Source: Thermococcus nautili
GTDB taxonomy: Archaea > Methanobacteriota_B > Thermococci > Thermococcales > Thermococcaceae
Reading direction: 5' to 3'
DNA length: 64,000 nt
Assembly (NCBI RefSeq): GCF_000585495.1
Contig: NZ_CP007264.1
Span: 620,001-684,000 of the forward strand
The notes under the pieces were generated by a model that was not told the origin of the DNA, did not search any database, and was given only the letters and a program-made list of their open reading frames with translations. A program made the translations under genes and the position numbers. Positions 1 to 64,000 of the stretch are shown here, piece by piece. The number at the start of each line of letters is the position of its first letter. The stretch's first letter is position 1.

Positions 1-1948
1 CTAAAGGGCGTATACTCTTCCTAAAAATCCGTATTTTGTTACTCTCCAAATTTACAGTAGTATTGGTGTTAGAACCTATAATAATTTGACTAATTTCTGC
101 ATGATACTCAGGATGAGAGATCTTAGAACTCTCAGAGACTAATATTTTGCGAGCTTGTTGTGGACTTATGCCGAAGAAAGCTTCAAGCTCTCTAAGAAGT
201 TGTTCATTATTAAAATCGCCATTGGATTTAATCTCCCCTATATACATGTTAATTGCATTCTCTGATATACCCACTAGTAAGAAATCTATTTCTTGGTTTA
301 CATTATCAGTTCCATTACTTATAACTACATTGGGTGAATATATGAAAAACTTGGAAGTGTCTAGATTATGTATAATGTATTTCAGAGCTTTCTGTGAGTA
401 TTCACTCTCAATCTTTTTTGTGCCTTCAAATTGTAAAGCTTTTGCAGTAAATTTAATAAAACTGAGTGTATCATCCAAGTCGTATCTTGCAAAGAGTATT
501 GGATAGGTTAAAAGTGACCCCTTTATAAAGTATTTCGGAAACCTTAAATCAGATCTTATTGTGGTCTTTAGAATATACTCTGCTAGTGGAGAGAACATAA
601 AGTATGGGACATACCCTAATACAATTCTATAGTTTGGAGGAATTTCAAAAGATTTTTGACGAATGACATTATATAAATTCTCAAATATTAGCAAGGTGTT
701 GACTATTAATTGAAAATTATTTTGGCTTTTATAGTTTTTTGGAAAAAACAGATCTACTGTACACATGTTTTTGGAAAGGTTAAACCCAACACCTCCGATA
801 ATACTAATTTTCTTAAGTTCGTGTAGTTCCCATGTAACAGGATTGGGGAAAAAGTTAGAAGGAATGTTTAATCTTACAATATTGTATTTATTTTCTATTC
901 TTATGTGTTCTGTTTCCGATGTTTTCAGGTTCTCTAATACTTCGCGTATTTTGATATCTAACTCGTTATTTAGGAGTGCATCTATAAATACTTTGGAATC
1001 ACTAAAATTAGAAAATATTTTCTGTTCAAACTCTTTTACAAGAACATGATGGTAATACATATTTTTGGGAGTTTGATATATTGTGGAAGTGTAGAATCTA
1101 TGGATGCTGTTTAAGAGTTGTTTGTATTCGCGTGATACAACAAATTTTTCAATATCATGAATGACTCTTAACGGCTCAAATCTTAAATGGCTAGGAGCAA
1201 AGGATCCATCCAATATTGTAAATGCTAGCATTCTTATTGTGATAAAATAGTCAATAATCTTCTGCAATTTAAGCCGTTGTTCGGTGATTTTAACACTGTC
1301 CAGATATTTATGTCTTAAGAATATAAATGTTGTCAGTTCTCTCAATTTTTTGTAGTTTTCTTTTTCAGAGTCTTTTATTTTATCAAGAACATTTAACAAC
1401 TTTAAAAGAGTGAATATTTTGTATACCCTCATTATATTCTCAGTTTTTATAATATTTTGGAGGTTACCCATTATGTTGTCTAAATATTTAAAACGGCCTC
1501 TGTTCTTGAAGTGCCGCTTTACCCTTTCTTCTACATCTTCATAAAACTCTTTGTGAAAATCGGGATTATTTAGTAAATATCTCAAAAAAGCATGCTCTGC
1601 AGTAAAAGTAGTATAAAGATGACCAAGTGAGTAAAGTAGACTCCAAGATTTTAAAAAGTCTTCAATTGAGGTATATTCCACATTGTTGTTCAATTTTATT
1701 GGGGTGCTAAATCTGGGGTTAGATACATGTTTTTTAATTTCTTGAACTAATGTCATCATTGTGATTATGTGATCATATCTTGTGTACATAGGAATTCCTA
1801 ACGTTTGATGTATTATCCCTAAGTGAGGGACATTTTTGAGTCTCTCTATATCTCCCCTAAAAAGTTCATATATCATACTAGCGTCGTCATACAACTTAAT
1901 CTCAACTTCTCCAAAAATCGGAAGAGAATGATAAAGTTCAAGCTCCAT
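1..1948 (-). CDS. HD-like plus PD-(D/E)xK-like protein, partial (3' end outside window)
   Basis: The minus strand reads open from an ATG at 1946-1948 to the window edge (649 codons, no stop). I do not recognise a named family. Residues about 36-75 resemble the first helices of SAMHD1/dGTPase-type HD domains, with an RYDH motif at R57-H60 like the family's RFEH. Where the family has HDLGH, this protein has YSLGH (106-110), so the catalytic His-Asp pair looks lost. Near the end, EIDFLL (D555) followed by GEIKS (E572, K574) fits the core of a PD-(D/E)xK nuclease. The middle (about 120-480) is mostly helical with no motif I know. The gene is strikingly AT-rich beside GC-rich neighbours, which suggests horizontal transfer. 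A GGTGAGAGT site precedes the ATG. A defence role is inference only. Confidence 0.7.
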   Translation of the reverse strand, partial: MELELYHSLPIFGEVEIKLYDDASMIYELFRGDIERLKNVPHLGIIHQTLGIPMYTRYDHIITMMTLVQEIKKHVSNPRFSTPIKLNNNVEYTSIEDFLKSWSLLYSLGHLYTTFTAEHAFLRYLLNNPDFHKEFYEDVEERVKRHFKNRGRFKYLDNIMGNLQNIIKTENIMRVYKIFTLLKLLNVLDKIKDSEKENYKKLRELTTFIFLRHKYLDSVKITEQRLKLQKIIDYFITIRMLAFTILDGSFAPSHLRFEPLRVIHDIEKFVVSREYKQLLNSIHRFYTSTIYQTPKNMYYHHVLVKEFEQKIFSNFSDSKVFIDALLNNELDIKIREVLENLKTSETEHIRIENKYNIVRLNIPSNFFPNPVTWELHELKKISIIGGVGFNLSKNMCTVDLFFPKNYKSQNNFQLIVNTLLIFENLYNVIRQKSFEIPPNYRIVLGYVPYFMFSPLAEYILKTTIRSDLRFPKYFIKGSLLTYPILFARYDLDDTLSFIKFTAKALQFEGTKKIESEYSQKALKYIIHNLDTSKFFIYSPNVVISNGTDNVNQEIDFLLVGISENAINMYIGEIKSNGDFNNEQLLRELEAFFGISPQQARKILVSESSKISHPEYHAEISQIIIGSNTNTTVNLESNKIRIFRKSIRPL

Positions 1949-2008
1949 ACTCTCACCAATAATAAAAGAAAGAAATCCAATATATAAGTTTTATTCCGTT
2001 AACTCATA

Positions 2009-3904
2009 TCACTCCTTCAACCACCTCTCCATCCAACCGGCGATAAGCTCAAGCCTCTTAACCCTGTGCTTCGGCTTTCCGCTCCTGCTCAGGTCGTGAT
2101 TCTCGCCCGGAAAGAGGGCGAGCTCAACGGTCTTGCCGAGGTATTTGAGGGCCGTGTAGAACTGCAGCGCCTCCGGGAGCCAGCAGCGGTAGTCCTCCAT
2201 CGAGTGGATTATCAGGAGTGGCGTTTCCACGTTCGGCGCGTACTTCAGCGGGCTCTTCTCCCAGTAGCCGTCGGTGTTGCTCCAGGGGTCACCCCCTATC
2301 TGGTCTGGAGCAAAGAAGTAGCCGATGTCAGTCGTGCCGAAGAAGCTCACCCAATTTGAGATTGAGCGCTGGGTTACCGCAGCCTTGAAGCGCTTGGTGT
2401 GGCCAACTATCCAGTTGGTCATGAAGCCCCCGTAGGAACCGCCCGTGACGCCTATACGTTCAGGGTCGATGAAGTCGAAGCGCTTCAGAGCTTCATCAAC
2501 GACCTCCATGAGGTCCTTATAATCCCTCTCCCCGTACTGGCCCCTTATATCGGCGAACTCCTCGCCGTAGCCGTCGCTACCGCGCGGGTTGGAGAATATT
2601 ACCACGAAGCCTTTAGCTGTCAAAACGTGGAACTCGTGCATGAAGGCGTATCCGTAAGCCGTCTTCGGCCCGCCGTGAATCTCCAGAATGGCGGGATACT
2701 TCTTCCCGGCCTCGAAGTCAACGGGCTTCATAATCCAGGCGTCTATCTCTACTCCATCGCTGGCTTTAACCGTGAAATGCTCCGGCTTGGAGAGCTTGTA
2801 GTCCTTAATCCAGCCGTTGAAGTCCGTGATTTTCTTTTCCTTGCCGTCGCGGAGAACGTAGAGCTCCAGCGGAGTAACCGCGTCCTGGGCGGTGAAGGCT
2901 ATGTAGTCGCCGATTGCAAAGCTCTCGACGCTCCTATCACCGCTGATAACGCGCTCTACCTTCCCATCGAGGTTCACCCTGAAGAGGTTCGCCCTCGGGC
3001 CGTCGGTTGCGACGTAGTAGACCCAGCCGTCCCTGAAGACCAGCTCGGCCCTCTGTGCCCCACGAACGTCACTGTTAAGGGAGTTGTAGGCCGAGCGGTC
3101 CAGGTCAGCGGTGAGCTTTCTCATCTCGCCCGTCTCGGGGTTGTAGTGGTAGATGTGCGTGTTCGTCGGAATCCCGCGCTCGCGCGTGTTGGCCTTGAGA
3201 ATGAAAGTGCCGTCGTCGAGCGGAATGAAGTCGCTCACGCCCCACTCTCCGGGGGTCAGGCGCTTCGCCTTCCTGCCTTCGAGCAGGTAAAGGTCGCTCA
3301 CCATCGGCTTTCTCTCGCGGTCTTCTTGAGCTATAAAGTAGAGCTTCCCGTTGTGGAAGCGGACCTGCGAGACATCGAGGTTCTTGGGCGTTACGCGCTT
3401 TTTCCTGCCGGTTTCGATGTCCACCAGATAAACAACGCTCCTCTTCCCGTAGACCCAGCCGACGCCGTTGAACCAGAAGGGAATCTCCTTGATAAGGTGA
3501 ACGTCATCTTTGGGCTTCTTCTCGACGTCTATCGGCGTTATAACGGCTATGCTCTTACCGTCCTCGGTGAAGCGGAGGTTTTTAATCCCGTACTTGAACT
3601 TCGCTAAAAGCCTCGCCTCACCGCCGTCGGTTGGGATAACGTAGAGCTCGGACTCTTTGCCCTCCTTATCGCGCTTGGAAGTGAAGGCTATCAGCTTCCC
3701 GTCTGGCGAAAATCTCGGGTTTGAGTCCTTCTTTCCCGAGGTGAAGGGTTTAACCTTCCTGCCATCGTAGAGGTAGAGCCTTGAGAAGTAGTCGTCCTTC
3801 TCGACGCTTATCTCGGTGACCTGGAAGACGACCTTCCGCCTGAAGGCGTCGAGGTTGCCGACGAGCTTGAACTTTCCGAGGTCCTTCTCGGCCAGACCTT
3901 TCAT
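2009..3904 (-). CDS. S9 family serine peptidase (acylaminoacyl-peptidase/oligopeptidase type)
   Basis: A 631-residue cytoplasmic peptidase that would trim short or N-acylated peptides. The N-terminal about 370 residues carry WD40/TolB-like beta-propeller repeats (for example SPDGKLIAFTSKR). The C-terminal part is an alpha/beta hydrolase with the nucleophile in GGSYGGF (S490), the Asp in HSMEDYRC (D571) and the His in GENHDLS (H603), with spacing typical of the prolyl oligopeptidase family. The ATG at 3904 is chosen because GGTGGTTTCT lies just before it. The GTG nine bases upstream lies inside that ribosome binding site. The gene stands alone, divergent from tmcA. Family assignment is firm; exact substrate preference is not. 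Confidence 0.93.
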   Translation of the reverse strand: MKGLAEKDLGKFKLVGNLDAFRRKVVFQVTEISVEKDDYFSRLYLYDGRKVKPFTSGKKDSNPRFSPDGKLIAFTSKRDKEGKESELYVIPTDGGEARLLAKFKYGIKNLRFTEDGKSIAVITPIDVEKKPKDDVHLIKEIPFWFNGVGWVYGKRSVVYLVDIETGRKKRVTPKNLDVSQVRFHNGKLYFIAQEDRERKPMVSDLYLLEGRKAKRLTPGEWGVSDFIPLDDGTFILKANTRERGIPTNTHIYHYNPETGEMRKLTADLDRSAYNSLNSDVRGAQRAELVFRDGWVYYVATDGPRANLFRVNLDGKVERVISGDRSVESFAIGDYIAFTAQDAVTPLELYVLRDGKEKKITDFNGWIKDYKLSKPEHFTVKASDGVEIDAWIMKPVDFEAGKKYPAILEIHGGPKTAYGYAFMHEFHVLTAKGFVVIFSNPRGSDGYGEEFADIRGQYGERDYKDLMEVVDEALKRFDFIDPERIGVTGGSYGGFMTNWIVGHTKRFKAAVTQRSISNWVSFFGTTDIGYFFAPDQIGGDPWSNTDGYWEKSPLKYAPNVETPLLIIHSMEDYRCWLPEALQFYTALKYLGKTVELALFPGENHDLSRSGKPKHRVKRLELIAGWMERWLKE

Positions 3905-4028
3905 AGAAACCACCGGGGTAAGTCGGTGTTTTTCGTATAAAAGCTTAGCGTTTCGATGGATATCGAGACATCTCGAAAGCTCCGAAGGTTTTTAAATTCC
4001 CCTTCTCCCCTTTAGCGGGGGAGGAGAG

Positions 4029-6458
4029 ATGACCGTGAAGGTCAGATTTGACAAGGAAGTGAGAGACTACGCGAAGGGCGAGAAGGTTAAGGACTCAATC
4101 TTAAAGCTCACCGAGACCGCTTTAGCTCAGGCCCTTGAGAACTTCCACAGAAGAATGATTGTAATCGAGGGTGACACGCTGAGGAAAGCCGAGCTGGCCG
4201 GAATACTCGCGGGGGCCTCTGCGAGGGTTTTGAGCGAGGTTCTCGACGAGCTGATGAAGAAGCGCCTCCGCGACGAGAGCGAGGATAAAATAGAGGTTCT
4301 CTACGCCACCGACGCGCTCGGCGAGGAGACCTTTGGAAGGAAGCGCTACGAGGCCTTCAGGAAGCACTTCGACGTCTTAGCTGGCCCAAACGTCGAGGTA
4401 AAAGCCGTTACCTTCAAGCACACCCGCGACATCCTTGGAAGAACCTACGATTTGCTCATCCTCGATATGAGCTACGACTACTCGCCGAACGACCTCGGAA
4501 GGATTATCGAGACCGTTCGCGGTGGAGGGCTGATTTTCATCCTCGCTCATCCCTTCGAGAAGTGGAAGAACATGTGGACGGGCTTCCACAAGAGCCTCGT
4601 AACGCCACCTTACACGATAGACGACGTCAAGAAGCGCTTCAATAGAAGGCTCATCAGGAAGTTCACGGAGCACGAGGGCATCTACATCATCACCGAGAGC
4701 GGAAAGGCCAGGAAGAAGCCGAAGAGGAGCAAGAGCCAGGCGAGGATTAAGGCCAGAAAGGGCGTTCCCATTCCGGAGGAAACCCTCTTCCCGAAGGAGC
4801 TCTACGAGATGGCCTTAACCGAGGGTCAGGTTGAGGTTTTGAAGGCCTTCGAGGAGCTGGTAGAGGGCGGAATGCTCGTTCTTACAGCGGACAGAGGAAG
4901 GGGCAAGAGCGTTTCCGTTGGAATCGGCGCGATAGGTCTGGCCTTAGCTCTAAAGAAGAGGACGAGGATTGTCGTTACCGCCCCCGAGCTTGAGAACGTT
5001 CAGGCACTGTTCCGCTTCGCCAAGCGTGCCCTTGAGAGGCTCGGCTTCAAGCCCTACGTCGTTGAAGAGCGCGGGCTGATAAAGGAGCTCTACGCAAGGA
5101 AAATCGGCCTCCGCTATTATCCGCCGGCAGAAGGTTACAAGAAGAGCGCCGACCTCTACATTCTCGACGAAGCGGCAGGAATCCACGTCCCGATACTCCA
5201 TAAGTATCTCAACAAGGATAGGGTGGTTTACTCCTCAACGATTCACGGCTACGAGGGAGCGGGAAGGGGCTTCTCGGTGAAGTTCCTCAAGAGGGCGAGG
5301 GAGAAGAGGGAGTTTAAGGAGCTCCACATGGACGAGCCGATTCGCTACGCGGAAAACGACCCGATTGAGCGGTGGCTCTTCGACGTTCTCCTGCTCGATG
5401 CCGAGCCTGTGGAGCTCACCGATGAGGACTTCGAGCTGATTGAGAAGAAGGAGGTCTATTTGGAAGAACCTGACCTCGACGACTGGTTCGAGAACGACCG
5501 GGAGGACCTCAGAAACTTCGTCGGAATCTATATCTTGGCGCACTACCGCAACAGGCCGAGCGACGTGGCGCTCTTAGCTGACGCACCCCACCACGAGGCC
5601 CGCGTGCTCAGGCTCAAGAACGGCAAGATAGTGACGGCGATACAGATTGCCAAGGAAGGAGGAATTCCGAAGAAGGTAATAGACAAGATGGCCAAGGGCT
5701 ACAAGCCTCGCGGAAACATAATCCCGGACATGATGGTCAAGCACCATTATTTGAAGGAGTTCGCGAAGCTCAAGGGTTACAGAATAGTGAGGATTGCAAC
5801 CCATCCGGATGCGATGGACAGGGGACTTGGAAGCAAGGCCCTGGAGCTCCTTGAGAAGGAGGCGAGGGAGAAGGGCCTCGACTGGATAGGCTCTGGCTTT
5901 GGGGCCAGTGAGGAACTCGTCCGCTTCTGGGTCAGGAACGGCTTTGCAGTAGTTCACCTCAGCCCCGCGAGAAACCCGGTCAGCGGTGAGTTTACGGCGA
6001 TAGTACTCAAGCCGATAAGCGAGAAGGCCAAGAAGCTCATCAAGAAGGCCAACGACGAGTTCAGGATAAGGCTTACCGAGTGGCTCGGAGACACGCACAG
6101 GGAGCTTGAGCCCGAGATAGCGCGCTGGCTCTTCGAGACGCCTTTCGGCGAGGCCGTTGATTACCCGGTTCACCTCACGGAGATTCAGAAGAAGCGCCTC
6201 GATGCATTCACGGGCAAGGTTCTGACCTACGATACCGTGGTAGATGCCGTGAAGCCGATAGTGAAGCTCTACTTCCTCGACGGCTGGATGAAGCCCTACC
6301 TGGACGAGAGGCAGATAAAGCTCCTCATCTACCGCGTTCTCCAGGCCCACAGCTGGGAGGAGACGGCGAAGCTGATAGACAGAACAGAAACCTTTACCAT
6401 GATTGAGGTGCGCGACATAATAAGGGGCCTCTGGTACTACTACAAGCGGCTCCTCTGA
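4029..6458 (+). CDS. tmcA: tRNA(Met) cytidine acetyltransferase TmcA (Nat10-like)
   Basis: An 809-residue RNA cytidine acetyltransferase that uses acetyl-CoA and ATP to make N4-acetylcytidine. Known Thermococcus homologues of Nat10 acetylate tRNA, rRNA and other RNAs at high temperature. Visible domains: N-terminal TmcA domain (about 1-230), RNA-helicase-like ATPase with the P-loop ADRGRGKS (K293) and a DEAAG Walker B, then a GNAT acetyltransferase module (THPDAMDRGLGSKALE, about 597-615) and a helical tRNA-binding C-terminus. Length matches archaeal TmcA. The ATG follows GGGGGAGGAGAG. A TATA-like TTTTTAAATT about 35 nt upstream serves the gene alone. Confidence 0.96.
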   Translation: MTVKVRFDKEVRDYAKGEKVKDSILKLTETALAQALENFHRRMIVIEGDTLRKAELAGILAGASARVLSEVLDELMKKRLRDESEDKIEVLYATDALGEETFGRKRYEAFRKHFDVLAGPNVEVKAVTFKHTRDILGRTYDLLILDMSYDYSPNDLGRIIETVRGGGLIFILAHPFEKWKNMWTGFHKSLVTPPYTIDDVKKRFNRRLIRKFTEHEGIYIITESGKARKKPKRSKSQARIKARKGVPIPEETLFPKELYEMALTEGQVEVLKAFEELVEGGMLVLTADRGRGKSVSVGIGAIGLALALKKRTRIVVTAPELENVQALFRFAKRALERLGFKPYVVEERGLIKELYARKIGLRYYPPAEGYKKSADLYILDEAAGIHVPILHKYLNKDRVVYSSTIHGYEGAGRGFSVKFLKRAREKREFKELHMDEPIRYAENDPIERWLFDVLLLDAEPVELTDEDFELIEKKEVYLEEPDLDDWFENDREDLRNFVGIYILAHYRNRPSDVALLADAPHHEARVLRLKNGKIVTAIQIAKEGGIPKKVIDKMAKGYKPRGNIIPDMMVKHHYLKEFAKLKGYRIVRIATHPDAMDRGLGSKALELLEKEAREKGLDWIGSGFGASEELVRFWVRNGFAVVHLSPARNPVSGEFTAIVLKPISEKAKKLIKKANDEFRIRLTEWLGDTHRELEPEIARWLFETPFGEAVDYPVHLTEIQKKRLDAFTGKVLTYDTVVDAVKPIVKLYFLDGWMKPYLDERQIKLLIYRVLQAHSWEETAKLIDRTETFTMIEVRDIIRGLWYYYKRLL

Positions 6459-6526
6459 CGAACATTTTTATATTATTGGCCCGTAAAAGGCCGTGTTGAG
6501 TTTCAGTGATTTCAACGGTGACACCT

Positions 6527-7048
6527 ATGCCAGGCGGAAGCTGGGAAAAGATAATCTCAATGACGAAGGATGGAATCAAGAGTATAGGCATGATTAAGCG
6601 GAAGTCCAAGCGCGGGAAGAAGATAGCCCTTCTCATTGACGGGCCGAACATCCTGAGGAAGGAGTTCGGAATAAAGCTCGAAGACATCGTTGATGTTTTA
6701 GAGAGCATCGGAGACATCCGCGTTGCGAAGGTTATCCTCAACCAGTACGCCCCCCAGGGCCTCATAGAGGCGGTCTCGAATCAGGGGTTTGAGGCCGTTG
6801 TCGTTTCCGGCGAGACCGGGGTAAAGCTTGCCGTTGAGGCCATGCGCGAGATTTACAACCCCAACATAGACGTAATCGCCCTCGCGACGCGGAACGCGGA
6901 GTTTCTGCCGGTTATCCTCAAGGCCAAGGAGAAGGGGAAAGAAACGGTCGTCATCGGCGTCGAGCCCGGCTTTTCGGTTGCCCTCAAGCACGCGGCCGAT
7001 TACACCATAGTTCTTGAGCCCAAGAGAGAGGGGAGGGAAGAGGAGTGA
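6527..7048 (+). CDS. NYN/PIN-like domain protein (DUF88, TIGR00288 type), copy 1, acidic residues altered
   Basis: A 173-residue protein of the archaeal NYN (LabA/DUF88) family, whose fold resembles PIN ribonucleases. It keeps the first acidic motif, LLIDGPN (D38). Where the next gene has DTD and RDAD, this one has ETG (E96, G98) and RNAE (N123, E125), so several metal-binding acids are replaced. It may be a non-catalytic partner. The ATG at 6527 follows GGTGACACCT, which is better than the in-frame GTG at 6506. TTTTTATATTATTGG near 6465 is a good TATA element. Its stop overlaps the next start (GTGA), so the two are probably co-translated. Confidence 0.85.
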
Positions 7049-7527
7049 AGGAAACGCTCATCAAGGTTCTCAAGCGCGAGAAAGAACCGGAAGAGGAGAT
7101 AAGCGGTAAAAGCATCGGGCTCATAATAGACGGACCGAACATCCTGAGGAAGGAGTTCGGAATAAAGCTCGAAGACATCGTTGAGGCCCTTGAGAGGCTC
7201 GGTCGGATAAGGGTCGCGAAGGTCGTTCTGAACCAGTACGCTCCCCAGGGACTCATCGAGGCGGTCGTCAACCAGGGGCTTGAGCCCGTTATAGTCGCCG
7301 GCGACACCGACGTGAGAATAGCGATAGAGGCCATGGAGCTCATCTACAACTCCGATGTTGATGTTATAGCACTGGCCACGAGGGACGCGGATTTTCTGCC
7401 CATAATCCAGGAGGCGAAACGGAAGGGGAAGGAAACCATAGTCATAGGCACCGAACCCGGCTTTTCTGTGGCCCTTCAGAACGCTGCTGACTACGTCATC
7501 AAGATGGTTAGCAAGGTAGAGGAGTGA
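7045..7527 (+). CDS. NYN/PIN-like domain protein (DUF88, TIGR00288 type), copy 2, complete acidic set
   Basis: A 160-residue paralogue of the preceding gene, aligned without gaps over about 130 residues. It has the full acidic set expected of a NYN-type metal-dependent nuclease: D29 (IIDGPN), D87 and D89 (GDTDV), D114 and D116 (RDADF). The GTG start overlaps the stop of copy 1. Tandem duplication followed by loss of acids in copy 1 suggests an active/inactive heteromer. The RNA substrate is unknown. The family is known to be widespread in Archaea, but its role is not established to my knowledge. Confidence 0.87.
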
Positions 7528-7623
7528 ACTCACCACTAACCAGAACTGGGAAGCAAACCTTTTTTAATCTCCCAATTATCGGGTTATGAAACGGAACAAC
7601 CTGTTAATCGGGGGGGTGGTTCA

Positions 7624-8793
7624 ATGAGGAAGGTTCTGGCATTGCTCGTGGTGACTCTGTTCGTCACCTCGCTCCTTGGGGCGAGGCCCGTTAAGGCCGA
7701 GGAAACTCTGACCGTTTACTCCTACGAGAGCATCGAGGGTTGGATGAAGGAAATCATTCCGATATTCGAGAAGGAATACGGCGTCAAGGTTCGTCTCGTG
7801 ACGTTCGGCGACGCTGGAGAAGTGCTCAGCAAGCTGATAATCGAGAAGAACAACCCGCAGGCCGATGTCGTCGTTGGAATAGACAACAGCTACCTCCAGA
7901 AGGCCCTTCAGGCGGACATCTTAATCCCCTACAAGCCGGAGAACGCGAAGTACATCCCAGATTGGATTATAAAGGACTTTGACCCGACCTTCCACCTCAC
8001 GCCCTACGACTATGGTGCTATAGCGATAGTCTACAAGAAGGACGTCGTGAAGAACCCGCCGAAGACCTTTGAGGACCTGACGAAGCCAGAGTGGAAGGGC
8101 AAGCTCATCGTCGAGAACCCGCTGACTAGTTCAACTGGAATGGCCTTTTTCCTCTGGACGATTGGCGTTTACGGCGACAAGTGGCCCTACTACTGGGAGA
8201 AGCTCAAGCAGAACGACGTGATAATCGTCAAGGGCTGGGGAGCCGGCTGGGAGATGTGGGACAAGAACCAGGCCCCGCTGTTCGTCAGCTACGCCACTGA
8301 CCCGGCCTACGCGGCCTGCGAAGAGAACAGCACCAACATCGGTGCAATCTTCCTTAACAACACCGCCTACGTCCAGATTGAGGGAGCGGGAATCGTCAAG
8401 GGGACGAAACACCTCGAGTTAGCGAAGGAGTTCATAAACTTCCTGATAAGCAAAACCGCTCAGGAGAAGCTCCCGCTCAACCAGTGGATGTACCCGGTTA
8501 ACAAAGAAGTCAAGCTCCCGGCCTGCTTCAGCTACGCCCTCAACGTCAGCTCGGCGAAGGTCATCACAATTCCCTCCGAAGAGCTCGCTAAGAACACAGA
8601 CAAGTGGCTCAAGGAGTGGAGGGCTCTGATGGTTGAGGGCAAGAAGCCTGAGGAAATCTCGCCAACGCCGACTTCCACCGCTCCAAACACGAACAAAACC
8701 GAGAGCTCAAGCGGTAAGGGTTCGAGTATCTGCGGTCCTGGTTTGATAGTCGGACTTGCCATAGTGCCTCTTCTTCTCAGGAGGAGGCCTTGA
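7624..8793 (+). CDS. Thiamine-type ABC transporter substrate-binding protein with CGP-CTERM anchor
   Basis: A 389-residue secreted solute-binding protein of the ThiB/iron-binding class. A signal peptide covers about residues 1-25. The mature domain starts TLTVYSYES and has the typical DVVVGIDNSYL and TPYDYGAIAIVYKK segments of thiamine-binding proteins. A Thr/Ser/Pro-rich linker (about 345-365) leads to CGPGLIVGLAIVPLLLRR, a CGP-CTERM signal (Cys-Gly-Pro, hydrophobic stretch, basic end) known from Thermococcaceae surface proteins. No permease or ATPase gene is adjacent, so it works with subunits encoded elsewhere or alone. No TPP riboswitch is visible. The ligand is inferred from family resemblance only. 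Confidence 0.85.
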   Translation: MRKVLALLVVTLFVTSLLGARPVKAEETLTVYSYESIEGWMKEIIPIFEKEYGVKVRLVTFGDAGEVLSKLIIEKNNPQADVVVGIDNSYLQKALQADILIPYKPENAKYIPDWIIKDFDPTFHLTPYDYGAIAIVYKKDVVKNPPKTFEDLTKPEWKGKLIVENPLTSSTGMAFFLWTIGVYGDKWPYYWEKLKQNDVIIVKGWGAGWEMWDKNQAPLFVSYATDPAYAACEENSTNIGAIFLNNTAYVQIEGAGIVKGTKHLELAKEFINFLISKTAQEKLPLNQWMYPVNKEVKLPACFSYALNVSSAKVITIPSEELAKNTDKWLKEWRALMVEGKKPEEISPTPTSTAPNTNKTESSSGKGSSICGPGLIVGLAIVPLLLRRRP

Positions 8794-8804
8794 TTCCTCA
8801 ATCC

Positions 8805-8810
8805 TTTTTT
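8805..8810 (+). terminator. Oligo-T terminator after the binding-protein gene
   Basis: A run of six T residues 12 nt after the stop codon. Thermococcales terminate at T-rich tracts without needing a hairpin. It separates the binding-protein gene from the kinase operon promoter. Confidence 0.4.
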
Positions 8811-8850
8811 ACTCAGCCTCAGTTTCACCAAAGTTGCCCATTCTTCTTTT

Positions 8851-8878
8851 TCTCCAAAATGGAGAAAACTTTAAATAG
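8851..8878 (+). promoter_or_regulatory. Promoter of the ESCRT/kinase operon with adjoining inverted repeat
   Basis: TCTCCA-AAA-TGGAGA (8851-8865) is a perfect inverted repeat with a 3-nt centre. It abuts a strong BRE/TATA, GAAAACTTTAAATAG (8864-8878). The predicted transcription start is near 8900, about 28 nt before the first ATG (8929). The repeat sits where a regulator could block or help TFB/TBP binding. It is the only clear promoter I see for the following 14 kb. Confidence 0.6.
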
Positions 8879-8928
8879 GCAACGACGCCAAATCTTAACG
8901 TTTGAGAGAACCAGGGTAGTGATGACGT

Positions 8929-9453
8929 ATGAAGTACTTCGTCGTTGTTTCGTACGATGACGACGCCGAGCGAAAGCGCGTTGATTACCTGCTCTCCAAG
9001 TGGGCGGAAAGGGCGGACGTTGAGAAGCCCAGGGGGATGACGTTCATCATCGAAACAGAACAGGAGAAAGAGTTCTTCGAGGAGCTGTTCTCCAGGATAG
9101 AGGGCAACCCTTCAGAGAAAGTCAGGATTTACCGTGTAACCGAGGAATGGCCCGAACTCAGGAAGCGGAGCGCGACGAGGGAATATCTGCTCGCGGAGGA
9201 AGAGGGCTTCGTTCGAAGGTTTCTAGCGTACCTGTGCTCCAAGCTCGGAGGAACGTTCAGCCCAGAAGAAGGAACCTGCGAAGTCTACACAAGGAAAGGA
9301 AGGGGTGTAATCCAGTTTTCCCTTAGAGGAACACCGAGGGGAACCGTTGTCAGGGTCACGGTCTCGGGCTACGGCGAGGTCGTTGACTACCTCCTCTCGC
9401 GTGTGGATGAGGAGCTAAAACCTCTGGCGGGTGATTCCTATGGGACTCTTTGA
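8929..9453 (+). CDS. Unknown protein, first gene of the ESCRT/kinase operon
   Basis: A 174-residue soluble, charged protein that I do not recognise. Residues 1-80 alternate strand and helix (MKYFVVVSYDD ... FIIETEQEKEFFEELFSRI) in a ferredoxin-like pattern. Residues 85-170 form a second alpha/beta part with two Cys (LCSKLGG, GTCEVY) and a strand-rich end (GVIQFSLRGTPRGTVVRVTV). There is no signal peptide or membrane segment. It opens the operon behind a strong TATA box and overlaps the next start by 14 nt, so its product should be made together with the coiled-coil protein that follows. No function can be given. Confidence 0.8.
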   Translation: MKYFVVVSYDDDAERKRVDYLLSKWAERADVEKPRGMTFIIETEQEKEFFEELFSRIEGNPSEKVRIYRVTEEWPELRKRSATREYLLAEEEGFVRRFLAYLCSKLGGTFSPEEGTCEVYTRKGRGVIQFSLRGTPRGTVVRVTVSGYGEVVDYLLSRVDEELKPLAGDSYGTL

Positions 9454-11287
9454 AGAAGGAGACGCGAACTGCGTTAAGACACTCCTCCGCCCCGCTGAGC
9501 GTGTTCTGAGGCTCGGAACCGACGTTTGGCGGGAGAGCTACGGAACCAGGGCAGACCTCTGGGGAAGAATCGTTGAAGCCTACAACCGCTACCAGGAAGG
9601 CGAGTGCGGGGACTTTCTGCGCGACCTCGACAGACGCTTCAGGGCCAAGTTTGAGGGAGCACTCGCGTTGCTCGCCTGGTCCTTCGAGCGGAACGGAGAA
9701 GACTTCGAACCAGCTAAAAAGAGGTTCACCCCCGAGGAGCTGACCGCAATAGAGAGGCTCTTCCGCTACAACGTCTTCGAGATTTACTCCAAGGACGACA
9801 TCATGAAGCTGATAATGCACAGGGACAACGAGGTTCTCTCACTCCTCAGGGAGTATTACTCCTTTGACAGATGGCTCCAGGAGTTCCTTCAGAGCCCAAG
9901 GCACGGCCTTGCCCTCAGGGACTTCCTGAAATCGACGTGGGACTCGTACAAGGAGAAGATAAACCTCGCGATAGCCGAAGCCACCGCACGTTTCGACTGG
10001 TTCAGAGACTTCCTCGAAGAGGCCAAAAAGGAGACAGAAGCCGTTGAGAGGATTTACAGGAAGAAGCTCGACGAGAAGGAGAAGGAAGTCGAGAAACTCA
10101 GGAAAGCGATGGAGCTCATCCGCGAGCGCTGGTACGAGGAGATAGAGAAGGCAAAGGCAGAAATCGAGTCCGCCAAGAGGGAGGAAATAGAGGCCCTCAG
10201 GAGGAAAAACGAAGAGCTCAGAAGGCGCTTTGAGGAGGAGAAGGCCAAGCTCATCGAGGAAATAGCCAGAATGAAGGACGAGGAGATGAAGGCCAGACTT
10301 GAAGAGGAGCTCAGGAAGGCAGAGGAAAGGATGAAGGCAGAGGTTAGGGCCCTTGAGGAGAAGCTGAGGAGAAGGGAGCTTGAGCTGAGGCAGAGGGAGA
10401 TGGAGCTCAGGAGGAGAGAGCTTGAGCTGTCCAGGGCAGAAGAGGAAGTCCGGAAACGAATAGAGGAAGCCATGAAGATGGTCGAGAAGGCGGAGAAGGG
10501 CTCACGCTTTATCAGGAGCGATGAAGCGAGGATAATGGAGATGAACTTCGCCGGTAGGATTAGGAGCAAGCTGAGCGGCGAGCTGAAACTCCTCGGGAAG
10601 ACCTTCAAGGTCGAGTCCGTTGAGGAGAGGGAAACCTTTGACCGCTCCAGGTACGCTGGAAAGCTCGACGAGGTCGCGCTCAAGAACGTTCCAACCAACG
10701 TCGTTGTTGAGGCAACGCTGAAGGAGAAGAAGCTCCTCGGAAGGAAAGAGAGCCTAACCCTGAGGGCGGTCTACCTTTCGAGGCCCGAGCGCTACGCGGA
10801 GTACGGCTTCGATACCGACCCGGTCGAGCTCGCCGAGCTGAACGCGCTCCTCGACGACGCGAGGAAAGCGAAGGAGAGGACGGTCCTGCTCGTTGCATCG
10901 CCAACCGGTTTCGAGAAGAGGATTCTCAGCTACGTTGCCTCAGATGATTTCCACAGGAACTTCGTGGCCGATAGGGTCTCTCTGCTCCTCCTCGACCTCG
11001 GTTCGGGTGAGATGATTCACAACCCCAACGACCCCTACGCGAAGGCCTTTGCCCCTCTCCTCAGGCTTGAGTTCGACGAGGAACTGCTTGAGAAGGCCAG
11101 GAGGTTCCTTCTCAACAGGCTGGCCTACAAGCACTACGTCCGCTTTGACGAGGCCATCAGCGAACTCGACCTGCCGGTTGAAATCGTGAGGAAGGCTTTC
11201 CTGTCCCTCGGGAAGGAGGGCTACGTTGCCAAGTACGTGGAGGGCGTTGGATACGTCCTCGTTTCGAAGGAGTTTGGAGGTGAATGA
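9440..11287 (+). CDS. Long coiled-coil protein with C-terminal winged helix
   Basis: A 615-residue soluble protein. Residues about 1-175 are helical. Residues about 190-360 are an extended, highly charged coiled coil rich in EELRRRFEEEKAK-type heptads. Residues about 385-530 are an alpha/beta domain (LLLLDLGSGEMIHNPNDPYAK). The last about 70 residues (FDEAISELDLPVEIVRKAFLSL ... GYVLV) fit a winged helix. A coiled coil joined to a winged helix recalls adaptor parts of ESCRT systems (CdvB winged helix, ESCRT-II), so a scaffold role is inferred. I see no homology to CdvA. The ATG at 9440 follows GGGTGATTCCT. It overlaps the previous gene by 14 nt and ends 2 nt before the next ATG. Confidence 0.8.
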   Translation: MGLFEEGDANCVKTLLRPAERVLRLGTDVWRESYGTRADLWGRIVEAYNRYQEGECGDFLRDLDRRFRAKFEGALALLAWSFERNGEDFEPAKKRFTPEELTAIERLFRYNVFEIYSKDDIMKLIMHRDNEVLSLLREYYSFDRWLQEFLQSPRHGLALRDFLKSTWDSYKEKINLAIAEATARFDWFRDFLEEAKKETEAVERIYRKKLDEKEKEVEKLRKAMELIRERWYEEIEKAKAEIESAKREEIEALRRKNEELRRRFEEEKAKLIEEIARMKDEEMKARLEEELRKAEERMKAEVRALEEKLRRRELELRQREMELRRRELELSRAEEEVRKRIEEAMKMVEKAEKGSRFIRSDEARIMEMNFAGRIRSKLSGELKLLGKTFKVESVEERETFDRSRYAGKLDEVALKNVPTNVVVEATLKEKKLLGRKESLTLRAVYLSRPERYAEYGFDTDPVELAELNALLDDARKAKERTVLLVASPTGFEKRILSYVASDDFHRNFVADRVSLLLLDLGSGEMIHNPNDPYAKAFAPLLRLEFDEELLEKARRFLLNRLAYKHYVRFDEAISELDLPVEIVRKAFLSLGKEGYVAKYVEGVGYVLVSKEFGGE

Positions 11288-11288
11288 G

Positions 11289-11873
11289 ATGGGAATACGC
11301 GACGTTTTTGGAAGGAAGAGCACCGTTGAGAGGCTCTCCCTTAGAGAGCTCCAAGAGGAGGAAATTAGGCTCAGGAACAGGCTTGAGAGGCTGAAGAAGG
11401 ACATAAACGCCATAGAGAAGAAGAAAAAGGAGCTCTTCCAGCAGGGCATAGGCGCGGACAAGCTCAAGAAGAAGATGCTCGCTCAAGAAATCAAAAGCCT
11501 CGACATGGAGGAGAAGCTCAAGCTCAAGGAGTTCACGACGGCCCAGAAGCAGTACACCCTCATAAAGAACCTAATCGTCGTCAAGAAGTACGAGAAGGAG
11601 CTCCGCGAGGTAGGGGTCTGGGACAAGCTCAAGAAGGTCGAGCCCGGGGAGCTTGAGAAGGCCCTCATACGGATAAACCTCGACGGCAAGGAGTTCAACG
11701 AGATGGTGGAGAGCCTCAACAGGGTCTTTGAGATGGAGATAGCCGAGTTCGAGGAGGGCGAAGACGAGACCGAGAGGGAGCTCTTTGAGGCCTGGGCCCA
11801 AGTTGAAAGCGGTGAAGCGGAGCCGGACGAGGTTGTGGAGAAAGTTCTGAAGGCTGAGGCGGAGGAGGAGTGA
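11289..11873 (+). CDS. ESCRT-III/Snf7-like coiled-coil protein 1
   Basis: A 194-residue almost all-helical protein. It starts MGIRDVFGRK, a short amphipathic lead-in as in Snf7 proteins. A long helical hairpin follows (about 15-95, very Lys-rich), then shorter helices and a strongly acidic end. This basic-then-acidic layout and length are those of ESCRT-III subunits (CHMP/CdvB). The last 20 residues (ESGEAEPDEVVEKVLKAE) resemble the tail of the next protein and could be the AAA-ATPase docking site. The ATG follows GGAGGTGAATGAG. Assignment rests on pattern and on the neighbouring MIT-AAA ATPase, not on a search. Confidence 0.62.
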   Translation: MGIRDVFGRKSTVERLSLRELQEEEIRLRNRLERLKKDINAIEKKKKELFQQGIGADKLKKKMLAQEIKSLDMEEKLKLKEFTTAQKQYTLIKNLIVVKKYEKELREVGVWDKLKKVEPGELEKALIRINLDGKEFNEMVESLNRVFEMEIAEFEEGEDETERELFEAWAQVESGEAEPDEVVEKVLKAEAEEE

Positions 11874-11874
11874 C

Positions 11875-12456
11875 ATGGGGCTTCTCTCAAAGTTTTTTGG
11901 ACCGAAGAACCCTCTAGACGTTCCCCTCAAGGACCTGCTTGAGAACCAGATGAAGCTCGAAGCCCAGATTGAGAAAATCGAGCGCGAGCTCAGGGCGATA
12001 GAGGCCGAGATAGCGGAGCTCTTTGAAAGGGCAAAGAAAGCCAAGAGCAGGAGCGAGGAGCTCACGATAGCGACGAAGATAAAGACCCTCAACAAGCGCA
12101 AGAAGAACCTCCAGGCAACGCACGCCCAGCTGAACAAGCAGTTGATGCTCGTCAGCAACCTGCTCATCATCAAGGAGAACGAGGAGCTCCTGAAGGGAAC
12201 GCCAACCTGGGAGATGCTCAGGAAAATGTCTCCGAAGGAGCTTGAGGAGAAGCTAATCGAGATGGAGCTCGACGCCAGGAACTTCAACGAGAGCCTTGAG
12301 AAGATGCTCGGCATGACCGACAGGACGATAGGGGTTGAGGACTTTGAGGCCGACGAGGAGCTTGAGGAGATACTGAGCACAATAAGGGCTGTCAAAGAGG
12401 GCGAGCTTGAACCAGAAGAGGCCACGAAGAAGGTCGTCGAGGAGGAGACGGAGTGA
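11875..12456 (+). CDS. ESCRT-III/Snf7-like coiled-coil protein 2
   Basis: A 193-residue helical protein, clearly a paralogue of the preceding one. The N-terminus MGLLSKFFGPK is a good amphipathic membrane-insertion helix, like that of CHMP4/Snf7 (MSVFGKLFG). Long helices about 18-105 include a Lys-rich KTLNKRKKNLQ segment. A region with MELDARNFNESLEKML matches INLDGKEFNEMVESLN of the paralogue. The acidic tail is EGELEPEEATKKVVEEE. It begins 1 nt after the previous stop and ends directly at the next ATG, so the three genes form one translational block. It probably assembles with its paralogue into membrane filaments (inference). Confidence 0.65.
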   Translation: MGLLSKFFGPKNPLDVPLKDLLENQMKLEAQIEKIERELRAIEAEIAELFERAKKAKSRSEELTIATKIKTLNKRKKNLQATHAQLNKQLMLVSNLLIIKENEELLKGTPTWEMLRKMSPKELEEKLIEMELDARNFNESLEKMLGMTDRTIGVEDFEADEELEEILSTIRAVKEGELEPEEATKKVVEEETE

Positions 12457-14076
12457 ATGCCGAGGAGGAGCCTTGAAGAGGACTTCGTTCGGAGGCTCAT
12501 CATCTCGATTTTCCTGATTGCCCTTCTCCAGGGCTTCGGGTTACTCATATCGCTCTTCATATTCCTGCCGTGGATTGAGAGGTTCCTGAGGGAGACGGGC
12601 TCCTGGAAGCCCTATCCCGGGCCCGAACCGGTTCCGAGGCCGATGCCCAGGAAACCGCACAGTAGGGGTCCAAATCGTGGAATCTCCCTTACGGACGGGC
12701 TGATTTTTGAGGCGCCGAAAAAGCTAATCCAGGGAGCTGAGGCGCTGATAAAGGTCGGTTTCAGGAACAGGACAGGGAAAAGCCTTCGCGTCTCGATAGA
12801 CCTGTCGGAGCTGGCCCTCTACGGAAAGCTGGAGAGGAGGACCCTCGACCTGTACCTCCTTCCGGGCGAGGAGAGGAGCGAGTACGTGCGCTTCGTGCCC
12901 TCGAAGGTTGGGAAGCACGCGCTTACCGTCCGCGTCCGCTCCGGGCCGTTTATGGGGAAGAAGGCCATTGAAATCGAGATTACCGGAGAAAAAGCCGGGG
13001 GCAACGGGTTGGAGGCCCTTCTGTCGAGATACGAGAGGGTCGAGCTAATTGGAGAGGGCGGCTTTGGCAAGGTCTACCGCGCCCTGAGGGACGGCCGGTG
13101 GGTCGCGCTCAAGGTTCCCCACGTCCTCAACGAGAGAACCGGAAAGCTCTTCCTGCGCGAGGTTTCCATATGGCGCGAGCTGAGGCACGGCAACATAGTG
13201 AAGCTCCACGACGCAAATCTGACGCCTTACCCCTACATAGAGATGGAGCTCTGCGACCGGTCGCTCGAAGACCTGGAGAAGCCCCTTCCGGCGGAGCGCG
13301 TGGCCGAGATAGCTTTTGAGGTAGCGGAAGGCCTGAAGTACGCCCACTCGAAGGGTATAATCCACCGCGACCTGAAGCCAAGCAACGTCCTCCTCAAGGG
13401 CTCCAAGCCGAAGATAAGCGACTGGGGGCTTGCGAAGGTTCTGTTCGAGAGCGGAACCACGACGGTAACGGCGATGACGCCCTACTACGCCTCGCCCGAG
13501 CAGATAAGTCCGTCGCGCTTCGGAGGGGTTGACGAGAGAACCGACGTATGGCAGCTGGGCGTTCTCATGTACGAGCTCGCGACGGGGAGGAGGCCCTTCG
13601 AGGGGAGCGACTTCGTCGAGGTCGCCGGGAGGATAATCATGGAGGAGCCGCAGAGGCCGAGCGAGCTTAATCCAGAGGCGAAGCCCCTTGAAGGAGTAAT
13701 CCTCCGCTGTCTGAGTAAGGAGAAGGAGAGGCGCTACGGAAGCGTTGAAGAGCTCCAGCGGGATTTGTCGGGAATCCTCGGCGGGAAGTACCGGGAAGAG
13801 CTCAAGAAGAGCGTCGAGCCCTCGCGCTCGGCCTACTACGCGGGCCAGCTGTTCCTCCTCCACCTGCGGCTCGGGGACGCGAAGGAGGCCCTGAAGTACG
13901 CGAGGGACCTGCTGAGGTACGCGAGGGGGAGGGAGAGGGAAGAGCTGGAGAGGCTCATCGAACAGATTGAGCTGAGGGTTGAGGAGGGGCTCCCCGTTCC
14001 GAGGGAGCTCGTTGAGAAGGGGGAGGTTGTTGTTCACGGAGTTGGCGGCAATCCGTCCAATTGCTCTCATTCTTGA
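12457..14076 (+). CDS. Membrane-anchored Hanks-type Ser/Thr protein kinase 1
   Basis: A 539-residue kinase. One or two hydrophobic segments lie at residues 12-42, with no cleavable signal. A Pro-rich linker and an Ig/CARDB-like beta domain (about 70-175) follow, then the kinase domain: glycine loop GEGGFGKV (from G199), ATP Lys K219, HRDLKPSN (D305), DWG in place of DFG (D322), YASPEQ as activation-segment end, and TDVWQLG. A helical tail of about 90 residues (GDAKEALKYARDLLRYAR ... EEGLPVPRELVEKGEV) also occurs in the two other kinases here. It lies between the ESCRT-III-like pair and the Vps4-like ATPase. Catalytic residues look complete, so an active kinase is expected. Confidence 0.92.
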   Translation: MPRRSLEEDFVRRLIISIFLIALLQGFGLLISLFIFLPWIERFLRETGSWKPYPGPEPVPRPMPRKPHSRGPNRGISLTDGLIFEAPKKLIQGAEALIKVGFRNRTGKSLRVSIDLSELALYGKLERRTLDLYLLPGEERSEYVRFVPSKVGKHALTVRVRSGPFMGKKAIEIEITGEKAGGNGLEALLSRYERVELIGEGGFGKVYRALRDGRWVALKVPHVLNERTGKLFLREVSIWRELRHGNIVKLHDANLTPYPYIEMELCDRSLEDLEKPLPAERVAEIAFEVAEGLKYAHSKGIIHRDLKPSNVLLKGSKPKISDWGLAKVLFESGTTTVTAMTPYYASPEQISPSRFGGVDERTDVWQLGVLMYELATGRRPFEGSDFVEVAGRIIMEEPQRPSELNPEAKPLEGVILRCLSKEKERRYGSVEELQRDLSGILGGKYREELKKSVEPSRSAYYAGQLFLLHLRLGDAKEALKYARDLLRYARGREREELERLIEQIELRVEEGLPVPRELVEKGEVVVHGVGGNPSNCSHS

Positions 14077-14090
14077 AGGAGGTGTATCAA

Positions 14091-15254
14091 ATGCCCGTTG
14101 ATTTGACAGGTCCGCTTATGGCGTCCTTCAGAAGGGCCAAGAAGGCCTACGAAAAGGCCCTAGCCGAGGGCGATTACGAGACCGCCAGGAGAAAGGCCCT
14201 TGAGTGCGCGAGGATTCTCAAACAGCTCGCCAAGCACGACCCCTACGGTAGGAGCTCCTACCTGGCAAAGGCAAGAAAGTGGGAAGACCTTGCTAAGGGT
14301 CTCGAAGAGGGAAGGATTCCGAAGAGGGAGGTCAAGGTAACCTCGGAGGGAACCGACGAGGATGAGCTAAGAACCTACGTCATGGGACTTATAGCAAGGT
14401 CAAACGTCAAATGGGGCGACATTGGAGGCCTTGAGGACGTCAAACGGCTCCTCATGGAAACGGTGGTCGTCTCGGCACTCCAGAGACCGGAAGCGGTTCA
14501 GCCCTGGAAGGGGGTTCTCCTCTTCGGCCCGCCGGGAACCGGGAAGACCCTGCTCGCTTCTGCTGCCGCCGGAAGTTTAAACGCAACCTTCTTCTCGGTC
14601 AAAGCCAGCAACGTCCTGAGCAAGTACTTCGGCGAGTCCGCGAAGATAATCTCGGCCCTCTACGAGGTCGCCCGCGAGAAAGCCCCGAGCATAGTCTTCG
14701 TTGATGAAGTAGATGCCCTCACAACCCGGCGCTCCGGCGAGACGAGCGAGGCCAGCAGGAGGATGCTCTCGACGTTTCTAGCGGAGCTTGACGGCTTTCA
14801 GGACAAGGGTAGCGACGTGCTCGTTCTAACCCTCGCGGCAACCAACACCCCCTGGGATTTGGACGAGGCGGTTCTCTCGCGCTTTCCGAGGAGGATTTAC
14901 GTCCCGCTGCCGGACGAGAAGGCCACGAAGGAGATAATCAAAATCAACACGCGCGGGCTCGACATAAGCAGGCTTGACTTGGACGCAATAGCCGAGGAGA
15001 GCGTCAGGCGCCTGTACTCGGGGAGGGACATCAAGAACCTCTGCCAGGAGGCGGTATGGAACATGATTCGCGAGGAGAACAGAGACCTCCACAAGCTCGC
15101 CGAGCTCCCCTACGAGGAGCTCAAAAAGCGCTCGCTCAGGACGAGACCGCTTGAGATGAGGGACTTCGAGGAGGCATTCAAGAAAATTAAGAGCCCGCTA
15201 ACGAGGAGAGATGTCGAGAGGTACGAGAAGTGGGCGGAGGAGTTTGGGGGATGA
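14091..15254 (+). CDS. Vps4/CdvC-like AAA ATPase with N-terminal MIT-like domain
   Basis: A 387-residue single-AAA ATPase. Residues 8-75 form three helices (FRRAKKAYEKALAEGDYETARRKALECARIL ...) in the pattern of MIT domains, which bind ESCRT-III tails. The AAA part begins VKWGDIGGLEDVKRLL, very like Vps4 and katanin. It has Walker A GPPGTGKT (K152), Walker B VFVDEVDAL (D205, E206), sensor-1 AATNTPWDLDEA and arginine fingers in SRFPRR, then Vps4-type C-terminal helices. Length is close to that of crenarchaeal CdvC. It follows kinase 1 after 14 nt with a perfect GGAGGTG site. Expected role: ATP-driven remodelling of the ESCRT-III-like filaments encoded alongside. A katanin/spastin-like role is the alternative. 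Confidence 0.85.
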   Translation: MPVDLTGPLMASFRRAKKAYEKALAEGDYETARRKALECARILKQLAKHDPYGRSSYLAKARKWEDLAKGLEEGRIPKREVKVTSEGTDEDELRTYVMGLIARSNVKWGDIGGLEDVKRLLMETVVVSALQRPEAVQPWKGVLLFGPPGTGKTLLASAAAGSLNATFFSVKASNVLSKYFGESAKIISALYEVAREKAPSIVFVDEVDALTTRRSGETSEASRRMLSTFLAELDGFQDKGSDVLVLTLAATNTPWDLDEAVLSRFPRRIYVPLPDEKATKEIIKINTRGLDISRLDLDAIAEESVRRLYSGRDIKNLCQEAVWNMIREENRDLHKLAELPYEELKKRSLRTRPLEMRDFEEAFKKIKSPLTRRDVERYEKWAEEFGG

Positions 15255-17581
15255 GAAAGGTTGAAATCGCAATTTTGCTCGTCTTCCTTCTCACGTTAAA
15301 CCCTGCTTTTGCCGTTACAATCGGGATAGACCTCTTCCACGGCGAGAATCCCAAGGGACTCACACCGATGACCTATAAGAATCAGACGCTCGCCCCTGGA
15401 ATGGTCGAAACGCTCAGCCAGTACACCTTCGTCTACTTTGGAAACGAGAGCTATCGGGACGAGCTGGGAATCCGCTGGCTGGGCAGGTCAATAACCCCGG
15501 GCCTGCTGGAAAACGTTGACGTCCTCATAATCGGACAGCCAACGGTCAACCTTTCAAGCGCCGAAATCTCGGCCGTGAGGGAGTGGTTCTATTCGGGAGG
15601 AAAGGTTCTGTGGGTTGCCGGTGATTCGGACTACGGAAACGGCGCCAAGACTCAAGAGATAGTGAACGGCCTGCTTGAAGCCCTCGGCGCACCCCTACGC
15701 CTTGACCTGTGCTCCGTTGAGGACCCTGTGAGCAACGCGGGAAGACCCTACCGCCCCATAGCCTACGACAGACCGAGCAACGATACCCCTTACAGGGTGC
15801 TTTTGATTCAGGGAGTGGCTTATGGCATCCTCGCGCACGGGCCCGGGCCGGTGGCGCTCTTCGCGAACGGCACTTGGAAGCCCCTGGGGGATGAAAACAA
15901 GCCTTCGGGGGTTTACATCATACTCCGGACGAGCAAAGATGCCCAAATCGTTGAGAACAGCGCACCCCCCGCGAAGGCTTACAGGGCGGGAGAAACCGGG
16001 GAATTCCCGATAGTGGCGGCATGGGTGTGGAGTTCGGGCAACAAACGGAGTGTTCTGATAGTCAGCGGCGAGACGCCCGTTGGGGGCTACGAGCCCATGT
16101 GGGTCAGTCAGTACTACGGTATCAAGCTCGACGGGCCAACCTTTGTCTCGAACGTAATCCACTGGGGCGTTACCGTTGCCTCACGTCCCCCTGAAAACAG
16201 GAGCTCACCATCAACAACGTTCACGACGGCCGCATCTCCAACGAACAACCAGGTTGTCCAGCCGTCGAGTTCCCAGCCCGCAACAACGAGTTTAGACGGC
16301 GTAGAAAAGAGCTCGCCGGTACCGGCCCTTCCTCTCGCACTCGGAGGTATTCTGGTGCTTCTCATCATTGGACTCGCCTTTCTGAAGGGCAGGAGCGGGG
16401 GTGAAAAAAGGGCCAACCTCAACGTCCCCGGATTTCCGCCGGAGCTTCTGGAGGGGTATGAGCCCCTTGAGTTCCTCGGGGAGGGCGGCTTCGCCAAGGT
16501 CTTCAAGGTCAAGCGCAAAAAGGACGGCAAAACAGTCGCCCTAAAAATCCCGCACCTAACTGAGAAGTCCAGGAAATCCTTCATTAGGGAAGTTCAGGCC
16601 TGGAACATGCTGGAGCATCCGAACATAGTAAAGCTCTACCGTGCGGAGGAGAAGCCGGCACCATACCTCGAGATGGAGTTCGTTGAGGGTGCTGAGGTTG
16701 ATGGGAAGCTCGTTAGAACTCTTGAGGAACTGCCAAAGCCCGTTGATGAGAAAACTGCCCTAGAACTCATCAGAGGCATCGCAGAGGGATTGAAGCACGC
16801 GCACTCGAAGGGCATAACCCACAGGGACTTAAAACCCGGAAACATTCTCCTGAAGGCCGACTTAACGCCGAAGATAACCGACTGGGGACTCGCGAAAATC
16901 GGAACACATTCAACGACCACCACCTCGGGGGTAACGGTTCTCTACGCCGCGCCGGAGCAGCTTGACCCCGAAACCTACGGGCGCACCGACCCCAGGACTG
17001 ACATTTACCAGCTCGGCCTCATCTTCTACGAACTCCTGACAGGAAAACTGCCCTACGGGGGGAAGGGCCCCGCAAGTGTAATCGCAAAGATTCTCAACCC
17101 AGAAATCAAGCCGAAACCGCCGAGTGCCGTTAGGCCAGAGCTTGCGAAGTACGATGGGCTCTTCGAGAAGTTGCTGGCGAAGAGGAAGGAAGACCGCTAC
17201 GAAAGCGTCGAGGAGTTTCTGGAGGACCTTAAGCTCTTGGAGAGGCTTGAAGGAGAAAGGGCCGACCTCAGAGGGCAGATTGAGGAGCTCAAGAAAACCA
17301 TCCAAGTAACGACGGACAGGTCGGAGGTTCAGAGGCTCGTCAGGAAACTCGTTGAAGGACTTGGGAGGAACGCGGTCCTTTCGGCGAGGCTCAACGACAA
17401 GGCAGGCCTGATTAGTGCGCTTGAGGAGCTCAAGGAGTTCACTCGGGAAGAAAGGGGAGAGGTTGAGCGGGCGATTGAAACCGTCGAGCTCCTCCTGAGG
17501 GAGGGTCTGCCGATTTCTCGGGAACTTGTTGAGAGAGTGGAAGTCCTTGTTGATAGGATTAAACGGGAGGTGGAGAGATGA
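15251..17581 (+). CDS. Receptor-type Ser/Thr protein kinase 2 with extracellular GATase-like sensor domain
   Basis: A 776-residue type I membrane kinase. The signal peptide is about residues 1-21 (ILLVFLLTLNPAFA). The extracellular part (about 22-310) contains VDVLIIGQPTVNLSSAEISAVREWFYSGGKVLWVAGDSD, an alpha/beta pattern like GldG/DUF4350 and glutamine-amidotransferase-like domains. A Ser/Thr-rich stalk and one membrane segment (about 361-382) follow. Kinase: GEGGFAKV (from G410), K432, HRDLKPGN (D526), DWG (D544), YAAPEQ, TDIYQLG. The C-terminal about 100 residues are the helical tail shared with kinases 1 and 3. The ATG overlaps the ATPase stop (ATGA) behind GGAGGAG, and the end overlaps the phosphatase start. 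The signal sensed is unknown. Confidence 0.9.
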   Translation: MRKVEIAILLVFLLTLNPAFAVTIGIDLFHGENPKGLTPMTYKNQTLAPGMVETLSQYTFVYFGNESYRDELGIRWLGRSITPGLLENVDVLIIGQPTVNLSSAEISAVREWFYSGGKVLWVAGDSDYGNGAKTQEIVNGLLEALGAPLRLDLCSVEDPVSNAGRPYRPIAYDRPSNDTPYRVLLIQGVAYGILAHGPGPVALFANGTWKPLGDENKPSGVYIILRTSKDAQIVENSAPPAKAYRAGETGEFPIVAAWVWSSGNKRSVLIVSGETPVGGYEPMWVSQYYGIKLDGPTFVSNVIHWGVTVASRPPENRSSPSTTFTTAASPTNNQVVQPSSSQPATTSLDGVEKSSPVPALPLALGGILVLLIIGLAFLKGRSGGEKRANLNVPGFPPELLEGYEPLEFLGEGGFAKVFKVKRKKDGKTVALKIPHLTEKSRKSFIREVQAWNMLEHPNIVKLYRAEEKPAPYLEMEFVEGAEVDGKLVRTLEELPKPVDEKTALELIRGIAEGLKHAHSKGITHRDLKPGNILLKADLTPKITDWGLAKIGTHSTTTTSGVTVLYAAPEQLDPETYGRTDPRTDIYQLGLIFYELLTGKLPYGGKGPASVIAKILNPEIKPKPPSAVRPELAKYDGLFEKLLAKRKEDRYESVEEFLEDLKLLERLEGERADLRGQIEELKKTIQVTTDRSEVQRLVRKLVEGLGRNAVLSARLNDKAGLISALEELKEFTREERGEVERAIETVELLLREGLPISRELVERVEVLVDRIKREVER

Positions 17582-18342
17582 GGCTAATACTGCCCGAAAA
17601 TCCATGCGTGGACTTCAGCGGGGCCGGAACTGACTTCGTTTACGGAATAACCCACGTTGGAGGACGAAAGCACAATGAGGACGGCCTGCTCATCATGAAG
17701 CTCCCCGACGGCTACTTACTTGCCGTTGCGGATGGACTGGGCGGCCACAACGCCGGGGAAGTCGCTTCTAGGCTGGCCCTGGAAACCCTTGCAGAGGTCT
17801 TTGGGGAGGAGTACGTTGAAGGCCTTGAAGAAGACCTTCTCGCGATTCTCCTGAGGAAGGCCCACGAGATTGCCCACTCCGTTGTTAGGGAGCGCGCAAA
17901 GGGGCCACTTGAGGGAATGGGGACGACCCTCGTCTCGGCCGTAGTTAGGGGAAGAACCGTTATCGTTGCCAACACCGGCGACAGCAGGGCGTACCTGGTT
18001 TCCAGGGGGAGGCTCGTCGCGAGGACGCTCGACCACTCACCACTTCAGGAGCTCGTCCTCATGGGGCAGGTAAGTGAGGAGGAAGCCATGTACCATCCAC
18101 TCAGAAACAGGGTGAGTTCTGCAATTGGGCGGCGTCTGATGGTTGACCTCTACCGCTGGGAGGTGGGGGCCAATCACATCCTCCTTCTCAGCACGGACGG
18201 CCTTCACGACTACGTTCCAAAGGAGGAAATCCTGCGGGCGCTCACCCCGGGGAAAACGGCACGTGACCTCGCCAAAACCCTCGTGGAAAGGGCCCTGCCT
18301 GCCACTGAAGACAACGTCACGGTGGTGGTGTGGAGATGGTGA
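17578..18342 (+). CDS. PP2C-family Ser/Thr protein phosphatase
   Basis: A 254-residue metal-dependent phosphatase, soluble and cytoplasmic. All PPM signature motifs are present: HVGGRKHNEDG near the start, AVADGLGGHNAGEVAS for the first metal Asp, GMGTTLVSAVV, VANTGDSRAYLV, LLLSTDGLHDYV, and TEDNVTVVVW at the end. Length is typical of bacterial PstP/Stp-type enzymes. The ATG overlaps the stop of kinase 2 (ATGA), and the next gene starts inside its last codons. It is therefore made in step with the kinases on each side and should reverse their phosphorylation of shared targets. Pairing with Hanks kinases is well known in Bacteria and less common in Archaea. Confidence 0.95.
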   Translation: MRLILPENPCVDFSGAGTDFVYGITHVGGRKHNEDGLLIMKLPDGYLLAVADGLGGHNAGEVASRLALETLAEVFGEEYVEGLEEDLLAILLRKAHEIAHSVVRERAKGPLEGMGTTLVSAVVRGRTVIVANTGDSRAYLVSRGRLVARTLDHSPLQELVLMGQVSEEEAMYHPLRNRVSSAIGRRLMVDLYRWEVGANHILLLSTDGLHDYVPKEEILRALTPGKTARDLAKTLVERALPATEDNVTVVVWRW

Positions 18343-21300
18343 GGAGATGGGCAGTATTCGTTGCGGTGTTGCTGTTAATATCACTCGTTCCACTAAGCCC
18401 GACTTTCGCCCAGTCCACTCAGGAGACCGCGCTTAGAATCGTGTACTTAACTGCCCAGGGCAGTCTCTTCACGGGCGTCTTCAACCCGTCCCCGAGCGGA
18501 ATGACCGACGTTTACACCCACCGCATCTGGTACTTCCTCAACGACCCGCCCTACGTGATGGGGCCCGACGGAAGCTATCACAGCTACCGCTGTCAGCTTG
18601 TCAGTGTCAATTACAACGTTCAGGTTCCGGACGATGCTGTAATCTGGAACGACACCCTCGGCGAGTGGACCTCCCCTTACGCTGGCAGAACTGCCAAGAG
18701 TGCCGTCACCTGGAAGTGTGGCCTTGGAACCTGGGTTGACGGCCAGAAGATAACCCTCGCCGACTACCTCTTCGCCTACGCAATGGACTGGGACTGGAGT
18801 CATGAAGGGGGAGCGTACTACGACCAGAGCTGGAGCGCCAGCGTGGCCGGCAAGCTCCAAGGAATCTACGGTCTCGAGGTGAAAGCCGTCACATCCGATT
18901 ACGTTGAGTTCACGGTCTACCAGGATTACGCAGTTCCATACAGCAGGTGGACCACCGCCGTTAACTACGTTCCCTACCCGGAGTTCCCCTGGCAGCTCTA
19001 TTATGCAGCCTCCGAGCTCGTGGCAAAGGGATACGGTGGCAAGGTGTTCTCGTGGAGCTCAAAGCCCACCAACGGGTACCAGCTCAACCTGATAGACGGG
19101 GAGCAGATGGAGTACATTTCGGGCATGCTCTCAAGGCTAAAGGATGAAGCCCCGATTCCGGACCCCCTGTCGGAGCTTTCAAACGTTCTCGGAAAATGGG
19201 GTCTGGACTACTACCACTCCGGCCTTCAGGATGCAGAAAGCGGGTACTCAGCCCTGATAAGCTGGATTTCAAACCACAAAAATGCCCTCGTAACCAACGG
19301 GCCGTACTACGTTGATGACTACAACCCCGGTGCAATGAGGCTCGTCCTCAAGCTCGCGAACAACAGAAGGGTTGGATTCCCGGACACCGTTAATGGTAAG
19401 ACCATCCCCTGGGAGCCGTACTGGAGAGAGATTGACGTTTACGGCGTTCTCAACGACTACACAGCTATCCTCTCCGTTGCTAAAGGCGAGTACGACCTGT
19501 ACTGGTTCACCAGACCTTATGGTACTTTGTCCAGTGTGGTCCAGGAATACGGCAAGAACATCAACCTAATCAAGGCTATCCCCACTTGGTGGAGCATCAA
19601 CCTCAACCTCGCAGGAGACCCCACGACAGGCCTCGTGGAAACCTCCAACGGAACCCGCTTCAACCCGTTCGCGCTCCGTGAGGTCAGGTACGCTATGAAC
19701 TGGCTCATCAACAGGCAGTACATCGTCAGCCAGGTACTCCAGGGAAGCGGAGCACCTCTCTACGGTCCAAACCCTACAGGCCAAGTTAACGCACACGAGA
19801 ATTACGTAACCGTTGCGAAGGCCATGGGCATAACCCCGCAGGGTGACGAGGCCTACGCCATCAAGATGATTGACGAGGCCATGAACAAGGCATCCTCGGA
19901 ACTCTCAGACCTAGGACACACCCTTGAGAAGAGGAACGGTGTCTGGTACTTCGACGGCGAGCCGGTTACCGTGAAGGTTATCGCCCGCGTTGAGGACAAG
20001 AGACTTGACGAGGGCAAGTACATTGCTCAGATACTCCAGAAGGCGGGCTTTAAAGTGGAGCTCATCCAGTGGCAGAGAACCCAGGCCAACAAAGCAGTTT
20101 ACAGCAGTGACCCAACCACCCTCCAGTGGCACGTTTACACGGAGGGATGGCTTGCAGGCGAAATTCGAGACGTTACGTCCCTTGCCCAGGACTTCTGGTT
20201 CTTCGACATCTACGTTGACCCGAACTGGGGTTCCAACTACCACAACCCGGTAACGGTCAGAGACGTTCTCAACGCTATCGCCAGCGGTGACGTTGCCAAG
20301 TTCATCAGCGAACTAAACCTCAAGTACTACAACACTCCAGATAAGCTCAAGCCGCTCCTCGACTGGACCGGCTACGACCTCGCCAGCCTGCTCGCTTACT
20401 CGAAGTGGACCAAGAACGGACTAACGGTAAGTATGTGGAACATCGACCAGTTCTGGGACCTCTACAAGCTCGCCTACGCACTCCACCTCTACAACTCCCC
20501 CAGAATCTACACGGCCGAGTTGTGGGACTTCTACATCACCAACAAGAGAGTGAAAGTTGGAATCCCCGACCCAGTTACGGGACTTGGAAGCTTCCTTGCC
20601 GTCCGTTCACTTGAACCCGCTGAAACATTGGTGTCAGGGGAAACAACGGGAACAGGAACAACGACTTCAACACCCTCACAGGTGCAGAGTGATAGGGGAA
20701 CAATCGAAGTAGTCTCCGCACCTGCAGGCGCTGAGGTTTACGTTGACGGAGGCTACCAGGGAATAGCGCCAATAAACGTCAGTGTATCCCCTGGGACGCA
20801 CAGGGTTCAGCTGAAGATGCCCGGCTATGAGGAGTACTCGACGACGGTCACGGTAGATGCTGGAAAAACCGTTGTTCTAAACGTAAACCTGGAACCCAAA
20901 TCCGGAACCCTAGTAGTTGACTCAACACCTTCGGGAGCCAGCGTTTACGTGGACGGCACCTACCGCGGGACTACTCCCCTGACCGTTGAGCTACAGCCGG
21001 GCAAGCATACGATAAACGTGACTCTCGAAGGCTACAAGCCATACATGGGGACAGTCAATGTTCCTCCAGGCGAAACCGTAAAGATAACGGCGAAGCTTGA
21101 GAAGAAAATCGCGACGGGGACGGTTTGGATAAATTCCCAGCCCACAGGGGCGGACGTCTACGTTGACGGCACGTGGCGCGGGACAACACCGCTGACGCTC
21201 ACCCTTCCACCGGGTACCCACACAATAGAAATCCGGAAGGAAGGTTATCAACCGACCAGAAAAACGGTTGACATTGCCCCAGGAGAAGAAAAGAAAATAA

Positions 21301-22673
21301 CGCTAACCCTCTCGGTGGTGACCTCTCAGGATACCCAACCGAAAACGACCAGCGAATCCACGCCGGCCAACGCAGTTCCAAGGAAGGCCATCGCAGGTGT
21401 TCTGGCCGTGTTCATCCTTGTTGGGGCGGTGTTCCTTCTCAAGCGCTCGCGCTCTGGAGGAAAGACCCAAAATGAGCCCTCCAAGGGTTCAATTGAGGGC
21501 TTCCCGGCCGAGCTCCTAGACAGATACGAGCCCCTTGAGTTCCTCGGAGAGGGCGGTTTTGCCAAAGTCTTCAAGGTCAAACGCAAAAAGGACGGCAAAA
21601 CAGTCGCCCTAAAAATCCCCAGAATCGACGAGAAAACCAGCAAGACCTTCCTCCGCGAGGTTTCAACGTGGTTCCAGCTCAACCACCCCAACGTCGTCAA
21701 GCTCTACGACGCGGACATCTTACCAGTTCCCCACCTTGAGATGGAGTTCGTTGAGGGTGCCAAGGTTGATGGGAAGCTCGTTAGAACGCTTGAAGAACTG
21801 CCAAAGCCCGTTGATGAGAAAACTGCCTTAAAACTAATCAGGGGAATAGCGGAAGGCCTAAAACACGCCCACTCGAAAGGCATCGTTCACCGCGACTTAA
21901 AGCCCGGAAACATCCTCCTCAAGTCAGACCTAACACCGAAAATAACCGACTGGGGACTCGCGAAAATAGGAACGATGAGCTCGGGAAGGAGCGTGATGGG
22001 CTACACCCCACTCTACGCCGCGCCGGAGCACCTGATGCCGAGCAAGTTCGGAAACACCGACCACAGGACAGACGTATGGCAGTTGGGGACGATTTTCTAC
22101 GAGCTACTGACCGGCAGGGTTCCGTTTGAGGGCTACACCTACGAGGAGGTCTTCGGCAAGATAACTGACGAGAACTACCTCCACAAACCACCCTCAGAGT
22201 TCAACCCGGCCCTAGCGAAGTACGATGGGCTCTTCGAGAAGCTGCTGGCGAAGAGGAAGGAAAACCGGTACGGAAGCGTTGAAGAATTCCTGAGGGACCT
22301 TGAGAAGCTCGAAGAGAGCGAGAGGCGGAAGCAGGAGCTCGGGTTCCAGGTTGAGGAGCTGAAGAAAACCCTCGCAAGAAGCGTGGAGGCTCTGAAGAGG
22401 AGCAAGACCGCCGAGGAAATCAGGGAGAACAGCAGGCTCGTAGTCCAAACTCTCTCGAAGCTCGCTTTAGCCTACGCGGAGCTCAACAGGAAGGCAGAGC
22501 TTCTCAACACCCTGAGCGACCTGAAATTCTATACAACCCAGCACAGAGAGGAGCTCGGGAGGGCAATTGAAGCCCTTGAGCTCATGATTAGAGAAAACCT
22601 GCCCGTAAGAGAGGACTTCGTTGAAAGGCTCAAGGTGCTCCTTCACGAGATAGAGCGTGAAAACGGGGTGTGA
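18336..22673 (+). CDS. Giant receptor kinase 3: solute-binding domain, three PEGA repeats, membrane segment, Ser/Thr kinase
   Basis: A 1445-residue fusion. Signal peptide to about residue 26 (LSPTFA|QST). Residues about 30-765 are an extracellular solute-binding domain of the oligopeptide/dipeptide class (SBP_bac_5; for example NGPYYVDDYNPGAMRLVLKLANN). Three PEGA repeats follow (about 787-1000), each with an AGAEVYVDG-like motif. One membrane segment is at about 1020-1040. Kinase: GEGGFAKV (from G1071), K1093, HRDLKPGN (D1187), DWG (D1205), YAAPEHL, TDVWQLG. The last about 100 residues are the tail shared with the other kinases. ATG 18336 is preferred, although GTG 18339 is possible. Ligand binding outside probably controls the kinase inside. 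Stretches are nearly identical in DNA to kinase 2, which suggests gene conversion. Confidence 0.93.
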   Translation: MVRRWAVFVAVLLLISLVPLSPTFAQSTQETALRIVYLTAQGSLFTGVFNPSPSGMTDVYTHRIWYFLNDPPYVMGPDGSYHSYRCQLVSVNYNVQVPDDAVIWNDTLGEWTSPYAGRTAKSAVTWKCGLGTWVDGQKITLADYLFAYAMDWDWSHEGGAYYDQSWSASVAGKLQGIYGLEVKAVTSDYVEFTVYQDYAVPYSRWTTAVNYVPYPEFPWQLYYAASELVAKGYGGKVFSWSSKPTNGYQLNLIDGEQMEYISGMLSRLKDEAPIPDPLSELSNVLGKWGLDYYHSGLQDAESGYSALISWISNHKNALVTNGPYYVDDYNPGAMRLVLKLANNRRVGFPDTVNGKTIPWEPYWREIDVYGVLNDYTAILSVAKGEYDLYWFTRPYGTLSSVVQEYGKNINLIKAIPTWWSINLNLAGDPTTGLVETSNGTRFNPFALREVRYAMNWLINRQYIVSQVLQGSGAPLYGPNPTGQVNAHENYVTVAKAMGITPQGDEAYAIKMIDEAMNKASSELSDLGHTLEKRNGVWYFDGEPVTVKVIARVEDKRLDEGKYIAQILQKAGFKVELIQWQRTQANKAVYSSDPTTLQWHVYTEGWLAGEIRDVTSLAQDFWFFDIYVDPNWGSNYHNPVTVRDVLNAIASGDVAKFISELNLKYYNTPDKLKPLLDWTGYDLASLLAYSKWTKNGLTVSMWNIDQFWDLYKLAYALHLYNSPRIYTAELWDFYITNKRVKVGIPDPVTGLGSFLAVRSLEPAETLVSGETTGTGTTTSTPSQVQSDRGTIEVVSAPAGAEVYVDGGYQGIAPINVSVSPGTHRVQLKMPGYEEYSTTVTVDAGKTVVLNVNLEPKSGTLVVDSTPSGASVYVDGTYRGTTPLTVELQPGKHTINVTLEGYKPYMGTVNVPPGETVKITAKLEKKIATGTVWINSQPTGADVYVDGTWRGTTPLTLTLPPGTHTIEIRKEGYQPTRKTVDIAPGEEKKITLTLSVVTSQDTQPKTTSESTPANAVPRKAIAGVLAVFILVGAVFLLKRSRSGGKTQNEPSKGSIEGFPAELLDRYEPLEFLGEGGFAKVFKVKRKKDGKTVALKIPRIDEKTSKTFLREVSTWFQLNHPNVVKLYDADILPVPHLEMEFVEGAKVDGKLVRTLEELPKPVDEKTALKLIRGIAEGLKHAHSKGIVHRDLKPGNILLKSDLTPKITDWGLAKIGTMSSGRSVMGYTPLYAAPEHLMPSKFGNTDHRTDVWQLGTIFYELLTGRVPFEGYTYEEVFGKITDENYLHKPPSEFNPALAKYDGLFEKLLAKRKENRYGSVEEFLRDLEKLEESERRKQELGFQVEELKKTLARSVEALKRSKTAEEIRENSRLVVQTLSKLALAYAELNRKAELLNTLSDLKFYTTQHREELGRAIEALELMIRENLPVREDFVERLKVLLHEIERENGV

Positions 22674-22676
22674 ACC

Positions 22677-23225
22677 ATGAAGTTCTGGAAATCCAAAGAG
22701 GAGAAAGAGATAGAAAGGAGGATACGGGCCAAAAAGGCAAAGATGGCCCTGAAACAGTACATAAACAACCTCGAAGCCTTAAAGCGCAGGGTCTTCCTTC
22801 AGGGAAAGGAAGCGGCGAAGCTCGGCGACGAGGAACTGCTGAGAAGAAGCGCCGTAAAGTACCTTGTCCTTGAGAATCGAATAAAGCAGGCGAAGCGCCT
22901 TCTCCTCCTCATGGAGGAGGCAGAAATCCAGAGGGAACTCGTTAAGGTCTCGGCTGAGTTCCTCCGCTTCAGCAGGGACATCGTTGAGAGCATTGCGGAG
23001 GGGCCCGGAGCAGAGGACGTTGCCAAGATGCAGGTTGAGTTCGAAAAGGCGATGGCGAAGGTTGAAACCCTCGACGAGGCTCTGAGTTCCATGCTCGACG
23101 TAACGAGCGAAAGCATCCTGAGCGGAAACTTTGACGAAGAAACGATAAAAGAGGCAGAGGCGTTCTTCGACGTAGAGCCCTCCGGAGAGAGGCTCAAAGA
23201 GATTGAGAAGGCTATGAGGGCTTAG
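22677..23225 (+). CDS. ESCRT-III/CdvB-like protein 3
   Basis: A 182-residue helical protein, last gene of the operon, 3 nt after kinase 3. The N-terminus is basic (MKFWKSKEEKEIERRIRAKKAK). A long hairpin follows with LQGKEAAKLGDEELLRRSAVKYLVLENRIKQAK, close to the GDEERARIYANELAEVR pattern of archaeal CdvB proteins. It continues with MQVEFEKAMAKVETLDEALSSMLD, typical of the second half of Vps2/Vps24-type subunits, and an acidic end. Of the three ESCRT-III-like proteins this has the most CdvB-like core, so it may cap or regulate the filaments. It lacks the shared EPEE tail of the other two. Its stop overlaps the convergent amidohydrolase by 14 nt. Confidence 0.65.
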   Translation: MKFWKSKEEKEIERRIRAKKAKMALKQYINNLEALKRRVFLQGKEAAKLGDEELLRRSAVKYLVLENRIKQAKRLLLLMEEAEIQRELVKVSAEFLRFSRDIVESIAEGPGAEDVAKMQVEFEKAMAKVETLDEALSSMLDVTSESILSGNFDEETIKEAEAFFDVEPSGERLKEIEKAMRA

Positions 23226-24411
23226 CCCAAGCCACTTTTCCATTTACCACAACCTTTTCCACGTCGCTTCCCCTCGCGGAGTAAACGAGGAGCGAGTAAA
23301 CGTTTTCCAACGGCCTGAACCACGGTTTATCTGCGTTTATGAGAACCAAATCCGCGAGATAGCCGGGCTCAATGAGTCCGGCCTTTAATCCAAGGGCCCT
23401 TGCGCCTCCAACTGTCGCCATTCCGAAGAGCTCTCGAGCTGGAACCGCGTGCGCCTTTCCGGCGGTCAGGTTCGCGACGATTCCGGCTGTTCTCATCTCA
23501 ATGAAGGGGTCGAGGATTCCGGTTGGATTGGGCGAGTCGTTGCCCAGGGCCACGTTGAGGCCAAGGTCAAGGAGTTTTCTCAGGTTCACGGTCCGCGCTT
23601 CAAGCTTGACGTTGCTGGTCGGGCAGTGGACGAGGGTCGAGCCGGCCCTGGCCAATCTCTCGAAGTCAGAATCGTTCAGGTAAACGCCGTGGACGCCGAT
23701 TAGACTTTCGTTCAAAAGCCCGGCCCTTTCGAGAAGGCCAACGGGCGAAAGGCCGTAGCGCCTTTTAACCTCGGAAACCTCCGCCCTGCTCTGGGCGAGG
23801 TGGATGTGAACCCTCGCGCCGGTTTCCCGGGAGAGTTCTGCGAGTTCTTTCATCAGCTCAAGCGAGACGGTGTTCGTTGCGTGCGGTGCAAGTGTGGGCG
23901 TTACGAGCTCGCTCCGGTTCCGCCAGCGCTTGAAGAACCGGAAACCTTCCTCAGGACTTGCGAGAGGAAAAACAACCTCGTCCATGACCGTCTGGCCGAT
24001 GAAGGCCCTTATGCCGAGCCTTTCGGCAACCTTCGCTATCTCGTCCGCGAAGAAGTAGTGGTCGTTTACCGTCGTCGAGCCGTTCATCAGGGCTTCTCTA
24101 AGACCGATTTCAGCCCACTCGCGGATTTCCTTCCGCGTCCACTCAAGTTCCATTGGCCAGATGATTTTCTCAAGCCATTCCCCCGTCGGCAGGTCCTCAC
24201 CGAGACCCCTGAAGCGCGCCATCGCCACATGGGTGTGGGCGTTGATTAGGCCGGGAATCACGAGGTAGTTCTCCCCGCCGTAAACTTCGTCAACGCCCCA
24301 CTCCCCCAATTCCCCCGCCGGAACGACGACCCGAATGATGTTATCCTCAACGATGACGGCCCCATCTCGAACGGAGCGGTAATCGACGAGCTTTCCGACC
24401 AGCGCAAACAT
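23212..24411 (-). CDS. Amidohydrolase, 5'-deoxyadenosine/S-adenosylhomocysteine/MTA deaminase type
   Basis: A 399-residue metal-dependent deaminase of the ATZ/TRZ group. Motifs seen: NAHTHVAM (metal HxH), HIHLAQS (metal His), a later His in GVHGVYL, CPTSNVKL, and GNDSPNP with the metal Asp. Relatives deaminate 5'-deoxyadenosine, SAH or MTA to the inosine forms and so recycle S-adenosylmethionine by-products. The ATG at 24411 follows GGTGGGAGG, six codons inside the longest frame. It is convergent with the ESCRT/kinase operon. The exact substrate cannot be told from the sequence. Confidence 0.85.
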   Translation of the reverse strand: MFALVGKLVDYRSVRDGAVIVEDNIIRVVVPAGELGEWGVDEVYGGENYLVIPGLINAHTHVAMARFRGLGEDLPTGEWLEKIIWPMELEWTRKEIREWAEIGLREALMNGSTTVNDHYFFADEIAKVAERLGIRAFIGQTVMDEVVFPLASPEEGFRFFKRWRNRSELVTPTLAPHATNTVSLELMKELAELSRETGARVHIHLAQSRAEVSEVKRRYGLSPVGLLERAGLLNESLIGVHGVYLNDSDFERLARAGSTLVHCPTSNVKLEARTVNLRKLLDLGLNVALGNDSPNPTGILDPFIEMRTAGIVANLTAGKAHAVPARELFGMATVGGARALGLKAGLIEPGYLADLVLINADKPWFRPLENVYSLLVYSARGSDVEKVVVNGKVAWAKPS

Positions 24412-24480
24412 CCTCCCACCGTTGAACATACGGCAGGGAAGAACTTAAACCTTTTGACGTTGTGACATTCAAATTCCCAA

Positions 24481-24600
24481 AGGATTTAAATCCTAAAACG
24501 AAAAACTCCGACCATGCCCCGGCTCGTTCGGATTGAGTCAAGGCTAAGGGCCCTGTCGCTCTGGCTGAATAGCCTCTTCTGATTGGGTTAGCGTTATAAA
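24481..24600 (+). promoter_or_regulatory. Two TATA elements upstream of asnS, the first inside a perfect palindrome
   Basis: AGGATTTAAATCCT (24481-24494) is a perfect 14-nt palindrome holding a TATA-like core. It would start transcription near 24510, just before a short ORF at 24514. A second element, GCGTTATAAACC (24591-24602), would start transcription near 24618, just ahead of the GGAGGTGG site and the asnS GTG at 24632. So the 120-nt leader region seems to carry two stacked promoters. Confidence 0.45.
24514..24582 (+). CDS. Possible 22-residue leaderless small protein or leader peptide
   Basis: An ATG-to-TGA frame of 23 codons that begins about 20-25 nt after a TATA-like palindrome, the spacing of leaderless archaeal transcripts. 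The product is basic and hydrophobic (starts MPRLVRIESR, ends LWLNSLF). It contains no Asn-rich run, so an attenuator for asnS is not obvious. It is too short for homology by eye and may be chance. Confidence 0.25.
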   Translation: MPRLVRIESRLRALSLWLNSLF

Positions 24601-24631
24601 CCCCGCTGAAAAGCTTTTGGAGGTGGTAAAG

Positions 24632-25924
24632 GTGATTGATAAGGTTTACTGTGCCGACGTTAAGCCCGAAATGGAAGGAAAGAGGGTTAAGCTCGCCGGA
24701 TGGGTTTACAGAAAGAGGGAGGTCGGAAAAAAGGTCTTCATAGTGCTCAGGGACTCGAGCGGAATCGTTCAGGTGGTCTTCTCCAAGGAACTCAACGAAG
24801 AGGCCTACAGGGAGGCCAAGAAGCTCGGCATCGAGTCGAGCGTCATCATCAAGGGAACCGTTAAAGCTGACCCACGCGCTCCCACAGGGGCGGAGGTTCA
24901 AGCCGACAAGCTTGAAGTTATCCAGAACGTTGACTTCTTCCCGATAACGAAGGACGCGAGCCCGGAGTTCCTGCTCGACGTCAGGCACCTGCACCTCCGC
25001 TCGCCCAAGGTCGCGAGCATAATGAAGGTAAAGGCCACGCTCGTTCAGGCGGCGCGGGAGTGGCTCCTCCAGGACGGCTGGTACGAGGTATTTCCGCCGA
25101 TACTCGTCACCGGGGCTGTTGAGGGTGGTTCGACGCTCTTCAAGCTCAAGTACTTTGACAGATACGCCTACCTAAGCCAGTCGGCCCAGCTCTACCTTGA
25201 GGCGGCAATATTTGGCCTCGAAAAGGTCTGGTCGCTCACACCGAGCTTCAGAGCCGAAAAGAGCAGGACGAGGAGGCACCTCACCGAGTTCTGGCATCTT
25301 GAGCTTGAGGGAGCCTGGATGGACCTGTGGGACATCATGAAGGTCGAAGAGGAGCTGGTAAGCTACATGGTTCAGCGCGCGCTTGAGCTCAGGAGGAGCG
25401 AGATTGAGACCTTCAGGAAGGACCTAACCACGCTCAAGAACGCCGTTCCGCCGTTCCCGAGGATAAGCTACGACGAGGCCATAGACATACTCCAGAGCAA
25501 GGGCGTCGAGATAGAGTGGGGCGAAGACATGGGTGCCGACGAGGAGAGGGTTCTTACCGAGGAGTTCGAGGCCCCGTTCTTCGTCTACGGCTATCCGAAG
25601 GGCATCAAGGCCTTCTACATGAAGGAGGACCCGGAGGACCCGAAAAAGGTTCTCGCTGCGGACATGCTCGCTCCCGAAGGCTACGGCGAGATAATCGGTG
25701 GCTCCCAGCGTGAGGACGACTACGACAAGCTCGTGCAGAGAATCCTTGAGGAGGGGATGAACCCCGAGGACTACCAGTGGTACCTCGACCTCAGGAAGTA
25801 CGGCTCCGTTCCGCACAGCGGTTTCGGCCTCGGCCTTGAGAGGCTCGTCGCATGGGTTCTCAAGCTCGACCACGTGAGGTGGGCCACACTCTTCCCGAGG
25901 ACACCGAGCAGGCTTTACCCGTGA
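24632..25924 (+). CDS. asnS: Asparaginyl-tRNA synthetase
   Basis: A 430-residue class IIb synthetase that charges tRNA-Asn. The N-terminal OB-fold anticodon domain begins MIDKVYCADVKPEMEGKRVKLAGWVYRK, as in Pyrococcus AsnRS. Class II motif 2 is in FRAEKSRTRRHLTEFWHLE and motif 3 in GFGLGLERLVAWVL. The close AspRS alternative is rejected because the start and the SQSAQLYLEAAIFGLEKVWSL region follow the Thermococcales AsnRS pattern. The GTG at 24632 is chosen because it follows GGAGGTGGTAAAG. An upstream in-frame TTG lies in that site. A dedicated AsnRS implies direct tRNA-Asn charging. Confidence 0.92.
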   Translation: MIDKVYCADVKPEMEGKRVKLAGWVYRKREVGKKVFIVLRDSSGIVQVVFSKELNEEAYREAKKLGIESSVIIKGTVKADPRAPTGAEVQADKLEVIQNVDFFPITKDASPEFLLDVRHLHLRSPKVASIMKVKATLVQAAREWLLQDGWYEVFPPILVTGAVEGGSTLFKLKYFDRYAYLSQSAQLYLEAAIFGLEKVWSLTPSFRAEKSRTRRHLTEFWHLELEGAWMDLWDIMKVEEELVSYMVQRALELRRSEIETFRKDLTTLKNAVPPFPRISYDEAIDILQSKGVEIEWGEDMGADEERVLTEEFEAPFFVYGYPKGIKAFYMKEDPEDPKKVLAADMLAPEGYGEIIGGSQREDDYDKLVQRILEEGMNPEDYQWYLDLRKYGSVPHSGFGLGLERLVAWVLKLDHVRWATLFPRTPSRLYP

Positions 25925-25937
25925 GCTTAATCTTTTA

Positions 25938-27665
25938 CTATTCTCTTCTCTGATTCCTATTTAGATTCGATAAAATTAATAGGATTAGTCCTCCAATACC
26001 TTCCAGGATAGATATTAGGAACACTACCATATTTTGTCTTGTAGACATGGCCCAATTCAGTAACTTTTCAATGTCAGTATTATTATTTGTCATCCCAAAA
26101 TTAACACCCAAAATGACAAACATTCCCCCGCCAAGCACAATCAACAGCATTGAAATGACGTTCTGCAAGGTAAGGAATCTTGCAAGCATCAAATTTTCCT
26201 GACTCTCTTCCCAGAGAAGGAGAACAGATGTAAGGGTTATGCCAAGATAAAGAATGACTACACTCTGAAACTGTTGTACCAGTGTGTTGACTGTGTTGTC
26301 CGAAAGCCCCATTCCATTTGTGATAGCATAAGCAAAAATGAGAGAGCTAGGGACAATGAAAGCCCCTATAATAAGGTTGTAGAATGTATCTAAGATATCA
26401 TTGCTCTCTCCTCGCCCAACAGTAGTTTTAATAAGGGCCTGAACAAATACAAGTCCATATCCCACCAGAGCCAGTAAAGCAAGGCCATAGGTAATGAAAT
26501 TTATAGAAAACAGCGAAGTTACCATAGAAAGAAGAACAATGAGGAGGATACCTAGCGCCCCCAACAAAATAGTTTCCCAGCGGTTCCAGATTAAAACAAA
26601 GGTGATACCCGCCCCAAATACCATTGAGAAGACCCAGATGAGTATGGCAAAGTCTCCCGGATTAACCCCTACCCAAAGGAGAAGGGCAACATTACTAGTA
26701 AGAATAAATGTGACAATTAATGAAACAACACCTTCATAGGGAATTTCCTGTAATCCACTTAAGAGAATCAAAAAAGATACAGAAACCAGATATATAATCC
26801 AAATCCAAATTCCCATTAAAGTGCGTATATGGAAAAGTTTAGCCAAAGAGAGAGGAACAAATAGATAAACAAACACTCCACCAAAACTAAACAATGCAGT
26901 TCTCCCCTTTTCATTTAGTAAACTATCCGAGAACAGAAACGCTATCGTAGGTAATAAAATCAAAAGTAAAATCCACGTTAGAAGAAGGCCCGCTCCAACA
27001 TAGCTTCGCGAGTTAGTAGAATTCGTAGAGCCTGAAGATACGTTAAATTCTTCACCATTTTCATTTGGTATAAATGTGTAGTTCTTTACTACTCTTTTGC
27101 CATCCTCAGTAAACGCAACAACTAGATGAACGGGATTTTTCTCTGGAACGAGCAGACTCATATTGGCTGAATTACTCACAAGAACTGCATATGCGTAATC
27201 AATGTATACGGTAGTGCCTGTTAAAGTTACATTTTTTAGAATAAAACCAATTTCAAGGGGGCGAGAACACATATCATTTTCGCAGAGAACTACGTTCCAG
27301 TGGTTTAAGTGGCCATAGCTGATGGTAGAATTTAAAATAATGTCTCTGGAACCTTGAGGGGAAATAACAAAAAAAGCTCTTTTGCTGTGAGGTTCATACA
27401 GAACTGCCTCAACTTTGAGAATATGTGAGGAGTTTAGAACGCCAACAGTGGCATAAATTGCAATATCGATATCTTGGGCATTTTTTGGAAAGTTAATTAT
27501 TGTAACGTTGCTGATATTAAAAACAACGTACTTGCTGGTGGATACCACCGCAAATTGATTGTTACTCCTCCAGACTGTCTCAGCATTAGCATAAGAATGG
27601 GATATAGAACCTACAATTATGAATGCTAATATTATCGCTAAGATTATGATTTGTAGCTTTTTCAT
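25938..27665 (-). CDS. Polytopic membrane protein with extracellular N-terminal domain, unknown
   Basis: A 575-residue AT-rich gene that I do not recognise. A signal peptide spans about residues 1-28 (KKLQIIILAIILAFIIVGSISHSYA). An extracellular beta-rich domain with many N-glycosylation-type NxS/T sites covers about 29-215, and about ten membrane helices follow to the end. The ATG at 27665 lies about 30 nt after a TATA element (TTTTTAAATT, minus strand, near 27700), so the transcript is probably leaderless. A longer frame starting at 27695 would begin almost at the TATA box. Base composition unlike its neighbours suggests acquisition by transfer, together with the decayed stretch up to tRNA-Val. 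Confidence 0.78.
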   Translation of the reverse strand: MKKLQIIILAIILAFIIVGSISHSYANAETVWRSNNQFAVVSTSKYVVFNISNVTIINFPKNAQDIDIAIYATVGVLNSSHILKVEAVLYEPHSKRAFFVISPQGSRDIILNSTISYGHLNHWNVVLCENDMCSRPLEIGFILKNVTLTGTTVYIDYAYAVLVSNSANMSLLVPEKNPVHLVVAFTEDGKRVVKNYTFIPNENGEEFNVSSGSTNSTNSRSYVGAGLLLTWILLLILLPTIAFLFSDSLLNEKGRTALFSFGGVFVYLFVPLSLAKLFHIRTLMGIWIWIIYLVSVSFLILLSGLQEIPYEGVVSLIVTFILTSNVALLLWVGVNPGDFAILIWVFSMVFGAGITFVLIWNRWETILLGALGILLIVLLSMVTSLFSINFITYGLALLALVGYGLVFVQALIKTTVGRGESNDILDTFYNLIIGAFIVPSSLIFAYAITNGMGLSDNTVNTLVQQFQSVVILYLGITLTSVLLLWEESQENLMLARFLTLQNVISMLLIVLGGGMFVILGVNFGMTNNNTDIEKLLNWAMSTRQNMVVFLISILEGIGGLILLILSNLNRNQRRE

Positions 27666-27773
27666 TTTAATCGTTGGTACATAGTATAAGCACAATTTAA
27701 AAACGTTTCGTTAGTTAATTAAAAAGTTTAATTTAAAAATTAAAAATCCTCAACGCCAGCGGCGGAAACAATA

Positions 27774-27914
27774 TTGCAAGCCCCAATTAGCACTTTCGAA
27801 GAGGCTTTTCAAAAGTTTGTAGCTCTTGCTCAAGGCTTAAATAGAGCAGATTTTGCTCGTAAATCACATTTTCCAAAAAGAACACACCAAAAAGACTGGC
27901 GAGTTTGGAAGTAA
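27774..27914 (+). pseudogene. Possible 46-residue coding remnant
   Basis: A frame from TTG to TAA with natural-looking composition (STFEEAFQKFVALAQGLNR ... HQKDWRVWK). There is no good start codon or ribosome binding site, and a stop (TAA) lies about nine codons upstream of the TTG. It may be the 3' end of a lost mobile-element gene, or chance. Confidence 0.25.
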
Positions 27915-27949
27915 ACCCTCATGAGAACAAGCCATTCAAGAGGCATGCC

Positions 27950-27982
27950 AACTTTGATGAAACTTTGCGCAGGCAAAGTTTC
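27950..27982. repeat. Hairpin repeat, copy 1
   Basis: GAAACTTTGC-GCAG-GCAAAGTTTC (27959-27982) is a perfect 10-bp stem. The preceding AACTTTGATGAAACTTT (27950-27966) is repeated exactly at 28296-28312. Confidence 0.7.
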
Positions 27983-28027
27983 CTAACGGGGGGCGAAGCC
28001 CCACTCCGGGGGTTTGAGAGTACAGAG

Positions 28028-28046
28028 CAAGCTTTAACAAAGCTTG
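28028..28046. repeat. Short perfect hairpin
   Basis: CAAGCTTT-AAC-AAAGCTTG is a perfect 8-bp stem with a 3-nt loop. It lies between the two copies of the longer hairpin repeat. Confidence 0.55.
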
Positions 28047-28295
28047 ACCAAAAGCTCGTGATTCCTCTTTATGGCTCCTCTTCAAAGGATTTTAAAATCA
28101 AGTCAACCGTTGAGAATTTGAATTCACCTTCTTAAGGACTCCTTCACACGGGTTCTACTTAAACCGCGCTCCAAAGGAGCGCTAAAGACCTGAACCCATT
28201 GTAAAAGGTACTATTAAAGGAATTCACTCATCTTTAAAGGGCAACTCAAGCAGAAATCCATTCACAGAATAGACTTTTTTCAAAAGAGAATCACA

Positions 28296-28329
28296 AACTT
28301 TGATGAAACTTTTGCTTGACAAAAGTTTC
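28296..28329. repeat. Hairpin repeat, copy 2, next to tRNA-Val
   Basis: GAAACTTTTG-CTTGA-CAAAAGTTTC (28305-28329) is a perfect 10-bp stem with the same 17-nt lead as copy 1. It ends 2 nt before the tRNA 3' end, so it could act in tRNA transcript termination or mark one edge of an inserted segment. Confidence 0.65.
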
Positions 28330-28331
28330 GA

Positions 28332-28408
28332 TGGTGGGCCCGCGGGGATTCGAACCCCGGACCTCCACCTTGTAAGGGTGGCGTCATGACCATCTAGACC
28401 ACGGGCCC
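28332..28408 (-). tRNA. tRNA-Val (anticodon UAC)
   Basis: Read on the minus strand, the gene has acceptor GGGCCCG paired with CGGGCCC, U8, a D arm, anticodon stem CCACC/GGTGG with loop CTTACAA (anticodon TAC), the T arm GTTCGAATC, discriminator A and an encoded CCA end. No intron is seen. It is flanked on its 3' side by an AT-rich island and on its 5' side by the promoter of the next gene. Confidence 0.96.
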
Positions 28409-28470
28409 GCCCACCTTCGAGGACGCTGGAAAATTTATAACGTTTTCGCATTATTCCCTTGGGGATTGGC

Positions 28471-29232
28471 ATGGACAGGATTAAACTTCTCGCGGGACTC
28501 TCGGCGGTTCTCATCCTCATCGCAACGGGGGCAACGTGGGTCATTACAAAAGACATCAACACTACCATTGTAATTCTCACGCTTGCCTCGACCCTGGCAA
28601 CCGTCATGATGGCCGTAACGATATACGAGCTGGACATAGCGCTGAAAGAGCTCAACTTCGAAGCGGTTAGTGCGGTTTACGAGATGATGGATGAGAAGGT
28701 CAAAGGCGACATTACAAAGATTAGAAAGTGGCACCAAGAGGATAGTGAAAAAGGGCTGATTTCAAAGGGAGACGAAGTGAAAGAGGAGTTCTACAGAGAG
28801 TTCTTTCGGGACAACGAAAAGGTAAAAACCGTAAGCGACGCCAGCAGGGTGCTCAATCGCATAGGATACTTCGTTTACAGGGACTTCGTGGGTGACTGGT
28901 TCATCCAGGAGCAGTACGCTGGTTTGATACTTGACTCATTTCTCGCCATGAAGCCATACCTCAAAGCCCTCAGAAACCGCAGAGAATGTGGCAATGAGGG
29001 TGAGAAAAGCGAAAAGGAAGGTTGCAAAAACGGACCCTGGTTCCTGAGGCGCTTCTACCTTCTTCTGGTCGTGATTAGCTACGACTACCTGTGCAGGGAA
29101 TTTCAAGAGAACTGCAAGAAAACGTTCAGAAAGTATGGATATCCTGGGCACACAAATCCCATACCCAAAGAGTGGCTCGCAGAAGACGTTAGAAAATGGC
29201 TAAAGAAGAAAGGGTACAAAAATTACGTTTAA
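28471..29232 (+). CDS. Two-helix membrane protein, DUF4760-like
   Basis: A 253-residue protein with two N-terminal membrane helices (about residues 6-24 and 31-52, typical WVITKDINTTIVILTLASTLATVMMA turn) and a long cytoplasmic helical part. This layout and the motif FEAVSAVYEMMDE recall DUF4760 proteins, whose function is unknown. Four Cys lie between residues 170 and 220. ATG 28471 is chosen because ATTTATAA near 28434 would put the transcript start close to it (near-leaderless). The upstream TTG start is less likely. Codon use is more mixed than in neighbouring housekeeping genes. Its stop overlaps the convergent tgtA stop by 4 nt. Confidence 0.72.
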   Translation: MDRIKLLAGLSAVLILIATGATWVITKDINTTIVILTLASTLATVMMAVTIYELDIALKELNFEAVSAVYEMMDEKVKGDITKIRKWHQEDSEKGLISKGDEVKEEFYREFFRDNEKVKTVSDASRVLNRIGYFVYRDFVGDWFIQEQYAGLILDSFLAMKPYLKALRNRRECGNEGEKSEKEGCKNGPWFLRRFYLLLVVISYDYLCREFQENCKKTFRKYGYPGHTNPIPKEWLAEDVRKWLKKKGYKNYV

Positions 29233-30965
29233 CCAACGCCCCTCCTGACCTTCACGGCCAGGCCACTCTGGAAGACCTTCAGCTCCTCGCCGTTCAGGAG
29301 GGTCTGCCCGGTCGCGAGAAGCTCGTCTTTTTCGTTCACCACCAGAACCTCGTCGTAGGGCCTGATTGAGGGGTCGGCATCGACCACGAACTTTGCGAAG
29401 ACGTTTTTTCCGCGCTTCGCGAAGGGTTCGGCATCTTCGTTGACAACGACACGCATCCTCGGGAACGGCAGGAGCGCGTGGAGTCTCTTTGCCCCTTCGA
29501 TGCCGAGCGTTAACAGACCGTCCTCCGCTCTAAAGGTCGCAAGGTGCTTGCCCTTCGCCTTTACCTGCCTCGGCATTCCTGTCTTCCGGGAAAGCTCGAC
29601 GAACGCATCTCTGAAAGCCTCGCCCGCCCCTTCGCCGAACTGATACTCCGCCACCGCCATGACGTACTTCCTCGCTTCCCCTTTCCTCGGCTTCTCTATC
29701 GTGAAGTCCTCCTCGCCCTCGCTCTGAGCGAAGGGGTAGCTCAAACTCAGATACTTTGGAATCTCGCCGAATATCGGGTGTTTTACCTTTTCGGGGAACT
29801 TTCTGGCAACGCGCTCGGCCCTCTCTTTGGCACGATAAACGATTGGCCATCTCATCGCCTCCTCGCTCACCTTGAAGAAGGCGCTCGCCTTGGTTACCGG
29901 CTCGTTCTTCTCAAGGTAGTCCCTGTACTCGAGCAGTCTCTTGTAAGCTGAGTAAAGCTTCGGGTGGCTCCTTGCCCTCTCGTCAACGAGGCGCCAGAGT
30001 TCCCCTTCCTTTATCGCCTGCTTGACCCTGTTTAGCTCCTCGCGTATCACCCAGAGGTTGTGGATGGCTAAAAGCCTCGTCCGCTCCTCCTTCGGCATCT
30101 CACGCAATTCCTGCGGGGTGTAGCGGGAGCAGACGGGGCAGGAGCAGGGGAAGTACTCAAGCTCTTCGAGCCTTTTCGTTCCCTCGGGTGTCAGATAGCG
30201 GTCGTCTTTAGCGTACAAAGCGTAGCTCGCCGAGTCGAATAGGTCAACGCCCATAGCGACTGCCAAAGCGAAAATCATCGGATGGCCTGCACCGAAGAGG
30301 TGAACGGGCCTGTCCGGCCTTAGACCGAGCTTGGAAGCTATAACAACGTCCACCAAATCGCGGTAGCGGTAGCTCTCCATTAGTGGGACGACCGCACCAA
30401 TCGGATGTATCTCGAAGTTCATCCTGCTGAGCTCCCGCGCGGCGTAGGTTCTTAAGTCCGGATAAGTGGACCCCTGAACCGCCGCGTTCATGGCGATGTT
30501 CTTTATGCTCTCGGCTTCCTTCGCCCGCTCGAGGGTTATCCTCAGGTCCTCCTGGGCCTTCTCCCTCGGCGCGTCTGGAGGAGTCGGAATGTCGAGGAAA
30601 GTGCCTATATCAACGCCGATTTTCTCCTGGAACTCGATTATCTCGCGGTTGGTAACTTCAACCTCGCCGTAGCGCATGAGCTGGAAACTGCCAGAATCAA
30701 CCTCGATTATCCCGTCGTAGTCGAGGAGCTTATGAATGCCCAGCTCAAGGGCCTTTTCCCTCAGCTCCGGCGTCTTGTAGATGATGTAGGAGTTGGTGAT
30801 TATCATTCCAAAGCCCATCTCCTTGAGCTCCTTCGGCGTCACGATGAGCTGTTTCGGGTTGATGACGGGCATTATGGCGGGAGTTTCGATGCTCTTGCCG
30901 TTGACGGTGAGCTTTCCTATTCTTCCGGCCGCGTCGCGCGCCCTAACCTCGAACCTGAACTCCAT
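29229..30965 (-). CDS. tgtA: tRNA-guanine(15) transglycosylase (archaeosine synthesis)
   Basis: A 578-residue enzyme that swaps guanine 15 in the D loop of tRNA for preQ0, the first step to archaeosine. The TIM-barrel catalytic domain (about 1-345) has EVDSGSFQLM with the catalytic Asp, TFLDIPTPPDAP, and the zinc site CSCPVC ... HN. The following C-terminal domains end in a PUA RNA-binding domain (about 500-578). Length is usual for the archaeal enzyme. ATG 30965 follows GAGGTGAGAGC; the longer frame (30980) lacks a site. Convergent with the DUF4760-like gene. Confidence 0.96.
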   Translation of the reverse strand: MEFRFEVRARDAAGRIGKLTVNGKSIETPAIMPVINPKQLIVTPKELKEMGFGMIITNSYIIYKTPELREKALELGIHKLLDYDGIIEVDSGSFQLMRYGEVEVTNREIIEFQEKIGVDIGTFLDIPTPPDAPREKAQEDLRITLERAKEAESIKNIAMNAAVQGSTYPDLRTYAARELSRMNFEIHPIGAVVPLMESYRYRDLVDVVIASKLGLRPDRPVHLFGAGHPMIFALAVAMGVDLFDSASYALYAKDDRYLTPEGTKRLEELEYFPCSCPVCSRYTPQELREMPKEERTRLLAIHNLWVIREELNRVKQAIKEGELWRLVDERARSHPKLYSAYKRLLEYRDYLEKNEPVTKASAFFKVSEEAMRWPIVYRAKERAERVARKFPEKVKHPIFGEIPKYLSLSYPFAQSEGEEDFTIEKPRKGEARKYVMAVAEYQFGEGAGEAFRDAFVELSRKTGMPRQVKAKGKHLATFRAEDGLLTLGIEGAKRLHALLPFPRMRVVVNEDAEPFAKRGKNVFAKFVVDADPSIRPYDEVLVVNEKDELLATGQTLLNGEELKVFQSGLAVKVRRGVG

Positions 30966-30998
30966 GCTCTCACCTCTCAATGCCCTAACACTTCGACC

Positions 30999-31925
30999 TT
31001 AAAAGCCTGCCGAGAAGAGCTTGATGAGCAGGAAGGCAAGGATTCCGGCGAAGAGTGGCGCACGAACCCAGCTCTTCACGATGTCCACGAGGAGCTTTTT
31101 GTTCACGTGCTCTCCCTTGTATGCGCTCAGTCCGCTTATCGCCCCGACTATCGCCTGGCCCGAGCTGACGGGCAGACCGAAGAGGTTCGCGGTGCTGACC
31201 GCTATCGAGGCTCCGAACTGACTTGAGAAGGCCGAAGTCGGGCCGAGCGGTGCTATGTCCTTTCCTATCGTCATCATGACCTCGTAGCTGAAGGTGAGCG
31301 TTCCAAAGGCCATCACAAGGGCGAGGAGAGCATTTGGGTCGGACATTCCGCCGGCCTTTGCGAGGCCGATGACGTTCGAAACCTCGTTCGTGCCGAGGTT
31401 GAAGGCTGAAAAAGCTGAGGCGAGAAAGACGAGCCACTTCTGGGTGAGTTCGAGGTTCTTGAGGCACTTTATCCTCCTGAGGAATGGCTTGTAGAGCTTG
31501 TATATTGCTATGGCCAGGAGGGAAGCGAGGACCGGGGAGAAAAACCAAGCCGAGACGATTTTACCGATTGTCCACCAGTCGACGGGGAGACCGAGGGCGA
31601 GGGATGAACCTATGAGTGCACCGATTATTGACTGGGTCGTCGAGATTGGCCGTCCCCAGAGGCTCGCGATTGTAACCGCAGATGCCGCGCTGAAGAGCGC
31701 CAAAGCGACTTCTCCAGCCGATAAACCGCTCGCCAGTCCAGTTATCGTCCCTGACACGGCCGAGTGACCAATAACTGCACCTAACGTGGTGAAAACAGCT
31801 ATTATTAGAACGGCCCGTTTGAAGCCCACTATCCCTGAACCGACCGCTGTGCCAACTGCCTTTGCGCTGTCGTTCGCTCCGACGGCCCATGCCATGAAGA
31901 ACGCCGCTGCGATGAGAGCTATCAT
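30999..31925 (-). CDS. Inorganic phosphate transporter, PiT family
   Basis: A 308-residue polytopic membrane protein. It has the two inverted PiT signatures, GANDSAKAVGTAVGSG near the start and GTNEVSNVIGLAKAGG in the middle, plus STTQSIIGALIG and PVSSGQAIVGAISG re-entrant segments. It imports phosphate with sodium or protons. Length is on the short side for the family but both repeats are complete. It lies 33 nt after tgtA on the same strand (upstream of it in transcription), so the two may be co-transcribed. A TATA-like tract, TATATAGAATATAG, lies just ahead of the ATG. Confidence 0.92.
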   Translation of the reverse strand: MIALIAAAFFMAWAVGANDSAKAVGTAVGSGIVGFKRAVLIIAVFTTLGAVIGHSAVSGTITGLASGLSAGEVALALFSAASAVTIASLWGRPISTTQSIIGALIGSSLALGLPVDWWTIGKIVSAWFFSPVLASLLAIAIYKLYKPFLRRIKCLKNLELTQKWLVFLASAFSAFNLGTNEVSNVIGLAKAGGMSDPNALLALVMAFGTLTFSYEVMMTIGKDIAPLGPTSAFSSQFGASIAVSTANLFGLPVSSGQAIVGAISGLSAYKGEHVNKKLLVDIVKSWVRAPLFAGILAFLLIKLFSAGF

Positions 31926-32056
31926 TCCCTCACCTCTCTATATTCTATATAGTCTATTTAGGCAGAGGGGCACTTTAAAAGGGTTTCGGCTTTAAAAGCG
32001 TTGCGGTGGTGGGATGGAAACCGGGGAACAAAAGCGGGATTTAGATTCGCAGTGAA

Positions 32057-33112
32057 TCACAACCGCCCGGTGAGAAGCCTTGCGTAGCCGTAGACGTGGA
32101 GCGAGAGGTAGAAAAGCGCCCAGAACCAGACGATTAGGGGGAAGAGGAGGGCGTTGGAGAGCTTTCCGCCCTCAACGAGCGTTGGGAGGAGCATTGTGAC
32201 AACCTCGAACCCCCACCAGAGGGCAAAGAGGCCAAAATTGCCGGTTGCGAGCAGTAGAACAGGAACCAGAACGTCGAGGAGGGCTACGAAGTCTCCGAGC
32301 AGGAGGAACGCCCAGTCCTTGGTAAAGCCACCGCCGAGGTTCTTGAGGTCGCCGAGGAACCAGCGCTTTCTCTGGCGCCAGAGAACTGAGAGGCTCCTCG
32401 GCATCTCCGTCCAGACCCTTGCCCTCGGCGCGTAGACCACCTTCCCGAGCCTCTTGACGGCCTTTGTGGTGGCGTAGTCCTCGACGATGTCCTCGACGAA
32501 ACCCCCGATTCTTTCAAGAGCATCCCTGCGGAAGGCCGAAACCGGGCCTGGGGCGAGGCTTAAATCTTCAAGCTCCTTGGCCCTGCGGAACATCGCTATC
32601 CTAAGGTGCTCCGCGTCCTGCGCCCTCTCGAGGAAGGACTCCCCCGTGACCCTAACCTGTCCTCCAACGGCGAGCACTTCGTCGGAGTGGAAGCGCCTCA
32701 CGAGCTCCCCAACCGCGGTCGGTTCGAGGTAGCTGTCGGCGTCGGTTGTTACTATTATCTCGCCAGAGGCTTTGGAAAGGCCGAAGTTCAGGGCTCTGGC
32801 TTTGCCCCCGTGCTCCTTCCGGTAAACCTTCAGGCGGGGGTTTTTCACCGATGAAGCAACCTCAAACGTGTTGTCCTCACTGCCGTCATCGACAACGATG
32901 ACCTCAAAATCCGGATAATCCTGAGCAAGAGCCGAGCGTATGGCTCTAAGAACTCTCTCCCCCTCGTTGTAAGCCGGGATTATGATTGAAACCCCCGGCG
33001 TCCATTCTTTAGTTCTGTAGTTCTTGAAAAGGCTAATTATGTAATTGAAGAAGAAGTAGCCGTCCCAGAGGAAAATGAGGGCGAGCGCAACGGCGAGGAG
33101 AGGTGGGCTCAT
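32057..33112 (-). CDS. Membrane glycosyltransferase, family 2
   Basis: A 351-residue processive-type GT2 enzyme. One N-terminal membrane helix (about 5-28) precedes the GT-A domain: SIIIPAYNEGERV, VVDDGSEDNTF (UDP binding), TTDADSYL (metal DxD), EDYATTKAV (acceptor/base) and RQRKRWFLGDL (QxxRW). Three C-terminal hydrophobic segments follow. These are the marks of hyaluronan/poly-GlcNAc/cellulose-synthase-like enzymes that make or export a surface polysaccharide or glycolipid. The start is probably leaderless (GAATTAAAACC about 27 nt upstream). Sugar and product cannot be told. Confidence 0.9.
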   Translation of the reverse strand: MSPPLLAVALALIFLWDGYFFFNYIISLFKNYRTKEWTPGVSIIIPAYNEGERVLRAIRSALAQDYPDFEVIVVDDGSEDNTFEVASSVKNPRLKVYRKEHGGKARALNFGLSKASGEIIVTTDADSYLEPTAVGELVRRFHSDEVLAVGGQVRVTGESFLERAQDAEHLRIAMFRRAKELEDLSLAPGPVSAFRRDALERIGGFVEDIVEDYATTKAVKRLGKVVYAPRARVWTEMPRSLSVLWRQRKRWFLGDLKNLGGGFTKDWAFLLLGDFVALLDVLVPVLLLATGNFGLFALWWGFEVVTMLLPTLVEGGKLSNALLFPLIVWFWALFYLSLHVYGYARLLTGRL

Positions 33113-33136
33113 GTGTGAAAAATCTGCCCGAAGGTT

Positions 33137-33445
33137 TTAATTCTTACCGTCCACCGTGAGGACGGGCTTTCTCCCGAGCCTGTACCTCACGACGTAGCGA
33201 CCGTGCTCGAAATCGTCTTCCTCGGCCTCGAGGACTTCGACCGGCTCAAGTTCAAGGCCCAAATCCATAGCCTCCCACTTGATGTCGTCGAAGTAGTCAT
33301 ACAGCCCGCAGGTGGCGCAGAAGGAACCCTCGAACTCTATGATGACCCCGTCTCCCTCGAGCTTTAGAATCCTCGCGCTGGCCTCGCTACCGTGGAGGCG
33401 GTTGAACTCCTCGAGAACCTTCCTGAGCTTCTCCTCGACCTCCAT
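33137..33445 (-). CDS. Small conserved-looking protein with CxxC, unknown
   Basis: A 102-residue acidic protein that I do not recognise. Helix 1-20 is followed by ILKLEGDGVIIEFEGSFCATCGLYDYFDDI. A strand-loop with CATC and then a helix resembles the NifU C-terminal domain layout (VxLxGxCxxC), so Fe-S or metal binding is possible, but the resemblance is weak. The end is a strand pair (GRYVVRYRLGRKPVLTV). GGTGGGAGA precedes the ATG. It lies next to the glycosyltransferase gene, divergent from lhr. Confidence 0.65.
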   Translation of the reverse strand: MEVEEKLRKVLEEFNRLHGSEASARILKLEGDGVIIEFEGSFCATCGLYDYFDDIKWEAMDLGLELEPVEVLEAEEDDFEHGRYVVRYRLGRKPVLTVDGKN

Positions 33446-33535
33446 TCTCCCACCGGATTCAGTTCGCCAAGCCCACTTAAAAAGTTTGCTTAACCAACCG
33501 AATAGTTTAAAAACCGAAAGTCCAACGGGTGGCCG

Positions 33536-36133
33536 ATGGCGAGGAAAAGGATAAGGTGGGCGAGACGGGAATACAGCGATGAGGAGATATTCTCAATCCT
33601 CAGCGAGCCGGTTAGGGAGTGGTTCAGGCGAAAGTTCGGGAGCTTCACGCCCCCACAGCGCTACGCGGTTATGGAGATTCACAAAGGCGAGAACGTGCTC
33701 ATCTCCTCTCCGACCGGCTCTGGAAAAACGCTCTCCGCTTTCCTCTCGGCCATAAACGAGCTGATTCTCCTCGGAAAGGAGGGAAAGCTTGAGGATAAAA
33801 TCTACGTTCTCTACGTCTCACCGCTGAGGGCTCTCAACAACGACATAAAGCGCAACCTGGAGGGACCCTTGGCCGAGATTAAGGAAGTGGCTAAGGAGCT
33901 CGGCTACGATTTACCCGAAATCCGCGTCGGCATAAGGACGAGCGACACGTCGAGCTACGAGAAGAGCAAGATGGTGAAGAAACCGCCCCACATTCTAATA
34001 ACAACCCCGGAGAGCCTCGCGATAGCTCTAAACGCCCCCAAGTTCCGCGAGAGGCTGAAGACGGTTAAATACCTCATCATAGACGAGGTTCACGCTTTGG
34101 CTGAAAACAAGCGCGGTTCTCACCTGGCTTTAAGCGTTGAGAGACTTCAAGAGATGGCCGAGGAGAGGTTTGTGAGAATAGGTCTCAGTGCGACGATACA
34201 CCCGCTCGAAGAGATAGCGAAGTTCGTCTTCGGCTTCGATGACGACGGGGAGCCGAGGCCGGGCCTTATCGTTGACGTCAGCTTCGCCAAGCAGACCGAA
34301 ATTCAGGTCGAGAGCGTCGTCGAGGACCTAATTTATACTCCTGCCGGAGCGCTGAGCGAGGCGCTCTACAGGAGACTGGCGGAGCTTATCAGGGAGCACA
34401 GGACGACGCTAATCTTCACCAACACGAGGAGCGGTGCCGAGAGGGTCGCCTTCAACCTTAAGAAGCGCTACCCCGAGTTCGAGGGCCTCATAGAGGCGCA
34501 CCACTCAAGCCTGTCGCGTGAGGTTAGGCTGGACGTTGAGGAGAAGCTGAAGAGGGGCGAGCTGAAGGCCGTTGTTACGTCAACGAGCCTCGAGCTCGGG
34601 ATAGACATTGGAACGATTGATTTAGTTGTTCTAATCGGCTCGCCGAAGAGCGTGAACCGCGCTTTACAGAGAATAGGGAGGGCCGGCCACAGGCTCCACG
34701 AGGTCAGCAAAGGGGTTATTTTAGCCCTCGATAGGGATGACCTGGTCGAGGTTACCGTTCTGGCGCACAACGCGAGGAACAGGCGCTTAGACCGCGTCAG
34801 AATTCCAAGGAACCCGCTCGACGTCCTCGTCCAGCACCTCCTCGGAATGGCCCTGAACAGAGTATGGGAGGTTGATGAAGCTTACCGCGTTGTCAGAAGG
34901 GCTTATCCATTCAGGGATTTGCCCTTCGAGGACTTCATGAGCGTTTTGAGGTACTTGGCTGGAGAATACGCCGGACTGGAGGAGCGGAAGGTCTACGCCA
35001 AGATATGGCTGGAGGACGGGAAGTTCGGAAAGCGCGGAAAGATGACGAGGGCGATTTACTACATGAACGTCGGCACGATTCCCGATGAGGCCAAGATTAG
35101 GGTTTACACAATGGACAAAAAGTTAATAGGTACAGTTGAAGAGGAGTTCGCCGAGAGGCTGATGCCCGGCGACATCTTCGTCTTAGCGGGAAGAACCTAC
35201 GAGTTCGTGAAGAGCAGGGGCAACAAGCTCTACGTCATTCCGCGCGAAGGTGCTAAGCCGACCATTCCGGCATGGTTCTCCGAGATGCTCCCGCTCAGCT
35301 TCGATTTGGCGGTGGATATTCAGCGCTTCAGGAGGGAGGTTAAGGGGTTACTCAGCAGGAAGGACGCCGTTAAAAGGCTCATGAGGAAGTACGGGATAGA
35401 CGAGAAGGCCTCGCGCGCCATAATCGCTTACTTCCGCGAGCAGGCTAGGTATTCGGTGGTTCCCGACGACGAGACCCTTCTGGTGGAATTCGTTCCGGGA
35501 AACCGGAGGAACCGCTACTTCTTCCACACACTCATAGGAAGGCGCGCCAACGACGCTTTAAGCAGGGCCTTCGCCTACCTCGTGAGCAAGAAAAAGAACT
35601 GCAACGTCGGGATAGCGATAAACGACAATGGCTTCGCTTTGCTCCTTCCGCCGGAGGTTGAGCTGAGCGAGGAGGAAGTGATGGAGCTTTTCGAGGTTGA
35701 TGACCTGAGGGAAACGCTGAAGAAAGCCTTGGACAACACGGAGCTTTTGAAAAGGCGCTTCAGGCACGTTGCCAACCGCGGGTTGCTAATTTTGAGGCGC
35801 TACGTCGGGAGGAGCAAGAGGCTCGGCAGGCAGCAGGTCATGGCGGTCTCGCTACTCAAGGTGCTCAAGGAGAACTATCCAGACTTCCCGCTCCTGAAGG
35901 AGGTCTACCGCGAGATTATGGAGGACAAGATGGACGTGGAAAACGCGGAACTGTTCCTGAGCTGGGTTCGCGAGGGGAAGATAAGGGTGGTCTTCCAGAG
36001 GAACGCCGTTCCGAGTCCCTTCGCCTTCAATCTGGAAGCTATTGGCTCGAGCGACGTGGTTCTGATGGAAGACAGAAGGGAGCTGATTAAAGCCCTGCAC
36101 AGAAAGATAATGGCGATGATAGGGGAGGCTTAG
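33536..36133 (+). CDS. lhr: Lhr-type ATP-dependent helicase
   Basis: An 865-residue superfamily 2 DNA helicase of the Lhr core type, linked in Archaea to DNA repair and replication-fork restart (3'-5' translocation). Motifs: Q motif TPPQRYAVMEIHKGENVL, Walker A SSPTGSGKT (about 57-65), DEVH box IIDEVHALAENKRG, SAT-like LSATIHP, motif IV TLIFTNTRSGAE, ALQRIGRAGH (motif VI). A winged helix and the Lhr-specific DUF1998-free C-terminal domain (about 440-865) follow. TTTAAAAA about 30 nt upstream is the TATA box; the start is near-leaderless. Its stop overlaps pepQ (convergent) by 4 nt. Confidence 0.93.
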   Translation: MARKRIRWARREYSDEEIFSILSEPVREWFRRKFGSFTPPQRYAVMEIHKGENVLISSPTGSGKTLSAFLSAINELILLGKEGKLEDKIYVLYVSPLRALNNDIKRNLEGPLAEIKEVAKELGYDLPEIRVGIRTSDTSSYEKSKMVKKPPHILITTPESLAIALNAPKFRERLKTVKYLIIDEVHALAENKRGSHLALSVERLQEMAEERFVRIGLSATIHPLEEIAKFVFGFDDDGEPRPGLIVDVSFAKQTEIQVESVVEDLIYTPAGALSEALYRRLAELIREHRTTLIFTNTRSGAERVAFNLKKRYPEFEGLIEAHHSSLSREVRLDVEEKLKRGELKAVVTSTSLELGIDIGTIDLVVLIGSPKSVNRALQRIGRAGHRLHEVSKGVILALDRDDLVEVTVLAHNARNRRLDRVRIPRNPLDVLVQHLLGMALNRVWEVDEAYRVVRRAYPFRDLPFEDFMSVLRYLAGEYAGLEERKVYAKIWLEDGKFGKRGKMTRAIYYMNVGTIPDEAKIRVYTMDKKLIGTVEEEFAERLMPGDIFVLAGRTYEFVKSRGNKLYVIPREGAKPTIPAWFSEMLPLSFDLAVDIQRFRREVKGLLSRKDAVKRLMRKYGIDEKASRAIIAYFREQARYSVVPDDETLLVEFVPGNRRNRYFFHTLIGRRANDALSRAFAYLVSKKKNCNVGIAINDNGFALLLPPEVELSEEEVMELFEVDDLRETLKKALDNTELLKRRFRHVANRGLLILRRYVGRSKRLGRQQVMAVSLLKVLKENYPDFPLLKEVYREIMEDKMDVENAELFLSWVREGKIRVVFQRNAVPSPFAFNLEAIGSSDVVLMEDRRELIKALHRKIMAMIGEA

Positions 36134-37176
36134 ATTAGCTCCCTCTCCGTCCTCGTCAGCCTCTTGGCCCCGTTTTCGGTTATGACTATCGTGTCCTCTA
36201 TCCTTACCCCACCGAACTTGGGAATGTAGATGCCCGGCTCGACGGTGACGACCATACCGGGCTTGAGGACGGTCTCGTCGCTCTGGTTCACGCCGGGCCA
36301 CTCGTGTATCTCAAGGCCGACACCGTGGCCGGTGGAGTGGATGAAGTAGTCGCCGTAGCCGTACTCCCTGATGACGTCCCTAACGATTGTGTCGAGCTCC
36401 TTCGCGGTTATTCCCGGCCTCGCCATCTCAACGCCCTTCATCTGGGCCTCAAGGACCGCCTGATAGATGTCCTTCTGCTTCTCGTTGGGACCGCCGACCA
36501 CGATGGTCCTCGTCGTGTCGGAGTTGTAGTGCCTGTAGAGGGCGCCCTCGTCTATAACGACGAACTCACCCCGCTCGATTCTCTTGTCGCTCGCGACACC
36601 GTGGGGAAGGGCCGAGCGCCAGCCACTCGCGATTATCGTATCAAAGGCCGGCTTCTCAGCGCCGTTCATCTTCATGACGTACTCCATCTTGGCAGCTATT
36701 TCCCTCTCGCGCTTGCCCTCGCTTATCTCCTCTATGGCAACGAGCATCGCCTGGTCAGCTATCTCGCACGCGGCCTGAATGACCTCAAGCTCCTCCTTCG
36801 TCTTTATCATCCTGAGCTCCTTTATGACGTCATCAACGGTCACGAACTCCTCAACGCCGAGCTTCTCGCGGTAGCTCTGGACGGTTGAGTAGGCGGTTCT
36901 TCCCTCGATTCCGAGCTTCCTCAGCTTGAAGGACTTGAGCCTCTCGAAGAGCTCTGGCCCGCGCTTGAAGGCCTCAACGGGAACGCGCGAGGTTTCTTTG
37001 GCTTCCTCATACTCAAGCTGGGGAACGAGGAAGAGGGCCTCGTCAGCCGTTACGAGCAGGTAGCCACCAAGAACGGGGGCAGAGCCCGTGAAGTAGTAGA
37101 GGTTTGGTCTGTGGGTTATTATTACGCCGTCCAGTTCCTTTTCGGCTATGTATTCCCTGAGCCTTTCGATTCTCAT
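36130..37176 (-). CDS. pepQ: Xaa-Pro dipeptidase (prolidase)
   Basis: A 348-residue dinuclear-metal peptidase, exactly the length of the Pyrococcus enzyme, which splits Xaa-Pro dipeptides during peptide fermentation. The creatinase-like N-domain covers about 1-120. The pita-bread domain has metal ligands in VIDEGALYRHYNSDTTRT (two Asp), HSTGHGVGLEIHE (His), VTVEPGIYIP (Glu) and GVRIEDT (Glu). Pyrococcus has VIDLGALY in the first motif, so one Leu is Glu here, next to the first metal Asp. The ATG at 37176 follows GGTGGTGGTC. Confidence 0.95.
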   Translation of the reverse strand: MRIERLREYIAEKELDGVIITHRPNLYYFTGSAPVLGGYLLVTADEALFLVPQLEYEEAKETSRVPVEAFKRGPELFERLKSFKLRKLGIEGRTAYSTVQSYREKLGVEEFVTVDDVIKELRMIKTKEELEVIQAACEIADQAMLVAIEEISEGKREREIAAKMEYVMKMNGAEKPAFDTIIASGWRSALPHGVASDKRIERGEFVVIDEGALYRHYNSDTTRTIVVGGPNEKQKDIYQAVLEAQMKGVEMARPGITAKELDTIVRDVIREYGYGDYFIHSTGHGVGLEIHEWPGVNQSDETVLKPGMVVTVEPGIYIPKFGGVRIEDTIVITENGAKRLTRTERELI

Positions 37177-37266
37177 GACCACCACCGGGTGAAGTTGGCC
37201 GGGCAGGATAAAACGGTTTCGGAAGGAATATAAACTCCGGGGCGAAACCCCGAACAGGTGTTAAGC

Positions 37267-37932
37267 GTGACGGTTTACCTCTTCGACTTCGACGGAACGC
37301 TCGTTGACAGCACCGGCGCGGTGGAGAAGGCGTTGAGGATAGCCATCGAGAAGACGATTCCAGCGGTGATTGAGAGCGACCTCTATGACGAGTATTACAA
37401 GGCGCTGTTCCTCTTTATCAAGGGCAAGCTCACCTACGGCCACCTCGGCGTCATACACGAGCTCGTGGCTCAGGGGACAATCCACGAGTACTACAAGCTC
37501 ATGCCCAAGTACATCAAGGACTTCCCCTTCGCCCGTGAGGTTGTGAGGGAGCTCAGAAAGCGGGGACGGAAGGTAATAAGCTTCTCGGGCGAGCACACTT
37601 ATCCGGGCGGAAAGGTCATCTTCATGAAGAAGACCAACTGGTACGACGAGTTCGACGAGGTCATAACCTTCAAGGGGACGAAGGACATGCTCAAGAAGTT
37701 CCAGACGCTGAGGGAGCTCTACCCGGATGAGCCCTTCGTGTGGGTTGACGACAGCCCGTCGCGCTTCACCTACGTCCTCGACGAGAACACGCTTCTCGTT
37801 CAGAAGGCCTCACCTTACAAGAGCGACGTTCCGCTCCTCTTTGACCGGGTGAACTTCGTGAAGATAAAATCCATCCGAGAGGTTCTCGAGATAGACGATG
37901 GCCTAAGCGAGTTCCTGGGCGATAAAACTTAA
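37267..37932 (+). CDS. HAD-superfamily hydrolase
   Basis: A 221-residue haloacid-dehalogenase-like phosphatase. Motif I is [12 protein letters not shown] right at the start (nucleophile Asp), a helical cap lies at about 20-85, motif II Ser is in [10 protein letters not shown], motif III Lys is near KGTKDMLKK, and motif IV is [12 protein letters not shown] 37267 is used because GGTG lies 7 nt upstream and it places the nucleophile near residue 7. The substrate is unknown; phosphoglycolate or sugar phosphates are usual. The gene ends 35 nt before the L35Ae gene. Confidence 0.85.
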
Positions 37933-37967
37933 AAATCCAGCCCCTAAATCAAGGCCGGGTGAGGGCG

Positions 37968-38234
37968 ATGGCGAGGGTGAAGGCTGTCGTCCTCTCCTAC
38001 GCGGGTTCTCACGAGCACCAGGACAACCACAGAATGATTCTCAAGCCCATCGGAATCGACGACAGGGGAAGCGCGGCCCAGCTCATCGGCAGGAAGGTCG
38101 TCTGGAGGACCCCGACCGGCAGGAAGATGTTCGGCAGGGTCATCAAGACCCACGGCAACCGCGGTGAGGTCAAGGCCGTCTTCAAGCCCGGCCTTCCGGG
38201 GCAGGCCCTTGGAGACATCGTCGAGATTCTCTAA
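37968..38234 (+). CDS. rpl35ae: Ribosomal protein L35Ae (eL33)
   Basis: An 88-residue basic large-subunit protein. [46 protein letters not shown] and [18 protein letters not shown] are characteristic of archaeal/eukaryotic L35Ae. ATG 37968 follows GGTGAGGGCG, and GATAAAACTTAAAAATCC near 37925 is the TATA box. The gene lies 42 nt before trm1. Confidence 0.95.
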
Positions 38235-38276
38235 ACCTTTAAAGCCCCTCAACCCTTTTCTTTAACGGGTGGGAAA

Positions 38277-39407
38277 ATGGAGCTGATTGAGGTCAGTGAA
38301 GGTTCCGCGAGGTTCCTCGTACCGAAGGCCGAACGAATTTACGACGCACCGGTCTTCTACAACCCCGTGATGGCGCTCAACAGGGATATAAGCGTCCTCG
38401 TCGCCCGTGCTCTTGAACCCAAGAGGGTTCTCGACGCGCTCTCGGCGACGGGAATAAGGGGAATCCGCTACGCCCTCGAAAGTCCAGCGGAGGAAGTCTG
38501 GCTCAACGACATAAGCGACGAAGCCTACAGCCTGATGAAACAGAACGTCGCCCTCAACTTCGAGGGGGAGCTCTACGAAGAGGGCGACCGCTCCTACCTC
38601 TGGGGCGAGAAGCTAATAGTCATAAACAAGGGCGACGCCAACAGGCTGATGGCGGAGAACTTCCGCTACTTCGACCTGGTTGATTTGGACCCCTTCGGCT
38701 CGCCGATGGAGTTCCTTGACACCGCTCTAAGGAGTGTGAAGAGGAGGGGCGTTCTGGCCGTTACGGCAACGGATACCGGAGTTCTCTGCGGGGCCTACGC
38801 GAGGGCCTGCGTGAAGAACTACCTCGCGAGGCCGATACGGGGCGAGCTGTGCCACGAGGCCGGTTTGAGAATCCTCATCGGGACGGTGGTTAGATACTCT
38901 GCCAAATACGACCTTGGAGTTGAAGTTCTTCTCGCCTACTACCGCGACCACTACTTCAGGGCGTTCCTCCGGTTTAAGAGCGGGGCGAAGAAGGCCGAGA
39001 AGAGCCTCGCCCAGCTCGGCTACCTCTGGCAAGATGAGGACGGAAGGTTCACCTACGAGAAAGCCTTCCTCCCGGAGAAGCCCAAGGCCTTCGGCCCGAT
39101 GTGGCTCGGCCCGCTGAAGGATTCGGAGTTCATGGAAAGGCTTTCAAAAGAGCTTGAGACCTTTAAACCGGCTCATAAGAAAACAAGGTCCTTTGTGGAG
39201 CTACTCGCGGGCGAGCTCGACGTTCCGTTCCACTACGACACCCACGCCCTCGCGCGGAGGAACGGCCTGGAAGTTAGGAAGGTGAGCGAGGTAATCGAAA
39301 GGCTCGAGAAACTCGGCTACAGGGCGAGCAGGACGCACTTCTCGCCGACCGCGGTAAAAACCGATGCCCCCTTCGAGGTGGTGCTCGATGTCCTCAGAGG
39401 CGATTGA
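38277..39407 (+). CDS. trm1: tRNA (guanine(26)-N2)-dimethyltransferase Trm1
   Basis: A 376-residue SAM-dependent enzyme that makes m2G/m2,2G at position 26 of tRNA. A Rossmann fold with [17 protein letters not shown] (SAM loop) and [14 protein letters not shown] (the DPFG catalytic motif typical of Trm1) is followed by the Cys-containing GVLCGAY and [10 protein letters not shown] segments and a C-terminal tRNA-binding domain. Length matches Pyrococcus Trm1. GGTGGGAAA precedes the ATG. Its end overlaps the next gene by 20 nt. Confidence 0.95.
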
Positions 39408-40485
39408 GCTCGGGAAGCGCTTCTACCTCGACGAGTGGGCCGACGCGGAGCTGTACGAGAGGCTCGCCGAGTGGGAAAAGGACGAGAAGATAAAGGCGGA
39501 GTTCAAGCGTCTGGCCGAGCTTGAGCGCTGGCACGCCGAGTTCTGGAAGTCCTTCCTCGAGAGGAGGAACGAGAAACCGCCGAGGCCGAGGGTGAACCGC
39601 CTGACGGTATGGAGCGTTAAGCTCCTTCGGAAGCTCCTCGGGCCGGGTTCCGTCGCTTCTCTCCTTGAGATGGGCGAGAACAGCGCGATAGAGAAGTACT
39701 TCCGCTTCCTCAACGAATACGCCCGCGAGATGAGCGATGAGGAGCGCGAAACCCTGAGGAGGGTAATCCTCGACGAGATAGAGCACGAGAAGTTCTTCCG
39801 CGAGGAGGAGAAGGCCTTCCACGTGGAGAACATCAGGGACCTCGTCCTCGGAATGAACGACGGCCTCGTCGAGATACTCGGAGCGGTTACGGGCCTCTCG
39901 GCGGTTTACCCGAACAACCCCCAGCTCGTCGGGATAAGCGGTCTCATCGTTGGTGTAGCGGGAGCGCTCTCGATGGCGATAGGCACCTTCGTCTCGGTCC
40001 GCTCGCAGAGGCAGGTCAAGGAATCAATCCGCTCCAGGACCGAAGTCCTCTTCGAGGTCTCGCCCGAGAAAACGGCCGAGGAACTCAGGGAAAAGCTGAT
40101 AGAGGGTGGAATGCCCGAGGACATGGCGAAGGAGATAGCGGAGAAGCTCAAGGGCAACCCCGATGCCGTTAAAAAGCTCCTTCTTCCAGAGGCCGAGGAG
40201 AACGAGGTTCGCGCCGCATTGTACACGGGCTTATCGTACCTTCTCGGCGTCGTCTTCCCGGTTACACCCTACTTCCTGGCCTCGAACTCGCTCACGGCGC
40301 TCGTCTTCTCGATACTCTTCGCGGGTTCGGCTCTCGCGATAGTGGCGACGCTGATTTCGCTCCTCTCGGGAATATCGGTCAAGAAGAAGGTCGCGGAGAT
40401 GGTAACTACTGGCCTCGGCGCAGCGTTCCTGAGCTACCTCTTCGGAAGGGCGATGGAGGCAATCTTCCACGTCTCGGCGCTTTAG
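39388..40485 (+). CDS. Rubrerythrin-like/VIT1 fusion, iron or manganese transporter
   Basis: A 365-residue membrane protein. Residues 1-140 form a ferritin-like four-helix domain with ExxH-type ligands ([18 protein letters not shown]). Residues about 150-365 are a VIT1/CCC1 transporter with [21 protein letters not shown] and [20 protein letters not shown], four or five membrane helices and the cytoplasmic metal-binding hairpin between helices 2 and 3. It probably moves Fe2+ or Mn2+ out of the cytoplasm, with the ferritin-like part sensing or delivering iron. ATG 39388 follows GAGGTGGTG and overlaps trm1. Confidence 0.9.
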
Positions 40486-40880
40486 AGGTAAACCACCTCA
40501 ACGCCGAGCTTTTCGGCTATTTTTCCCTGTTTCTCATCGGCCGTCGCGAGCTTTCCGTACTTGAGGGCCTGGGCGATGTAGAGGGCGTCGTAGATTGGTA
40601 TGCGGTGCTCGACCGCTATTTTCCCTGCCTCCGTTAAGTAGTTGGTCCCGTCCTCGAGGAGAATGACGTTCGGGAGGAAGTCTATTACCTTTGACCGTCT
40701 CTCAAATTCCTCCCGCGATATCTCCCCGTACAGGACGTGGTGCTTCCAAAGGGCGTTGGAGACTTCCGCGAGGGCGTAGTCCAGCGAAACGGCGTCGCCC
40801 ATCAGGAGTTTCTCTACTTCCTCCCAGCCCGGCTCGATGAGGACGTACTTCGCCAGAACGGAGGCGTCAATTACTATCAC
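40482..40880 (-). CDS. vapC: VapC-type PIN-domain toxin
   Basis: A 132-residue PIN ribonuclease. Acidic site: D5 (VIDASVL), E39 (LAEVSNALW), D98 (IYDALYIA), D115 (TADEKQ), all present. It lies after and overlaps the VapB gene by 14 nt, the usual toxin-antitoxin order. Its stop overlaps the VIT gene stop by 4 nt. The expected target is RNA, in VapC relatives often tRNA or rRNA; the target here is unknown. Confidence 0.93.
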   Translation of the reverse strand: MIVIDASVLAKYVLIEPGWEEVEKLLMGDAVSLDYALAEVSNALWKHHVLYGEISREEFERRSKVIDFLPNVILLEDGTNYLTEAGKIAVEHRIPIYDALYIAQALKYGKLATADEKQGKIAEKLGVEVVYL

Positions 40881-41088
40881 GGTCCTCCCTCACGTACCTT
40901 TTTGCGGTTCCTGCCTTGGCTGGCGTTCCACCCGCGAGCAGCTCGTGCATCATCTCGAGTGTCCGCTTTTTTTCCTCCTCGCTTATCCTAGTCGCTATGA
41001 ACCGCCGTATCTCCTCGCTCCAGTTGATGTCGTACTTCTTCATCTTCTCCTTAAGCTCGTCGGGAACGCGGACGCTTATGACAGCCAT
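40867..41088 (-). CDS. vapB: VapB-type ribbon-helix-helix antitoxin
   Basis: A 73-residue protein. The N-terminus VISVRVPDELKEKMKKYDINWSEEIRRFIATRI is a ribbon-helix-helix DNA-binding domain. The rest is the charged tail that would bind VapC. It precedes and overlaps vapC, and dimers probably repress the pair. Confidence 0.88.
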   Translation of the reverse strand: MAVISVRVPDELKEKMKKYDINWSEEIRRFIATRISEEEKKRTLEMMHELLAGGTPAKAGTAKRYVREDRDSN

Positions 41089-41135
41089 ACAACCACCGTT
41101 TACAGAAACGCATTACAAAGATATAAACGTTCCCG

Positions 41136-42506
41136 TCACACCTTCACGTGCTTCCACTTTCCTTTCTTGAAAATCCACCAGTACATGGCCGCGCTCGTGA
41201 AGGTCTCGAGGCTCATCGCAATCCACGCCGCTACCACGCCGAGACCTGAGAAGTGGAAGGAACCGATTGTAAAGCCGAAGCCGAGGAGGTAGGCAGGAAT
41301 AATTCTGAAGAGGAGCTTGCTTATCGCGGTAACGTACATCGGGCTCTTGGTGTCGCCGGCTCCCCTTAGAGCCCCGCTGAGGACGAAGACCCACGCGAGG
41401 GGAACCTCGCTGATTCCAACGATTATAAGGTAAATCCGGGCGAGGCGGAGAACCTCTGCGTAGTTCGGGTCGTTCGGGTTGAGGAAGGGCATGACGAGGT
41501 AGCGCGGGAAGAGGATTAGCACCGCGCCCATGACACCCATAAAGAGGCCGGCCATCTTCATTGCCTCGTAAACCGTTTTCTCTGCTTCCTCAGGTTTCTT
41601 CGCCCCAAGGTTCTGGCCAACGAGGGCTGAAGTGGCGACGTTGAAGCCGAAGGCCGGCATGTAGGCGATGCTCTCAATCCTGAGGCCTATCTGGTGCGCC
41701 GCCAGAGCCACGTCGCCGAAGCGGGTGACTATGCTCATGTAGAGGAAGTTGTAGAAGCTGAAAAGGCCCCTCTCAATTAGGGCGGGAATTCCAATGCGGA
41801 CTATCTTCCCCACTATCTCGGTGTCGAAGCGCCAGCTCGGCTCGAACTTAAGGATGAGCCTGTTAGAGAGAAGGAGAGCCAGGAGTACAACGAAAGCAGA
41901 ACTTATGCCTATTCCAGAGGCCCATGCGGCTCCCACAGCCCCGAGCCTCGGAAAGCCGAGCTTCCCGTAAATTAGGAGGTAGTCAAAGAGGGCGTTGAGG
42001 ACGTTCATCAGGATTCCTACCTTCATCGGGGTCTTCGTATCGCCCGCACCCCTGAGAGCGGAGTTAATTGTGAAGACCACGAAGCGGACGGGATAGAAAA
42101 GGAAAACAACCTTGAGGTAGGCGTAGGCGAGGCTCAAAAGCTCCCCCTTCGCACCCATAATCCTCAGCACGTCGTCGCCGAAGAACCAGCCGAAGAGCAG
42201 GACGGGGATTCCGAGGAGGAAAGAGAGGTAGAGGCTCTGCTCGAGAACGAGCTCCGCCCGTCTGAAGTCCTTCGCACCTACCGCACGCGCGACGAGGGCG
42301 AGGGTTCCGACGGAGACCGACATCATTATCGGGAACATGAACCAGCTGACCTGTCCGCCGAGGCCCACCGCGGCTATTGCCAAAGCACTCACGTGGCCGA
42401 CCATCAAGGTGTCCACTAAGTTGAGAAGGGTCTGAGAGATGTTGGCGATGATAGCGGGCCACGCGAGTTGCCATATCCTGCGCTGGGTCTCGTTGCGGAG
42501 TATCAT
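41136..42506 (-). CDS. MATE-family efflux transporter
   Basis: A 456-residue protein with twelve predicted membrane helices in two homologous halves. NETQRRIWQLAWPAIIANISQTLLNLVDTLMVGHV at the start and LRGAGDTKTPM / LRGAGDTKSPM in the two halves are typical of MATE drug/sodium antiporters (NorM-like). It exports cationic compounds using a sodium or proton gradient. Substrate unknown. It stands alone, with a short AT-rich gap to vapB downstream. Confidence 0.93.
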   Translation of the reverse strand: MILRNETQRRIWQLAWPAIIANISQTLLNLVDTLMVGHVSALAIAAVGLGGQVSWFMFPIMMSVSVGTLALVARAVGAKDFRRAELVLEQSLYLSFLLGIPVLLFGWFFGDDVLRIMGAKGELLSLAYAYLKVVFLFYPVRFVVFTINSALRGAGDTKTPMKVGILMNVLNALFDYLLIYGKLGFPRLGAVGAAWASGIGISSAFVVLLALLLSNRLILKFEPSWRFDTEIVGKIVRIGIPALIERGLFSFYNFLYMSIVTRFGDVALAAHQIGLRIESIAYMPAFGFNVATSALVGQNLGAKKPEEAEKTVYEAMKMAGLFMGVMGAVLILFPRYLVMPFLNPNDPNYAEVLRLARIYLIIVGISEVPLAWVFVLSGALRGAGDTKSPMYVTAISKLLFRIIPAYLLGFGFTIGSFHFSGLGVVAAWIAMSLETFTSAAMYWWIFKKGKWKHVKV

Positions 42507-42610
42507 TAAGACGCCCCTCTAAACGAACAAAGGAGCGTTTTAGTTAATAAGGGTTGCGGTCTCGGGAACGAATGAACAGAATAGAACACGAGGAAACAAA
42601 AGAAAAAGGT

Positions 42611-42799
42611 TCAGAGGAGGTTCCTCTTCTTCTTCCACTTGTGGCTCCAGCTGTACTTCCTCATTCTCCTGCTCCTGCCGAAGCCACAGGCGGCGCAGTA
42701 GCCCTTCTTAACGTTGAAGGCCCTCCTACCACAGCGCCTGCACCTGATGTGGGTAGGAGTCCTGTTGCGCTTGCCCTTCGGCGCGGTTCCGGCTCCCAT
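42611..42799 (-). CDS. rpl37e: Ribosomal protein L37e (eL37)
   Basis: A 62-residue, very basic zinc-ribbon protein of the large subunit. The zinc site is CRRCG ... CAACG, followed by [19 protein letters not shown]. It is the second gene of a pair with the LSm gene, an order conserved in many Archaea. Confidence 0.96.
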
Positions 42800-42817
42800 G
42801 GTATCACCCCGCTAAGC

Positions 42818-43048
42818 TCACTCTATCTCGACCGGGGAGATGGCCAAGACGTTGTCTCCCCTGATGACGATTTTACCGTACTTCTTAACCTCCTCGCCGT
42901 CCTGCATGAGCGAGGCGTCGGCGAGGACGACGTTCAGGTGGATGTCGTAACCGATGAGCCTTCCCCTGAACTCGCCACCCCTCTTGAGGAGCACGAGGAC
43001 GTCCTTGTCAAGGGACCTGTGAATAACATCGAGTGGTCTTTCCGCCAT
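42818..43048 (-). CDS. LSm (Sm-like) RNA-binding protein
   Basis: A 76-residue archaeal Sm protein that forms a heptameric ring and binds U-rich RNA. Sm1 motif is LVLLKRGGEFRGRLIGYDIHLNVVLADA and Sm2 is IVIRGDNVLAISP. ATG 43048 follows GGAGGTGCGTGAAA; the longer frame at 43072 starts before this site. It is first in a two-gene operon with rpl37e. ACGGTTTATAACTC near 43100 is its promoter. Confidence 0.95.
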   Translation of the reverse strand: MAERPLDVIHRSLDKDVLVLLKRGGEFRGRLIGYDIHLNVVLADASLMQDGEEVKKYGKIVIRGDNVLAISPVEIE

Positions 43049-43197
43049 TTTCACGCACCTCCAAACAATCAAAGCTCATAGCCTAAACGACGGGAACGGT
43101 TTATAACTCTTTCCGTTTTTGGGCTTCGTCAGAGTTCCAAATTGGGCCCCAAAACCTTTTTATGAAATTCGCCCGCTCAACTCTCAGGTGATAGAGC

Positions 43198-44916
43198 ATG
43201 GGAGAGAAGCCCGACAAGTACGAGATTCTTCAGGATTTGATGAGGAGGCGAGGCTTCGCGTGGGGCAGCTTTGAAATCTACGGAGGTTCACGCGGATTCT
43301 ACGACTACGGCCCGCTCGGCGCGACGATAAAGAGGAAGATAGAGCAGAAGATAAGGGAGGCCTTCCAGAGGGAGGGCTTTTTCGAGCTTGAAACTCCTGA
43401 CATAACGCCCGAGAAGGTCTTCATAGCGAGCGGACACGTCGAGAAGTTCGTCGACCCGCTCGTCGAGTGTAAGAAGTGCGGCGCCCGCTTTAGGGCCGAC
43501 CACCTCGTCGAGGAAGCCCTTGGCATGGACGTCGAGGGGTTATCCGCTGAAGAACTCACGAAGCTCATCCGAGAGCATGACATTCGCTGTCCCGAGTGCG
43601 GCGGCGAGCTGAGCGACGTCTGGTACTTCAACCTCATGTTCGAGACGAAAATCGGCCCCTACGGCGACCAGAAAGGCTACCTGAGGCCCGAGACGGCCCA
43701 GGGCATATTCGTGAACTTCAAAAGGCTGAACGCCTTCGCCCGAAACAAGCTCCCCTTCGGCGTCTTCCAGATTGGGAAGGCTTACAGAAACGAGATTTCG
43801 CCGAGGCAGGGCATGCTCCGCCTGAGGGAGTTCACGCAGGCCGAGGCGGAGATATTCTTCAACCCGAAGGAAACCGAACACCCCCACTTCGACGAGGTCA
43901 AGGACGAGGTTTTGAGGCTCTACCCGATAGAGCACCAGCTCAAGGGCCTTGGCGAGATTGAGCTCACCGCTGATGAGGCGGTAAAGAAGGGCTACATCAT
44001 GAACACTTTCTTCGCCTACTACATGGTCATGGTGAAGCGCGTCCTCCTCGACATCGGCATCCCCGAGGACAAGATACGCTTCCGCCAGCAGTTGCCCGAG
44101 GAGCGCGCCCACTACTCGCGCGACACCTGGGATGCGGAAATCCACAGCGAGCGCTTCGGCTGGGTCGAGTGCGTTGGAATAGCGAACAGGGGAGACTACG
44201 ACTTAAGCCGGCACATGCGCGAGAGCGGGGCCGACCTTACGGTGCTCATCCACTACGACGAGCCGAAAATCGTGAGAAAGCTGGAGGTTTCCCTCAACCT
44301 CAAGCGCGTTGGTCCGAAGCTGAGGAAAGACGCCAAGAGGATAAACGAGCTCATTAAAAGCTGGGACGAGGAGAAGAAGCGCGAGCTGATCGAAATCCTT
44401 GAGAAAGAGGGCAAAATCACGATAGAGGGCTACGAGCTGGAGAGGGACGACTTCATAATAAGGGAAGTCGAGGAGAAGATTACCGGCGAGAAAATAGTCC
44501 CGCACGTCCTCGAGCCGAGTTTTGGCATAGACCGTCCCTTCTACCTGCTCCTCGAGAACAGCCTCGTCATCGAGGAAGACAGGACGTACCTCAGGCTGAA
44601 GAAGGACATGGCGCCGATTGAAGTTGCCGTTCTCCCGCTCGTCGCCAAGGAACCGCTCAAGGGCATTGCATACAACGTTTTCAGGAAGCTCCAGAAGGCG
44701 GGCTTTATAGTCGTCTACGACGAGAAAGACACAATCGGAAAGCGCTACCTCCGCTACGACGAGATTGGAACGCCCTACTGTGTAACGATAGACAACCAGA
44801 CGCCCGAGGACAACACGGTGACGATTCGCGACCGCGACACGAGGGAGCAAACGAGAGTTAGCATCGAGGAGCTACCTTCAAAGCTCAGGGAGCTGATTTT
44901 CGGGGAGGGAGTTTAA
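43198..44916 (+). CDS. glyS: Glycyl-tRNA synthetase (alpha2 type)
   Basis: A 572-residue class II synthetase. It opens with KYEILQDLMRRRGFAWGSFEIYGGSRGFYDYGPLG, typical of archaeal/eukaryotic dimeric GlyRS. A zinc-type insertion has CKKCG and CPECGG (about 82-140), motif 2 is in GKAYRNEISPRQGMLRLREFTQAE, motif 3 in EPSFGIDRPFYLLL, and the anticodon-binding domain is the last about 110 residues. GGTGATAGAGC precedes the ATG, and CCTTTTTATGAAA near 43160 is a TATA element. Its end overlaps convergent hepT by 4 nt. Confidence 0.96.
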   Translation: MGEKPDKYEILQDLMRRRGFAWGSFEIYGGSRGFYDYGPLGATIKRKIEQKIREAFQREGFFELETPDITPEKVFIASGHVEKFVDPLVECKKCGARFRADHLVEEALGMDVEGLSAEELTKLIREHDIRCPECGGELSDVWYFNLMFETKIGPYGDQKGYLRPETAQGIFVNFKRLNAFARNKLPFGVFQIGKAYRNEISPRQGMLRLREFTQAEAEIFFNPKETEHPHFDEVKDEVLRLYPIEHQLKGLGEIELTADEAVKKGYIMNTFFAYYMVMVKRVLLDIGIPEDKIRFRQQLPEERAHYSRDTWDAEIHSERFGWVECVGIANRGDYDLSRHMRESGADLTVLIHYDEPKIVRKLEVSLNLKRVGPKLRKDAKRINELIKSWDEEKKRELIEILEKEGKITIEGYELERDDFIIREVEEKITGEKIVPHVLEPSFGIDRPFYLLLENSLVIEEDRTYLRLKKDMAPIEVAVLPLVAKEPLKGIAYNVFRKLQKAGFIVVYDEKDTIGKRYLRYDEIGTPYCVTIDNQTPEDNTVTIRDRDTREQTRVSIEELPSKLRELIFGEGV

Positions 44917-45263
44917 CACAGGTCTTCGATTATTTTCTCCACACTTTTCTTTAGTTCTGGCAGTTGAAAGCGGATTATCGTCCAGACAATCCCCAAATCA
45001 ACACCAAAATAGTGATGAACAACGACGTTTCTAAGCCCGACGACACGCCTCCATGGTACACTCGGGTAAGCACTTCTTATTTCATCGGGCACGTATCGGG
45101 AAGCCTCTCCGATTATTTCAAGGTTCCGGAGAACCGCATCCACAGTCTTTCGATCATTTATGAAGTCTTCAAAATCGTAACCCTCCGTATACTCCTCGAT
45201 TCTGGAAATCGCCTCAAGCATATCGTTCAAGAAAAGACAGGGATCTCGCTCAGACATAGACAA
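44913..45263 (-). CDS. hepT: HepT-type HEPN toxin (DUF86)
   Basis: A 116-residue HEPN RNase. The catalytic RX4HXY motif is RNVVVHHY, in helix VVGLRNVVVHHYFGVDLGIVW, and the typical NLEIIGEASRYVP helix comes before it. It overlaps the MntA-type gene by 14 nt. In known HepT-MntA pairs the nucleotidyltransferase adds AMP to the Tyr of this motif to silence the toxin. Confidence 0.92.
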   Translation of the reverse strand: MSMSERDPCLFLNDMLEAISRIEEYTEGYDFEDFINDRKTVDAVLRNLEIIGEASRYVPDEIRSAYPSVPWRRVVGLRNVVVHHYFGVDLGIVWTIIRFQLPELKKSVEKIIEDLC

Positions 45264-45552
45264 GGTCCCCCTTTATGTGCTCCCAGAACCGTCCTCGGCT
45301 CATGGCGGCGTTTTTCGTGATTAAGTCCACCCTGACACCGAGAAGCGACTCAAGGTAGTCCTTCAAGTCCACTATCTCCCATCCGATGGGCCTCTCGAAC
45401 TCCACGAGAATATCGACGTCGCTCAGCTCCGTCTGCTCTCCCCGGGCGTAGGAGCCGAAGATGGCAATTGAACTAACCCCAAACTTCTTATGAAGCTCCT
45501 CCTTGTGCGCCCTCAGAATTTCCTCAATCTCCACGAGATTCAGTTTTGCCAT
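45250..45552 (-). CDS. mntA: MntA-type nucleotidyltransferase antitoxin
   Basis: A 100-residue minimal nucleotidyltransferase with the GSX10DXD motif (GSYARGEQTELSDVD) and a third acidic residue near RVDLITK. It probably AMPylates the HepT partner encoded downstream. Three in-frame ATGs (45552, 45555, 45558) are possible; the innermost is given. Confidence 0.9.
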   Translation of the reverse strand: MAKLNLVEIEEILRAHKEELHKKFGVSSIAIFGSYARGEQTELSDVDILVEFERPIGWEIVDLKDYLESLLGVRVDLITKNAAMSRGRFWEHIKGDLVYV

Positions 45553-45666
45553 CATCATGATTCCGATATCAAAATATTAAAAGTTTCAGGTGTGTCAGCA
45601 CTCTTGTTTTCCCCGGGGCGGATAAAAAGATATAAACCGCCTGTCAACAATGTAGCGTGAGCACTC

Positions 45667-45882
45667 ATGCCCGTGTATGAAGTTGTGATAACTGTTGGGT
45701 TCGAAAACGATAAGATTGTATGGGAGGACGTCTTCCGGTACGTCGTCATGGCCTCCACCAGGGAGAGGGCCATCGAGCTGGGAATCGGTGCACTTCCAGA
45801 CCCGTACTCCGAGATGGTTCTTGACGTTTCCAGCAGGGAACTTACCGGTGAGGGGGTCGTCTGCAAGGGGTGGCCACCGTGA
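45667..45882 (+). CDS. Small unknown protein
   Basis: A 71-residue soluble protein that I do not recognise. The pattern is strand-helix-strand (YEVVITVGFENDKIVWEDVFRYVVMASTRERAIELGI), like small ferredoxin-fold proteins that assemble as oligomers. GATATAAACC about 30 nt upstream is a clear TATA box. It is first in a three-gene set with the DUF402 and YggU genes; the next start overlaps its stop (GTGA). Confidence 0.7.
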   Translation: MPVYEVVITVGFENDKIVWEDVFRYVVMASTRERAIELGIGALPDPYSEMVLDVSSRELTGEGVVCKGWPP

Positions 45883-46382
45883 GAGTCCACCTAATCTACC
45901 GCCGCCTTCCGAACCGGGTTCTCGAACGGGACGACGAGGTTGTGGCAGATTTAGGAGACATAATCGTCGCCAAAGCCAAGTTTGAGGGAATGCTCGCCCC
46001 ACTGAGGGTGAACGGCGTTGAGGTCATCAGAAACTGCTACACCATGCTCTACTTCGCCTTCGTCGGAAAGAACTACGACATCTTAAAGGTCTACGATGAG
46101 CGGGGCAACTTCAAGGGGCTCTACGTCGATGTCTTAGCCTACACGAAGCGCGAGGGAAACACCTTAGAGATGCTTGACCTCTTCCTCGACGTCTTCATTT
46201 TCCCGGACGGGGGAGCGTTCCTCCTCGACGAGGACGAACTTGAGATGGCCCTCAACTACGGGCTGATTGACAGAGAGACTTTCGATTTTGCTTACTCCGT
46301 CGCGAGGGAGATACTCAAAAAGGCCGAGCGCGGTGAGTTTCCACCCGAAATCGTGTGGAAGTACGGGGAGGGTTCAAAATGA
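45879..46382 (+). CDS. DUF402 (FAU-1/FomD-like) protein
   Basis: A 167-residue protein. The DUF402 core is clear: NFKGLYVDVLAY ... LDLFLDVFIFPDGGAFLLDEDELEMALNYGLI. Related domains occur in FAU-1/RNase AM-like RNA enzymes and in nucleotide phosphatases, so metal-dependent phosphoryl chemistry on RNA or nucleotides is likely. The GTG at 45879 overlaps the previous stop and follows GGGGTGGCCACC; GTG 45870 lies in that site. Coupled to the next gene by ATGA. Confidence 0.8.
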   Translation: MRVHLIYRRLPNRVLERDDEVVADLGDIIVAKAKFEGMLAPLRVNGVEVIRNCYTMLYFAFVGKNYDILKVYDERGNFKGLYVDVLAYTKREGNTLEMLDLFLDVFIFPDGGAFLLDEDELEMALNYGLIDRETFDFAYSVAREILKKAERGEFPPEIVWKYGEGSK

Positions 46383-46678
46383 GCGCGAAATTCATAAAGG
46401 AGACGAAAGAGGGAACGCTCCTTCTCGTTTACGTCCAGCCAAAGGCAAAGAAGAACGAGATTGAGGGAATCGACGAGTGGCGTGGGAGATTGAAGGTCAA
46501 GGTGAAAGCGCCACCTGTTGGAGGAAAGGCGAACAAGGAGCTGGTTAAGTTCCTCTCAAAGGTCCTTGGGGCTGATGTCGAACTGGTTCGCGGGGAGACG
46601 AGCAGGGAGAAGGACTTGCTGGTCAGGTTGAGTGCTGAGAAGGTAAAGAAGAGGCTGGGATTTAACCAGAAGTCTTAA
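46379..46678 (+). CDS. YggU/DUF167 family protein
   Basis: A 99-residue protein with the DUF167 signature VYVQPKAKKNEIEG ... LKVKVKAPPVGGKANKELVKFLSKVLG. Structures of relatives show a small alpha/beta fold; the function is not established. It overlaps the DUF402 stop by 4 nt. Confidence 0.9.
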   Translation: MSAKFIKETKEGTLLLVYVQPKAKKNEIEGIDEWRGRLKVKVKAPPVGGKANKELVKFLSKVLGADVELVRGETSREKDLLVRLSAEKVKKRLGFNQKS

Positions 46679-46712
46679 ATACTAATCAGGATTAGTACTA
46701 ATCATGATTGGT
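46674..46712 (+). promoter_or_regulatory. TATA box with two tandem palindromes over the start codon
   Basis: CTTAAATA (46674-46681) is followed by ACTAATCAGGATTAGT (46681-46696, fully palindromic) and ACTAATCATGATTGGT (46697-46712, one mismatch). The second holds the ATG (46704). The ATG is about 25 nt from the TATA box, so the message is leaderless and a protein bound here would cover the transcription start. The sites are exactly 16 nt apart. Confidence 0.65.
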
Positions 46713-48071
46713 AAATTCATTGACAGGAAAGACGAACTGGGCCTGCTGGAGAGGGAATGGGAGAACACACCGTCCTTTGTCGTGGTGTACGGCAGAAGGA
46801 GAGTTGGGAAAACAAGGCTTCTGAGTGAGTTTGCAAAGGGGAAGAAGGTATTTTTCCATACGTTTACTGAGGGCACTAAAGAGGGGCAGATAGAGGCCCT
46901 CAGGAAGGAACTCGCGGAGTTTTTCGGGGATGAACTGTTCCTCAGCTTCTCGGACTGGTTCCCGCTCTTCAAGTACCTGGCCTCCAAGATACGCGGACGA
47001 ACGGCGGTAATCCTTGATGAATTTACGTACGCGGTTAAATCCGACAGAGAAATCCTGAGCGCCCTCCAGAGGGCGTGGGACCATGAGCTCTCGCGGAGAC
47101 CAGTAATGCTTGTTCTCTCCGGCTCGCTCCTCGGAATGATGCGAGATGAGGTTTTAAGCTATTCTTCCCCCCTCTACGGCAGAAGAACCGCGGGCTTCAT
47201 GCTGAAACCGTTGAATTTCAGGCACTCCGTTGAGTTCTTTGGTGACTGGGATTACGGACTCAGGGCCTACCTGCTCCTCGGCGGTGTTCCGGCTTACCTT
47301 GCCATAGCATCGAGGAAACGGAGCATTGAGGAGCTTGTGGAAGAGGAGTTCCTCTCCCCCCTCGGCTATTTCTATGATGAGCCATACATAGTCCTCGCGG
47401 GAGAGTTGAGGGAGCTAAAGGTTTACTTTTCGATTCTCGCGACAATAGCGGGTGGAAAACACAGGCCGACGGAGATAGCAAACGGCCTCGGCATCGAGGG
47501 GAGGAGGATATACCCCTACCTCGAAACCCTAATCAGGCTGGGCTTCGTGAGGAGAGAGGTTCCCGTGGTAGGAAAGGAAAAGAGGGGCATCTACCGGATA
47601 AACGACCCGTTTCTGCTCACGTGGTTCTCGCTGGTTTACCCGAACAGAACCGCCATAGAGCTCGGTCTGGCCGATTTCGAAAGCGTTTTTGAGAACCTCC
47701 AGAGGGCCCACTCCGTGCGGTTTGAGGAACTCGCCAAAGAGTTTCTCGTCGAGCTGAGTAGGGCCGGGAAGTTGCCGTTCCGCTTTACGAAAATCGGCAG
47801 ATGGTGGCGGAAGGGAGAGGAAATTGACCTCGTTGCCTTGAACGAGCGGGAGAAGAAGGTGCTCTTCGTTGAGGTGAAGTGGAAGGAGCTAAGTGAGCGG
47901 GAAACGAGAGGAATTTTGAGAGATTTGAAAAGAAAGGCAGGGCTTGTAGGGCTTGATGGCTGGGAATCGTTTTATGGTCTCGTGGCAAAGCGGGCTGAAG
48001 GAAAAGGGGAGATGAGAGAAGGTGGCTGGCTCGTCTGGGACTTGGAGGACTTTAAAAATACCATCCGCTGA
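46704..48071 (+). CDS. Archaeal AAA ATPase with C-terminal DUF234 (PD-(D/E)xK-like)
   Basis: A 455-residue STAND-like ATPase of the archaeal ATPase family. Walker A is GRRRVGKT (30-37), Walker B is TAVILDEFTYA, and the RPVMLVLSGSLLGMM sensor follows. A winged helix (about 255-310) leads to DUF234, where GEEIDLVALNEREKKVLFVEVKWK fits the PD-(D/E)xK nuclease core. Families like this are numerous in Thermococcales; roles are unclear and a defence or mobile-element link is suspected. A double palindrome covers its start, which suggests tight control. Confidence 0.9.
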   Translation: MIGKFIDRKDELGLLEREWENTPSFVVVYGRRRVGKTRLLSEFAKGKKVFFHTFTEGTKEGQIEALRKELAEFFGDELFLSFSDWFPLFKYLASKIRGRTAVILDEFTYAVKSDREILSALQRAWDHELSRRPVMLVLSGSLLGMMRDEVLSYSSPLYGRRTAGFMLKPLNFRHSVEFFGDWDYGLRAYLLLGGVPAYLAIASRKRSIEELVEEEFLSPLGYFYDEPYIVLAGELRELKVYFSILATIAGGKHRPTEIANGLGIEGRRIYPYLETLIRLGFVRREVPVVGKEKRGIYRINDPFLLTWFSLVYPNRTAIELGLADFESVFENLQRAHSVRFEELAKEFLVELSRAGKLPFRFTKIGRWWRKGEEIDLVALNEREKKVLFVEVKWKELSERETRGILRDLKRKAGLVGLDGWESFYGLVAKRAEGKGEMREGGWLVWDLEDFKNTIR

Positions 48072-48114
48072 GAATCACAGAAAAAGAGAAAAGCCCCTTC
48101 CGATAAAAGGCCAA

Positions 48115-49122
48115 TCACTTCAAAATCCCCAAACTCCTGTTCGTCTTCTTTATGCTCTCCCACTTGTCTGCGAGCTCAAACATCGCCCTTATCGCGTCAA
48201 TGTTCTCCGGAACGACGTCGCTCTCCTGGTGAACGGCCTGAATGTAAAAGAGCCTGTTTCCGCGGACGCTGATGCTCTCCTTCCAGACGGCAATCTCGTA
48301 GAGGTTGTTCCACTCGCGGTGCAGGTCGCGGGCGAACTCTATGAGCTGGGCGGTGCTTTCGAAGCCCTTCTCCTTCTCGAAGAGCAGAACGCGCGTGGTG
48401 TTCTCGAAGATATTGACGACGTCTTTCGCCTCGACCGGCTTCTTCAGCTCGACCATTACGCTGTGAACGTGCATGAGCGTCGTCGGAACGACGAAGGCGC
48501 TCGTCTCAATGTTAATCGGTATAACCGTCTGGACGTCCGGCCCGTGGTGCGAAGGCACCGTAACACTCGGCGTTATGGCGTTTATTGGACCGCGCTTCGT
48601 GTCGTTGGGGTCGGCCGCCCTTCTAATCATGACCGCGTAAACGTAGTCTATGTACTCCTGAATTGCGCTCAGCGTCCTTGTTAGGCCCGTCGTGTTGCAG
48701 GAGACGACGCGGACGTAGTCCTTTCCGAGGGCCTTCTCGTAGTTGGCCTGGGCCACGAAGGAAACATCGGCAACGCTTGCCTTCTCACCGCCCTGGAATA
48801 CGGCTTTAACGCCGGCCTTCTCGTAGAGGGCCTTGTTCTTCGCCCCCATTCCTCCGGGGGTGGCGTCAACGATTACGTCAACCTCGTTGAGAAGGTCCTC
48901 CAGCGTTCCGGCGACCTCGAAGCCGGCCTTCTCAAACCTCGGCAGGAACTCCTCGCTCGCGGCGTAAACCGGGATTCCCAGCTCTCTCGCGCGGTAGGCC
49001 TCGAAGTCCGGCTTGGTCTTGGTTACGCCGATGAGCTTCATATCGTCCTGCTTCGTGACGGCGTAGGCGACGCGCTTTCCTATCGTGCCGTAGCCGTTGA
49101 TTCCGACCTTAACCCTGGCCAT
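48115..49122 (-). CDS. gap: Glyceraldehyde-3-phosphate dehydrogenase (archaeal type II, phosphorylating)
   Basis: A 335-residue NAD(P)-dependent enzyme, in Thermococcales mainly used in gluconeogenesis. Rossmann start [19 protein letters not shown], catalytic Cys in [11 protein letters not shown], and a catalytic His in the [20 protein letters not shown] region are characteristic. ATG 49122 follows GGTGGTTGCC; the longer frame to 49131 starts ahead of it. Confidence 0.96.
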
Positions 49123-49278
49123 GGCAACCACCGGCGGGTTTTACAGCGATAAAATACTTAAACCTTGTTTTCACTCGTGGTGAAAAGCACTTCAAGAAGT
49201 GGCCGTTTTGACATTCTCCTGCAAAATCCCTCCGCTGGCGTTATAAGTCCAGGAGTTGAAACATCTCCGGTGGTGGGA

Positions 49279-50037
49279 ATGTTCGCGGAGATACTGACGG
49301 TAGGCGACGAGCTTCTCACAGGGAACACCGTTGACAGCAACTCCGCCTTCATAGCCCAGAGGCTCACCGAAAGGGGCTACTGGGTGCGTAGGAAGACGAC
49401 TGTGGGGGACGACGTGGAGGAGATAACGACCGTCCTCAGAGAAATCCTCGGCAGAAAACCTGAGGTTCTCGTGATTTCGGGCGGTCTCGGGCCGACTCAC
49501 GACGACGTTACGATGCTGGCGGTTGCGGAGGCCCTCAACAGGAAGCTCGTCCTCTGCGAGGAGTGCCTTGAGAGGATTAAAGCGTTTTACCGCGAGCTTT
49601 ACGAGAAGGGTCTCATAGACGACCCCGAGTTAAACGAGGCGAGAAGAAAGATGGCCTATCTGCCGGAGGGCGCGGAACCGCTGGAGAACACCGAGGGTGC
49701 CGCGCCGGGGGCTTACATCGAGCACGGGGGTGTTAAGATATTCGTCCTTCCCGGAATGCCCCGCGAGATGAAGGCGATGCTCGAGAAGGAGGTCCTCCCG
49801 AGGCTCGGGAAGAAGAAGTTCGTCCAGAGGAAGCTTCTGGCAGAGATAACGGACGAGAGCAAGCTCGCGCCGATACTCAACGAGACGCTGGAGCGCTTTA
49901 ACGTTAGAATTCACTCCTCGCCGAAGGGCTTCGGGAAGTACATCGGGATAATCCTCTTCGGCGAGAGTGAAGAGGAAATAGAGCGCGCGAAGGCCTTCAT
50001 GGAGTCGAAGGGAATCCGCTTCGAGGAGGGCTGGTAA
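49279..50037 (+). CDS. CinA-like, molybdopterin-binding-fold protein (NMN deamidase related)
   Basis: A 252-residue protein with the MoCF/CinA N-domain: EILTVGDELLTGNTVDSNSAFIAQRL and VISGGLGPTHDDVTMLAVAEAL. The later part carries LPGMPREMKAMLEKEV. It lacks the C-terminal CinA deamidase domain, as is usual for this archaeal group, so deamidase activity is not assured. ATG 49279 follows GGTGGTGGGA, and GCGTTATAAGTCC near 49240 is the TATA box. The 38 codons upstream in frame are not translated by this reading. Confidence 0.88.
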   Translation: MFAEILTVGDELLTGNTVDSNSAFIAQRLTERGYWVRRKTTVGDDVEEITTVLREILGRKPEVLVISGGLGPTHDDVTMLAVAEALNRKLVLCEECLERIKAFYRELYEKGLIDDPELNEARRKMAYLPEGAEPLENTEGAAPGAYIEHGGVKIFVLPGMPREMKAMLEKEVLPRLGKKKFVQRKLLAEITDESKLAPILNETLERFNVRIHSSPKGFGKYIGIILFGESEEEIERAKAFMESKGIRFEEGW

Positions 50038-50077
50038 CCTTTAAATCCTTCCCTCCAAGTTCGTTAGGGGTGAGAGG

Positions 50078-51151
50078 GTGCAGATACTCGAAGAGAAGCC
50101 CAAGGAGGGCATAGTGAAGGTAAAGGCCGAAACGCTGGACGACCTTTGGCACCTCTACCACGTCATAGACCCCGGGGATATAGTTTACGCTAAAACCCTT
50201 AGGAAGCAGGCCCAGAGAACGGACTCGCTGAGGGCCGAGAAGGTCGAGGTCATTCCCGTCTACCTTGGCGTCAAAGCTGAGAAGATAAACTTTCACAAGT
50301 TCGCGAACCAGGTCCGCGTTACCGGGCCGATAGTCTACGCGAGCAGAGAAGATGTCCCCCTCGGCAAGTACCACACGATAACGATTGAGGAAGGAACGGT
50401 CGTAACAATCCAGAAGCCCCGCTGGAAGGAGCACCACATAGAGCGCCTTAAGGAGGCGATTGAGGCCTCGAAGAGGGCCAAGGTCATGATTGTGGTGATA
50501 GACGAGGGGGAAGCCGACATAGCGCTCGTTCGCGAATACGGCGTCGAGATGGTGGCGAGCATAAGGAGAAACCTCGGCGGGAAGCGCTACAACACCGACC
50601 GCGAAAGCGAGGAGAAGCGCTTTTTCCACGACTTGGCTAAGACTATGGCCGAGCTCATGGAGAGGGAGAAGATTGAGAAGGCGATTGTAGCGGGCCCAGG
50701 CTTCGTCAAGGAGGACTTCCACAAGTTCCTGCGTGAAAACTACCCCGAGCTGGCGAAGAAGGTCGTCATCGAAGACACCAGCGTAACCGGAAGGACGGGC
50801 ATCTACGAGGTCATCAAGCGCGGAACCGTTGACAGGGTCTACCATGAGAACAGGGTTGCCAAGGAAGTCCAGCTCGTTGAGAAGGTCCTTGAGAACATCG
50901 CGAGGAACACCGGGTTGGCCACCTACGGCCTCAGGGAAGTGGAGGAAGCGGTGAACTACGGGGCCGTTGAGACGCTTTTGGTTCTCGACGAGCTTTTGAA
51001 GGGCGACCTGAGGGAGAAGGTTGAAGAGCTCATGGACGCCGTAAGGTATTCAAGGGGTGAAGTTGTCATCGTCAGCTCGGAGCACGAAGGGGGAGAAAAG
51101 CTGAAGGCCCTTGGCGGCCTCGCGGCGTTGCTGAGGTTCAGGGTGAAGTGA
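50078..51151 (+). CDS. pelA: Pelota homologue, ribosome rescue factor
   Basis: A 357-residue protein of the eRF1/pelota family. The Sm-like N-domain is about 1-130 (KVKAETLDDLWHLYHVIDPGDIVYAKTLR). The central domain contains RRNLGGKRYN instead of the GGQ of eRF1, and the C-domain has TGLATYGLREVEEAVNYGAVETLLVLDELL. With aEF1A and ABCE1 it frees stalled ribosomes. The GTG start follows GGGGTGAGAGG. The gene ends 14 nt into the convergent HEPN gene. Confidence 0.96.
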   Translation: MQILEEKPKEGIVKVKAETLDDLWHLYHVIDPGDIVYAKTLRKQAQRTDSLRAEKVEVIPVYLGVKAEKINFHKFANQVRVTGPIVYASREDVPLGKYHTITIEEGTVVTIQKPRWKEHHIERLKEAIEASKRAKVMIVVIDEGEADIALVREYGVEMVASIRRNLGGKRYNTDRESEEKRFFHDLAKTMAELMEREKIEKAIVAGPGFVKEDFHKFLRENYPELAKKVVIEDTSVTGRTGIYEVIKRGTVDRVYHENRVAKEVQLVEKVLENIARNTGLATYGLREVEEAVNYGAVETLLVLDELLKGDLREKVEELMDAVRYSRGEVVIVSSEHEGGEKLKALGGLAALLRFRVK

Positions 51152-51512
51152 GCCTGGAGCGCACGAAGGAGAGGGTGAGTTCGGCGAGCTTTATCGCGTT
51201 CTCCGCCTCTTCTTTATCCGGCTCGTGGAGGGTTGGATACCTCGCCTCAACGGCGTAGGCGGTTAGAACGTCAACATCATCATCGAAGAGCTTTAGGAAT
51301 TCCGAATCCACTTCAGCGCACAGGAGTATGAGCTCTCCAATATCGTGGGTTCGCTTGATGGGCCTTCCTCTCGATACTAAAAACGCTTTTAGAGCTTTCT
51401 CTGCACACTGCTGGGCGTGAAAAGTTGCATAATCATAGAATTCGAGGGAAAGGCTGTTCTTGGCCAGCATAAGGTCTTTCTCGGCCTTCTGGAGCCACTC
51501 TCTGAAGCTCAA
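51138..51512 (-). CDS. HEPN-domain protein, partner of nucleotidyltransferase
   Basis: A 124-residue helical protein: WLQKAEKDLMLAKNSL ... YDYATFHAQQCAEKALKAFLVSRGRPIKRTHDIGELI is the classic HEPN pattern. It lacks the RX4HXY of HepT toxins, so it belongs to the class whose RNase activity is uncertain. It overlaps the nucleotidyltransferase gene by 4 nt (ATGA) and is made from the same message. Confidence 0.9.
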   Translation of the reverse strand: MSFREWLQKAEKDLMLAKNSLSLEFYDYATFHAQQCAEKALKAFLVSRGRPIKRTHDIGELILLCAEVDSEFLKLFDDDVDVLTAYAVEARYPTLHEPDKEEAENAIKLAELTLSFVRSRLTSP

Positions 51513-51826
51513 ATTTTCACACCCTCCCTGAGGGCGTAGTAGTAGATGAAGCCGGTATCGTCTTTGACCTTCTCCAGCTCGTCCCTTGAGATGAAGAGGA
51601 TATCCGCCTTGATTCCCTTCAACAGGAGCTCCCTGTGCATTCGTTTGTAGGCTTCGAGTTCCATTTTCCGTTCTACGGGCTCTGACAGAACAACCAAAAC
51701 GTCCCAGTCGCTGTTGGCTCTAAAATCTCCCCTAGCCCGGGAGCCGAAGAGGATTATCTCGTCAACTTCAAGACCCAGTTCGCGAGATATTCTCAAAATT
51801 ACATTGTGGATAAGCTCCGAGCTCAT
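51509..51826 (-). CDS. Minimal nucleotidyltransferase (MNT)
   Basis: A 105-residue nucleotidyltransferase with GSRARGDFRANSDWDVLV (GSX10DXD) and a third Asp in KGIKADILFIS. First gene of the HEPN-MNT pair. Whether it acts as antitoxin or as a two-part nucleotidyltransferase is open. Confidence 0.92.
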   Translation of the reverse strand: MSSELIHNVILRISRELGLEVDEIILFGSRARGDFRANSDWDVLVVLSEPVERKMELEAYKRMHRELLLKGIKADILFISRDELEKVKDDTGFIYYYALREGVKI

Positions 51827-51851
51827 GGGTGATACTACACCTTCCCTCTAT

Positions 51852-52847
51852 TTATCGTTTGCCATAAAGCTCCGCGTAGGGGTCGCCCTCGAACTCCGGG
51901 AATGGTCTTTCCTCGCTACCCTCCACGAGAACCCTCTCTTTCTCCTCCGTGAACTCGCCGAGCTCAAAGGCATTAATTCCATTTTTATGCAATTCTGCAA
52001 TTAATGAATTAACCTTTTCTGGAGGCGTTATCGCTATCAGCGTTCCCGTCGAGGAGACGCTCCACGGTTCCAGCTTATAGAAGTCGAGAACCCTCTTCAC
52101 GAGGGGGTTCAGCTCGAGCCTCTCGGCGTAGACCCTGAAGCCAACTCCCGAGTTGTCTGCAATCTCGTGGAGCGCCGTTAGTCCGCCCTCGGTAGCATCG
52201 TGCATCCCCCTGACGAAGGGCTTCGCTATCAGAGCATCTGGAAGGACAGTTTCAAGCCTGTAAAGCGAGCGGAGCTCCTCCATCTCCTCGGGAGTCAGAA
52301 CCTTTCTCAGCTCTTCGGCGCGGAAGTAAGCTGAGGAGACCGCGAACTCAAGGGCAACTTTGTTCGTAACGATTATCCTATCTCCCGGCCTCGCGAGGGG
52401 AAGCTTGAGCTCCTCCTTCCTCACGAGCCCCATCGCCGTTGTGGTTGCGGTCGGCTCGGAAATCGGGGGATAAACTCCGGTGTGCCCGCCGATTACCGCC
52501 GTTTTATACCGCTCGCACTCCCGGTTGAGGTCTTCCATCGCTTTTCGGAGAAACTCCTTCGTTGTTCCCGGCGGGAGGAGCAAATCAACCACGAGCCACC
52601 TCGGTCTCGCTCCAAAAACAGCCACGTCGCTTGAGGCAAAATGGTATGTGAAGAAGCCGAAGGTCTCAGCGGGGACGCCGAGCGTCGGGTCGGTTGCGAT
52701 TACGAGGTAGTTCTCATCGTCGTACTCGAGAACCGCCGAGTCAAAGCCCTCCCTCGGCCCGTAGATTACCTTGGCGTCCTCAACGCCGAGGTTTGGAAAG
52801 ATTACCTCACGAAGAACGTCGTTCCTCAGCTTTCCGAACGGGAGCAT
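51852..52847 (-). CDS. AIR-synthase/HypE-related protein
   Basis: A 331-residue protein of the PurM/HypE/SelD superfamily. GPREGFDSAVLEYDDENYLVIATDPTLGVP is an N-terminal ATP/Mg segment, VFGARPRWLVVDLLLP and AVIGGHTGVYP are conserved strands, and MHDATEGGLTALHEIAD is the PurM-type C-domain motif. The C-terminal Cys of HypE is absent, so a hydrogenase role is unlikely; the substrate is unknown. ATG 52847 follows GGGGTGATTCC. The upstream PP-loop gene overlaps it by 41 nt, suggesting linked work. Confidence 0.85.
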   Translation of the reverse strand: MLPFGKLRNDVLREVIFPNLGVEDAKVIYGPREGFDSAVLEYDDENYLVIATDPTLGVPAETFGFFTYHFASSDVAVFGARPRWLVVDLLLPPGTTKEFLRKAMEDLNRECERYKTAVIGGHTGVYPPISEPTATTTAMGLVRKEELKLPLARPGDRIIVTNKVALEFAVSSAYFRAEELRKVLTPEEMEELRSLYRLETVLPDALIAKPFVRGMHDATEGGLTALHEIADNSGVGFRVYAERLELNPLVKRVLDFYKLEPWSVSSTGTLIAITPPEKVNSLIAELHKNGINAFELGEFTEEKERVLVEGSEERPFPEFEGDPYAELYGKR

Positions 52848-53637
52848 TGGAATCACCCCGGAACTTCTTTATAACTTCCCTCACCTCTTCAAGGGTCTCC
52901 TCGTCCGGGCCCCAGGCCATTATCTCGAAGCTCGGCACGCGGACGCTTACCCTGACCTTCCGCCTCCTCGCGATTCTGCTGACCTCGTAGTTCACCCGGT
53001 AGGCCAGGTCCATCAGCTCCTTCGTGACGATTTCCTCGCGGTCTATATACTGCAACGGACAGCCCTCGCGCCACTGCCTTCTCCGGGCGTGCTCGTACAT
53101 GCGATAGGGCCTTATACCTGCCTCCTCGGCGAGCCGTTCAACAACCTCGGCGGGGTATTTAATCAGGGGGCGGAAGAAGGGAACGCCTATCCTTGGAATC
53201 TCGCAGAGCCTTATGTCGCCGGGGCACTGGTCAAGCAGTGCACCGATTATCTTGTCGTTGGCGTTGTCGCCCTTCGCTAAGACGTCAAAGCCGTTGTTGA
53301 GGGCGAACCACTTGGCGTTCCAGAGCATGACCTTCTTGCAGTTTATGCACACCGGCCCCTTCCTGCCGGTAGCCTCACGGAGAAGGCCGTCCGTGATGTC
53401 AACCAAATAATGTTCAACGCTGAGGTTCTTCGTGAAGCGCATCGCCCAGTTGAGGGTCTCGCGCCAGCTCCAGCGGTGGAAGAACGTCAAAGCGGAAACG
53501 TCGAGACCCGCTTTCTTGAGCAGGTAGAGAACGAGCGAGCTGTCCTTTCCACCGGAGAAGAGGACGAGAACCTTCTTGCGGTGAACGCCGGACTTCCTGG
53601 AGAACTCCCGGATTTCCTCAACGACATTCTCAAGCAT
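52807..53637 (-). CDS. PP-loop ATPase, tRNA thiolation-like
   Basis: A 276-residue N-type ATP pyrophosphatase with the PP-loop LFSGGKDSSLVL near residue 27. Cys pairs occur at CINCKK, LLDQCPGDIRLCEIPR and EGCPLQ, as in TtuA/TtcA-like enzymes that carry an Fe-S cluster and insert sulfur in tRNA. I cannot fix the substrate. ATG 53637 is taken because GGTTTTTAAGCC lies about 22 nt upstream (leaderless). A longer frame extends antisense through the neighbouring promoter. It overlaps the AIR-synthase-like gene by 41 nt. Confidence 0.85.
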   Translation of the reverse strand: MLENVVEEIREFSRKSGVHRKKVLVLFSGGKDSSLVLYLLKKAGLDVSALTFFHRWSWRETLNWAMRFTKNLSVEHYLVDITDGLLREATGRKGPVCINCKKVMLWNAKWFALNNGFDVLAKGDNANDKIIGALLDQCPGDIRLCEIPRIGVPFFRPLIKYPAEVVERLAEEAGIRPYRMYEHARRRQWREGCPLQYIDREEIVTKELMDLAYRVNYEVSRIARRRKVRVSVRVPSFEIMAWGPDEETLEEVREVIKKFRGDSNAPVRKAEERRSS

Positions 53638-53674
53638 GGAAAAACGTAAAGGACGGGGCTTAAAAACCTGAGCC

Positions 53675-54025
53675 TTAGAGGTTGACCTTCTCAACCCACT
53701 GCTCGGCGAGGTCGCCGAAAACCGGGAACTTGTAGAGCTCGCCCTGATAGGCCTTGACCATGCCCACAATCCAGGCTATAATGGCAACGAGGGACAGCAA
53801 GTACGCGATGAGCCAGCCAATAATCGGTATGAACTCGAAAACTTTAATCGCCACCGTGAAGAACAGGAACATCACAGTTGACTGCATCGCATGGAAGCGG
53901 ACAAAATAGCTTTCTTTCTCCAGCAACAGTAGAATTATTCCGGTTAGCCACCAGAGCAGGTAGGCAAGCAACCCCTCCAAGTTCTCATCCATCCCGAGGG
54001 ATGTCCTTCCAATCTCCTCACCCAT
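53675..54025 (-). CDS. DUF4870-like membrane protein
   Basis: A 116-residue protein with three or four membrane helices (LLAYLLWWLTGIILLLLEKESYFVRFHAMQS, then VMFLFFTVAIKVFEFIPIIGWLIAYLLSLVAIIAWIVGM). The ESYFVRFHAMQS motif is typical of DUF4870/Tic20-like proteins. Function unknown. GGAGGTGTATCACC precedes the ATG. Confidence 0.85.
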   Translation of the reverse strand: MGEEIGRTSLGMDENLEGLLAYLLWWLTGIILLLLEKESYFVRFHAMQSTVMFLFFTVAIKVFEFIPIIGWLIAYLLSLVAIIAWIVGMVKAYQGELYKFPVFGDLAEQWVEKVNL

Positions 54026-54142
54026 GGTGATACACCTCCATTCTTCTCTATCGGCGCCCCTATAAATACCTTTGCTACGGTGAATGAAAAATCAGGGCGG
54101 TTTTCCAACTTCCCCGGTCTGAATTCGAACCTCTGAGTTTTG

Positions 54143-54204
54143 TTAGGCTCACCAAAGATTTATTAAGGGTCTGAATGAGTTCAAATAGAATTAGGAAAAC
54201 CTAA
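54143..54204 (+). promoter_or_regulatory. feo promoter with two DtxR-like boxes
   Basis: TTAGG-CTCA-CCAAA (54143-54156) and TTAGG-AAAA-CCTAA (54191-54204) fit the TTAGG-N4-CCTAA half-site pattern of DtxR/MntR-type iron and manganese repressors, the second perfectly. They flank the TATA core ATTTATTAAG (54158-54167). Binding would block both TBP and the transcription start, as expected for iron-repressed uptake. Confidence 0.65.
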
Positions 54205-54215
54205 CGGTGATGAAC

Positions 54216-54443
54216 ATGATTGTGCCTTTACTATCACTGGCTCCCGGCGAGAGGGGGGTTGTTGTTGACCTGCGTGGGGGGCCCAACTTCAGGAGCAGGC
54301 TCTACGCGATGGGGCTGGCTCCAGGGGCGATTGTCAGGGTTCTTGAGAACTACCCGAGGGGGCCCCTCATCGTCGAGGCAGGCGGAACGAGGCTGGCGCT
54401 TGGCAAGGGAATGGCGGCGAGGGTGTTCGTAAGGAAGCTCTGA
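54216..54443 (+). CDS. feoA: Ferrous iron transport protein FeoA
   Basis: A 75-residue SH3-like protein: LLSLAPGERGVVVDLRGG ... RLYAMGLAPGAIVRVLENYPRGPLIVEAGGTRLALGKGMAARVFV. It supports FeoB at the membrane. ATG 54216 follows GGTGATGAAC; ATG 54210 is possible. First gene of feoA-feoB-feoC. Confidence 0.93.
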   Translation: MIVPLLSLAPGERGVVVDLRGGPNFRSRLYAMGLAPGAIVRVLENYPRGPLIVEAGGTRLALGKGMAARVFVRKL

Positions 54444-54452
54444 GGTGATAGC

Positions 54453-56441
54453 ATGGCGATGCGGGTGGTGGCCCTGGCAGGAAACCCGAACGTGGGCAAG
54501 ACGACGATATTCAACGCCCTAACGGGTATGCGTCAGCACGTCGGCAACTGGCCCGGCGTTACAGTTGAGAAGAAGGAGGGCGTTTTCGAGCACAGAGGGG
54601 AGCGATTTCTCGTCGTTGATTTGCCCGGAACCTATTCGCTCACAGCCCACTCCGTTGACGAGCTCGTTGCGAGGAACTTCCTCCTCAACGGAAACCCGGA
54701 CGTCGTTGTGAACGTGGTTGACGCAACGGCTATTCTGAGAAACCTCTACCTGACGATGGAAATCTTTGAGATGGGTCTGAAGAACGTAATCATAGCCCTC
54801 AACAAGGTTGACCTGGCCGAGAAGAAGGGCATCAGAATAGACACCCTCAAGATGTCAAAGGCCCTCGGCGTTCCAGTGGTTCCGCTCAGCGCCAAGGAAG
54901 GAACCGGAATCGAGGAGCTCAAGGAGAAGATATGGGAGATGGCGCACGGGAAGATAAAGACGAACCCCGTTTTACCGCGCTACGACCCCGAGGTCGAGAG
55001 GGAAATCGAGCACATCTCCAAGTGCCTTGAGGGAACCAAGCTTGCAGGCCGCTACCCGCTCCGCTGGCTGGCGATAAAGCTCCTCCAGCGCGACGACGAG
55101 GTTATGAAGCTCGTTTTGAGGTACCTCGGCGAGGAGAAGCTGAAGGAGATAATGACCCACATAGGCGAGGCCGAGGAGCGCTACGGGCGGGCGATGGACC
55201 TGATTATAGCCGGCCAGAAGTACGAGTTCATAGACGGCCTTACCCATGAGTTCATGAGCTACGGGAAGGCAAAGGAGACGCTCACAGACCAGCTTGACAG
55301 AATCCTCGTCCACCCCGTTTACGGCTTCATAGCGATGGCCTTCGTCTTCTACCTCGTCTTCAAGTTCGTCTTCGCCTTCGGAATGCCCCTTCAGGGGATT
55401 CTGGACGATGGCTTCAGCAGGTTCGGCGAGTGGCTCGCTCCCCACATAGCGAACGAGACCCTGCGCGGCCTCCTCGTGGACGGTGTGGTCAGCGGAGTCG
55501 GCTCGGTGCTGAGCTTCTTCCCGCTCGTCTTCCTCCTGTTCCTCGCGCTGTCCTTCCTCGAAGACCTCGGCTACATGGCGAGGGTAGCGGTGCTCATGGA
55601 GGGCATCCTCAGGAAGTTCGGCCTGCCGGGCAAGGCAATAATACCCCTCATCCTCGGTCTCGGCTGCAACGTTCCAGCTGTTATGGCCACGAGAACGCTC
55701 GACGAAGAAAGAGACAGGCTCGTTGCCATGTTCATCAACCCCTTCATTCCCTGCTCTGCCCGCTTGAGCGTCATCAGCTTCCTCGTCGGGGCATTCTTCG
55801 GCGGCGATGCACTCGTCGCTCTGGCAATCTATCTGCTCGCCTTCGCGGTGGCGTTGCTCTCCGCCAAGCTCGTGAGCAGGTTCGTTTCTGGCGAGGAGAG
55901 CCCCTTCGTCATCGAGCTCCCGGAGTTCCTCCTTCCAAGCTGGAGAAGTCTGCTCCTCCACTCGTGGGAAAGGAGCAAGGAGTTCGTCCAGAAGGCAGGA
56001 ACGGTTATCCTCGTCGGCTCGATAGCGATATGGTACCTCAGCAACTATCCGGTACCTATGGGAACCGGGAAGAGCTACGCCGAGAGGCTCGGCCACCTCG
56101 TTGCGCCATACCTCAACCTCATGGGGCTCGACTGGAAGGCCGGGGTGAGCCTAATCTTCGGAATAATCGCCAAGGAGAACGTAATCTCAACCTACAGCAT
56201 TCTCTACAGCGGTCTAAGTGGTGAGGCCCTCAAGGAAGCCATGATGAGCGCTATGAGCCCCCTGCAGGGCTTCGTCCTGGCGGTCGTTACCACACTCTAC
56301 ATCCCGTGCATAGCCACGATAGCGGCCATAAGGGCCGAGAGCAACTGGAAGTGGGCGCTCGCTGTGACCGTCTACATGGTAACTGTCGCCTCGCTCCTCG
56401 GAATCCTGATATGGCACGTTGGAACGGCGCTGGGGTTGTGA
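54453..56441 (+). CDS. feoB: Ferrous iron transporter FeoB
   Basis: A 662-residue iron permease. The N-terminal G domain (about 1-165) has GNPNVGKTT, the DLPGTYSL switch and NKVD. A helical GDI-like part follows, then the membrane domain with two Gate motifs and GLGCNVPAVMATRTL and CSARLSVI segments. It takes up Fe2+ using GTP. GGTGATAGC precedes the ATG, 9 nt after feoA. Its stop overlaps the region of the next start. Confidence 0.97.
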   Translation: MAMRVVALAGNPNVGKTTIFNALTGMRQHVGNWPGVTVEKKEGVFEHRGERFLVVDLPGTYSLTAHSVDELVARNFLLNGNPDVVVNVVDATAILRNLYLTMEIFEMGLKNVIIALNKVDLAEKKGIRIDTLKMSKALGVPVVPLSAKEGTGIEELKEKIWEMAHGKIKTNPVLPRYDPEVEREIEHISKCLEGTKLAGRYPLRWLAIKLLQRDDEVMKLVLRYLGEEKLKEIMTHIGEAEERYGRAMDLIIAGQKYEFIDGLTHEFMSYGKAKETLTDQLDRILVHPVYGFIAMAFVFYLVFKFVFAFGMPLQGILDDGFSRFGEWLAPHIANETLRGLLVDGVVSGVGSVLSFFPLVFLLFLALSFLEDLGYMARVAVLMEGILRKFGLPGKAIIPLILGLGCNVPAVMATRTLDEERDRLVAMFINPFIPCSARLSVISFLVGAFFGGDALVALAIYLLAFAVALLSAKLVSRFVSGEESPFVIELPEFLLPSWRSLLLHSWERSKEFVQKAGTVILVGSIAIWYLSNYPVPMGTGKSYAERLGHLVAPYLNLMGLDWKAGVSLIFGIIAKENVISTYSILYSGLSGEALKEAMMSAMSPLQGFVLAVVTTLYIPCIATIAAIRAESNWKWALAVTVYMVTVASLLGILIWHVGTALGL

Positions 56442-56443
56442 AG

Positions 56444-56695
56444 ATGGGCAGGATGGAGGAAGTGCTGAGGCTCATCAACGGGGGCAAGCGGTTTCCCCAG
56501 GACATCGCGAGGGAGCTCGGGACTACCGTTGAGGAAGTGGAAGGAATAATCGAGCTCCTCAAAAGCCTCGGCTACATCGAGGAGGTTGAGCAGGGGCCGG
56601 CCTGCGAGACATGCCCGCTCAGGAAGGTCTGCTACGGGAAGTGCCTCGTGCCAAGGGTGAAGGTGCTTAGGCCGAGCTTTAGGGTGGACAGATAG
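56444..56695 (+). CDS. feoC: FeoC-like winged helix with Cys cluster
   Basis: An 83-residue protein. Residues 1-50 form a winged-helix fold (MEEVLRLINGGKRFPQDIARELGTTVEEVEGIIELLKSLGYIEEV). The Cys set CETCPLRKVCYGKC probably binds an Fe-S cluster, as FeoC proteins do. It may sense iron and set FeoB level or activity. ATG 56444 is given; GTG 56438 overlapping the feoB stop is also possible. Confidence 0.85.
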   Translation: MGRMEEVLRLINGGKRFPQDIARELGTTVEEVEGIIELLKSLGYIEEVEQGPACETCPLRKVCYGKCLVPRVKVLRPSFRVDR

Positions 56696-56710
56696 GGGTA
56701 TTTATGAACA

Positions 56711-56730
56711 CTTTTTTTCATTTTGTTTTT
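56711..56730 (+). terminator. T-rich terminator after the feo operon
   Basis: Three T runs (7, 4 and 5) in 20 nt, starting 17 nt after the feoC stop. No hairpin is needed in Thermococcales. I see no gene in the rest of the 242-nt gap to 56938. Confidence 0.5.
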
Positions 56731-56937
56731 ATGTTCCCCATGACTCCTGAATGTGATAGGGAAGCCCAGTTCAGCCCCGTAAAATACACCCGTTTTCGCG
56801 ATTGTCAGGATTTTTGCCGCATTCACGTCAAATTTTTGCAAGTAGTCACCGCCGGTTAAACGTTTCACCCTCGGTAATATATTTTATGGCCGTAAAATAT
56901 ATAAGAGTGCCGATAGTAGGCTTAAACGGTGAGTGCC

Positions 56938-58179
56938 ATGAAAGCTGTCATCCTTGCAGGCGGTTTTGGAACGAGACTCAGGCCACTCTCATCAACGAGG
57001 CCAAAGCCGATGATTCCCGTCCTCGGGAAGCCCAACCTTCAGTACATCCTTGAAGCGCTCGAGAAGGTTCCCGAAATAGACGAGGTAATTCTCTCCGTCC
57101 ACTACATGAGGGGCGAGATAAGGGAGTTCATAGACGAGAAGATGTCCGACTACCCCAAGGAAATCCGCTTCGTCAACGACCCCATGCCACTCGAGACCGG
57201 TGGCGCGCTCAAGAACGTCGAGGAGTACGTTAGTGATGACTTCCTCGTGATTTATGGCGACGTTTTCACGAACTTCGACTACCGCGAGCTCATAAAGGCC
57301 CACGAGGAGAAGGGCGGACTCATAACGGTCGCGGCAACCAAAGTCTACGACCCGGAGCGCTTTGGAGTCCTTGAGATGGACGAGAGCGGAAAGGTGCTCC
57401 ACTTCGAGGAGAAGCCCAAGAGGCCCAAGAGCAACCTCGTCGATGCCGGAATCTACGTCGTGAACAAGAAGGTTCTCGAGGAGATTCCGAAGGGCAAGGA
57501 AGTCTACTTTGAGCGTGAAATCCTGCCGAGGTTCGTCGAGCGCGGCGAGGTTTACGCCCACAGAATGCCGAAGGGAACCTACTGGGTCGACCTTGGAACG
57601 CCGGACGACCTGTTCTACGCCCACCAGATTGCCCTTGATGAGATGGCGAGGGAGAACGGCTACTTCCACATAGCCGAGAGCGCGGAGGTTCCGGAAGACG
57701 TTGAGATTCAGGGGCCGGTCTACATCGATGAAGGCGTCAAGATAGGGCACGGCGTCAAGATTAAGGCCTACTCCTACATCGGCCCGAACACCGTGATAGA
57801 GGACAGGGCCTACATCAAGCGCTCGGTCCTCATCGGGAGCGACATAATCAAGGAGCGCGCCGAGCTGAAGGACACGATACTCGGCGAGGGAGTTGTAGTT
57901 GGCAGGGACGTAATCATCAAGGAGAACGCCGTCATCGGTGACTACGCAAAGATTTACGACGGGCTCGTGATTTACGGGGCGAAGGTCCTGCCCTGGAAGA
58001 AGGTCGAGGAGTACGAGGCCTACATCAAGATAAAGCTCGACCCGACTAAGGTCCGGCCCGGCCAGTACCCGGACCGCTGTCCTCTCGGCCTGCCGGAGTG
58101 TATCTACAAGAAGTTCAAGGCAATAGCCGGCGAGAAGCCGCCGTGCGACGAGTGTATTGAGAACCAGTGGCTCTTCTGA
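56938..58179 (+). CDS. Sugar-1-phosphate nucleotidyltransferase with left-handed beta-helix and Cys tail
   Basis: A 413-residue NDP-sugar synthase. The nucleotidyltransferase domain (1-230) has the LAGGFGTRLRPLSSTRPKPM signature. A left-handed beta-helix hexapeptide domain (about 245-350) follows. Substrate could be mannose-1-phosphate with GTP or glucose-1-phosphate with dTTP/UTP. The last about 35 residues hold four Cys (RCPLGLPEC ... PPCDEC), not usual for the family, and may bind metal. ATG 56938 follows GGTGAGTGCC; TAAAATATATAAG is the TATA box. It lies next to the CRISPR trailer end. Confidence 0.9.
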   Translation: MKAVILAGGFGTRLRPLSSTRPKPMIPVLGKPNLQYILEALEKVPEIDEVILSVHYMRGEIREFIDEKMSDYPKEIRFVNDPMPLETGGALKNVEEYVSDDFLVIYGDVFTNFDYRELIKAHEEKGGLITVAATKVYDPERFGVLEMDESGKVLHFEEKPKRPKSNLVDAGIYVVNKKVLEEIPKGKEVYFEREILPRFVERGEVYAHRMPKGTYWVDLGTPDDLFYAHQIALDEMARENGYFHIAESAEVPEDVEIQGPVYIDEGVKIGHGVKIKAYSYIGPNTVIEDRAYIKRSVLIGSDIIKERAELKDTILGEGVVVGRDVIIKENAVIGDYAKIYDGLVIYGAKVLPWKKVEEYEAYIKIKLDPTKVRPGQYPDRCPLGLPECIYKKFKAIAGEKPPCDECIENQWLF

Positions 58180-58192
58180 GCTTTTTAACCTC

Positions 58193-58832
58193 TTTTAGGT
58201 CTTCTTTGGGTCTTATTGCAACTAGCCGACCAGGAACTCTACCACGTCCCCAACCGTCGCCACCTTTCAATTCTCCTCGAGTCTTATTGCAACATTTTGT
58301 CCCACTGCGAGGCTATCATCACTAAATCTACTTTCAATTCTCCTCGAGTCTTATTGCAACCGAAAATTTTGATGATAGCCAACCCCACCAAAACGTTCTT
58401 TCAATTCTCCTCGAGTCTTATTGCAACGCATAAGCTAGAGTTTGTAAACACGGGTAGTGAAATAACTTTCAATTCTCCTCGAGTCTTATTGCAACACGTC
58501 CTGACGAATCGTGTAACTGGCCCCCGTGAAGTGTTTCAATTCTCCTCGAGTCTTATTGCAACGTCGCCAAGCCCCATGAGCATCACCGTTTATTCCTTAG
58601 TTTCAATTCTCCTCGAGTCTTATTGCAACTGCCGTAAAAAGAAGAACAGTGGTGATAGGGGTGGGAGTTTCAATTCTCCTCGAGTCTTATTGCAACACTC
58701 TTGCCACCCAGCAGAACCTCAACCAGACCTACGGTTTCAATTCTCCTCGAGTCTTATTGCAACACTCCTGAAGTAGCGGTCAACTTTCATCATATCATTG
58801 CTGTTTCAATTCTCCTCGAGTCTTATTGCAAC
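58193..58832 (-). CRISPR. CRISPR array, 9 full repeats plus one degenerate, 9 spacers
   Basis: Full repeats of 30 nt start at 58264, 58331, 58398, 58466, 58533, 58600, 58667, 58734 and 58803. Spacers are 37-41 nt. On the minus strand the repeat begins GTTGCAATAAGACTCGAGG and ends GAATTGAAA plus G or C, which gives the ATTGAAAG-type tag of Thermococcales crRNAs, so transcription runs right to left. The unit at 58193-58222 keeps only its TCTTATTGCAAC half and marks the trailer end. A TATA element (58879-58892, minus strand) lies on the leader side. No cas gene is in the window. Confidence 0.97.
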
Positions 58833-59325
58833 GGGGAGCAAAACTCGTCCTTCCGCCCAACGAAGAGAAGAGAACGCCGGAATATTTAAGCCTTTCTGGA
58901 AAACTGTACTAATGCCCTGATGTGCTGGCCGTTTCCAGAGGCTCCAAAGCCCGTTAAAAAGGGTTTAAAACCTGCCACAAGATGTTTTTAAAAATTAATC
59001 GGTTTTGAGCACGCTTTCAATCCAACAGGGCTCTCTCGGAGAGTTATTTAATCCCCTCAAAAAATCTCGTCATGTTATCCATAGTTTGCTGTCACGAATC
59101 GTTACAAAACTGTTAACCCTATTTTCGATTTCAAATCCCTTGCCAAGCAAGAACCGGGAGAAATCCGTCTCGATAAACCGGAATTCCGCCAGGGGAAGAA
59201 CCTATGCGGGCAGATACCGGAAGTTGCTTGCCACGTGTCATCTCGGGCTTTAAACACGCGCCCGTCAAAATCCCCGCCAAAAACCTTAAATAAAAGGTTG
59301 TTTTTGCTCCGTTAAGGGAAATCCA
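58833..59325. other. CRISPR leader region and intergenic stretch
   Basis: 493 bases without a gene. The left part is the array leader: GGCTTAAATATTCC on the minus strand (58879-58892) is a TATA element about 50 nt before the first repeat. At 59282-59297, CCTTAAATAAAAGG is the TATA element of the phosphoribosyltransferase gene. Between these I see no RNA gene or convincing ORF. Confidence 0.6.
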
Positions 59326-59973
59326 ATGAAGAAGTTTCCGGCGTATCTCGCTTCTTGGGAGGACATTGAAAGGTGGGCCAAGGAAGGGGCCTGGAAGGTT
59401 CTGGAAGACGGCTGGAGACCTGATGTTGTAGTTGGCCTCGCCCGCGGTGGCTGGGTTCCGGCGAGGCTCTACTGCGACTACCTCGGTGTCAAGGACCTGG
59501 TCAGCCTGAAGGTCGAGCACTGGGGAGTAACGGCAACCCCGGACGGCAAGGCCAAGCTCAAGTACGGTAGCAACTACAACCTCGAGGGCAAGAAGGTCCT
59601 CATCGTCGACGACATCAGCGACACAGGCGAGAGCTTAACCCTCGCGAAGAACTACGTCGAGAGCCAGAAGCCGGCCGAGATAAGGACTGCCACGCTCCTG
59701 ACAATCAAGGGCTCGCGCTTCAAGCCCGACTACTTCGGCGAGGAAATCGACTGGGCCTGGATAGTCTTCCCCTGGAACTTCGTGGAGGACATGATTAACC
59801 TCGTCGGCAACATCCTTGAGGAGAAGGAAGCGGTAAGCACCGACGAGATAGTCGAGCTCTTCAAGGAGCTCCACGGCATGGAAGTTCCAAAGGGCAGGCT
59901 CGAGGAAGCCCTCAGGATGGCCGAGCGCAGGAAGGTTTTTAAGTTCCGCGACGGGAAGTGGCGCAAAGCCTGA
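59326..59973 (+). CDS. Purine-type phosphoribosyltransferase
   Basis: A 215-residue type I PRTase. Substrate part VVVGLARGGWVPARLYCDYLG and the PRPP motif VLIVDDISDTGESL are clear. A C-terminal extension of about 60 residues (VSTDEIVELFKEL ... RRKVFKFRDGKWRKA) looks like a small winged helix. Thermococcal relatives act on xanthine/guanine/hypoxanthine; the exact base is not certain. TATA 59282-59297 gives a short leader. Confidence 0.88.
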   Translation: MKKFPAYLASWEDIERWAKEGAWKVLEDGWRPDVVVGLARGGWVPARLYCDYLGVKDLVSLKVEHWGVTATPDGKAKLKYGSNYNLEGKKVLIVDDISDTGESLTLAKNYVESQKPAEIRTATLLTIKGSRFKPDYFGEEIDWAWIVFPWNFVEDMINLVGNILEEKEAVSTDEIVELFKELHGMEVPKGRLEEALRMAERRKVFKFRDGKWRKA

Positions 59974-59985
59974 GGGTGTGGTACC

Positions 59986-60288
59986 TTGGACAGGGAAAAG
60001 AAGGTCCAGGAGATTCGAAACCACAGCGTCTACGCGCGGGAAATCTACGATATGCACAGCGAGAGCATTGACAGAGTTATCGACGACTACGAGAGCCTGA
60101 AGGAGGACTACCTCAGCGACCACTCGCGGGCGAGAATCGTCCGCATCGTCTTCAACGAGGACAACGGCCTTCCTTTAGCCATTGAGTTCAATAGGAAAGA
60201 CGACAGCTTCAAGGGCTTCACCATAGCCATCGGCAAGCCCCACATAAAGAGCAACGGGCTCATGGAAAAAGAAAGTCAGGAAGACTGA
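59986..60288 (+). CDS. Small unknown protein
   Basis: A 100-residue charged soluble protein that I do not recognise. A helical first half (EIRNHSVYAREIYDMHSESIDRVIDDYESLKEDYL) is followed by a strand-rich half (RIVRIVFNEDNGLPLAIEFNRKDDSFKGFTIAIG). The TTG start is accepted because GGTGTGGTACC lies directly upstream. It follows the phosphoribosyltransferase by 12 nt and overlaps the convergent next gene by 13 nt. Confidence 0.65.
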   Translation: MDREKKVQEIRNHSVYAREIYDMHSESIDRVIDDYESLKEDYLSDHSRARIVRIVFNEDNGLPLAIEFNRKDDSFKGFTIAIGKPHIKSNGLMEKESQED

Positions 60289-62153
60289 AGCGGCTGGACG
60301 TAGAACCCAAGCTCTATTCCCTTTTTGCTCCATATCTCGTAACTGCTCAGGTAATAGGTAGGATTCTCGAACAGCGCGGTGAGGTTTGCGTTGGTTCCCG
60401 CTATCCAGACGACGTAGTTTTCTGGATTCACAGGATTCCGCACGGCGAGCAGGAGGGCAACGCTGGAGGTATCGTTCAGCCTGCCCCGGACTACGGGGTC
60501 ATTCTTGTCGGCCGTCAGCACGAAGGAATCCACACTCCAGCCGGGGCTTCTCTCCAAGGCGAGAGACCCGTTTTCCAACTCAACGAAGCGCAACGGGAAC
60601 TTCTCCTGGAGCTCCCGGGCGATGGAGTTCACTCTCGGATTGCCAACGAGAACGACGTTCTCTTTAAGGTCTTCCTGAGTCACGTCAACGTCTGCCTTGA
60701 GAACGATTTCCGTTCCTATGAACTCTTTTCCATAGAACTCACCAAGGATTTTCGCAACCCTCTCGGCCGTTGATTTAATTGCCGCGTTTTCCTCCCCTGC
60801 TCCACCAGTTCCGTAGATTACCAAGAGCTTCCTCGTGACCGAGGCCCTGTCAAAGGCCCTCAACGGCGTCACAGGGACGTTCATTTCGTACACCCTGCTA
60901 ACGTTGTCGCTGGATGCAAACTTCCGGAGTTCCTCCAGTATCTCCGGGGCGTATTCGGCAAACGGTTTCCCTTCCTTCCTGGCAAGCTCAACGTACTTCC
61001 TCGTCAGGTTGTACTGGAACCCAATCCAGAACTCGCCCCAGGCCTTCTGCATGTTAATGGCCAGGAGAGCGTAATCGGGGTCGACCTGGCTTAGTGCGAA
61101 ATCCGCCCACGCATCGGCGAAGCTCTCGTAGAACATGTTGACCGAGGAGAAATGACCGTCGTACCGGGTTAGGTAGGGCATGTCCTCCCGTATCGCCCAG
61201 ATAAAGTACTCCATCTGGCCCAGCTCAAGGAGCCTCTCTCTGAGCACCGGGTTGATGATGTCGTGGCCGAGTTCATGGTAGATGAAGTTGAGGTAGAGGA
61301 GTTCATCAAGTCCGGGGTTGTCAATGTAGTCCCTGTTCAGAGGGAGTTCCATGAAGTCGTCCTTGGCTGTTTTGTAGCTCCAGAGTGTCCTCTGAGGGAA
61401 TCGCCTGATAAGGGGCAGGTTGCCGCCGGCTCCCCACACAGTTGTTCCGTTGTCCTCCTCGATGAGGTTGTGGCCGTGGACTATGACGAAATACGGGTGA
61501 ACGAAGAGGTACCGTATCCCCGAAACTCCCGCGTATTTCTCCATAAACTTATCTGGTGGCAACTTCTCAAGGGCGCCGGCGTAGATTGAAAGGTCCTCCC
61601 AGTAGGTATCAATGTGGCTCCGATAAAACGCCGAGAAGTTAGTAACCCTGGCAAAATCCCTCAAAGCGGGCAGAAATTCGGCCAGAAACTCCCTATCTCT
61701 GGGCGGTAGCGTCTGCGCGGTGCTGGTGTTGAGGATTTCTGAGACGTTTATCTCCTCAGGGTCTGGGTAGTTTCTGATGAAGTACTCAACCACGATGTTG
61801 GTGTGGCCCTTAACCCTTGGACCGGCATCCTTGAGCCACTTCCGGAGTATCAAAACGGCGCTTTGGTTTCTGAACGGCCCGAACCACGACTCAACGTCCC
61901 TCGCGTATGCCCCTCTGTCCGTCACGAATGTGTCGTTGCCAACGGCGAGGTAGTAAACGATTCCATAGAGCTCCAGTGATGGGGGAATCTCGACTGTAAC
62001 GTTGGGTGTCACGTGGTGGATGGTAGTTCTTGGGGGCGCGTTCGTTGCAGGGGTGTTCGTTGGAGTGCCGGACTGCCCTGGACTTCCAACACAGGCGGAA
62101 GCAACGACGGCAAAAATCAGGAGAACAGCAACTACCACATCCCTTCCCTTCAC
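60276..62153 (-). CDS. Secreted lipoprotein with HELGH zinc-protease site, DUF4932-like
   Basis: A 625-residue exported protein. A signal with lipobox-like VVASACVG ends near residue 20, and a Thr/Pro-rich linker follows. The catalytic part has HELGHD (H293, E294, H297) and, 46 residues on, ESFADAW (E343), which fits a gluzincin-type third zinc ligand. Residues about 430-625 are a second alpha/beta domain (KLLVIYGTGG ... NVVLVGNPRVNS). GTG 62153 follows GGTGGTTGCT. A paralogue lies directly upstream on the same strand. Substrate unknown; a surface peptidase is inferred. Confidence 0.8.
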   Translation of the reverse strand: MKGRDVVVAVLLIFAVVASACVGSPGQSGTPTNTPATNAPPRTTIHHVTPNVTVEIPPSLELYGIVYYLAVGNDTFVTDRGAYARDVESWFGPFRNQSAVLILRKWLKDAGPRVKGHTNIVVEYFIRNYPDPEEINVSEILNTSTAQTLPPRDREFLAEFLPALRDFARVTNFSAFYRSHIDTYWEDLSIYAGALEKLPPDKFMEKYAGVSGIRYLFVHPYFVIVHGHNLIEEDNGTTVWGAGGNLPLIRRFPQRTLWSYKTAKDDFMELPLNRDYIDNPGLDELLYLNFIYHELGHDIINPVLRERLLELGQMEYFIWAIREDMPYLTRYDGHFSSVNMFYESFADAWADFALSQVDPDYALLAINMQKAWGEFWIGFQYNLTRKYVELARKEGKPFAEYAPEILEELRKFASSDNVSRVYEMNVPVTPLRAFDRASVTRKLLVIYGTGGAGEENAAIKSTAERVAKILGEFYGKEFIGTEIVLKADVDVTQEDLKENVVLVGNPRVNSIARELQEKFPLRFVELENGSLALERSPGWSVDSFVLTADKNDPVVRGRLNDTSSVALLLAVRNPVNPENYVVWIAGTNANLTALFENPTYYLSSYEIWSKKGIELGFYVQPLQSS

Positions 62154-62303
62154 AGCAACCACCGGCAAATCTCTTCTTAAACGGCCGGGATTAAAAAGTT
62201 TCCCCTATCTGCGTAAACTATTGACTCATCCAGAGCCTCCCAAAGATAGGCTTTCAAAAGAAAAAACTTAACTTCCCGTTCGTGTCAAAAGATGAAAGGA
62301 AAC

Positions 62304-64000
62304 TCAGCTTGGCGGGAGCACGTAGAACCCCACCTCCACTTCTTTTCCCGTGTAGATTTCGTAACTGCTCAGGTAGTAGGTCGGGTTCGTGAAGAGCGCC
62401 GTTAGGTTCCTGTTCTCGCCTGCAATCCATACGAGGTAGTTGCTCTCGTTGTAGGGGTTCCTGATTGCCATCAGAACGCTCGCGTTGGCAACGTTTCCGA
62501 GGTTTCCGACGGCGACGCTCACGTTTCCGTAAATCCTCCTCCAGGGGCTCTTCTCGTCGAGGAGGACGAAGCTCGTGACGTTCTCGGTGTGGGTTAAGAG
62601 CCACGTTCCGTTGACCTTCTCGAAGCGGAGCGGGAACTTGCTATCGAGCTCCCTCACGAGACGGTTCGAGACCGGACCGCCGACGAGGACGACGACCCCT
62701 TCAAGGTCAGAGTCCGTGACGTTAACGTCCGCTTTCACCACGACGTCCACAGGTTCGACCCACTGGGAGTAGAACCGCCTCAGGTTCTCCGCTATCTCCT
62801 CGGCCGTCTCCTTATCCTTTTCAGTTCCGGTCGGGTCCGGGTTTGCCGTCCCGTAGACGATGACGACCCTTCCAAGCTCCGCGCCCCTATCAAAGGCCCT
62901 CAGCGGTGTGACCGGAACCTCGCGGGAGTAAACCTCACTGACGTTTTCCGGCGACGCGAAGTTTCTCATCTCGTCGAGGATGCTCCAGACGTAGTCCGAG
63001 AAGGGCTTGCCCGTTTTCCGGCTCAGCTCCGAGTAGTGGGCGGTTCTGTTGAGGAGCCACCCAATCCAGAACTCTCCCCAGGCCTTCTGCATGTTGATTG
63101 CCAGGAGCGTGTAGTTCTCGTTTATCCGGCTTATCGCGTAGTCCTCCCACGCGTCGGCGAAGCCCTCGTAGAGCATCCCCGTCCTGCTCCAGAAGTGCAT
63201 ATCGTAGCGCGCTAAATACGGCATATCGGCCCGTATTGCATCAACGAAGTAGGCGAGGCTGGTTAGATTCCTGTATGAGTTGATTGCCGGAACGGTGACG
63301 TCATGGCCGAGCTCGTGGTAAATAAAGCCGAGGTACAGCAACTCGTCGAGCCCCGTGCTCACAATGTAGTCCCCGTTCAGCGGAAGCCCGAACATCGTGT
63401 CCCTTGCGGTTTTATAGCTCCAAAGGGTTCTCTGGGGGGTTCTCCTGACTAGAGGAAGCATCCCGCCGGCGCCCCAGATTTCCGTGCCGTTAAGGGTCGG
63501 GCTGAAGCTGTGGCCGTGAACCGCAACGAGGTAGGGGTGAAGGAACTCGTAGGTAACTCCATGAACCCCCGCGTTCTCGGCCATGAACTCGTCGGGAGGG
63601 AGCATTTTAAGGGCGTTCTCGTAGATTCTGAGGTCTTCGTCGTAGTAGTCCATGTGACCCTCGTAGAAGTTCATGAAATCACTCTCTTCCGCGAACTCCC
63701 TGAGCGCGGGCAGGAACTCGTTTTCGAACCATGGGTATCCAAGGGTCGTTAGAGGTCTGAGCTCAGGCGGTTCAGAGCAGAGGAGCGTGTAGTACTCAAG
63801 GTTGAGGAGCAGGTAGTCTCTTTCAGGAACGTTTCTTGCCTGAGAGAGATAAGACTTCAAGAGGAGCACTGCCTTTGAGTTCCTGAACTTTCCGAAGTGT
63901 GCCTCGACTTCATCCAGGTAACTCCCCCTGTCGATGACAAAGGGGTCCTTCCCGAAGGCAAGGTAGTAAACGATTCCGAGGAGCTCGGCGTTGGGGCTTA
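62304..64000 (-). CDS. Second HELGH metalloprotease-like paralogue, partial (5' end outside window)
   Basis: The frame is open from the window edge (about 565 codons). It matches the preceding paralogue over its whole length: GIVYYLAFGKDPFVIDRG at the edge, YHELGHDVTVPA, MLYEGFADAWEDYA, and the end domain VVVLVGGPVSNRLV ... NPTYYLSSYEIYTGK. All putative zinc ligands are kept. The start codon and any signal peptide are not in the window. The pair results from tandem duplication; 150 nt with a TATA-like TTTTTAATCC separate the two. Confidence 0.82.
   Translation of the reverse strand, partial: SPNAELLGIVYYLAFGKDPFVIDRGSYLDEVEAHFGKFRNSKAVLLLKSYLSQARNVPERDYLLLNLEYYTLLCSEPPELRPLTTLGYPWFENEFLPALREFAEESDFMNFYEGHMDYYDEDLRIYENALKMLPPDEFMAENAGVHGVTYEFLHPYLVAVHGHSFSPTLNGTEIWGAGGMLPLVRRTPQRTLWSYKTARDTMFGLPLNGDYIVSTGLDELLYLGFIYHELGHDVTVPAINSYRNLTSLAYFVDAIRADMPYLARYDMHFWSRTGMLYEGFADAWEDYAISRINENYTLLAINMQKAWGEFWIGWLLNRTAHYSELSRKTGKPFSDYVWSILDEMRNFASPENVSEVYSREVPVTPLRAFDRGAELGRVVIVYGTANPDPTGTEKDKETAEEIAENLRRFYSQWVEPVDVVVKADVNVTDSDLEGVVVLVGGPVSNRLVRELDSKFPLRFEKVNGTWLLTHTENVTSFVLLDEKSPWRRIYGNVSVAVGNLGNVANASVLMAIRNPYNESNYLVWIAGENRNLTALFTNPTYYLSSYEIYTGKEVEVGFYVLPPS

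Follow-up and report, generated by a model that had tools for sequence, protein, structure and literature searches.

Archaeal ESCRT loci of the Main clade, whose carriers include Thermococcales and Methanococcales, contain membrane-associated STKs and STPs, and phosphorylation has been suggested to be key to their function (main text of Makarova et al. 2024, mBio, PMC10936438). Phosphorylation control of ESCRT is known in eukaryotes, with ULK3 as the precedent for kinase control of ESCRT-III in human abscission (PMC4475061). In the 64,000-nucleotide stretch of DNA from the thermophilic archaeon Thermococcus nautili analyzed here (the window; contig NZ_CP007264.1, positions 620,001 to 684,000), the machine, kinases and a phosphatase are grouped in one operon. 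The operon matches the Main clade as described in the main text of PMC10936438: Vps4 and ESCRT-III occur together, a membrane STK and an STP lie in the locus, and two conserved genes are candidates for the arCOG09748-like and arCOG08177-like components. ESCRT genes also lie near the Vps4 gene, which is the alternative criterion for Vps4 in that text. The wiring of ESCRT to kinases and a phosphatase, raised in an earlier note on this DNA, was already published there in 2024. The words "sensor" and "recombination" are absent from that main text, and a many-kinase expansion, a mosaic and an OppA-like sensor go unmentioned in it; relative to it, the confinement and expansion of the kinases, the sensor swapping, the mosaic and the OppA-like sensor described below are new. 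With a probability of roughly two in three, we read the locus as a Main-clade archaeal ESCRT operon with modular receptors, in which phosphorylation probably switches a membrane-remodeling machine.

Three other systems were compared. The locus shares with CdvB and CdvC of Sulfolobales a predicted ESCRT-III hairpin (in the protein E2) and an ATPase with AAA and Vps4_C domains. It differs from them in the additional kinases and PP2C phosphatase, in having no sequence-recognizable MIT domain and in the presence of FtsZ-family genes. With ULK3 the locus shares the notion that ESCRT-III may be acted on by a Ser/Thr kinase. ULK3, however, uses MIT domains (PMC4475061), to which the C-terminal helical domain of the window kinases is unrelated. 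The VARTIG modules resemble the locus as hypervariable surface-protein loci with interspecies recombination in the same order; unlike it, they are centered on a large Ig protein and are described in a text without kinases or ESCRT (PMC8416519). By Pfam, none of the ten genes of the operon encodes a large Ig protein of the VARTIG type (arCOG07710).

Organization of the Operon

ORF analysis of the window yielded ten plus-strand frames at positions 8929-23225, and adjacent frames overlap or are separated by at most 14 nt, as the earlier note had reported. Gene starts were refined to 9440 (ATG, the coiled-coil gene), 11289, 14091 and 15251. Besides ESCRT-III-type proteins and an AAA ATPase of the Vps4 type, the operon encodes three Hanks kinases (K1, K2 and K3) and a PP2C phosphatase; a coiled-coil protein and a small protein complete the set. 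Pfam assigned Pkinase to the genes at 12457, 15251 and 18330, PP2C to the gene at 17578, and AAA plus Vps4_C to the gene at 14091. Catalytic motifs were intact in K1, K2 and K3 (GxGGF, AxK, HRDLKxxN and DWG, the last replacing DFG), in the ATPase (GPPGTGKT and DEVDA) and in the phosphatase (NEDG, DGxGG and GDSRA). That the frames are real genes is shown by orthologues of the core genes, which are ordered alike in 18 other Thermococcales. Part of the frame, including a kinase and a PP2C, is also kept on a Methanothermococcus contig. The joining of ESCRT/Vps4 parts to kinases and PP2C was supported by domains, motifs and conservation; in the gene order survey proposed earlier, the frame proved conserved in order across Thermococcales and its kinase content highly variable.

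The first gene, A (8929..9453, 174 amino acids), had no Pfam or PDB match. In 19 Thermococcales, and on one Methanothermococcus contig as well, it stands at the head of the locus. In the main text of PMC10936438, arCOG08177 is described as a Cas2-like N-domain plus a TBP/DUF3568 fold; A is conserved and of fitting size and was provisionally classified as arCOG08177-like by position and context. The second gene, B (9440..11287), encodes a long coiled-coil protein of 615 amino acids without a Pfam match; at a cut-off of E ≤ 1e-30, 39 of 94 Thermococcales genomes have an orthologue. For arCOG09748, the same text gives an N-terminal helical domain followed by a coiled coil and a C-terminal winged helix. 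B was provisionally classified as arCOG09748-like on the basis of its conservation, size and position. In genome G020 the N-domain of B is fused to an ESCRT-III protein (E = 6e-36).

ESCRT-III-like Proteins and the Vps4-type ATPase

The operon had been proposed to encode three Snf7/CdvB-like helical proteins, which was supported for two of them. The AlphaFold2 model of E2 (11875..12456, 193 amino acids; mean pLDDT 75) is a helical hairpin of residues 18-54 and 59-101, the predicted long alpha1-alpha2 hairpin fold of ESCRT-III. The best eight Foldseek matches of the model were all CdvB2 or Asgard ESCRT-IIIB filaments, with probabilities of 0.96-0.99 and E-values of 0.14-0.39, none of the matches having an E-value below 0.1. 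The Pfam Snf7 profile matched E2 with E = 0.0045 (17.1 bits), matched E3 with E = 0.013 (15.7 bits) and gave no match for E1; the curated cut-off of 27.3 bits was reached by none of the three, so that the homology is remote only. E1 (11289..11873, 194 amino acids) is placed in ESCRT-III at the sequence level by its homology to E2 (hhalign 98.8%; the two were also co-aligned). When the PDB was searched with the joint profile of E1 and E2, CdvB was matched at no better than E = 5.5. E3 (22677..23225, 182 amino acids) is a helical protein for which the evidence as a third, candidate ESCRT-III protein is weak. Its profile similarity to E2 was low (hhalign 31.6%), nothing matched in a PDB profile search, and it was not found in the loci of G018 and G042. 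In alignment, E3 is 75-96% identical to 15 relatives.

The ATPase (14091..15254, 387 amino acids) was matched by AAA with E = 6.3e-39 and by Vps4_C with 33.6 bits against a cut-off of 21.3; Vps4_C was found in all 26 relatives. Its best match beyond Thermococcales-like contigs was from Methanothermococcus (62%). In a genome-wide Vps4 scan, the rows past the first few were mostly Cdc48-type AAA proteins. The Vps4-like character assigned to this protein before was retained; the MIT-like N-domain was not supported at the sequence level. An MIT sequence search with the N-domain (residues 1-80) gave no match, whereas the controls CdvC and Asgard Vps4 scored 7e-11 and 1e-12. The profile of the N-domain against the CdvC/Asgard MIT did not exceed the score of shuffles, and a PDB search with the N-domain did not find MIT.

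Membrane Kinases and Exchange of Their Sensors

K1 (12457..14076; Pkinase E = 1.6e-47) has a single N-terminal membrane segment (hydrophobic residues 18-36), followed by an Ig-like region and the kinase domain on the same side, predicted to be inside, and a C-terminal helical domain. In loci with one kinase, the closest window match of that kinase is K1. K2 (15251..17581), identified by Pkinase and motifs, is a receptor-type kinase that consists of a signal segment, a predicted outside domain, a predicted transmembrane segment at 360-378, the kinase and a C-terminal helical domain. The outside domain showed weak ABC_transp_aux/GIFT-like similarity, and a PDB search gave no relative of it. K3 (18330..22673, about 1447 amino acids) is also receptor-type, with a signal segment, an OppA-like peptide-binding domain, three PEGA domains, a transmembrane segment, the kinase and a C-terminal helical domain; Pfam found SBP_bac_5 (E = 2.2e-20), three PEGA stretches and Pkinase (E = 3.5e-46). 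The sensor of K3 matched PDB entry 7fi3 with E = 4.6e-129, the match covering residues 10-742 of the stretch used in the search. The earlier proposal that the membrane kinases receive signals from outside the cell agrees with the predicted outside domains of K2 and K3, but not with K1, whose Ig-like region and kinase share one side. The phosphatase (17578..18342, 254 amino acids; E = 1.8e-16) is the sole PP2C_2 match in the genome.

The C-terminal helical domain is common to K1, K2 and K3 (hhalign 99.5% between the K1 type and the K2/K3 type; AlphaFold2 pLDDT 94). A PDB fold search with it gave no confident match, and no recognized ESCRT-III-binding domain was found in the kinases. Assignment of this domain as MIT was rejected (hhalign at most 4.5% against the Vps4 N-domain, none in the Foldseek matches listed), as was a relation to ArnA/ArnB (8s05), which at E = 0.67 was too weak. 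Many unrelated ORFs had sub-threshold Pfam MIT matches of about 20 bits, and therefore only the full-length, likewise sub-threshold MIT/TPR-like matches in a 665-amino-acid kinase of other, related loci were kept as a lead; profile comparison gave no support for MIT in that kinase. The kinase domains could act on other substrates.

For the kinase adjoining the last ESCRT-III gene, which in the window is K3 with its OppA-like sensor, the kinase half was 73-94% identical in nine of ten genomes, and the sensor was often unrelated. The sensor domains of different loci include lectin-like, beta-propeller and PEGA domains. In a blastn comparison with G022, 92% DNA identity starts at position 21495, the codon of K3 residue 1056 at the start of the kinase domain; nothing comparable was matched in the sensor upstream of it. 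Identity at fourfold sites around this junction was 0.26 upstream (partial match) and 0.69 downstream. Along the region, fourfold identity to G022 was 0.74-0.81 in the flanks, 0.26-0.38 from A to E2, 0.89 in K1, 0.48 in Vps4, 0.85-0.93 from the K2 kinase to PP2C and 0.69-0.71 from the K3 kinase to E3. Compared with G018, it was 0.80-0.83 for PP2C and the K3 sensor and 0.41-0.56 downstream. As the comparison of 19 related genomes shows, sensor and kinase segments have repeatedly been exchanged between species as a mosaic, while the machine is constant.

The interspecies mosaic, the swapped sensors and the types of sensor domain would also fit a recognition or conflict system (virus defense, self versus non-self, cell interaction), in which hypervariable sensors at the surface would trigger ESCRT-driven shedding, sealing or cell death. 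VARTIG is a precedent for surface proteins that recombine between Thermococcales species (PMC8416519), the presence of ESCRT-III is patchy (39 of 94 Thermococcales genomes), a HepT/nucleotidyltransferase pair is inserted in five loci, and the kinase domains resemble defense-system kinases in PADLOC. We nevertheless judge this explanation unlikely. The PADLOC matches reflect only generic kinase/AAA similarity, for which reason the locus was not filed as a defense system; A, B and E1-E3 match no defense family, the OppA-like sensor points to nutrients or peptides as the input, and the window locus has no toxin effector.

Distribution of the Locus and Proposed Function

Among 74 good Thermococcales genomes, a Hanks kinase was present in 33 of the 34 with ESCRT-III compared with 2 of the 40 without (p-values for this co-occurrence ignore shared ancestry); the corresponding numbers for PP2C were 32 of 34 and 5 of 40. 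Hanks kinases in Thermococcales are thus nearly confined to genomes carrying the ESCRT locus. In 12 complete or nearly complete ESCRT-positive genomes, 58 of 67 Pkinase matches lay in the locus or within about 4 kb of it. In its smallest form the locus has 8 genes, one of them for a kinase; at the other extreme it exceeds 40 kb and holds many kinases. Kinases and PP2C might instead form an environmental signaling hub with targets mainly elsewhere, adjacent to ESCRT since the island travels and expands as a unit. This would be consistent with a constant ESCRT core next to one to many kinases, with the 9 of 67 kinases located elsewhere and with the kinase retained in the two ESCRT-III-negative genomes, G021 and G057. 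The co-occurrence argues against it and makes it improbable, as do the minimal 8-gene form, where kinase and phosphatase are already inside the ESCRT gene order, and the kinase and PP2C of the Methanothermococcus locus. A back-up cell division machine of the CdvB/CdvC type, suggested by the closeness of the E2 fold to CdvB2 and by the Vps4 family of the ATPase, is very improbable, because the three tubulin/FtsZ-family genes of the genome make a role beyond division plausible and because 40 of the 74 good genomes yielded no ESCRT-III, which is hence dispensable for division in Thermococcales.

In the preferred reading as a phosphorylation-switched ESCRT operon, E1 and E2, and probably E3, would form ESCRT-III filaments at the cell membrane, which the Vps4-type ATPase would take apart, and A and B may act as adaptors. 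Outside signals would be read by K2 and K3, the input of K3 probably being oligopeptides, and K1 would hold kinase activity at the inner face of the membrane. K1-K3 would phosphorylate filament subunits or adaptors, and PP2C would reverse this. Sensor swaps by recombination in the shared kinase domains would provide species-specific inputs. The most likely output is regulated budding of vesicles or tubules or membrane repair rather than division, since the genome has FtsZ-family genes and the locus is missing from many relatives.

Tentatively, the locus may be an evolvable receptor island, in which ESCRT is combined with hypervariable receptor kinases of the cell surface that are swapped between species, recognize other cells, viruses or local nutrients and answer by budding or sealing of membranes. 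If true, a prokaryote would have a receptor-to-ESCRT pathway that draws on a shared and shuffled pool of receptors. Because machine, kinases and phosphatase are packed together, the path from an outside signal to membrane remodeling is testable in one locus. The sensor swaps are natural experiments in which the kinase is the same and the input is different. A further question that it touches is why some archaea with FtsZ retain an ESCRT set and close relatives do not.

Gene content of the ESCRT-III locus

Ten ORFs were called on the + strand between positions 8929 and 23225, overlapping or separated by ≤14 nt, as the earlier note had described. Their core order was identical in 18 other Thermococcales, so the ORFs are not chance calls (gene maps are based on ORF calls made in this analysis). 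In Pfam searches, three genes matched Pkinase (K1, 12457; K2, 15251; K3, 18330), one PP2C (17578) and one AAA plus Vps4_C (14091), the latter above the curated cut-off; K3, the longest kinase, also contained SBP_bac_5 and three PEGA domains. Kinases, phosphatase and ATPase carried full sets of catalytic motifs, confirming the three Hanks kinases and the PP2C phosphatase.

Vps4_C was found in 26/26 aligned relatives of the ATPase. The proposed MIT-like N-domain was not recovered by sequence: it had no match to Pfam MIT even at E 10, where the controls Desulfurococcales CdvC and Asgard Vps4 gave 7e-11 and 1e-12, and the reverse profile test for MIT was negative. A second Vps4-like gene, 53% identical, lies outside the window (G000:C1:722603-723658; L002, L093), near a Cdc48-type gene and without ESCRT genes alongside; it fits the published "solo Vps4" of Thermococcales.

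Three proteins had been proposed as Snf7/CdvB-like. The AlphaFold2 model of E2 (11875) was a long helical hairpin (mean pLDDT 75; alignment of 30 sequences), and its top eight Foldseek matches were all CdvB2 filaments or Asgard ESCRT-IIIB (probability 0.96-0.99). No match reached E 0.001, so the assignment is an argument from ranking. E1 (11289) is homologous to E2 (hhalign 98.8%). E2 and E3 (22677) matched Snf7 in Pfam below threshold only. E3 is strongly conserved in alignment inside Thermococcales, and its similarity to ESCRT-III is weak (Snf7 E 0.013; hhalign 31.6%). It was not found in two loci (L066 of genome G018, L096 of G042) and may therefore be dispensable.

The smallest loci (G002, G070, G086) read A-B-E1-E2-K-Vps4-PP2C-E3, where A (8929) is a small protein and B (9440) a coiled-coil protein. 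The largest fetched exceeded 40 kb, with many kinases, additional PP2C fusions and pentapeptide/ion-channel proteins; a second Vps4 (59-64% identical) is often present. In expanded loci this paralogue immediately follows E3 (L064:12084-13223, L068:13416-14564, L076:7903-9057 and others). Pentapeptide-repeat proteins with an ion-channel domain lie within the locus of several genomes (L069:11862-12986, L085:6091-8925), and in five genomes a HepT-like/nucleotidyltransferase pair of toxin-antitoxin type separates B from E1 (L096:3981-4824 and four other loci). Upstream of the window's locus is an adjacent pair of small paralogous genes (6506-7048, 7045-7527). A Thermococcales-type locus (Vps4 74%) on a contig binned as Archaeoglobus (L115, JACDNU010000045.1) represents transfer or misbinning. 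One assembly, G049, holds the locus twice (contigs C35, C55; E2 96%, near the window's, and 69%, distant), representing two loci or a mixed bin.

Kinase sensors and mosaic DNA

The suggestion that outside signals act through the membrane-anchored kinases fits K2 and K3, with a predicted signal segment, outside domain, single TM segment and kinase. In K1 the sole segment is N-terminal, which by prediction puts the Ig-like region of this kinase inside. The K3 sensor matched PDB 7fi3 over almost its full length (E 4.6e-129), annotated as a dipeptide/oligopeptide transport protein and presumably OppA of Thermococcus kodakarensis; from this match, oligopeptides would be the likeliest ligand. A C-terminal helical domain common to K1, K2 and K3 (hhalign 99.5%; AF2 pLDDT 94) had no confident match in PDB. 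B or the filament may be its binding partner; binding of this sort was proposed for the "PCI" domain by Makarova et al. (PMC10936438). A 665-aa soluble kinase absent from the window (L065:1196-2119 and relatives) has an N-terminal MIT/TPR-like region (sub-threshold, MIT E 7e-4), and is followed in most loci carrying it by a PP2C membrane fusion.

Across ten genomes, the kinase halves of the E3-adjacent kinase were 73-94% identical (G055, about 50%), and the N-terminal halves ranged from related to no match. Sensor regions included PEGA arrays, beta-propellers, LamG/DUF2341, sialidase-like CBM, TPR, macro and OppA-like domains. DNA identity to genome G022 was 91-92% in the flanks and the K3-kinase/E3 block, 67% in A-E2, 94.5% in K1, 84% in Vps4 and 91% in K2-PP2C; the K3 sensor had no comparable match in G022, and one block begins at 21495, the codon opening the K3 kinase domain. 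Identity at fourfold sites, which protein selection does not affect, alternated in the same pattern (flanks 0.74-0.81, A-E2 0.26-0.38, K1 0.89, Vps4 0.48, K2 kinase-PP2C 0.85-0.93, K3 kinase-E3 0.69-0.71). Fourfold-site identity to G018 was 0.80-0.83 for PP2C and the entire OppA/PEGA sensor, and 0.41-0.56 in the downstream flank. On these alignments, inter-species recombination accounts for the mosaic; differing protein selection alone does not.

Coupling to ESCRT-III and proposed function

The co-occurrence and mosaic results concern one order, Thermococcales. Among 74 good genomes, Hanks kinases were present in 33/34 with ESCRT-III and 2/40 without (Fisher p 1.7e-17, ignoring shared ancestry), and PP2C in 32/34 and 5/40. 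All three Pkinase matches and the one PP2C match of the window's genome lie inside the locus; in 12 ESCRT+ genomes, complete or nearly so, 58/67 kinase matches were in the locus or within ~4 kb (manual count).

The central claim, ESCRT wired to kinases and phosphatase, is correct but not new, because the "Main" clade of archaeal ESCRT systems in Makarova et al. 2024 (PMC10936438) has Thermococcales among its carriers and comprises Vps4, ESCRT-III, arCOG09748, arCOG08177, STPs and membrane-associated STKs bearing Ig-like and C-terminal helical domains; those authors suggest phosphorylation as key. By size, order and description, A resembles arCOG08177 and B arCOG09748. Relative to that paper's main text, the kinase-ESCRT coupling, locus expansion, sensor swapping and mosaic DNA are new; its figures or supplements may already cover some of the expansion.

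In the best reading, phosphorylation by the receptors and K1 would fall on ESCRT-III or on A and B, acting as adaptors; PP2C would undo this as a reset, and Vps4 would recycle filaments. Physical linkage is supported by a natural fusion in G020 (L086:7397-9322), where an E2 orthologue is joined to a domain with homology to B's N-terminus (E 6e-36). G020 is without the rest of the locus, including its Vps4, kinase and PP2C. Because the window's genome has three FtsZ-family genes and ESCRT-III was not found in 40/74 good genomes, we prefer budding or repair over division as the likelier output.

Follow-up and report, generated by a model that had tools for sequence, protein, structure and literature searches.

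Why should a binding domain of the kind that serves an ABC uptake system stand at the head of a membrane-anchored Ser/Thr kinase in an archaeon, and what might such a protein report to the products of the genes around it? The question is raised by a locus of Thermococcus nautili, whose genome is a single contig of 1.98 Mb. The window analysed here is a stretch of 64,000 nucleotides from that contig (NZ_CP007264.1, positions 620,001 to 684,000 of the forward strand), and all coordinates below count from its first letter. A sequence-only reading had described one reading frame of 1445 residues that joins an oligopeptide-binding domain through three PEGA repeats and one membrane helix to a kinase.

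The frame (18330–22673, forward strand) is open throughout from a GTG at 18330; the alternative ATG at 18336 is the more likely start and gives a protein of 1445 residues. Pfam finds SBP_bac_5 (2e-20; 73.6 bits against a cut-off of 32.4; best stretch, residues 314–618), PEGA (1e-61, three stretches) and Pkinase (3.5e-46, residues 1066–1315). Hydropathy places a signal peptide roughly at residues 8–26 and only one membrane helix, roughly at residues 1013–1037, between PEGA and kinase. Both the single fused frame and the three repeats with one helix thus hold as first read, and the order of signal peptide, ectodomain, one membrane helix and predicted cytoplasmic kinase is that of a receptor kinase. 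The parts of the gene are as follows.

18330–18410, +, signal peptide, residues 1–27 (hydropathy, 8–26; sequence)
18411–20639, +, OppA-type solute-binding domain (SBP_bac_5), residues 28–770, predicted to lie outside the membrane (Pfam; end-to-end match to 7fi3; AlphaFold2 model; Foldseek)
20640–20693, +, fast-evolving Ser/Thr-rich linker, residues 771–788 (sequence)
20694–21329, +, three PEGA repeats, residues 789–1000 (Pfam PF08308, three stretches; three successive beta units in the model)
21366–21440, +, transmembrane helix, residues ~1013–1037 (hydropathy)
21525–22274, +, Ser/Thr kinase domain, residues 1066–1315 (Pfam; motifs)
22275–22670, +, helical C-terminal tail of the kinase, residues 1316–1447 (conserved in relatives)

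The kinase matches the Hanks-type Ser/Thr family in Pfam with 158 bits against a cut-off of 31.7, and all its motifs are present: GEGGFAKV, VALK, HRDLKPGN, DWG at the DFG position with the Asp kept, and APE. The tail that follows is probably the PCI/wH-like domain that PMC11188069 describes for ESCRT-linked Ser/Thr kinases (STKs).

The solute-binding domain is complete. By phmmer, residues 32–764 align end to end with residues 4–724 of the 7fi3 chain (E 5e-129), which is archaeal oligopeptide permease A (OppA) of Thermococcus kodakaraensis with an endogenous pentapeptide bound. Residues 28–1010, modelled by AlphaFold2 from an input of 24 window and locus sequences, have a mean pLDDT of 82.5. 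Foldseek again returns 7fi3 as its top match (33% identity, E 3e-67); bacterial AppA, OppA and NikA-type proteins come next. The predicted ectodomain has the two-lobed fold of solute-binding proteins (SBPs) and the full OppA architecture. Structure prediction of the binding cleft was one of the checks that the sequence-only reading had proposed for this domain, whose completeness it had asserted.

That reading had also called the receptor one built from transport parts, which is borne out because its SBP domain shares 61–64% identity with two SBPs that the genome encodes as stand-alone proteins, and nests among transporter SBPs in the SBP tree. One of these paralogues (L016) precedes two multi-helix proteins that resemble ABC permeases; it has the same OppA body and ends in a Ser/Thr stretch and a CGP-CTERM sorting domain. 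The linker, PEGA repeats, membrane helix and kinase of the receptor stand where the paralogue has its CGP-CTERM anchor. No permease was seen beside the gene of the second paralogue (L017). Stand-alone OppA relatives in general end in a Ser/Thr stretch, mostly with CGP-CTERM, and often lie beside permeases; the receptor instead continues into PEGA, membrane helix and kinase. The receptor operon contains no ABC permease partner, and we do not claim the receptor SBP as a transport component.

Conservation against 13 close transporter SBPs served as a proxy for ligand-contact residues. By this proxy, the window clade retains 260 of the 308 sites invariant in the transporters, and a related receptor of genome G065 retains 292. 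The branch leading to the window-clade SBP is long (0.38), and ligand specificity may therefore have changed. The ligand had been read as peptide or sugar. Homology favours the peptide, since the nearest solved structure contains a pentapeptide, and sugar is the less favoured part of that reading.

The fusion recurs in other genomes. Complete SBP-PEGA-kinase proteins of 1447 or 1448 residues are encoded in the window genome, in G060 (L026/L097) and in G024 (L070). The window receptor is identical to those of G060 and G024 at 90% of SBP, 96% of PEGA and 88–96% of kinase positions. A frame error, or an assembly chimaera of two separate genes, would be the simplest way to dismiss such a protein. 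The break of the fusion at contig ends in the G041 draft, where the two halves lie beside the same kind of partners, does show that assembly can go astray over SBP copies that resemble one another. We found no frame break in the window, and full-length orthologues in two other Thermococcus genomes rule out both kinds of error. The SBP is 90% identical across the three genomes and the SBP-PEGA junction 94% identical among orthologues, while in G024, which comprises two contigs, the gene lies in another chromosomal neighbourhood; the probability of an artefact is in our view vanishingly small. Within the genus Thermococcus the arrangement is rare, as had been supposed for Archaea: the normal-order fusion occurs in 5 of 61 genomes (one split over contig ends), and a permuted version in a sixth. 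The G065 receptor (L073, 1437 residues) is without PEGA and has DUF7662 between membrane helix and kinase. The SBP of the G042 receptor (L129 4294–8100) is circularly permuted, its C-half coming first, and is joined to a kinase of another subclade.

Permuted OppA-type SBPs are also widespread in Thermococcus (L148 1226–3715 of G012, L146 1933–5811 of G059, L147 2403–8636 of G033), again with the C-half before the N-half in one signal-peptide-bearing frame and sometimes in tandem copies. A secreted protein of 2875 residues encoded elsewhere in the genome of the window (L023 8440–17067) contains numerous beta-helix/NosD repeats alongside a permuted SBP_bac_5 domain and fibronectin-type domains.

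The sequence-only reading had overlooked both the genes around the receptor and the exchange of ectodomains described below. The receptor gene is part of a one-strand operon that extends over 8929–23225, with these further members.

8929–9453, +, conserved partner of 174 residues, possibly arCOG08177 (by position only; co-occurs with the locus in L070, L117, L123 and L139)
9431–11287, +, coiled-coil partner of 618 residues, possibly arCOG09748 (by position only; co-occurs with the locus in L070, L117, L123 and L139)
11286–11873, +, ESCRT-III-like protein, frame open from 11226, likely start near 11289 (related to the gene at 11875; Snf7 sub-threshold in the family)
11875–12456, +, ESCRT-III-like protein (Snf7 E 0.0045, below cut-off; best in family, 2e-4)
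12457–14076, +, membrane-anchored Ser/Thr kinase of 539 residues (Pfam)
14061–15254, +, Vps4/CdvC-type AAA ATPase (AAA and Vps4_C over cut-off, Pfam)
15230–17581, +, receptor-type Ser/Thr kinase of 783 residues with a different ectodomain (Pfam; hydropathy)
17578–18342, +, PP2C phosphatase, whose gene runs into the receptor start (Pfam PP2C_2, 2e-16)
22677–23225, +, ESCRT-III-like (Snf7) protein, 3 bases past the receptor stop (Snf7 sub-threshold; five-helix model)

The Vps4-type ATPase scores 213 bits with the CdvC model, below that model's equivalog cut-off, and its helical N-terminus resembles an MIT domain by eye. Snf7 is matched in 13 of 13 members of the family of the 22677 protein and in 5 of 8 members of the other ESCRT-III-like family, in every case under the Pfam cut-off. 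In the model of the 22677 protein the helices follow the order of the ESCRT-III core; its fold matches are weak (BAR proteins, CdvB and CHMP among others), with none in Foldseek at E below 0.001, and searches of the PDB with the single sequence and with a profile gave no useful match. Vps4 and ESCRT-III-like genes are also found in homologous loci, and in G024 the receptor is present without the 22677 protein.

The main text of PMC11188069 describes Thermococcales 'Main clade' loci that comprise Vps4, ESCRT-III, arCOG09748 and arCOG08177, often with a membrane STK and a Ser/Thr phosphatase (STP), and proposes that these systems sort phosphorylated proteins. With its Vps4-type ATPase, three kinases and PP2C, the receptor operon appears to match this published archaeal ESCRT system with STK/STP, the ESCRT-III assignments resting on sub-threshold matches. 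In common with those Thermococcales loci it encodes a Vps4-type ATPase, a phosphatase and membrane-associated STKs, of which the receptor ends in a helical, probably PCI-like, domain; putative ESCRT-III proteins and a further pair of conserved genes would also correspond. The association of kinases with ESCRT genes is already published there. The Main-clade STKs of that account bear Ig-like repeats, whereas the present receptor bears an OppA ectodomain; its main text makes no mention of OppA ectodomains on STKs, of their repeated recruitment or of domain swaps. An earlier review (PMC10117752) described Thermococcales as without ESCRT-III, a view that differs from the main text of the later survey and from the present data. 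The same review cites, as unpublished, a disruption of Vps4 homologues in T. kodakarensis that left vesicle production unaffected.

Comparison of close relatives reveals that the ectodomain is exchanged as a unit. The G028 locus is 94.6% identical in DNA to window positions 16334–18342, which include PP2C, and 91.5% identical to positions 21495–25326, which cover the kinase and downstream sequence; exactly the SBP-PEGA-TM stretch between them is replaced, giving a receptor of 630 residues with a small PEGA-type ectodomain. G002 has the same kinase (88%) with an N-terminus of 260 residues and no membrane helix. The G024 block is 90.7% identical to window positions 17286–22531, and the genes next to its receptor also adjoin propeller receptors in other genomes. 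Among 48 scanned N-terminal regions of receptor kinases, PEGA was found in 36, PQQ-type propellers in 10, DUF5122 propellers in 7 and SBP_bac_5 in 5. A receptor kinase of the same family in G024 (L145 1238–6313, 1691 residues) carries legume-type (L-type) lectin domains outside and one membrane helix, a layout that resembles plant lectin receptor kinases. Judged from these domain assignments, PEGA, beta-propeller, lectin and SBP ectodomains are exchangeable in this family. The same 48 N-terminal regions (alignment A5) include a Macro-domain match in the N-terminal part of three receptor kinases. The G028 version of the operon also encodes, beside Vps4, a pentapeptide-repeat and ion-channel protein (L096 5990–7102).

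SBP receptors fall at four distinct positions of the kinase tree. The SBP tree groups the receptor of G065 with SBPs of G048/G057 transporters, and the transporter SBPs beside the window clade include those of its own genome. Forcing the receptor SBPs into one group lowers the log-likelihood by 111 units (AU p 1e-6), which rejects a single origin of the normal-order fusion. Given these positions in both trees, OppA-type domains were recruited to these kinases on no fewer than three occasions, one of them involving a circularly permuted SBP, unless gene conversion between receptor and transporter SBPs, another reading of the SBP tree, has blurred it. Between the window receptor and its orthologues dN/dS is 0.17–0.23 for the SBP, 0.13–0.25 for PEGA and about 0.05 for the kinase, values of purifying selection in all three parts. 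The tail of the G024 orthologue (L070 13964–18310), compared with window 22275–22670, has a dS above 1.3 and is far more diverged than the rest, a sign of recombination with a breakpoint inside the receptor gene.

We lean, by a modest measure, towards the view that the protein is a single-pass Ser/Thr receptor kinase of the Thermococcus ESCRT ('Main clade' Vps4/ESCRT-III) module, its exchangeable ectodomain slot filled by OppA from an ABC uptake system, and that peptide sensing regulates ESCRT. The OppA domain would be held outside the membrane on the PEGA stalk, where an oligopeptide, the ligand that homology suggests, would bind in its cleft. Closure of the lobes, or a ligand-dependent association of receptors, might then alter kinase activity inside. 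Products of the operon could be the substrates of the kinase, whether Vps4, the ESCRT-III-like proteins or the pair of conserved partners, and PP2C, encoded next to the receptor, could reverse the phosphorylation. Peptide supply would in this way adjust ESCRT-driven membrane remodelling, vesiculation or surface-protein turnover. The long branch of the window-clade SBP, the sub-threshold Snf7 matches, the G024 receptor that lacks its 22677 partner and the cited Vps4 disruption weigh against this view.

The same architecture could serve capture in place of sensing. The OppA domain would then be a cargo receptor that gathers a captured peptide or surface ligand at ESCRT sites for internalisation or vesicle packing, phosphorylation marking the loaded receptor. 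PMC11188069 proposes such capture for a ProX substrate-binding protein of Meth_adaptin ESCRT loci, and its suggestion that Main-clade systems sort phosphorylated proteins would suit this reading too, as would the fact that OppA is the main protein in the membranes and vesicles of Thermococcus (PMC10117752). The same kinase slot, however, also bears PEGA-only, propeller and lectin ectodomains, which signal reception fits at least equally well, and we consider cargo capture unlikely. A kinase-bound copy of OppA might otherwise act as a recognition or decoy module that detects viruses, vesicles or neighbouring cells docking on the abundant surface OppA (a major surface protein, PMC10117752), solute binding being incidental. 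Exchange of ectodomains at one locus between close relatives, and repeated recruitment with the window clade beside local transporter SBPs, its own genome's among them, would be expected of such a module. Purifying selection and the retention of transporter-conserved sites fit solute binding instead, no OppA-using parasite was found, and we give the decoy role little credence.

A known anti-phage system was also considered and rejected, as the PADLOC matches were generic ones to kinases and AAA proteins, any others being very weak; these matches lend nothing to a decoy either. It is similarly improbable that the protein is the receptor kinase described above with a ligand other than an oligopeptide, such as an oligosaccharide or another solute. 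Family 5 SBPs among the Foldseek matches do bind mannobiose (TM1223) and Ni-His, and the receptor clade has diverged, but by far the nearest solved homologue holds a pentapeptide and the neighbours of the L016 paralogue resemble permease genes of family 5 uptake systems.

Returning to the peptide-sensing receptor kinase, its closest relation among known binding proteins is Thermococcus OppA (7fi3) with its ABC transporter, which has an end-to-end homologous binding domain. In bacterial Venus-flytrap sensor kinases and actinobacterial kinase/SBP fusions, the binding-protein fold is used directly as a sensor domain, with other SBP families, other kinases and no known ESCRT context. The nearest working analogue is GlnH-GlnX-PknG of Actinobacteria (PMC6069109), where an SBP has likewise been proposed to act through the membrane on a Ser/Thr kinase; that system consists of three separate proteins with amino-acid ligands, whereas here one polypeptide is encoded in an archaeal ESCRT operon. 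A literature text search for archaeal SBP- or PEGA-kinases returned nothing relevant.

For the signals of archaeal receptor kinases, and for inputs to euryarchaeal ESCRT, the OppA ectodomain provides a definite candidate ligand to test, with the transporter paralogue in the same genome as a control and G028 as a natural domain swap. The operon contains a likely phosphatase and likely substrates of the receptor kinase, and the locus shows that archaeal receptors have arisen more than once out of transport proteins. We speculate, tentatively and at less than even confidence, that the ESCRT loci of Thermococcus work as surface-receptor systems built around a cassette slot. A conserved kinase would there take up one ready-made binding domain or another (OppA in normal or permuted order, an L-type lectin, a beta-propeller), and external chemical cues, or OppA-using parasites, would directly command an ESCRT-type membrane machine.

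Two further observations concern the surroundings and spread of the locus. Positions 1–2000 and 26001–28000 of the window are AT-rich (GC 0.31 and 0.38, against about 0.56 elsewhere), and the second stretch contains a multi-helix membrane frame of 585 residues. A complete ESCRT/receptor-kinase locus is also found in a record labelled as an Archaeoglobus sp. MAG (L028), with kinases almost identical to those of the Thermococcaceae genomes G107 and G109, which reflects either recent transfer or a misbinned contig.
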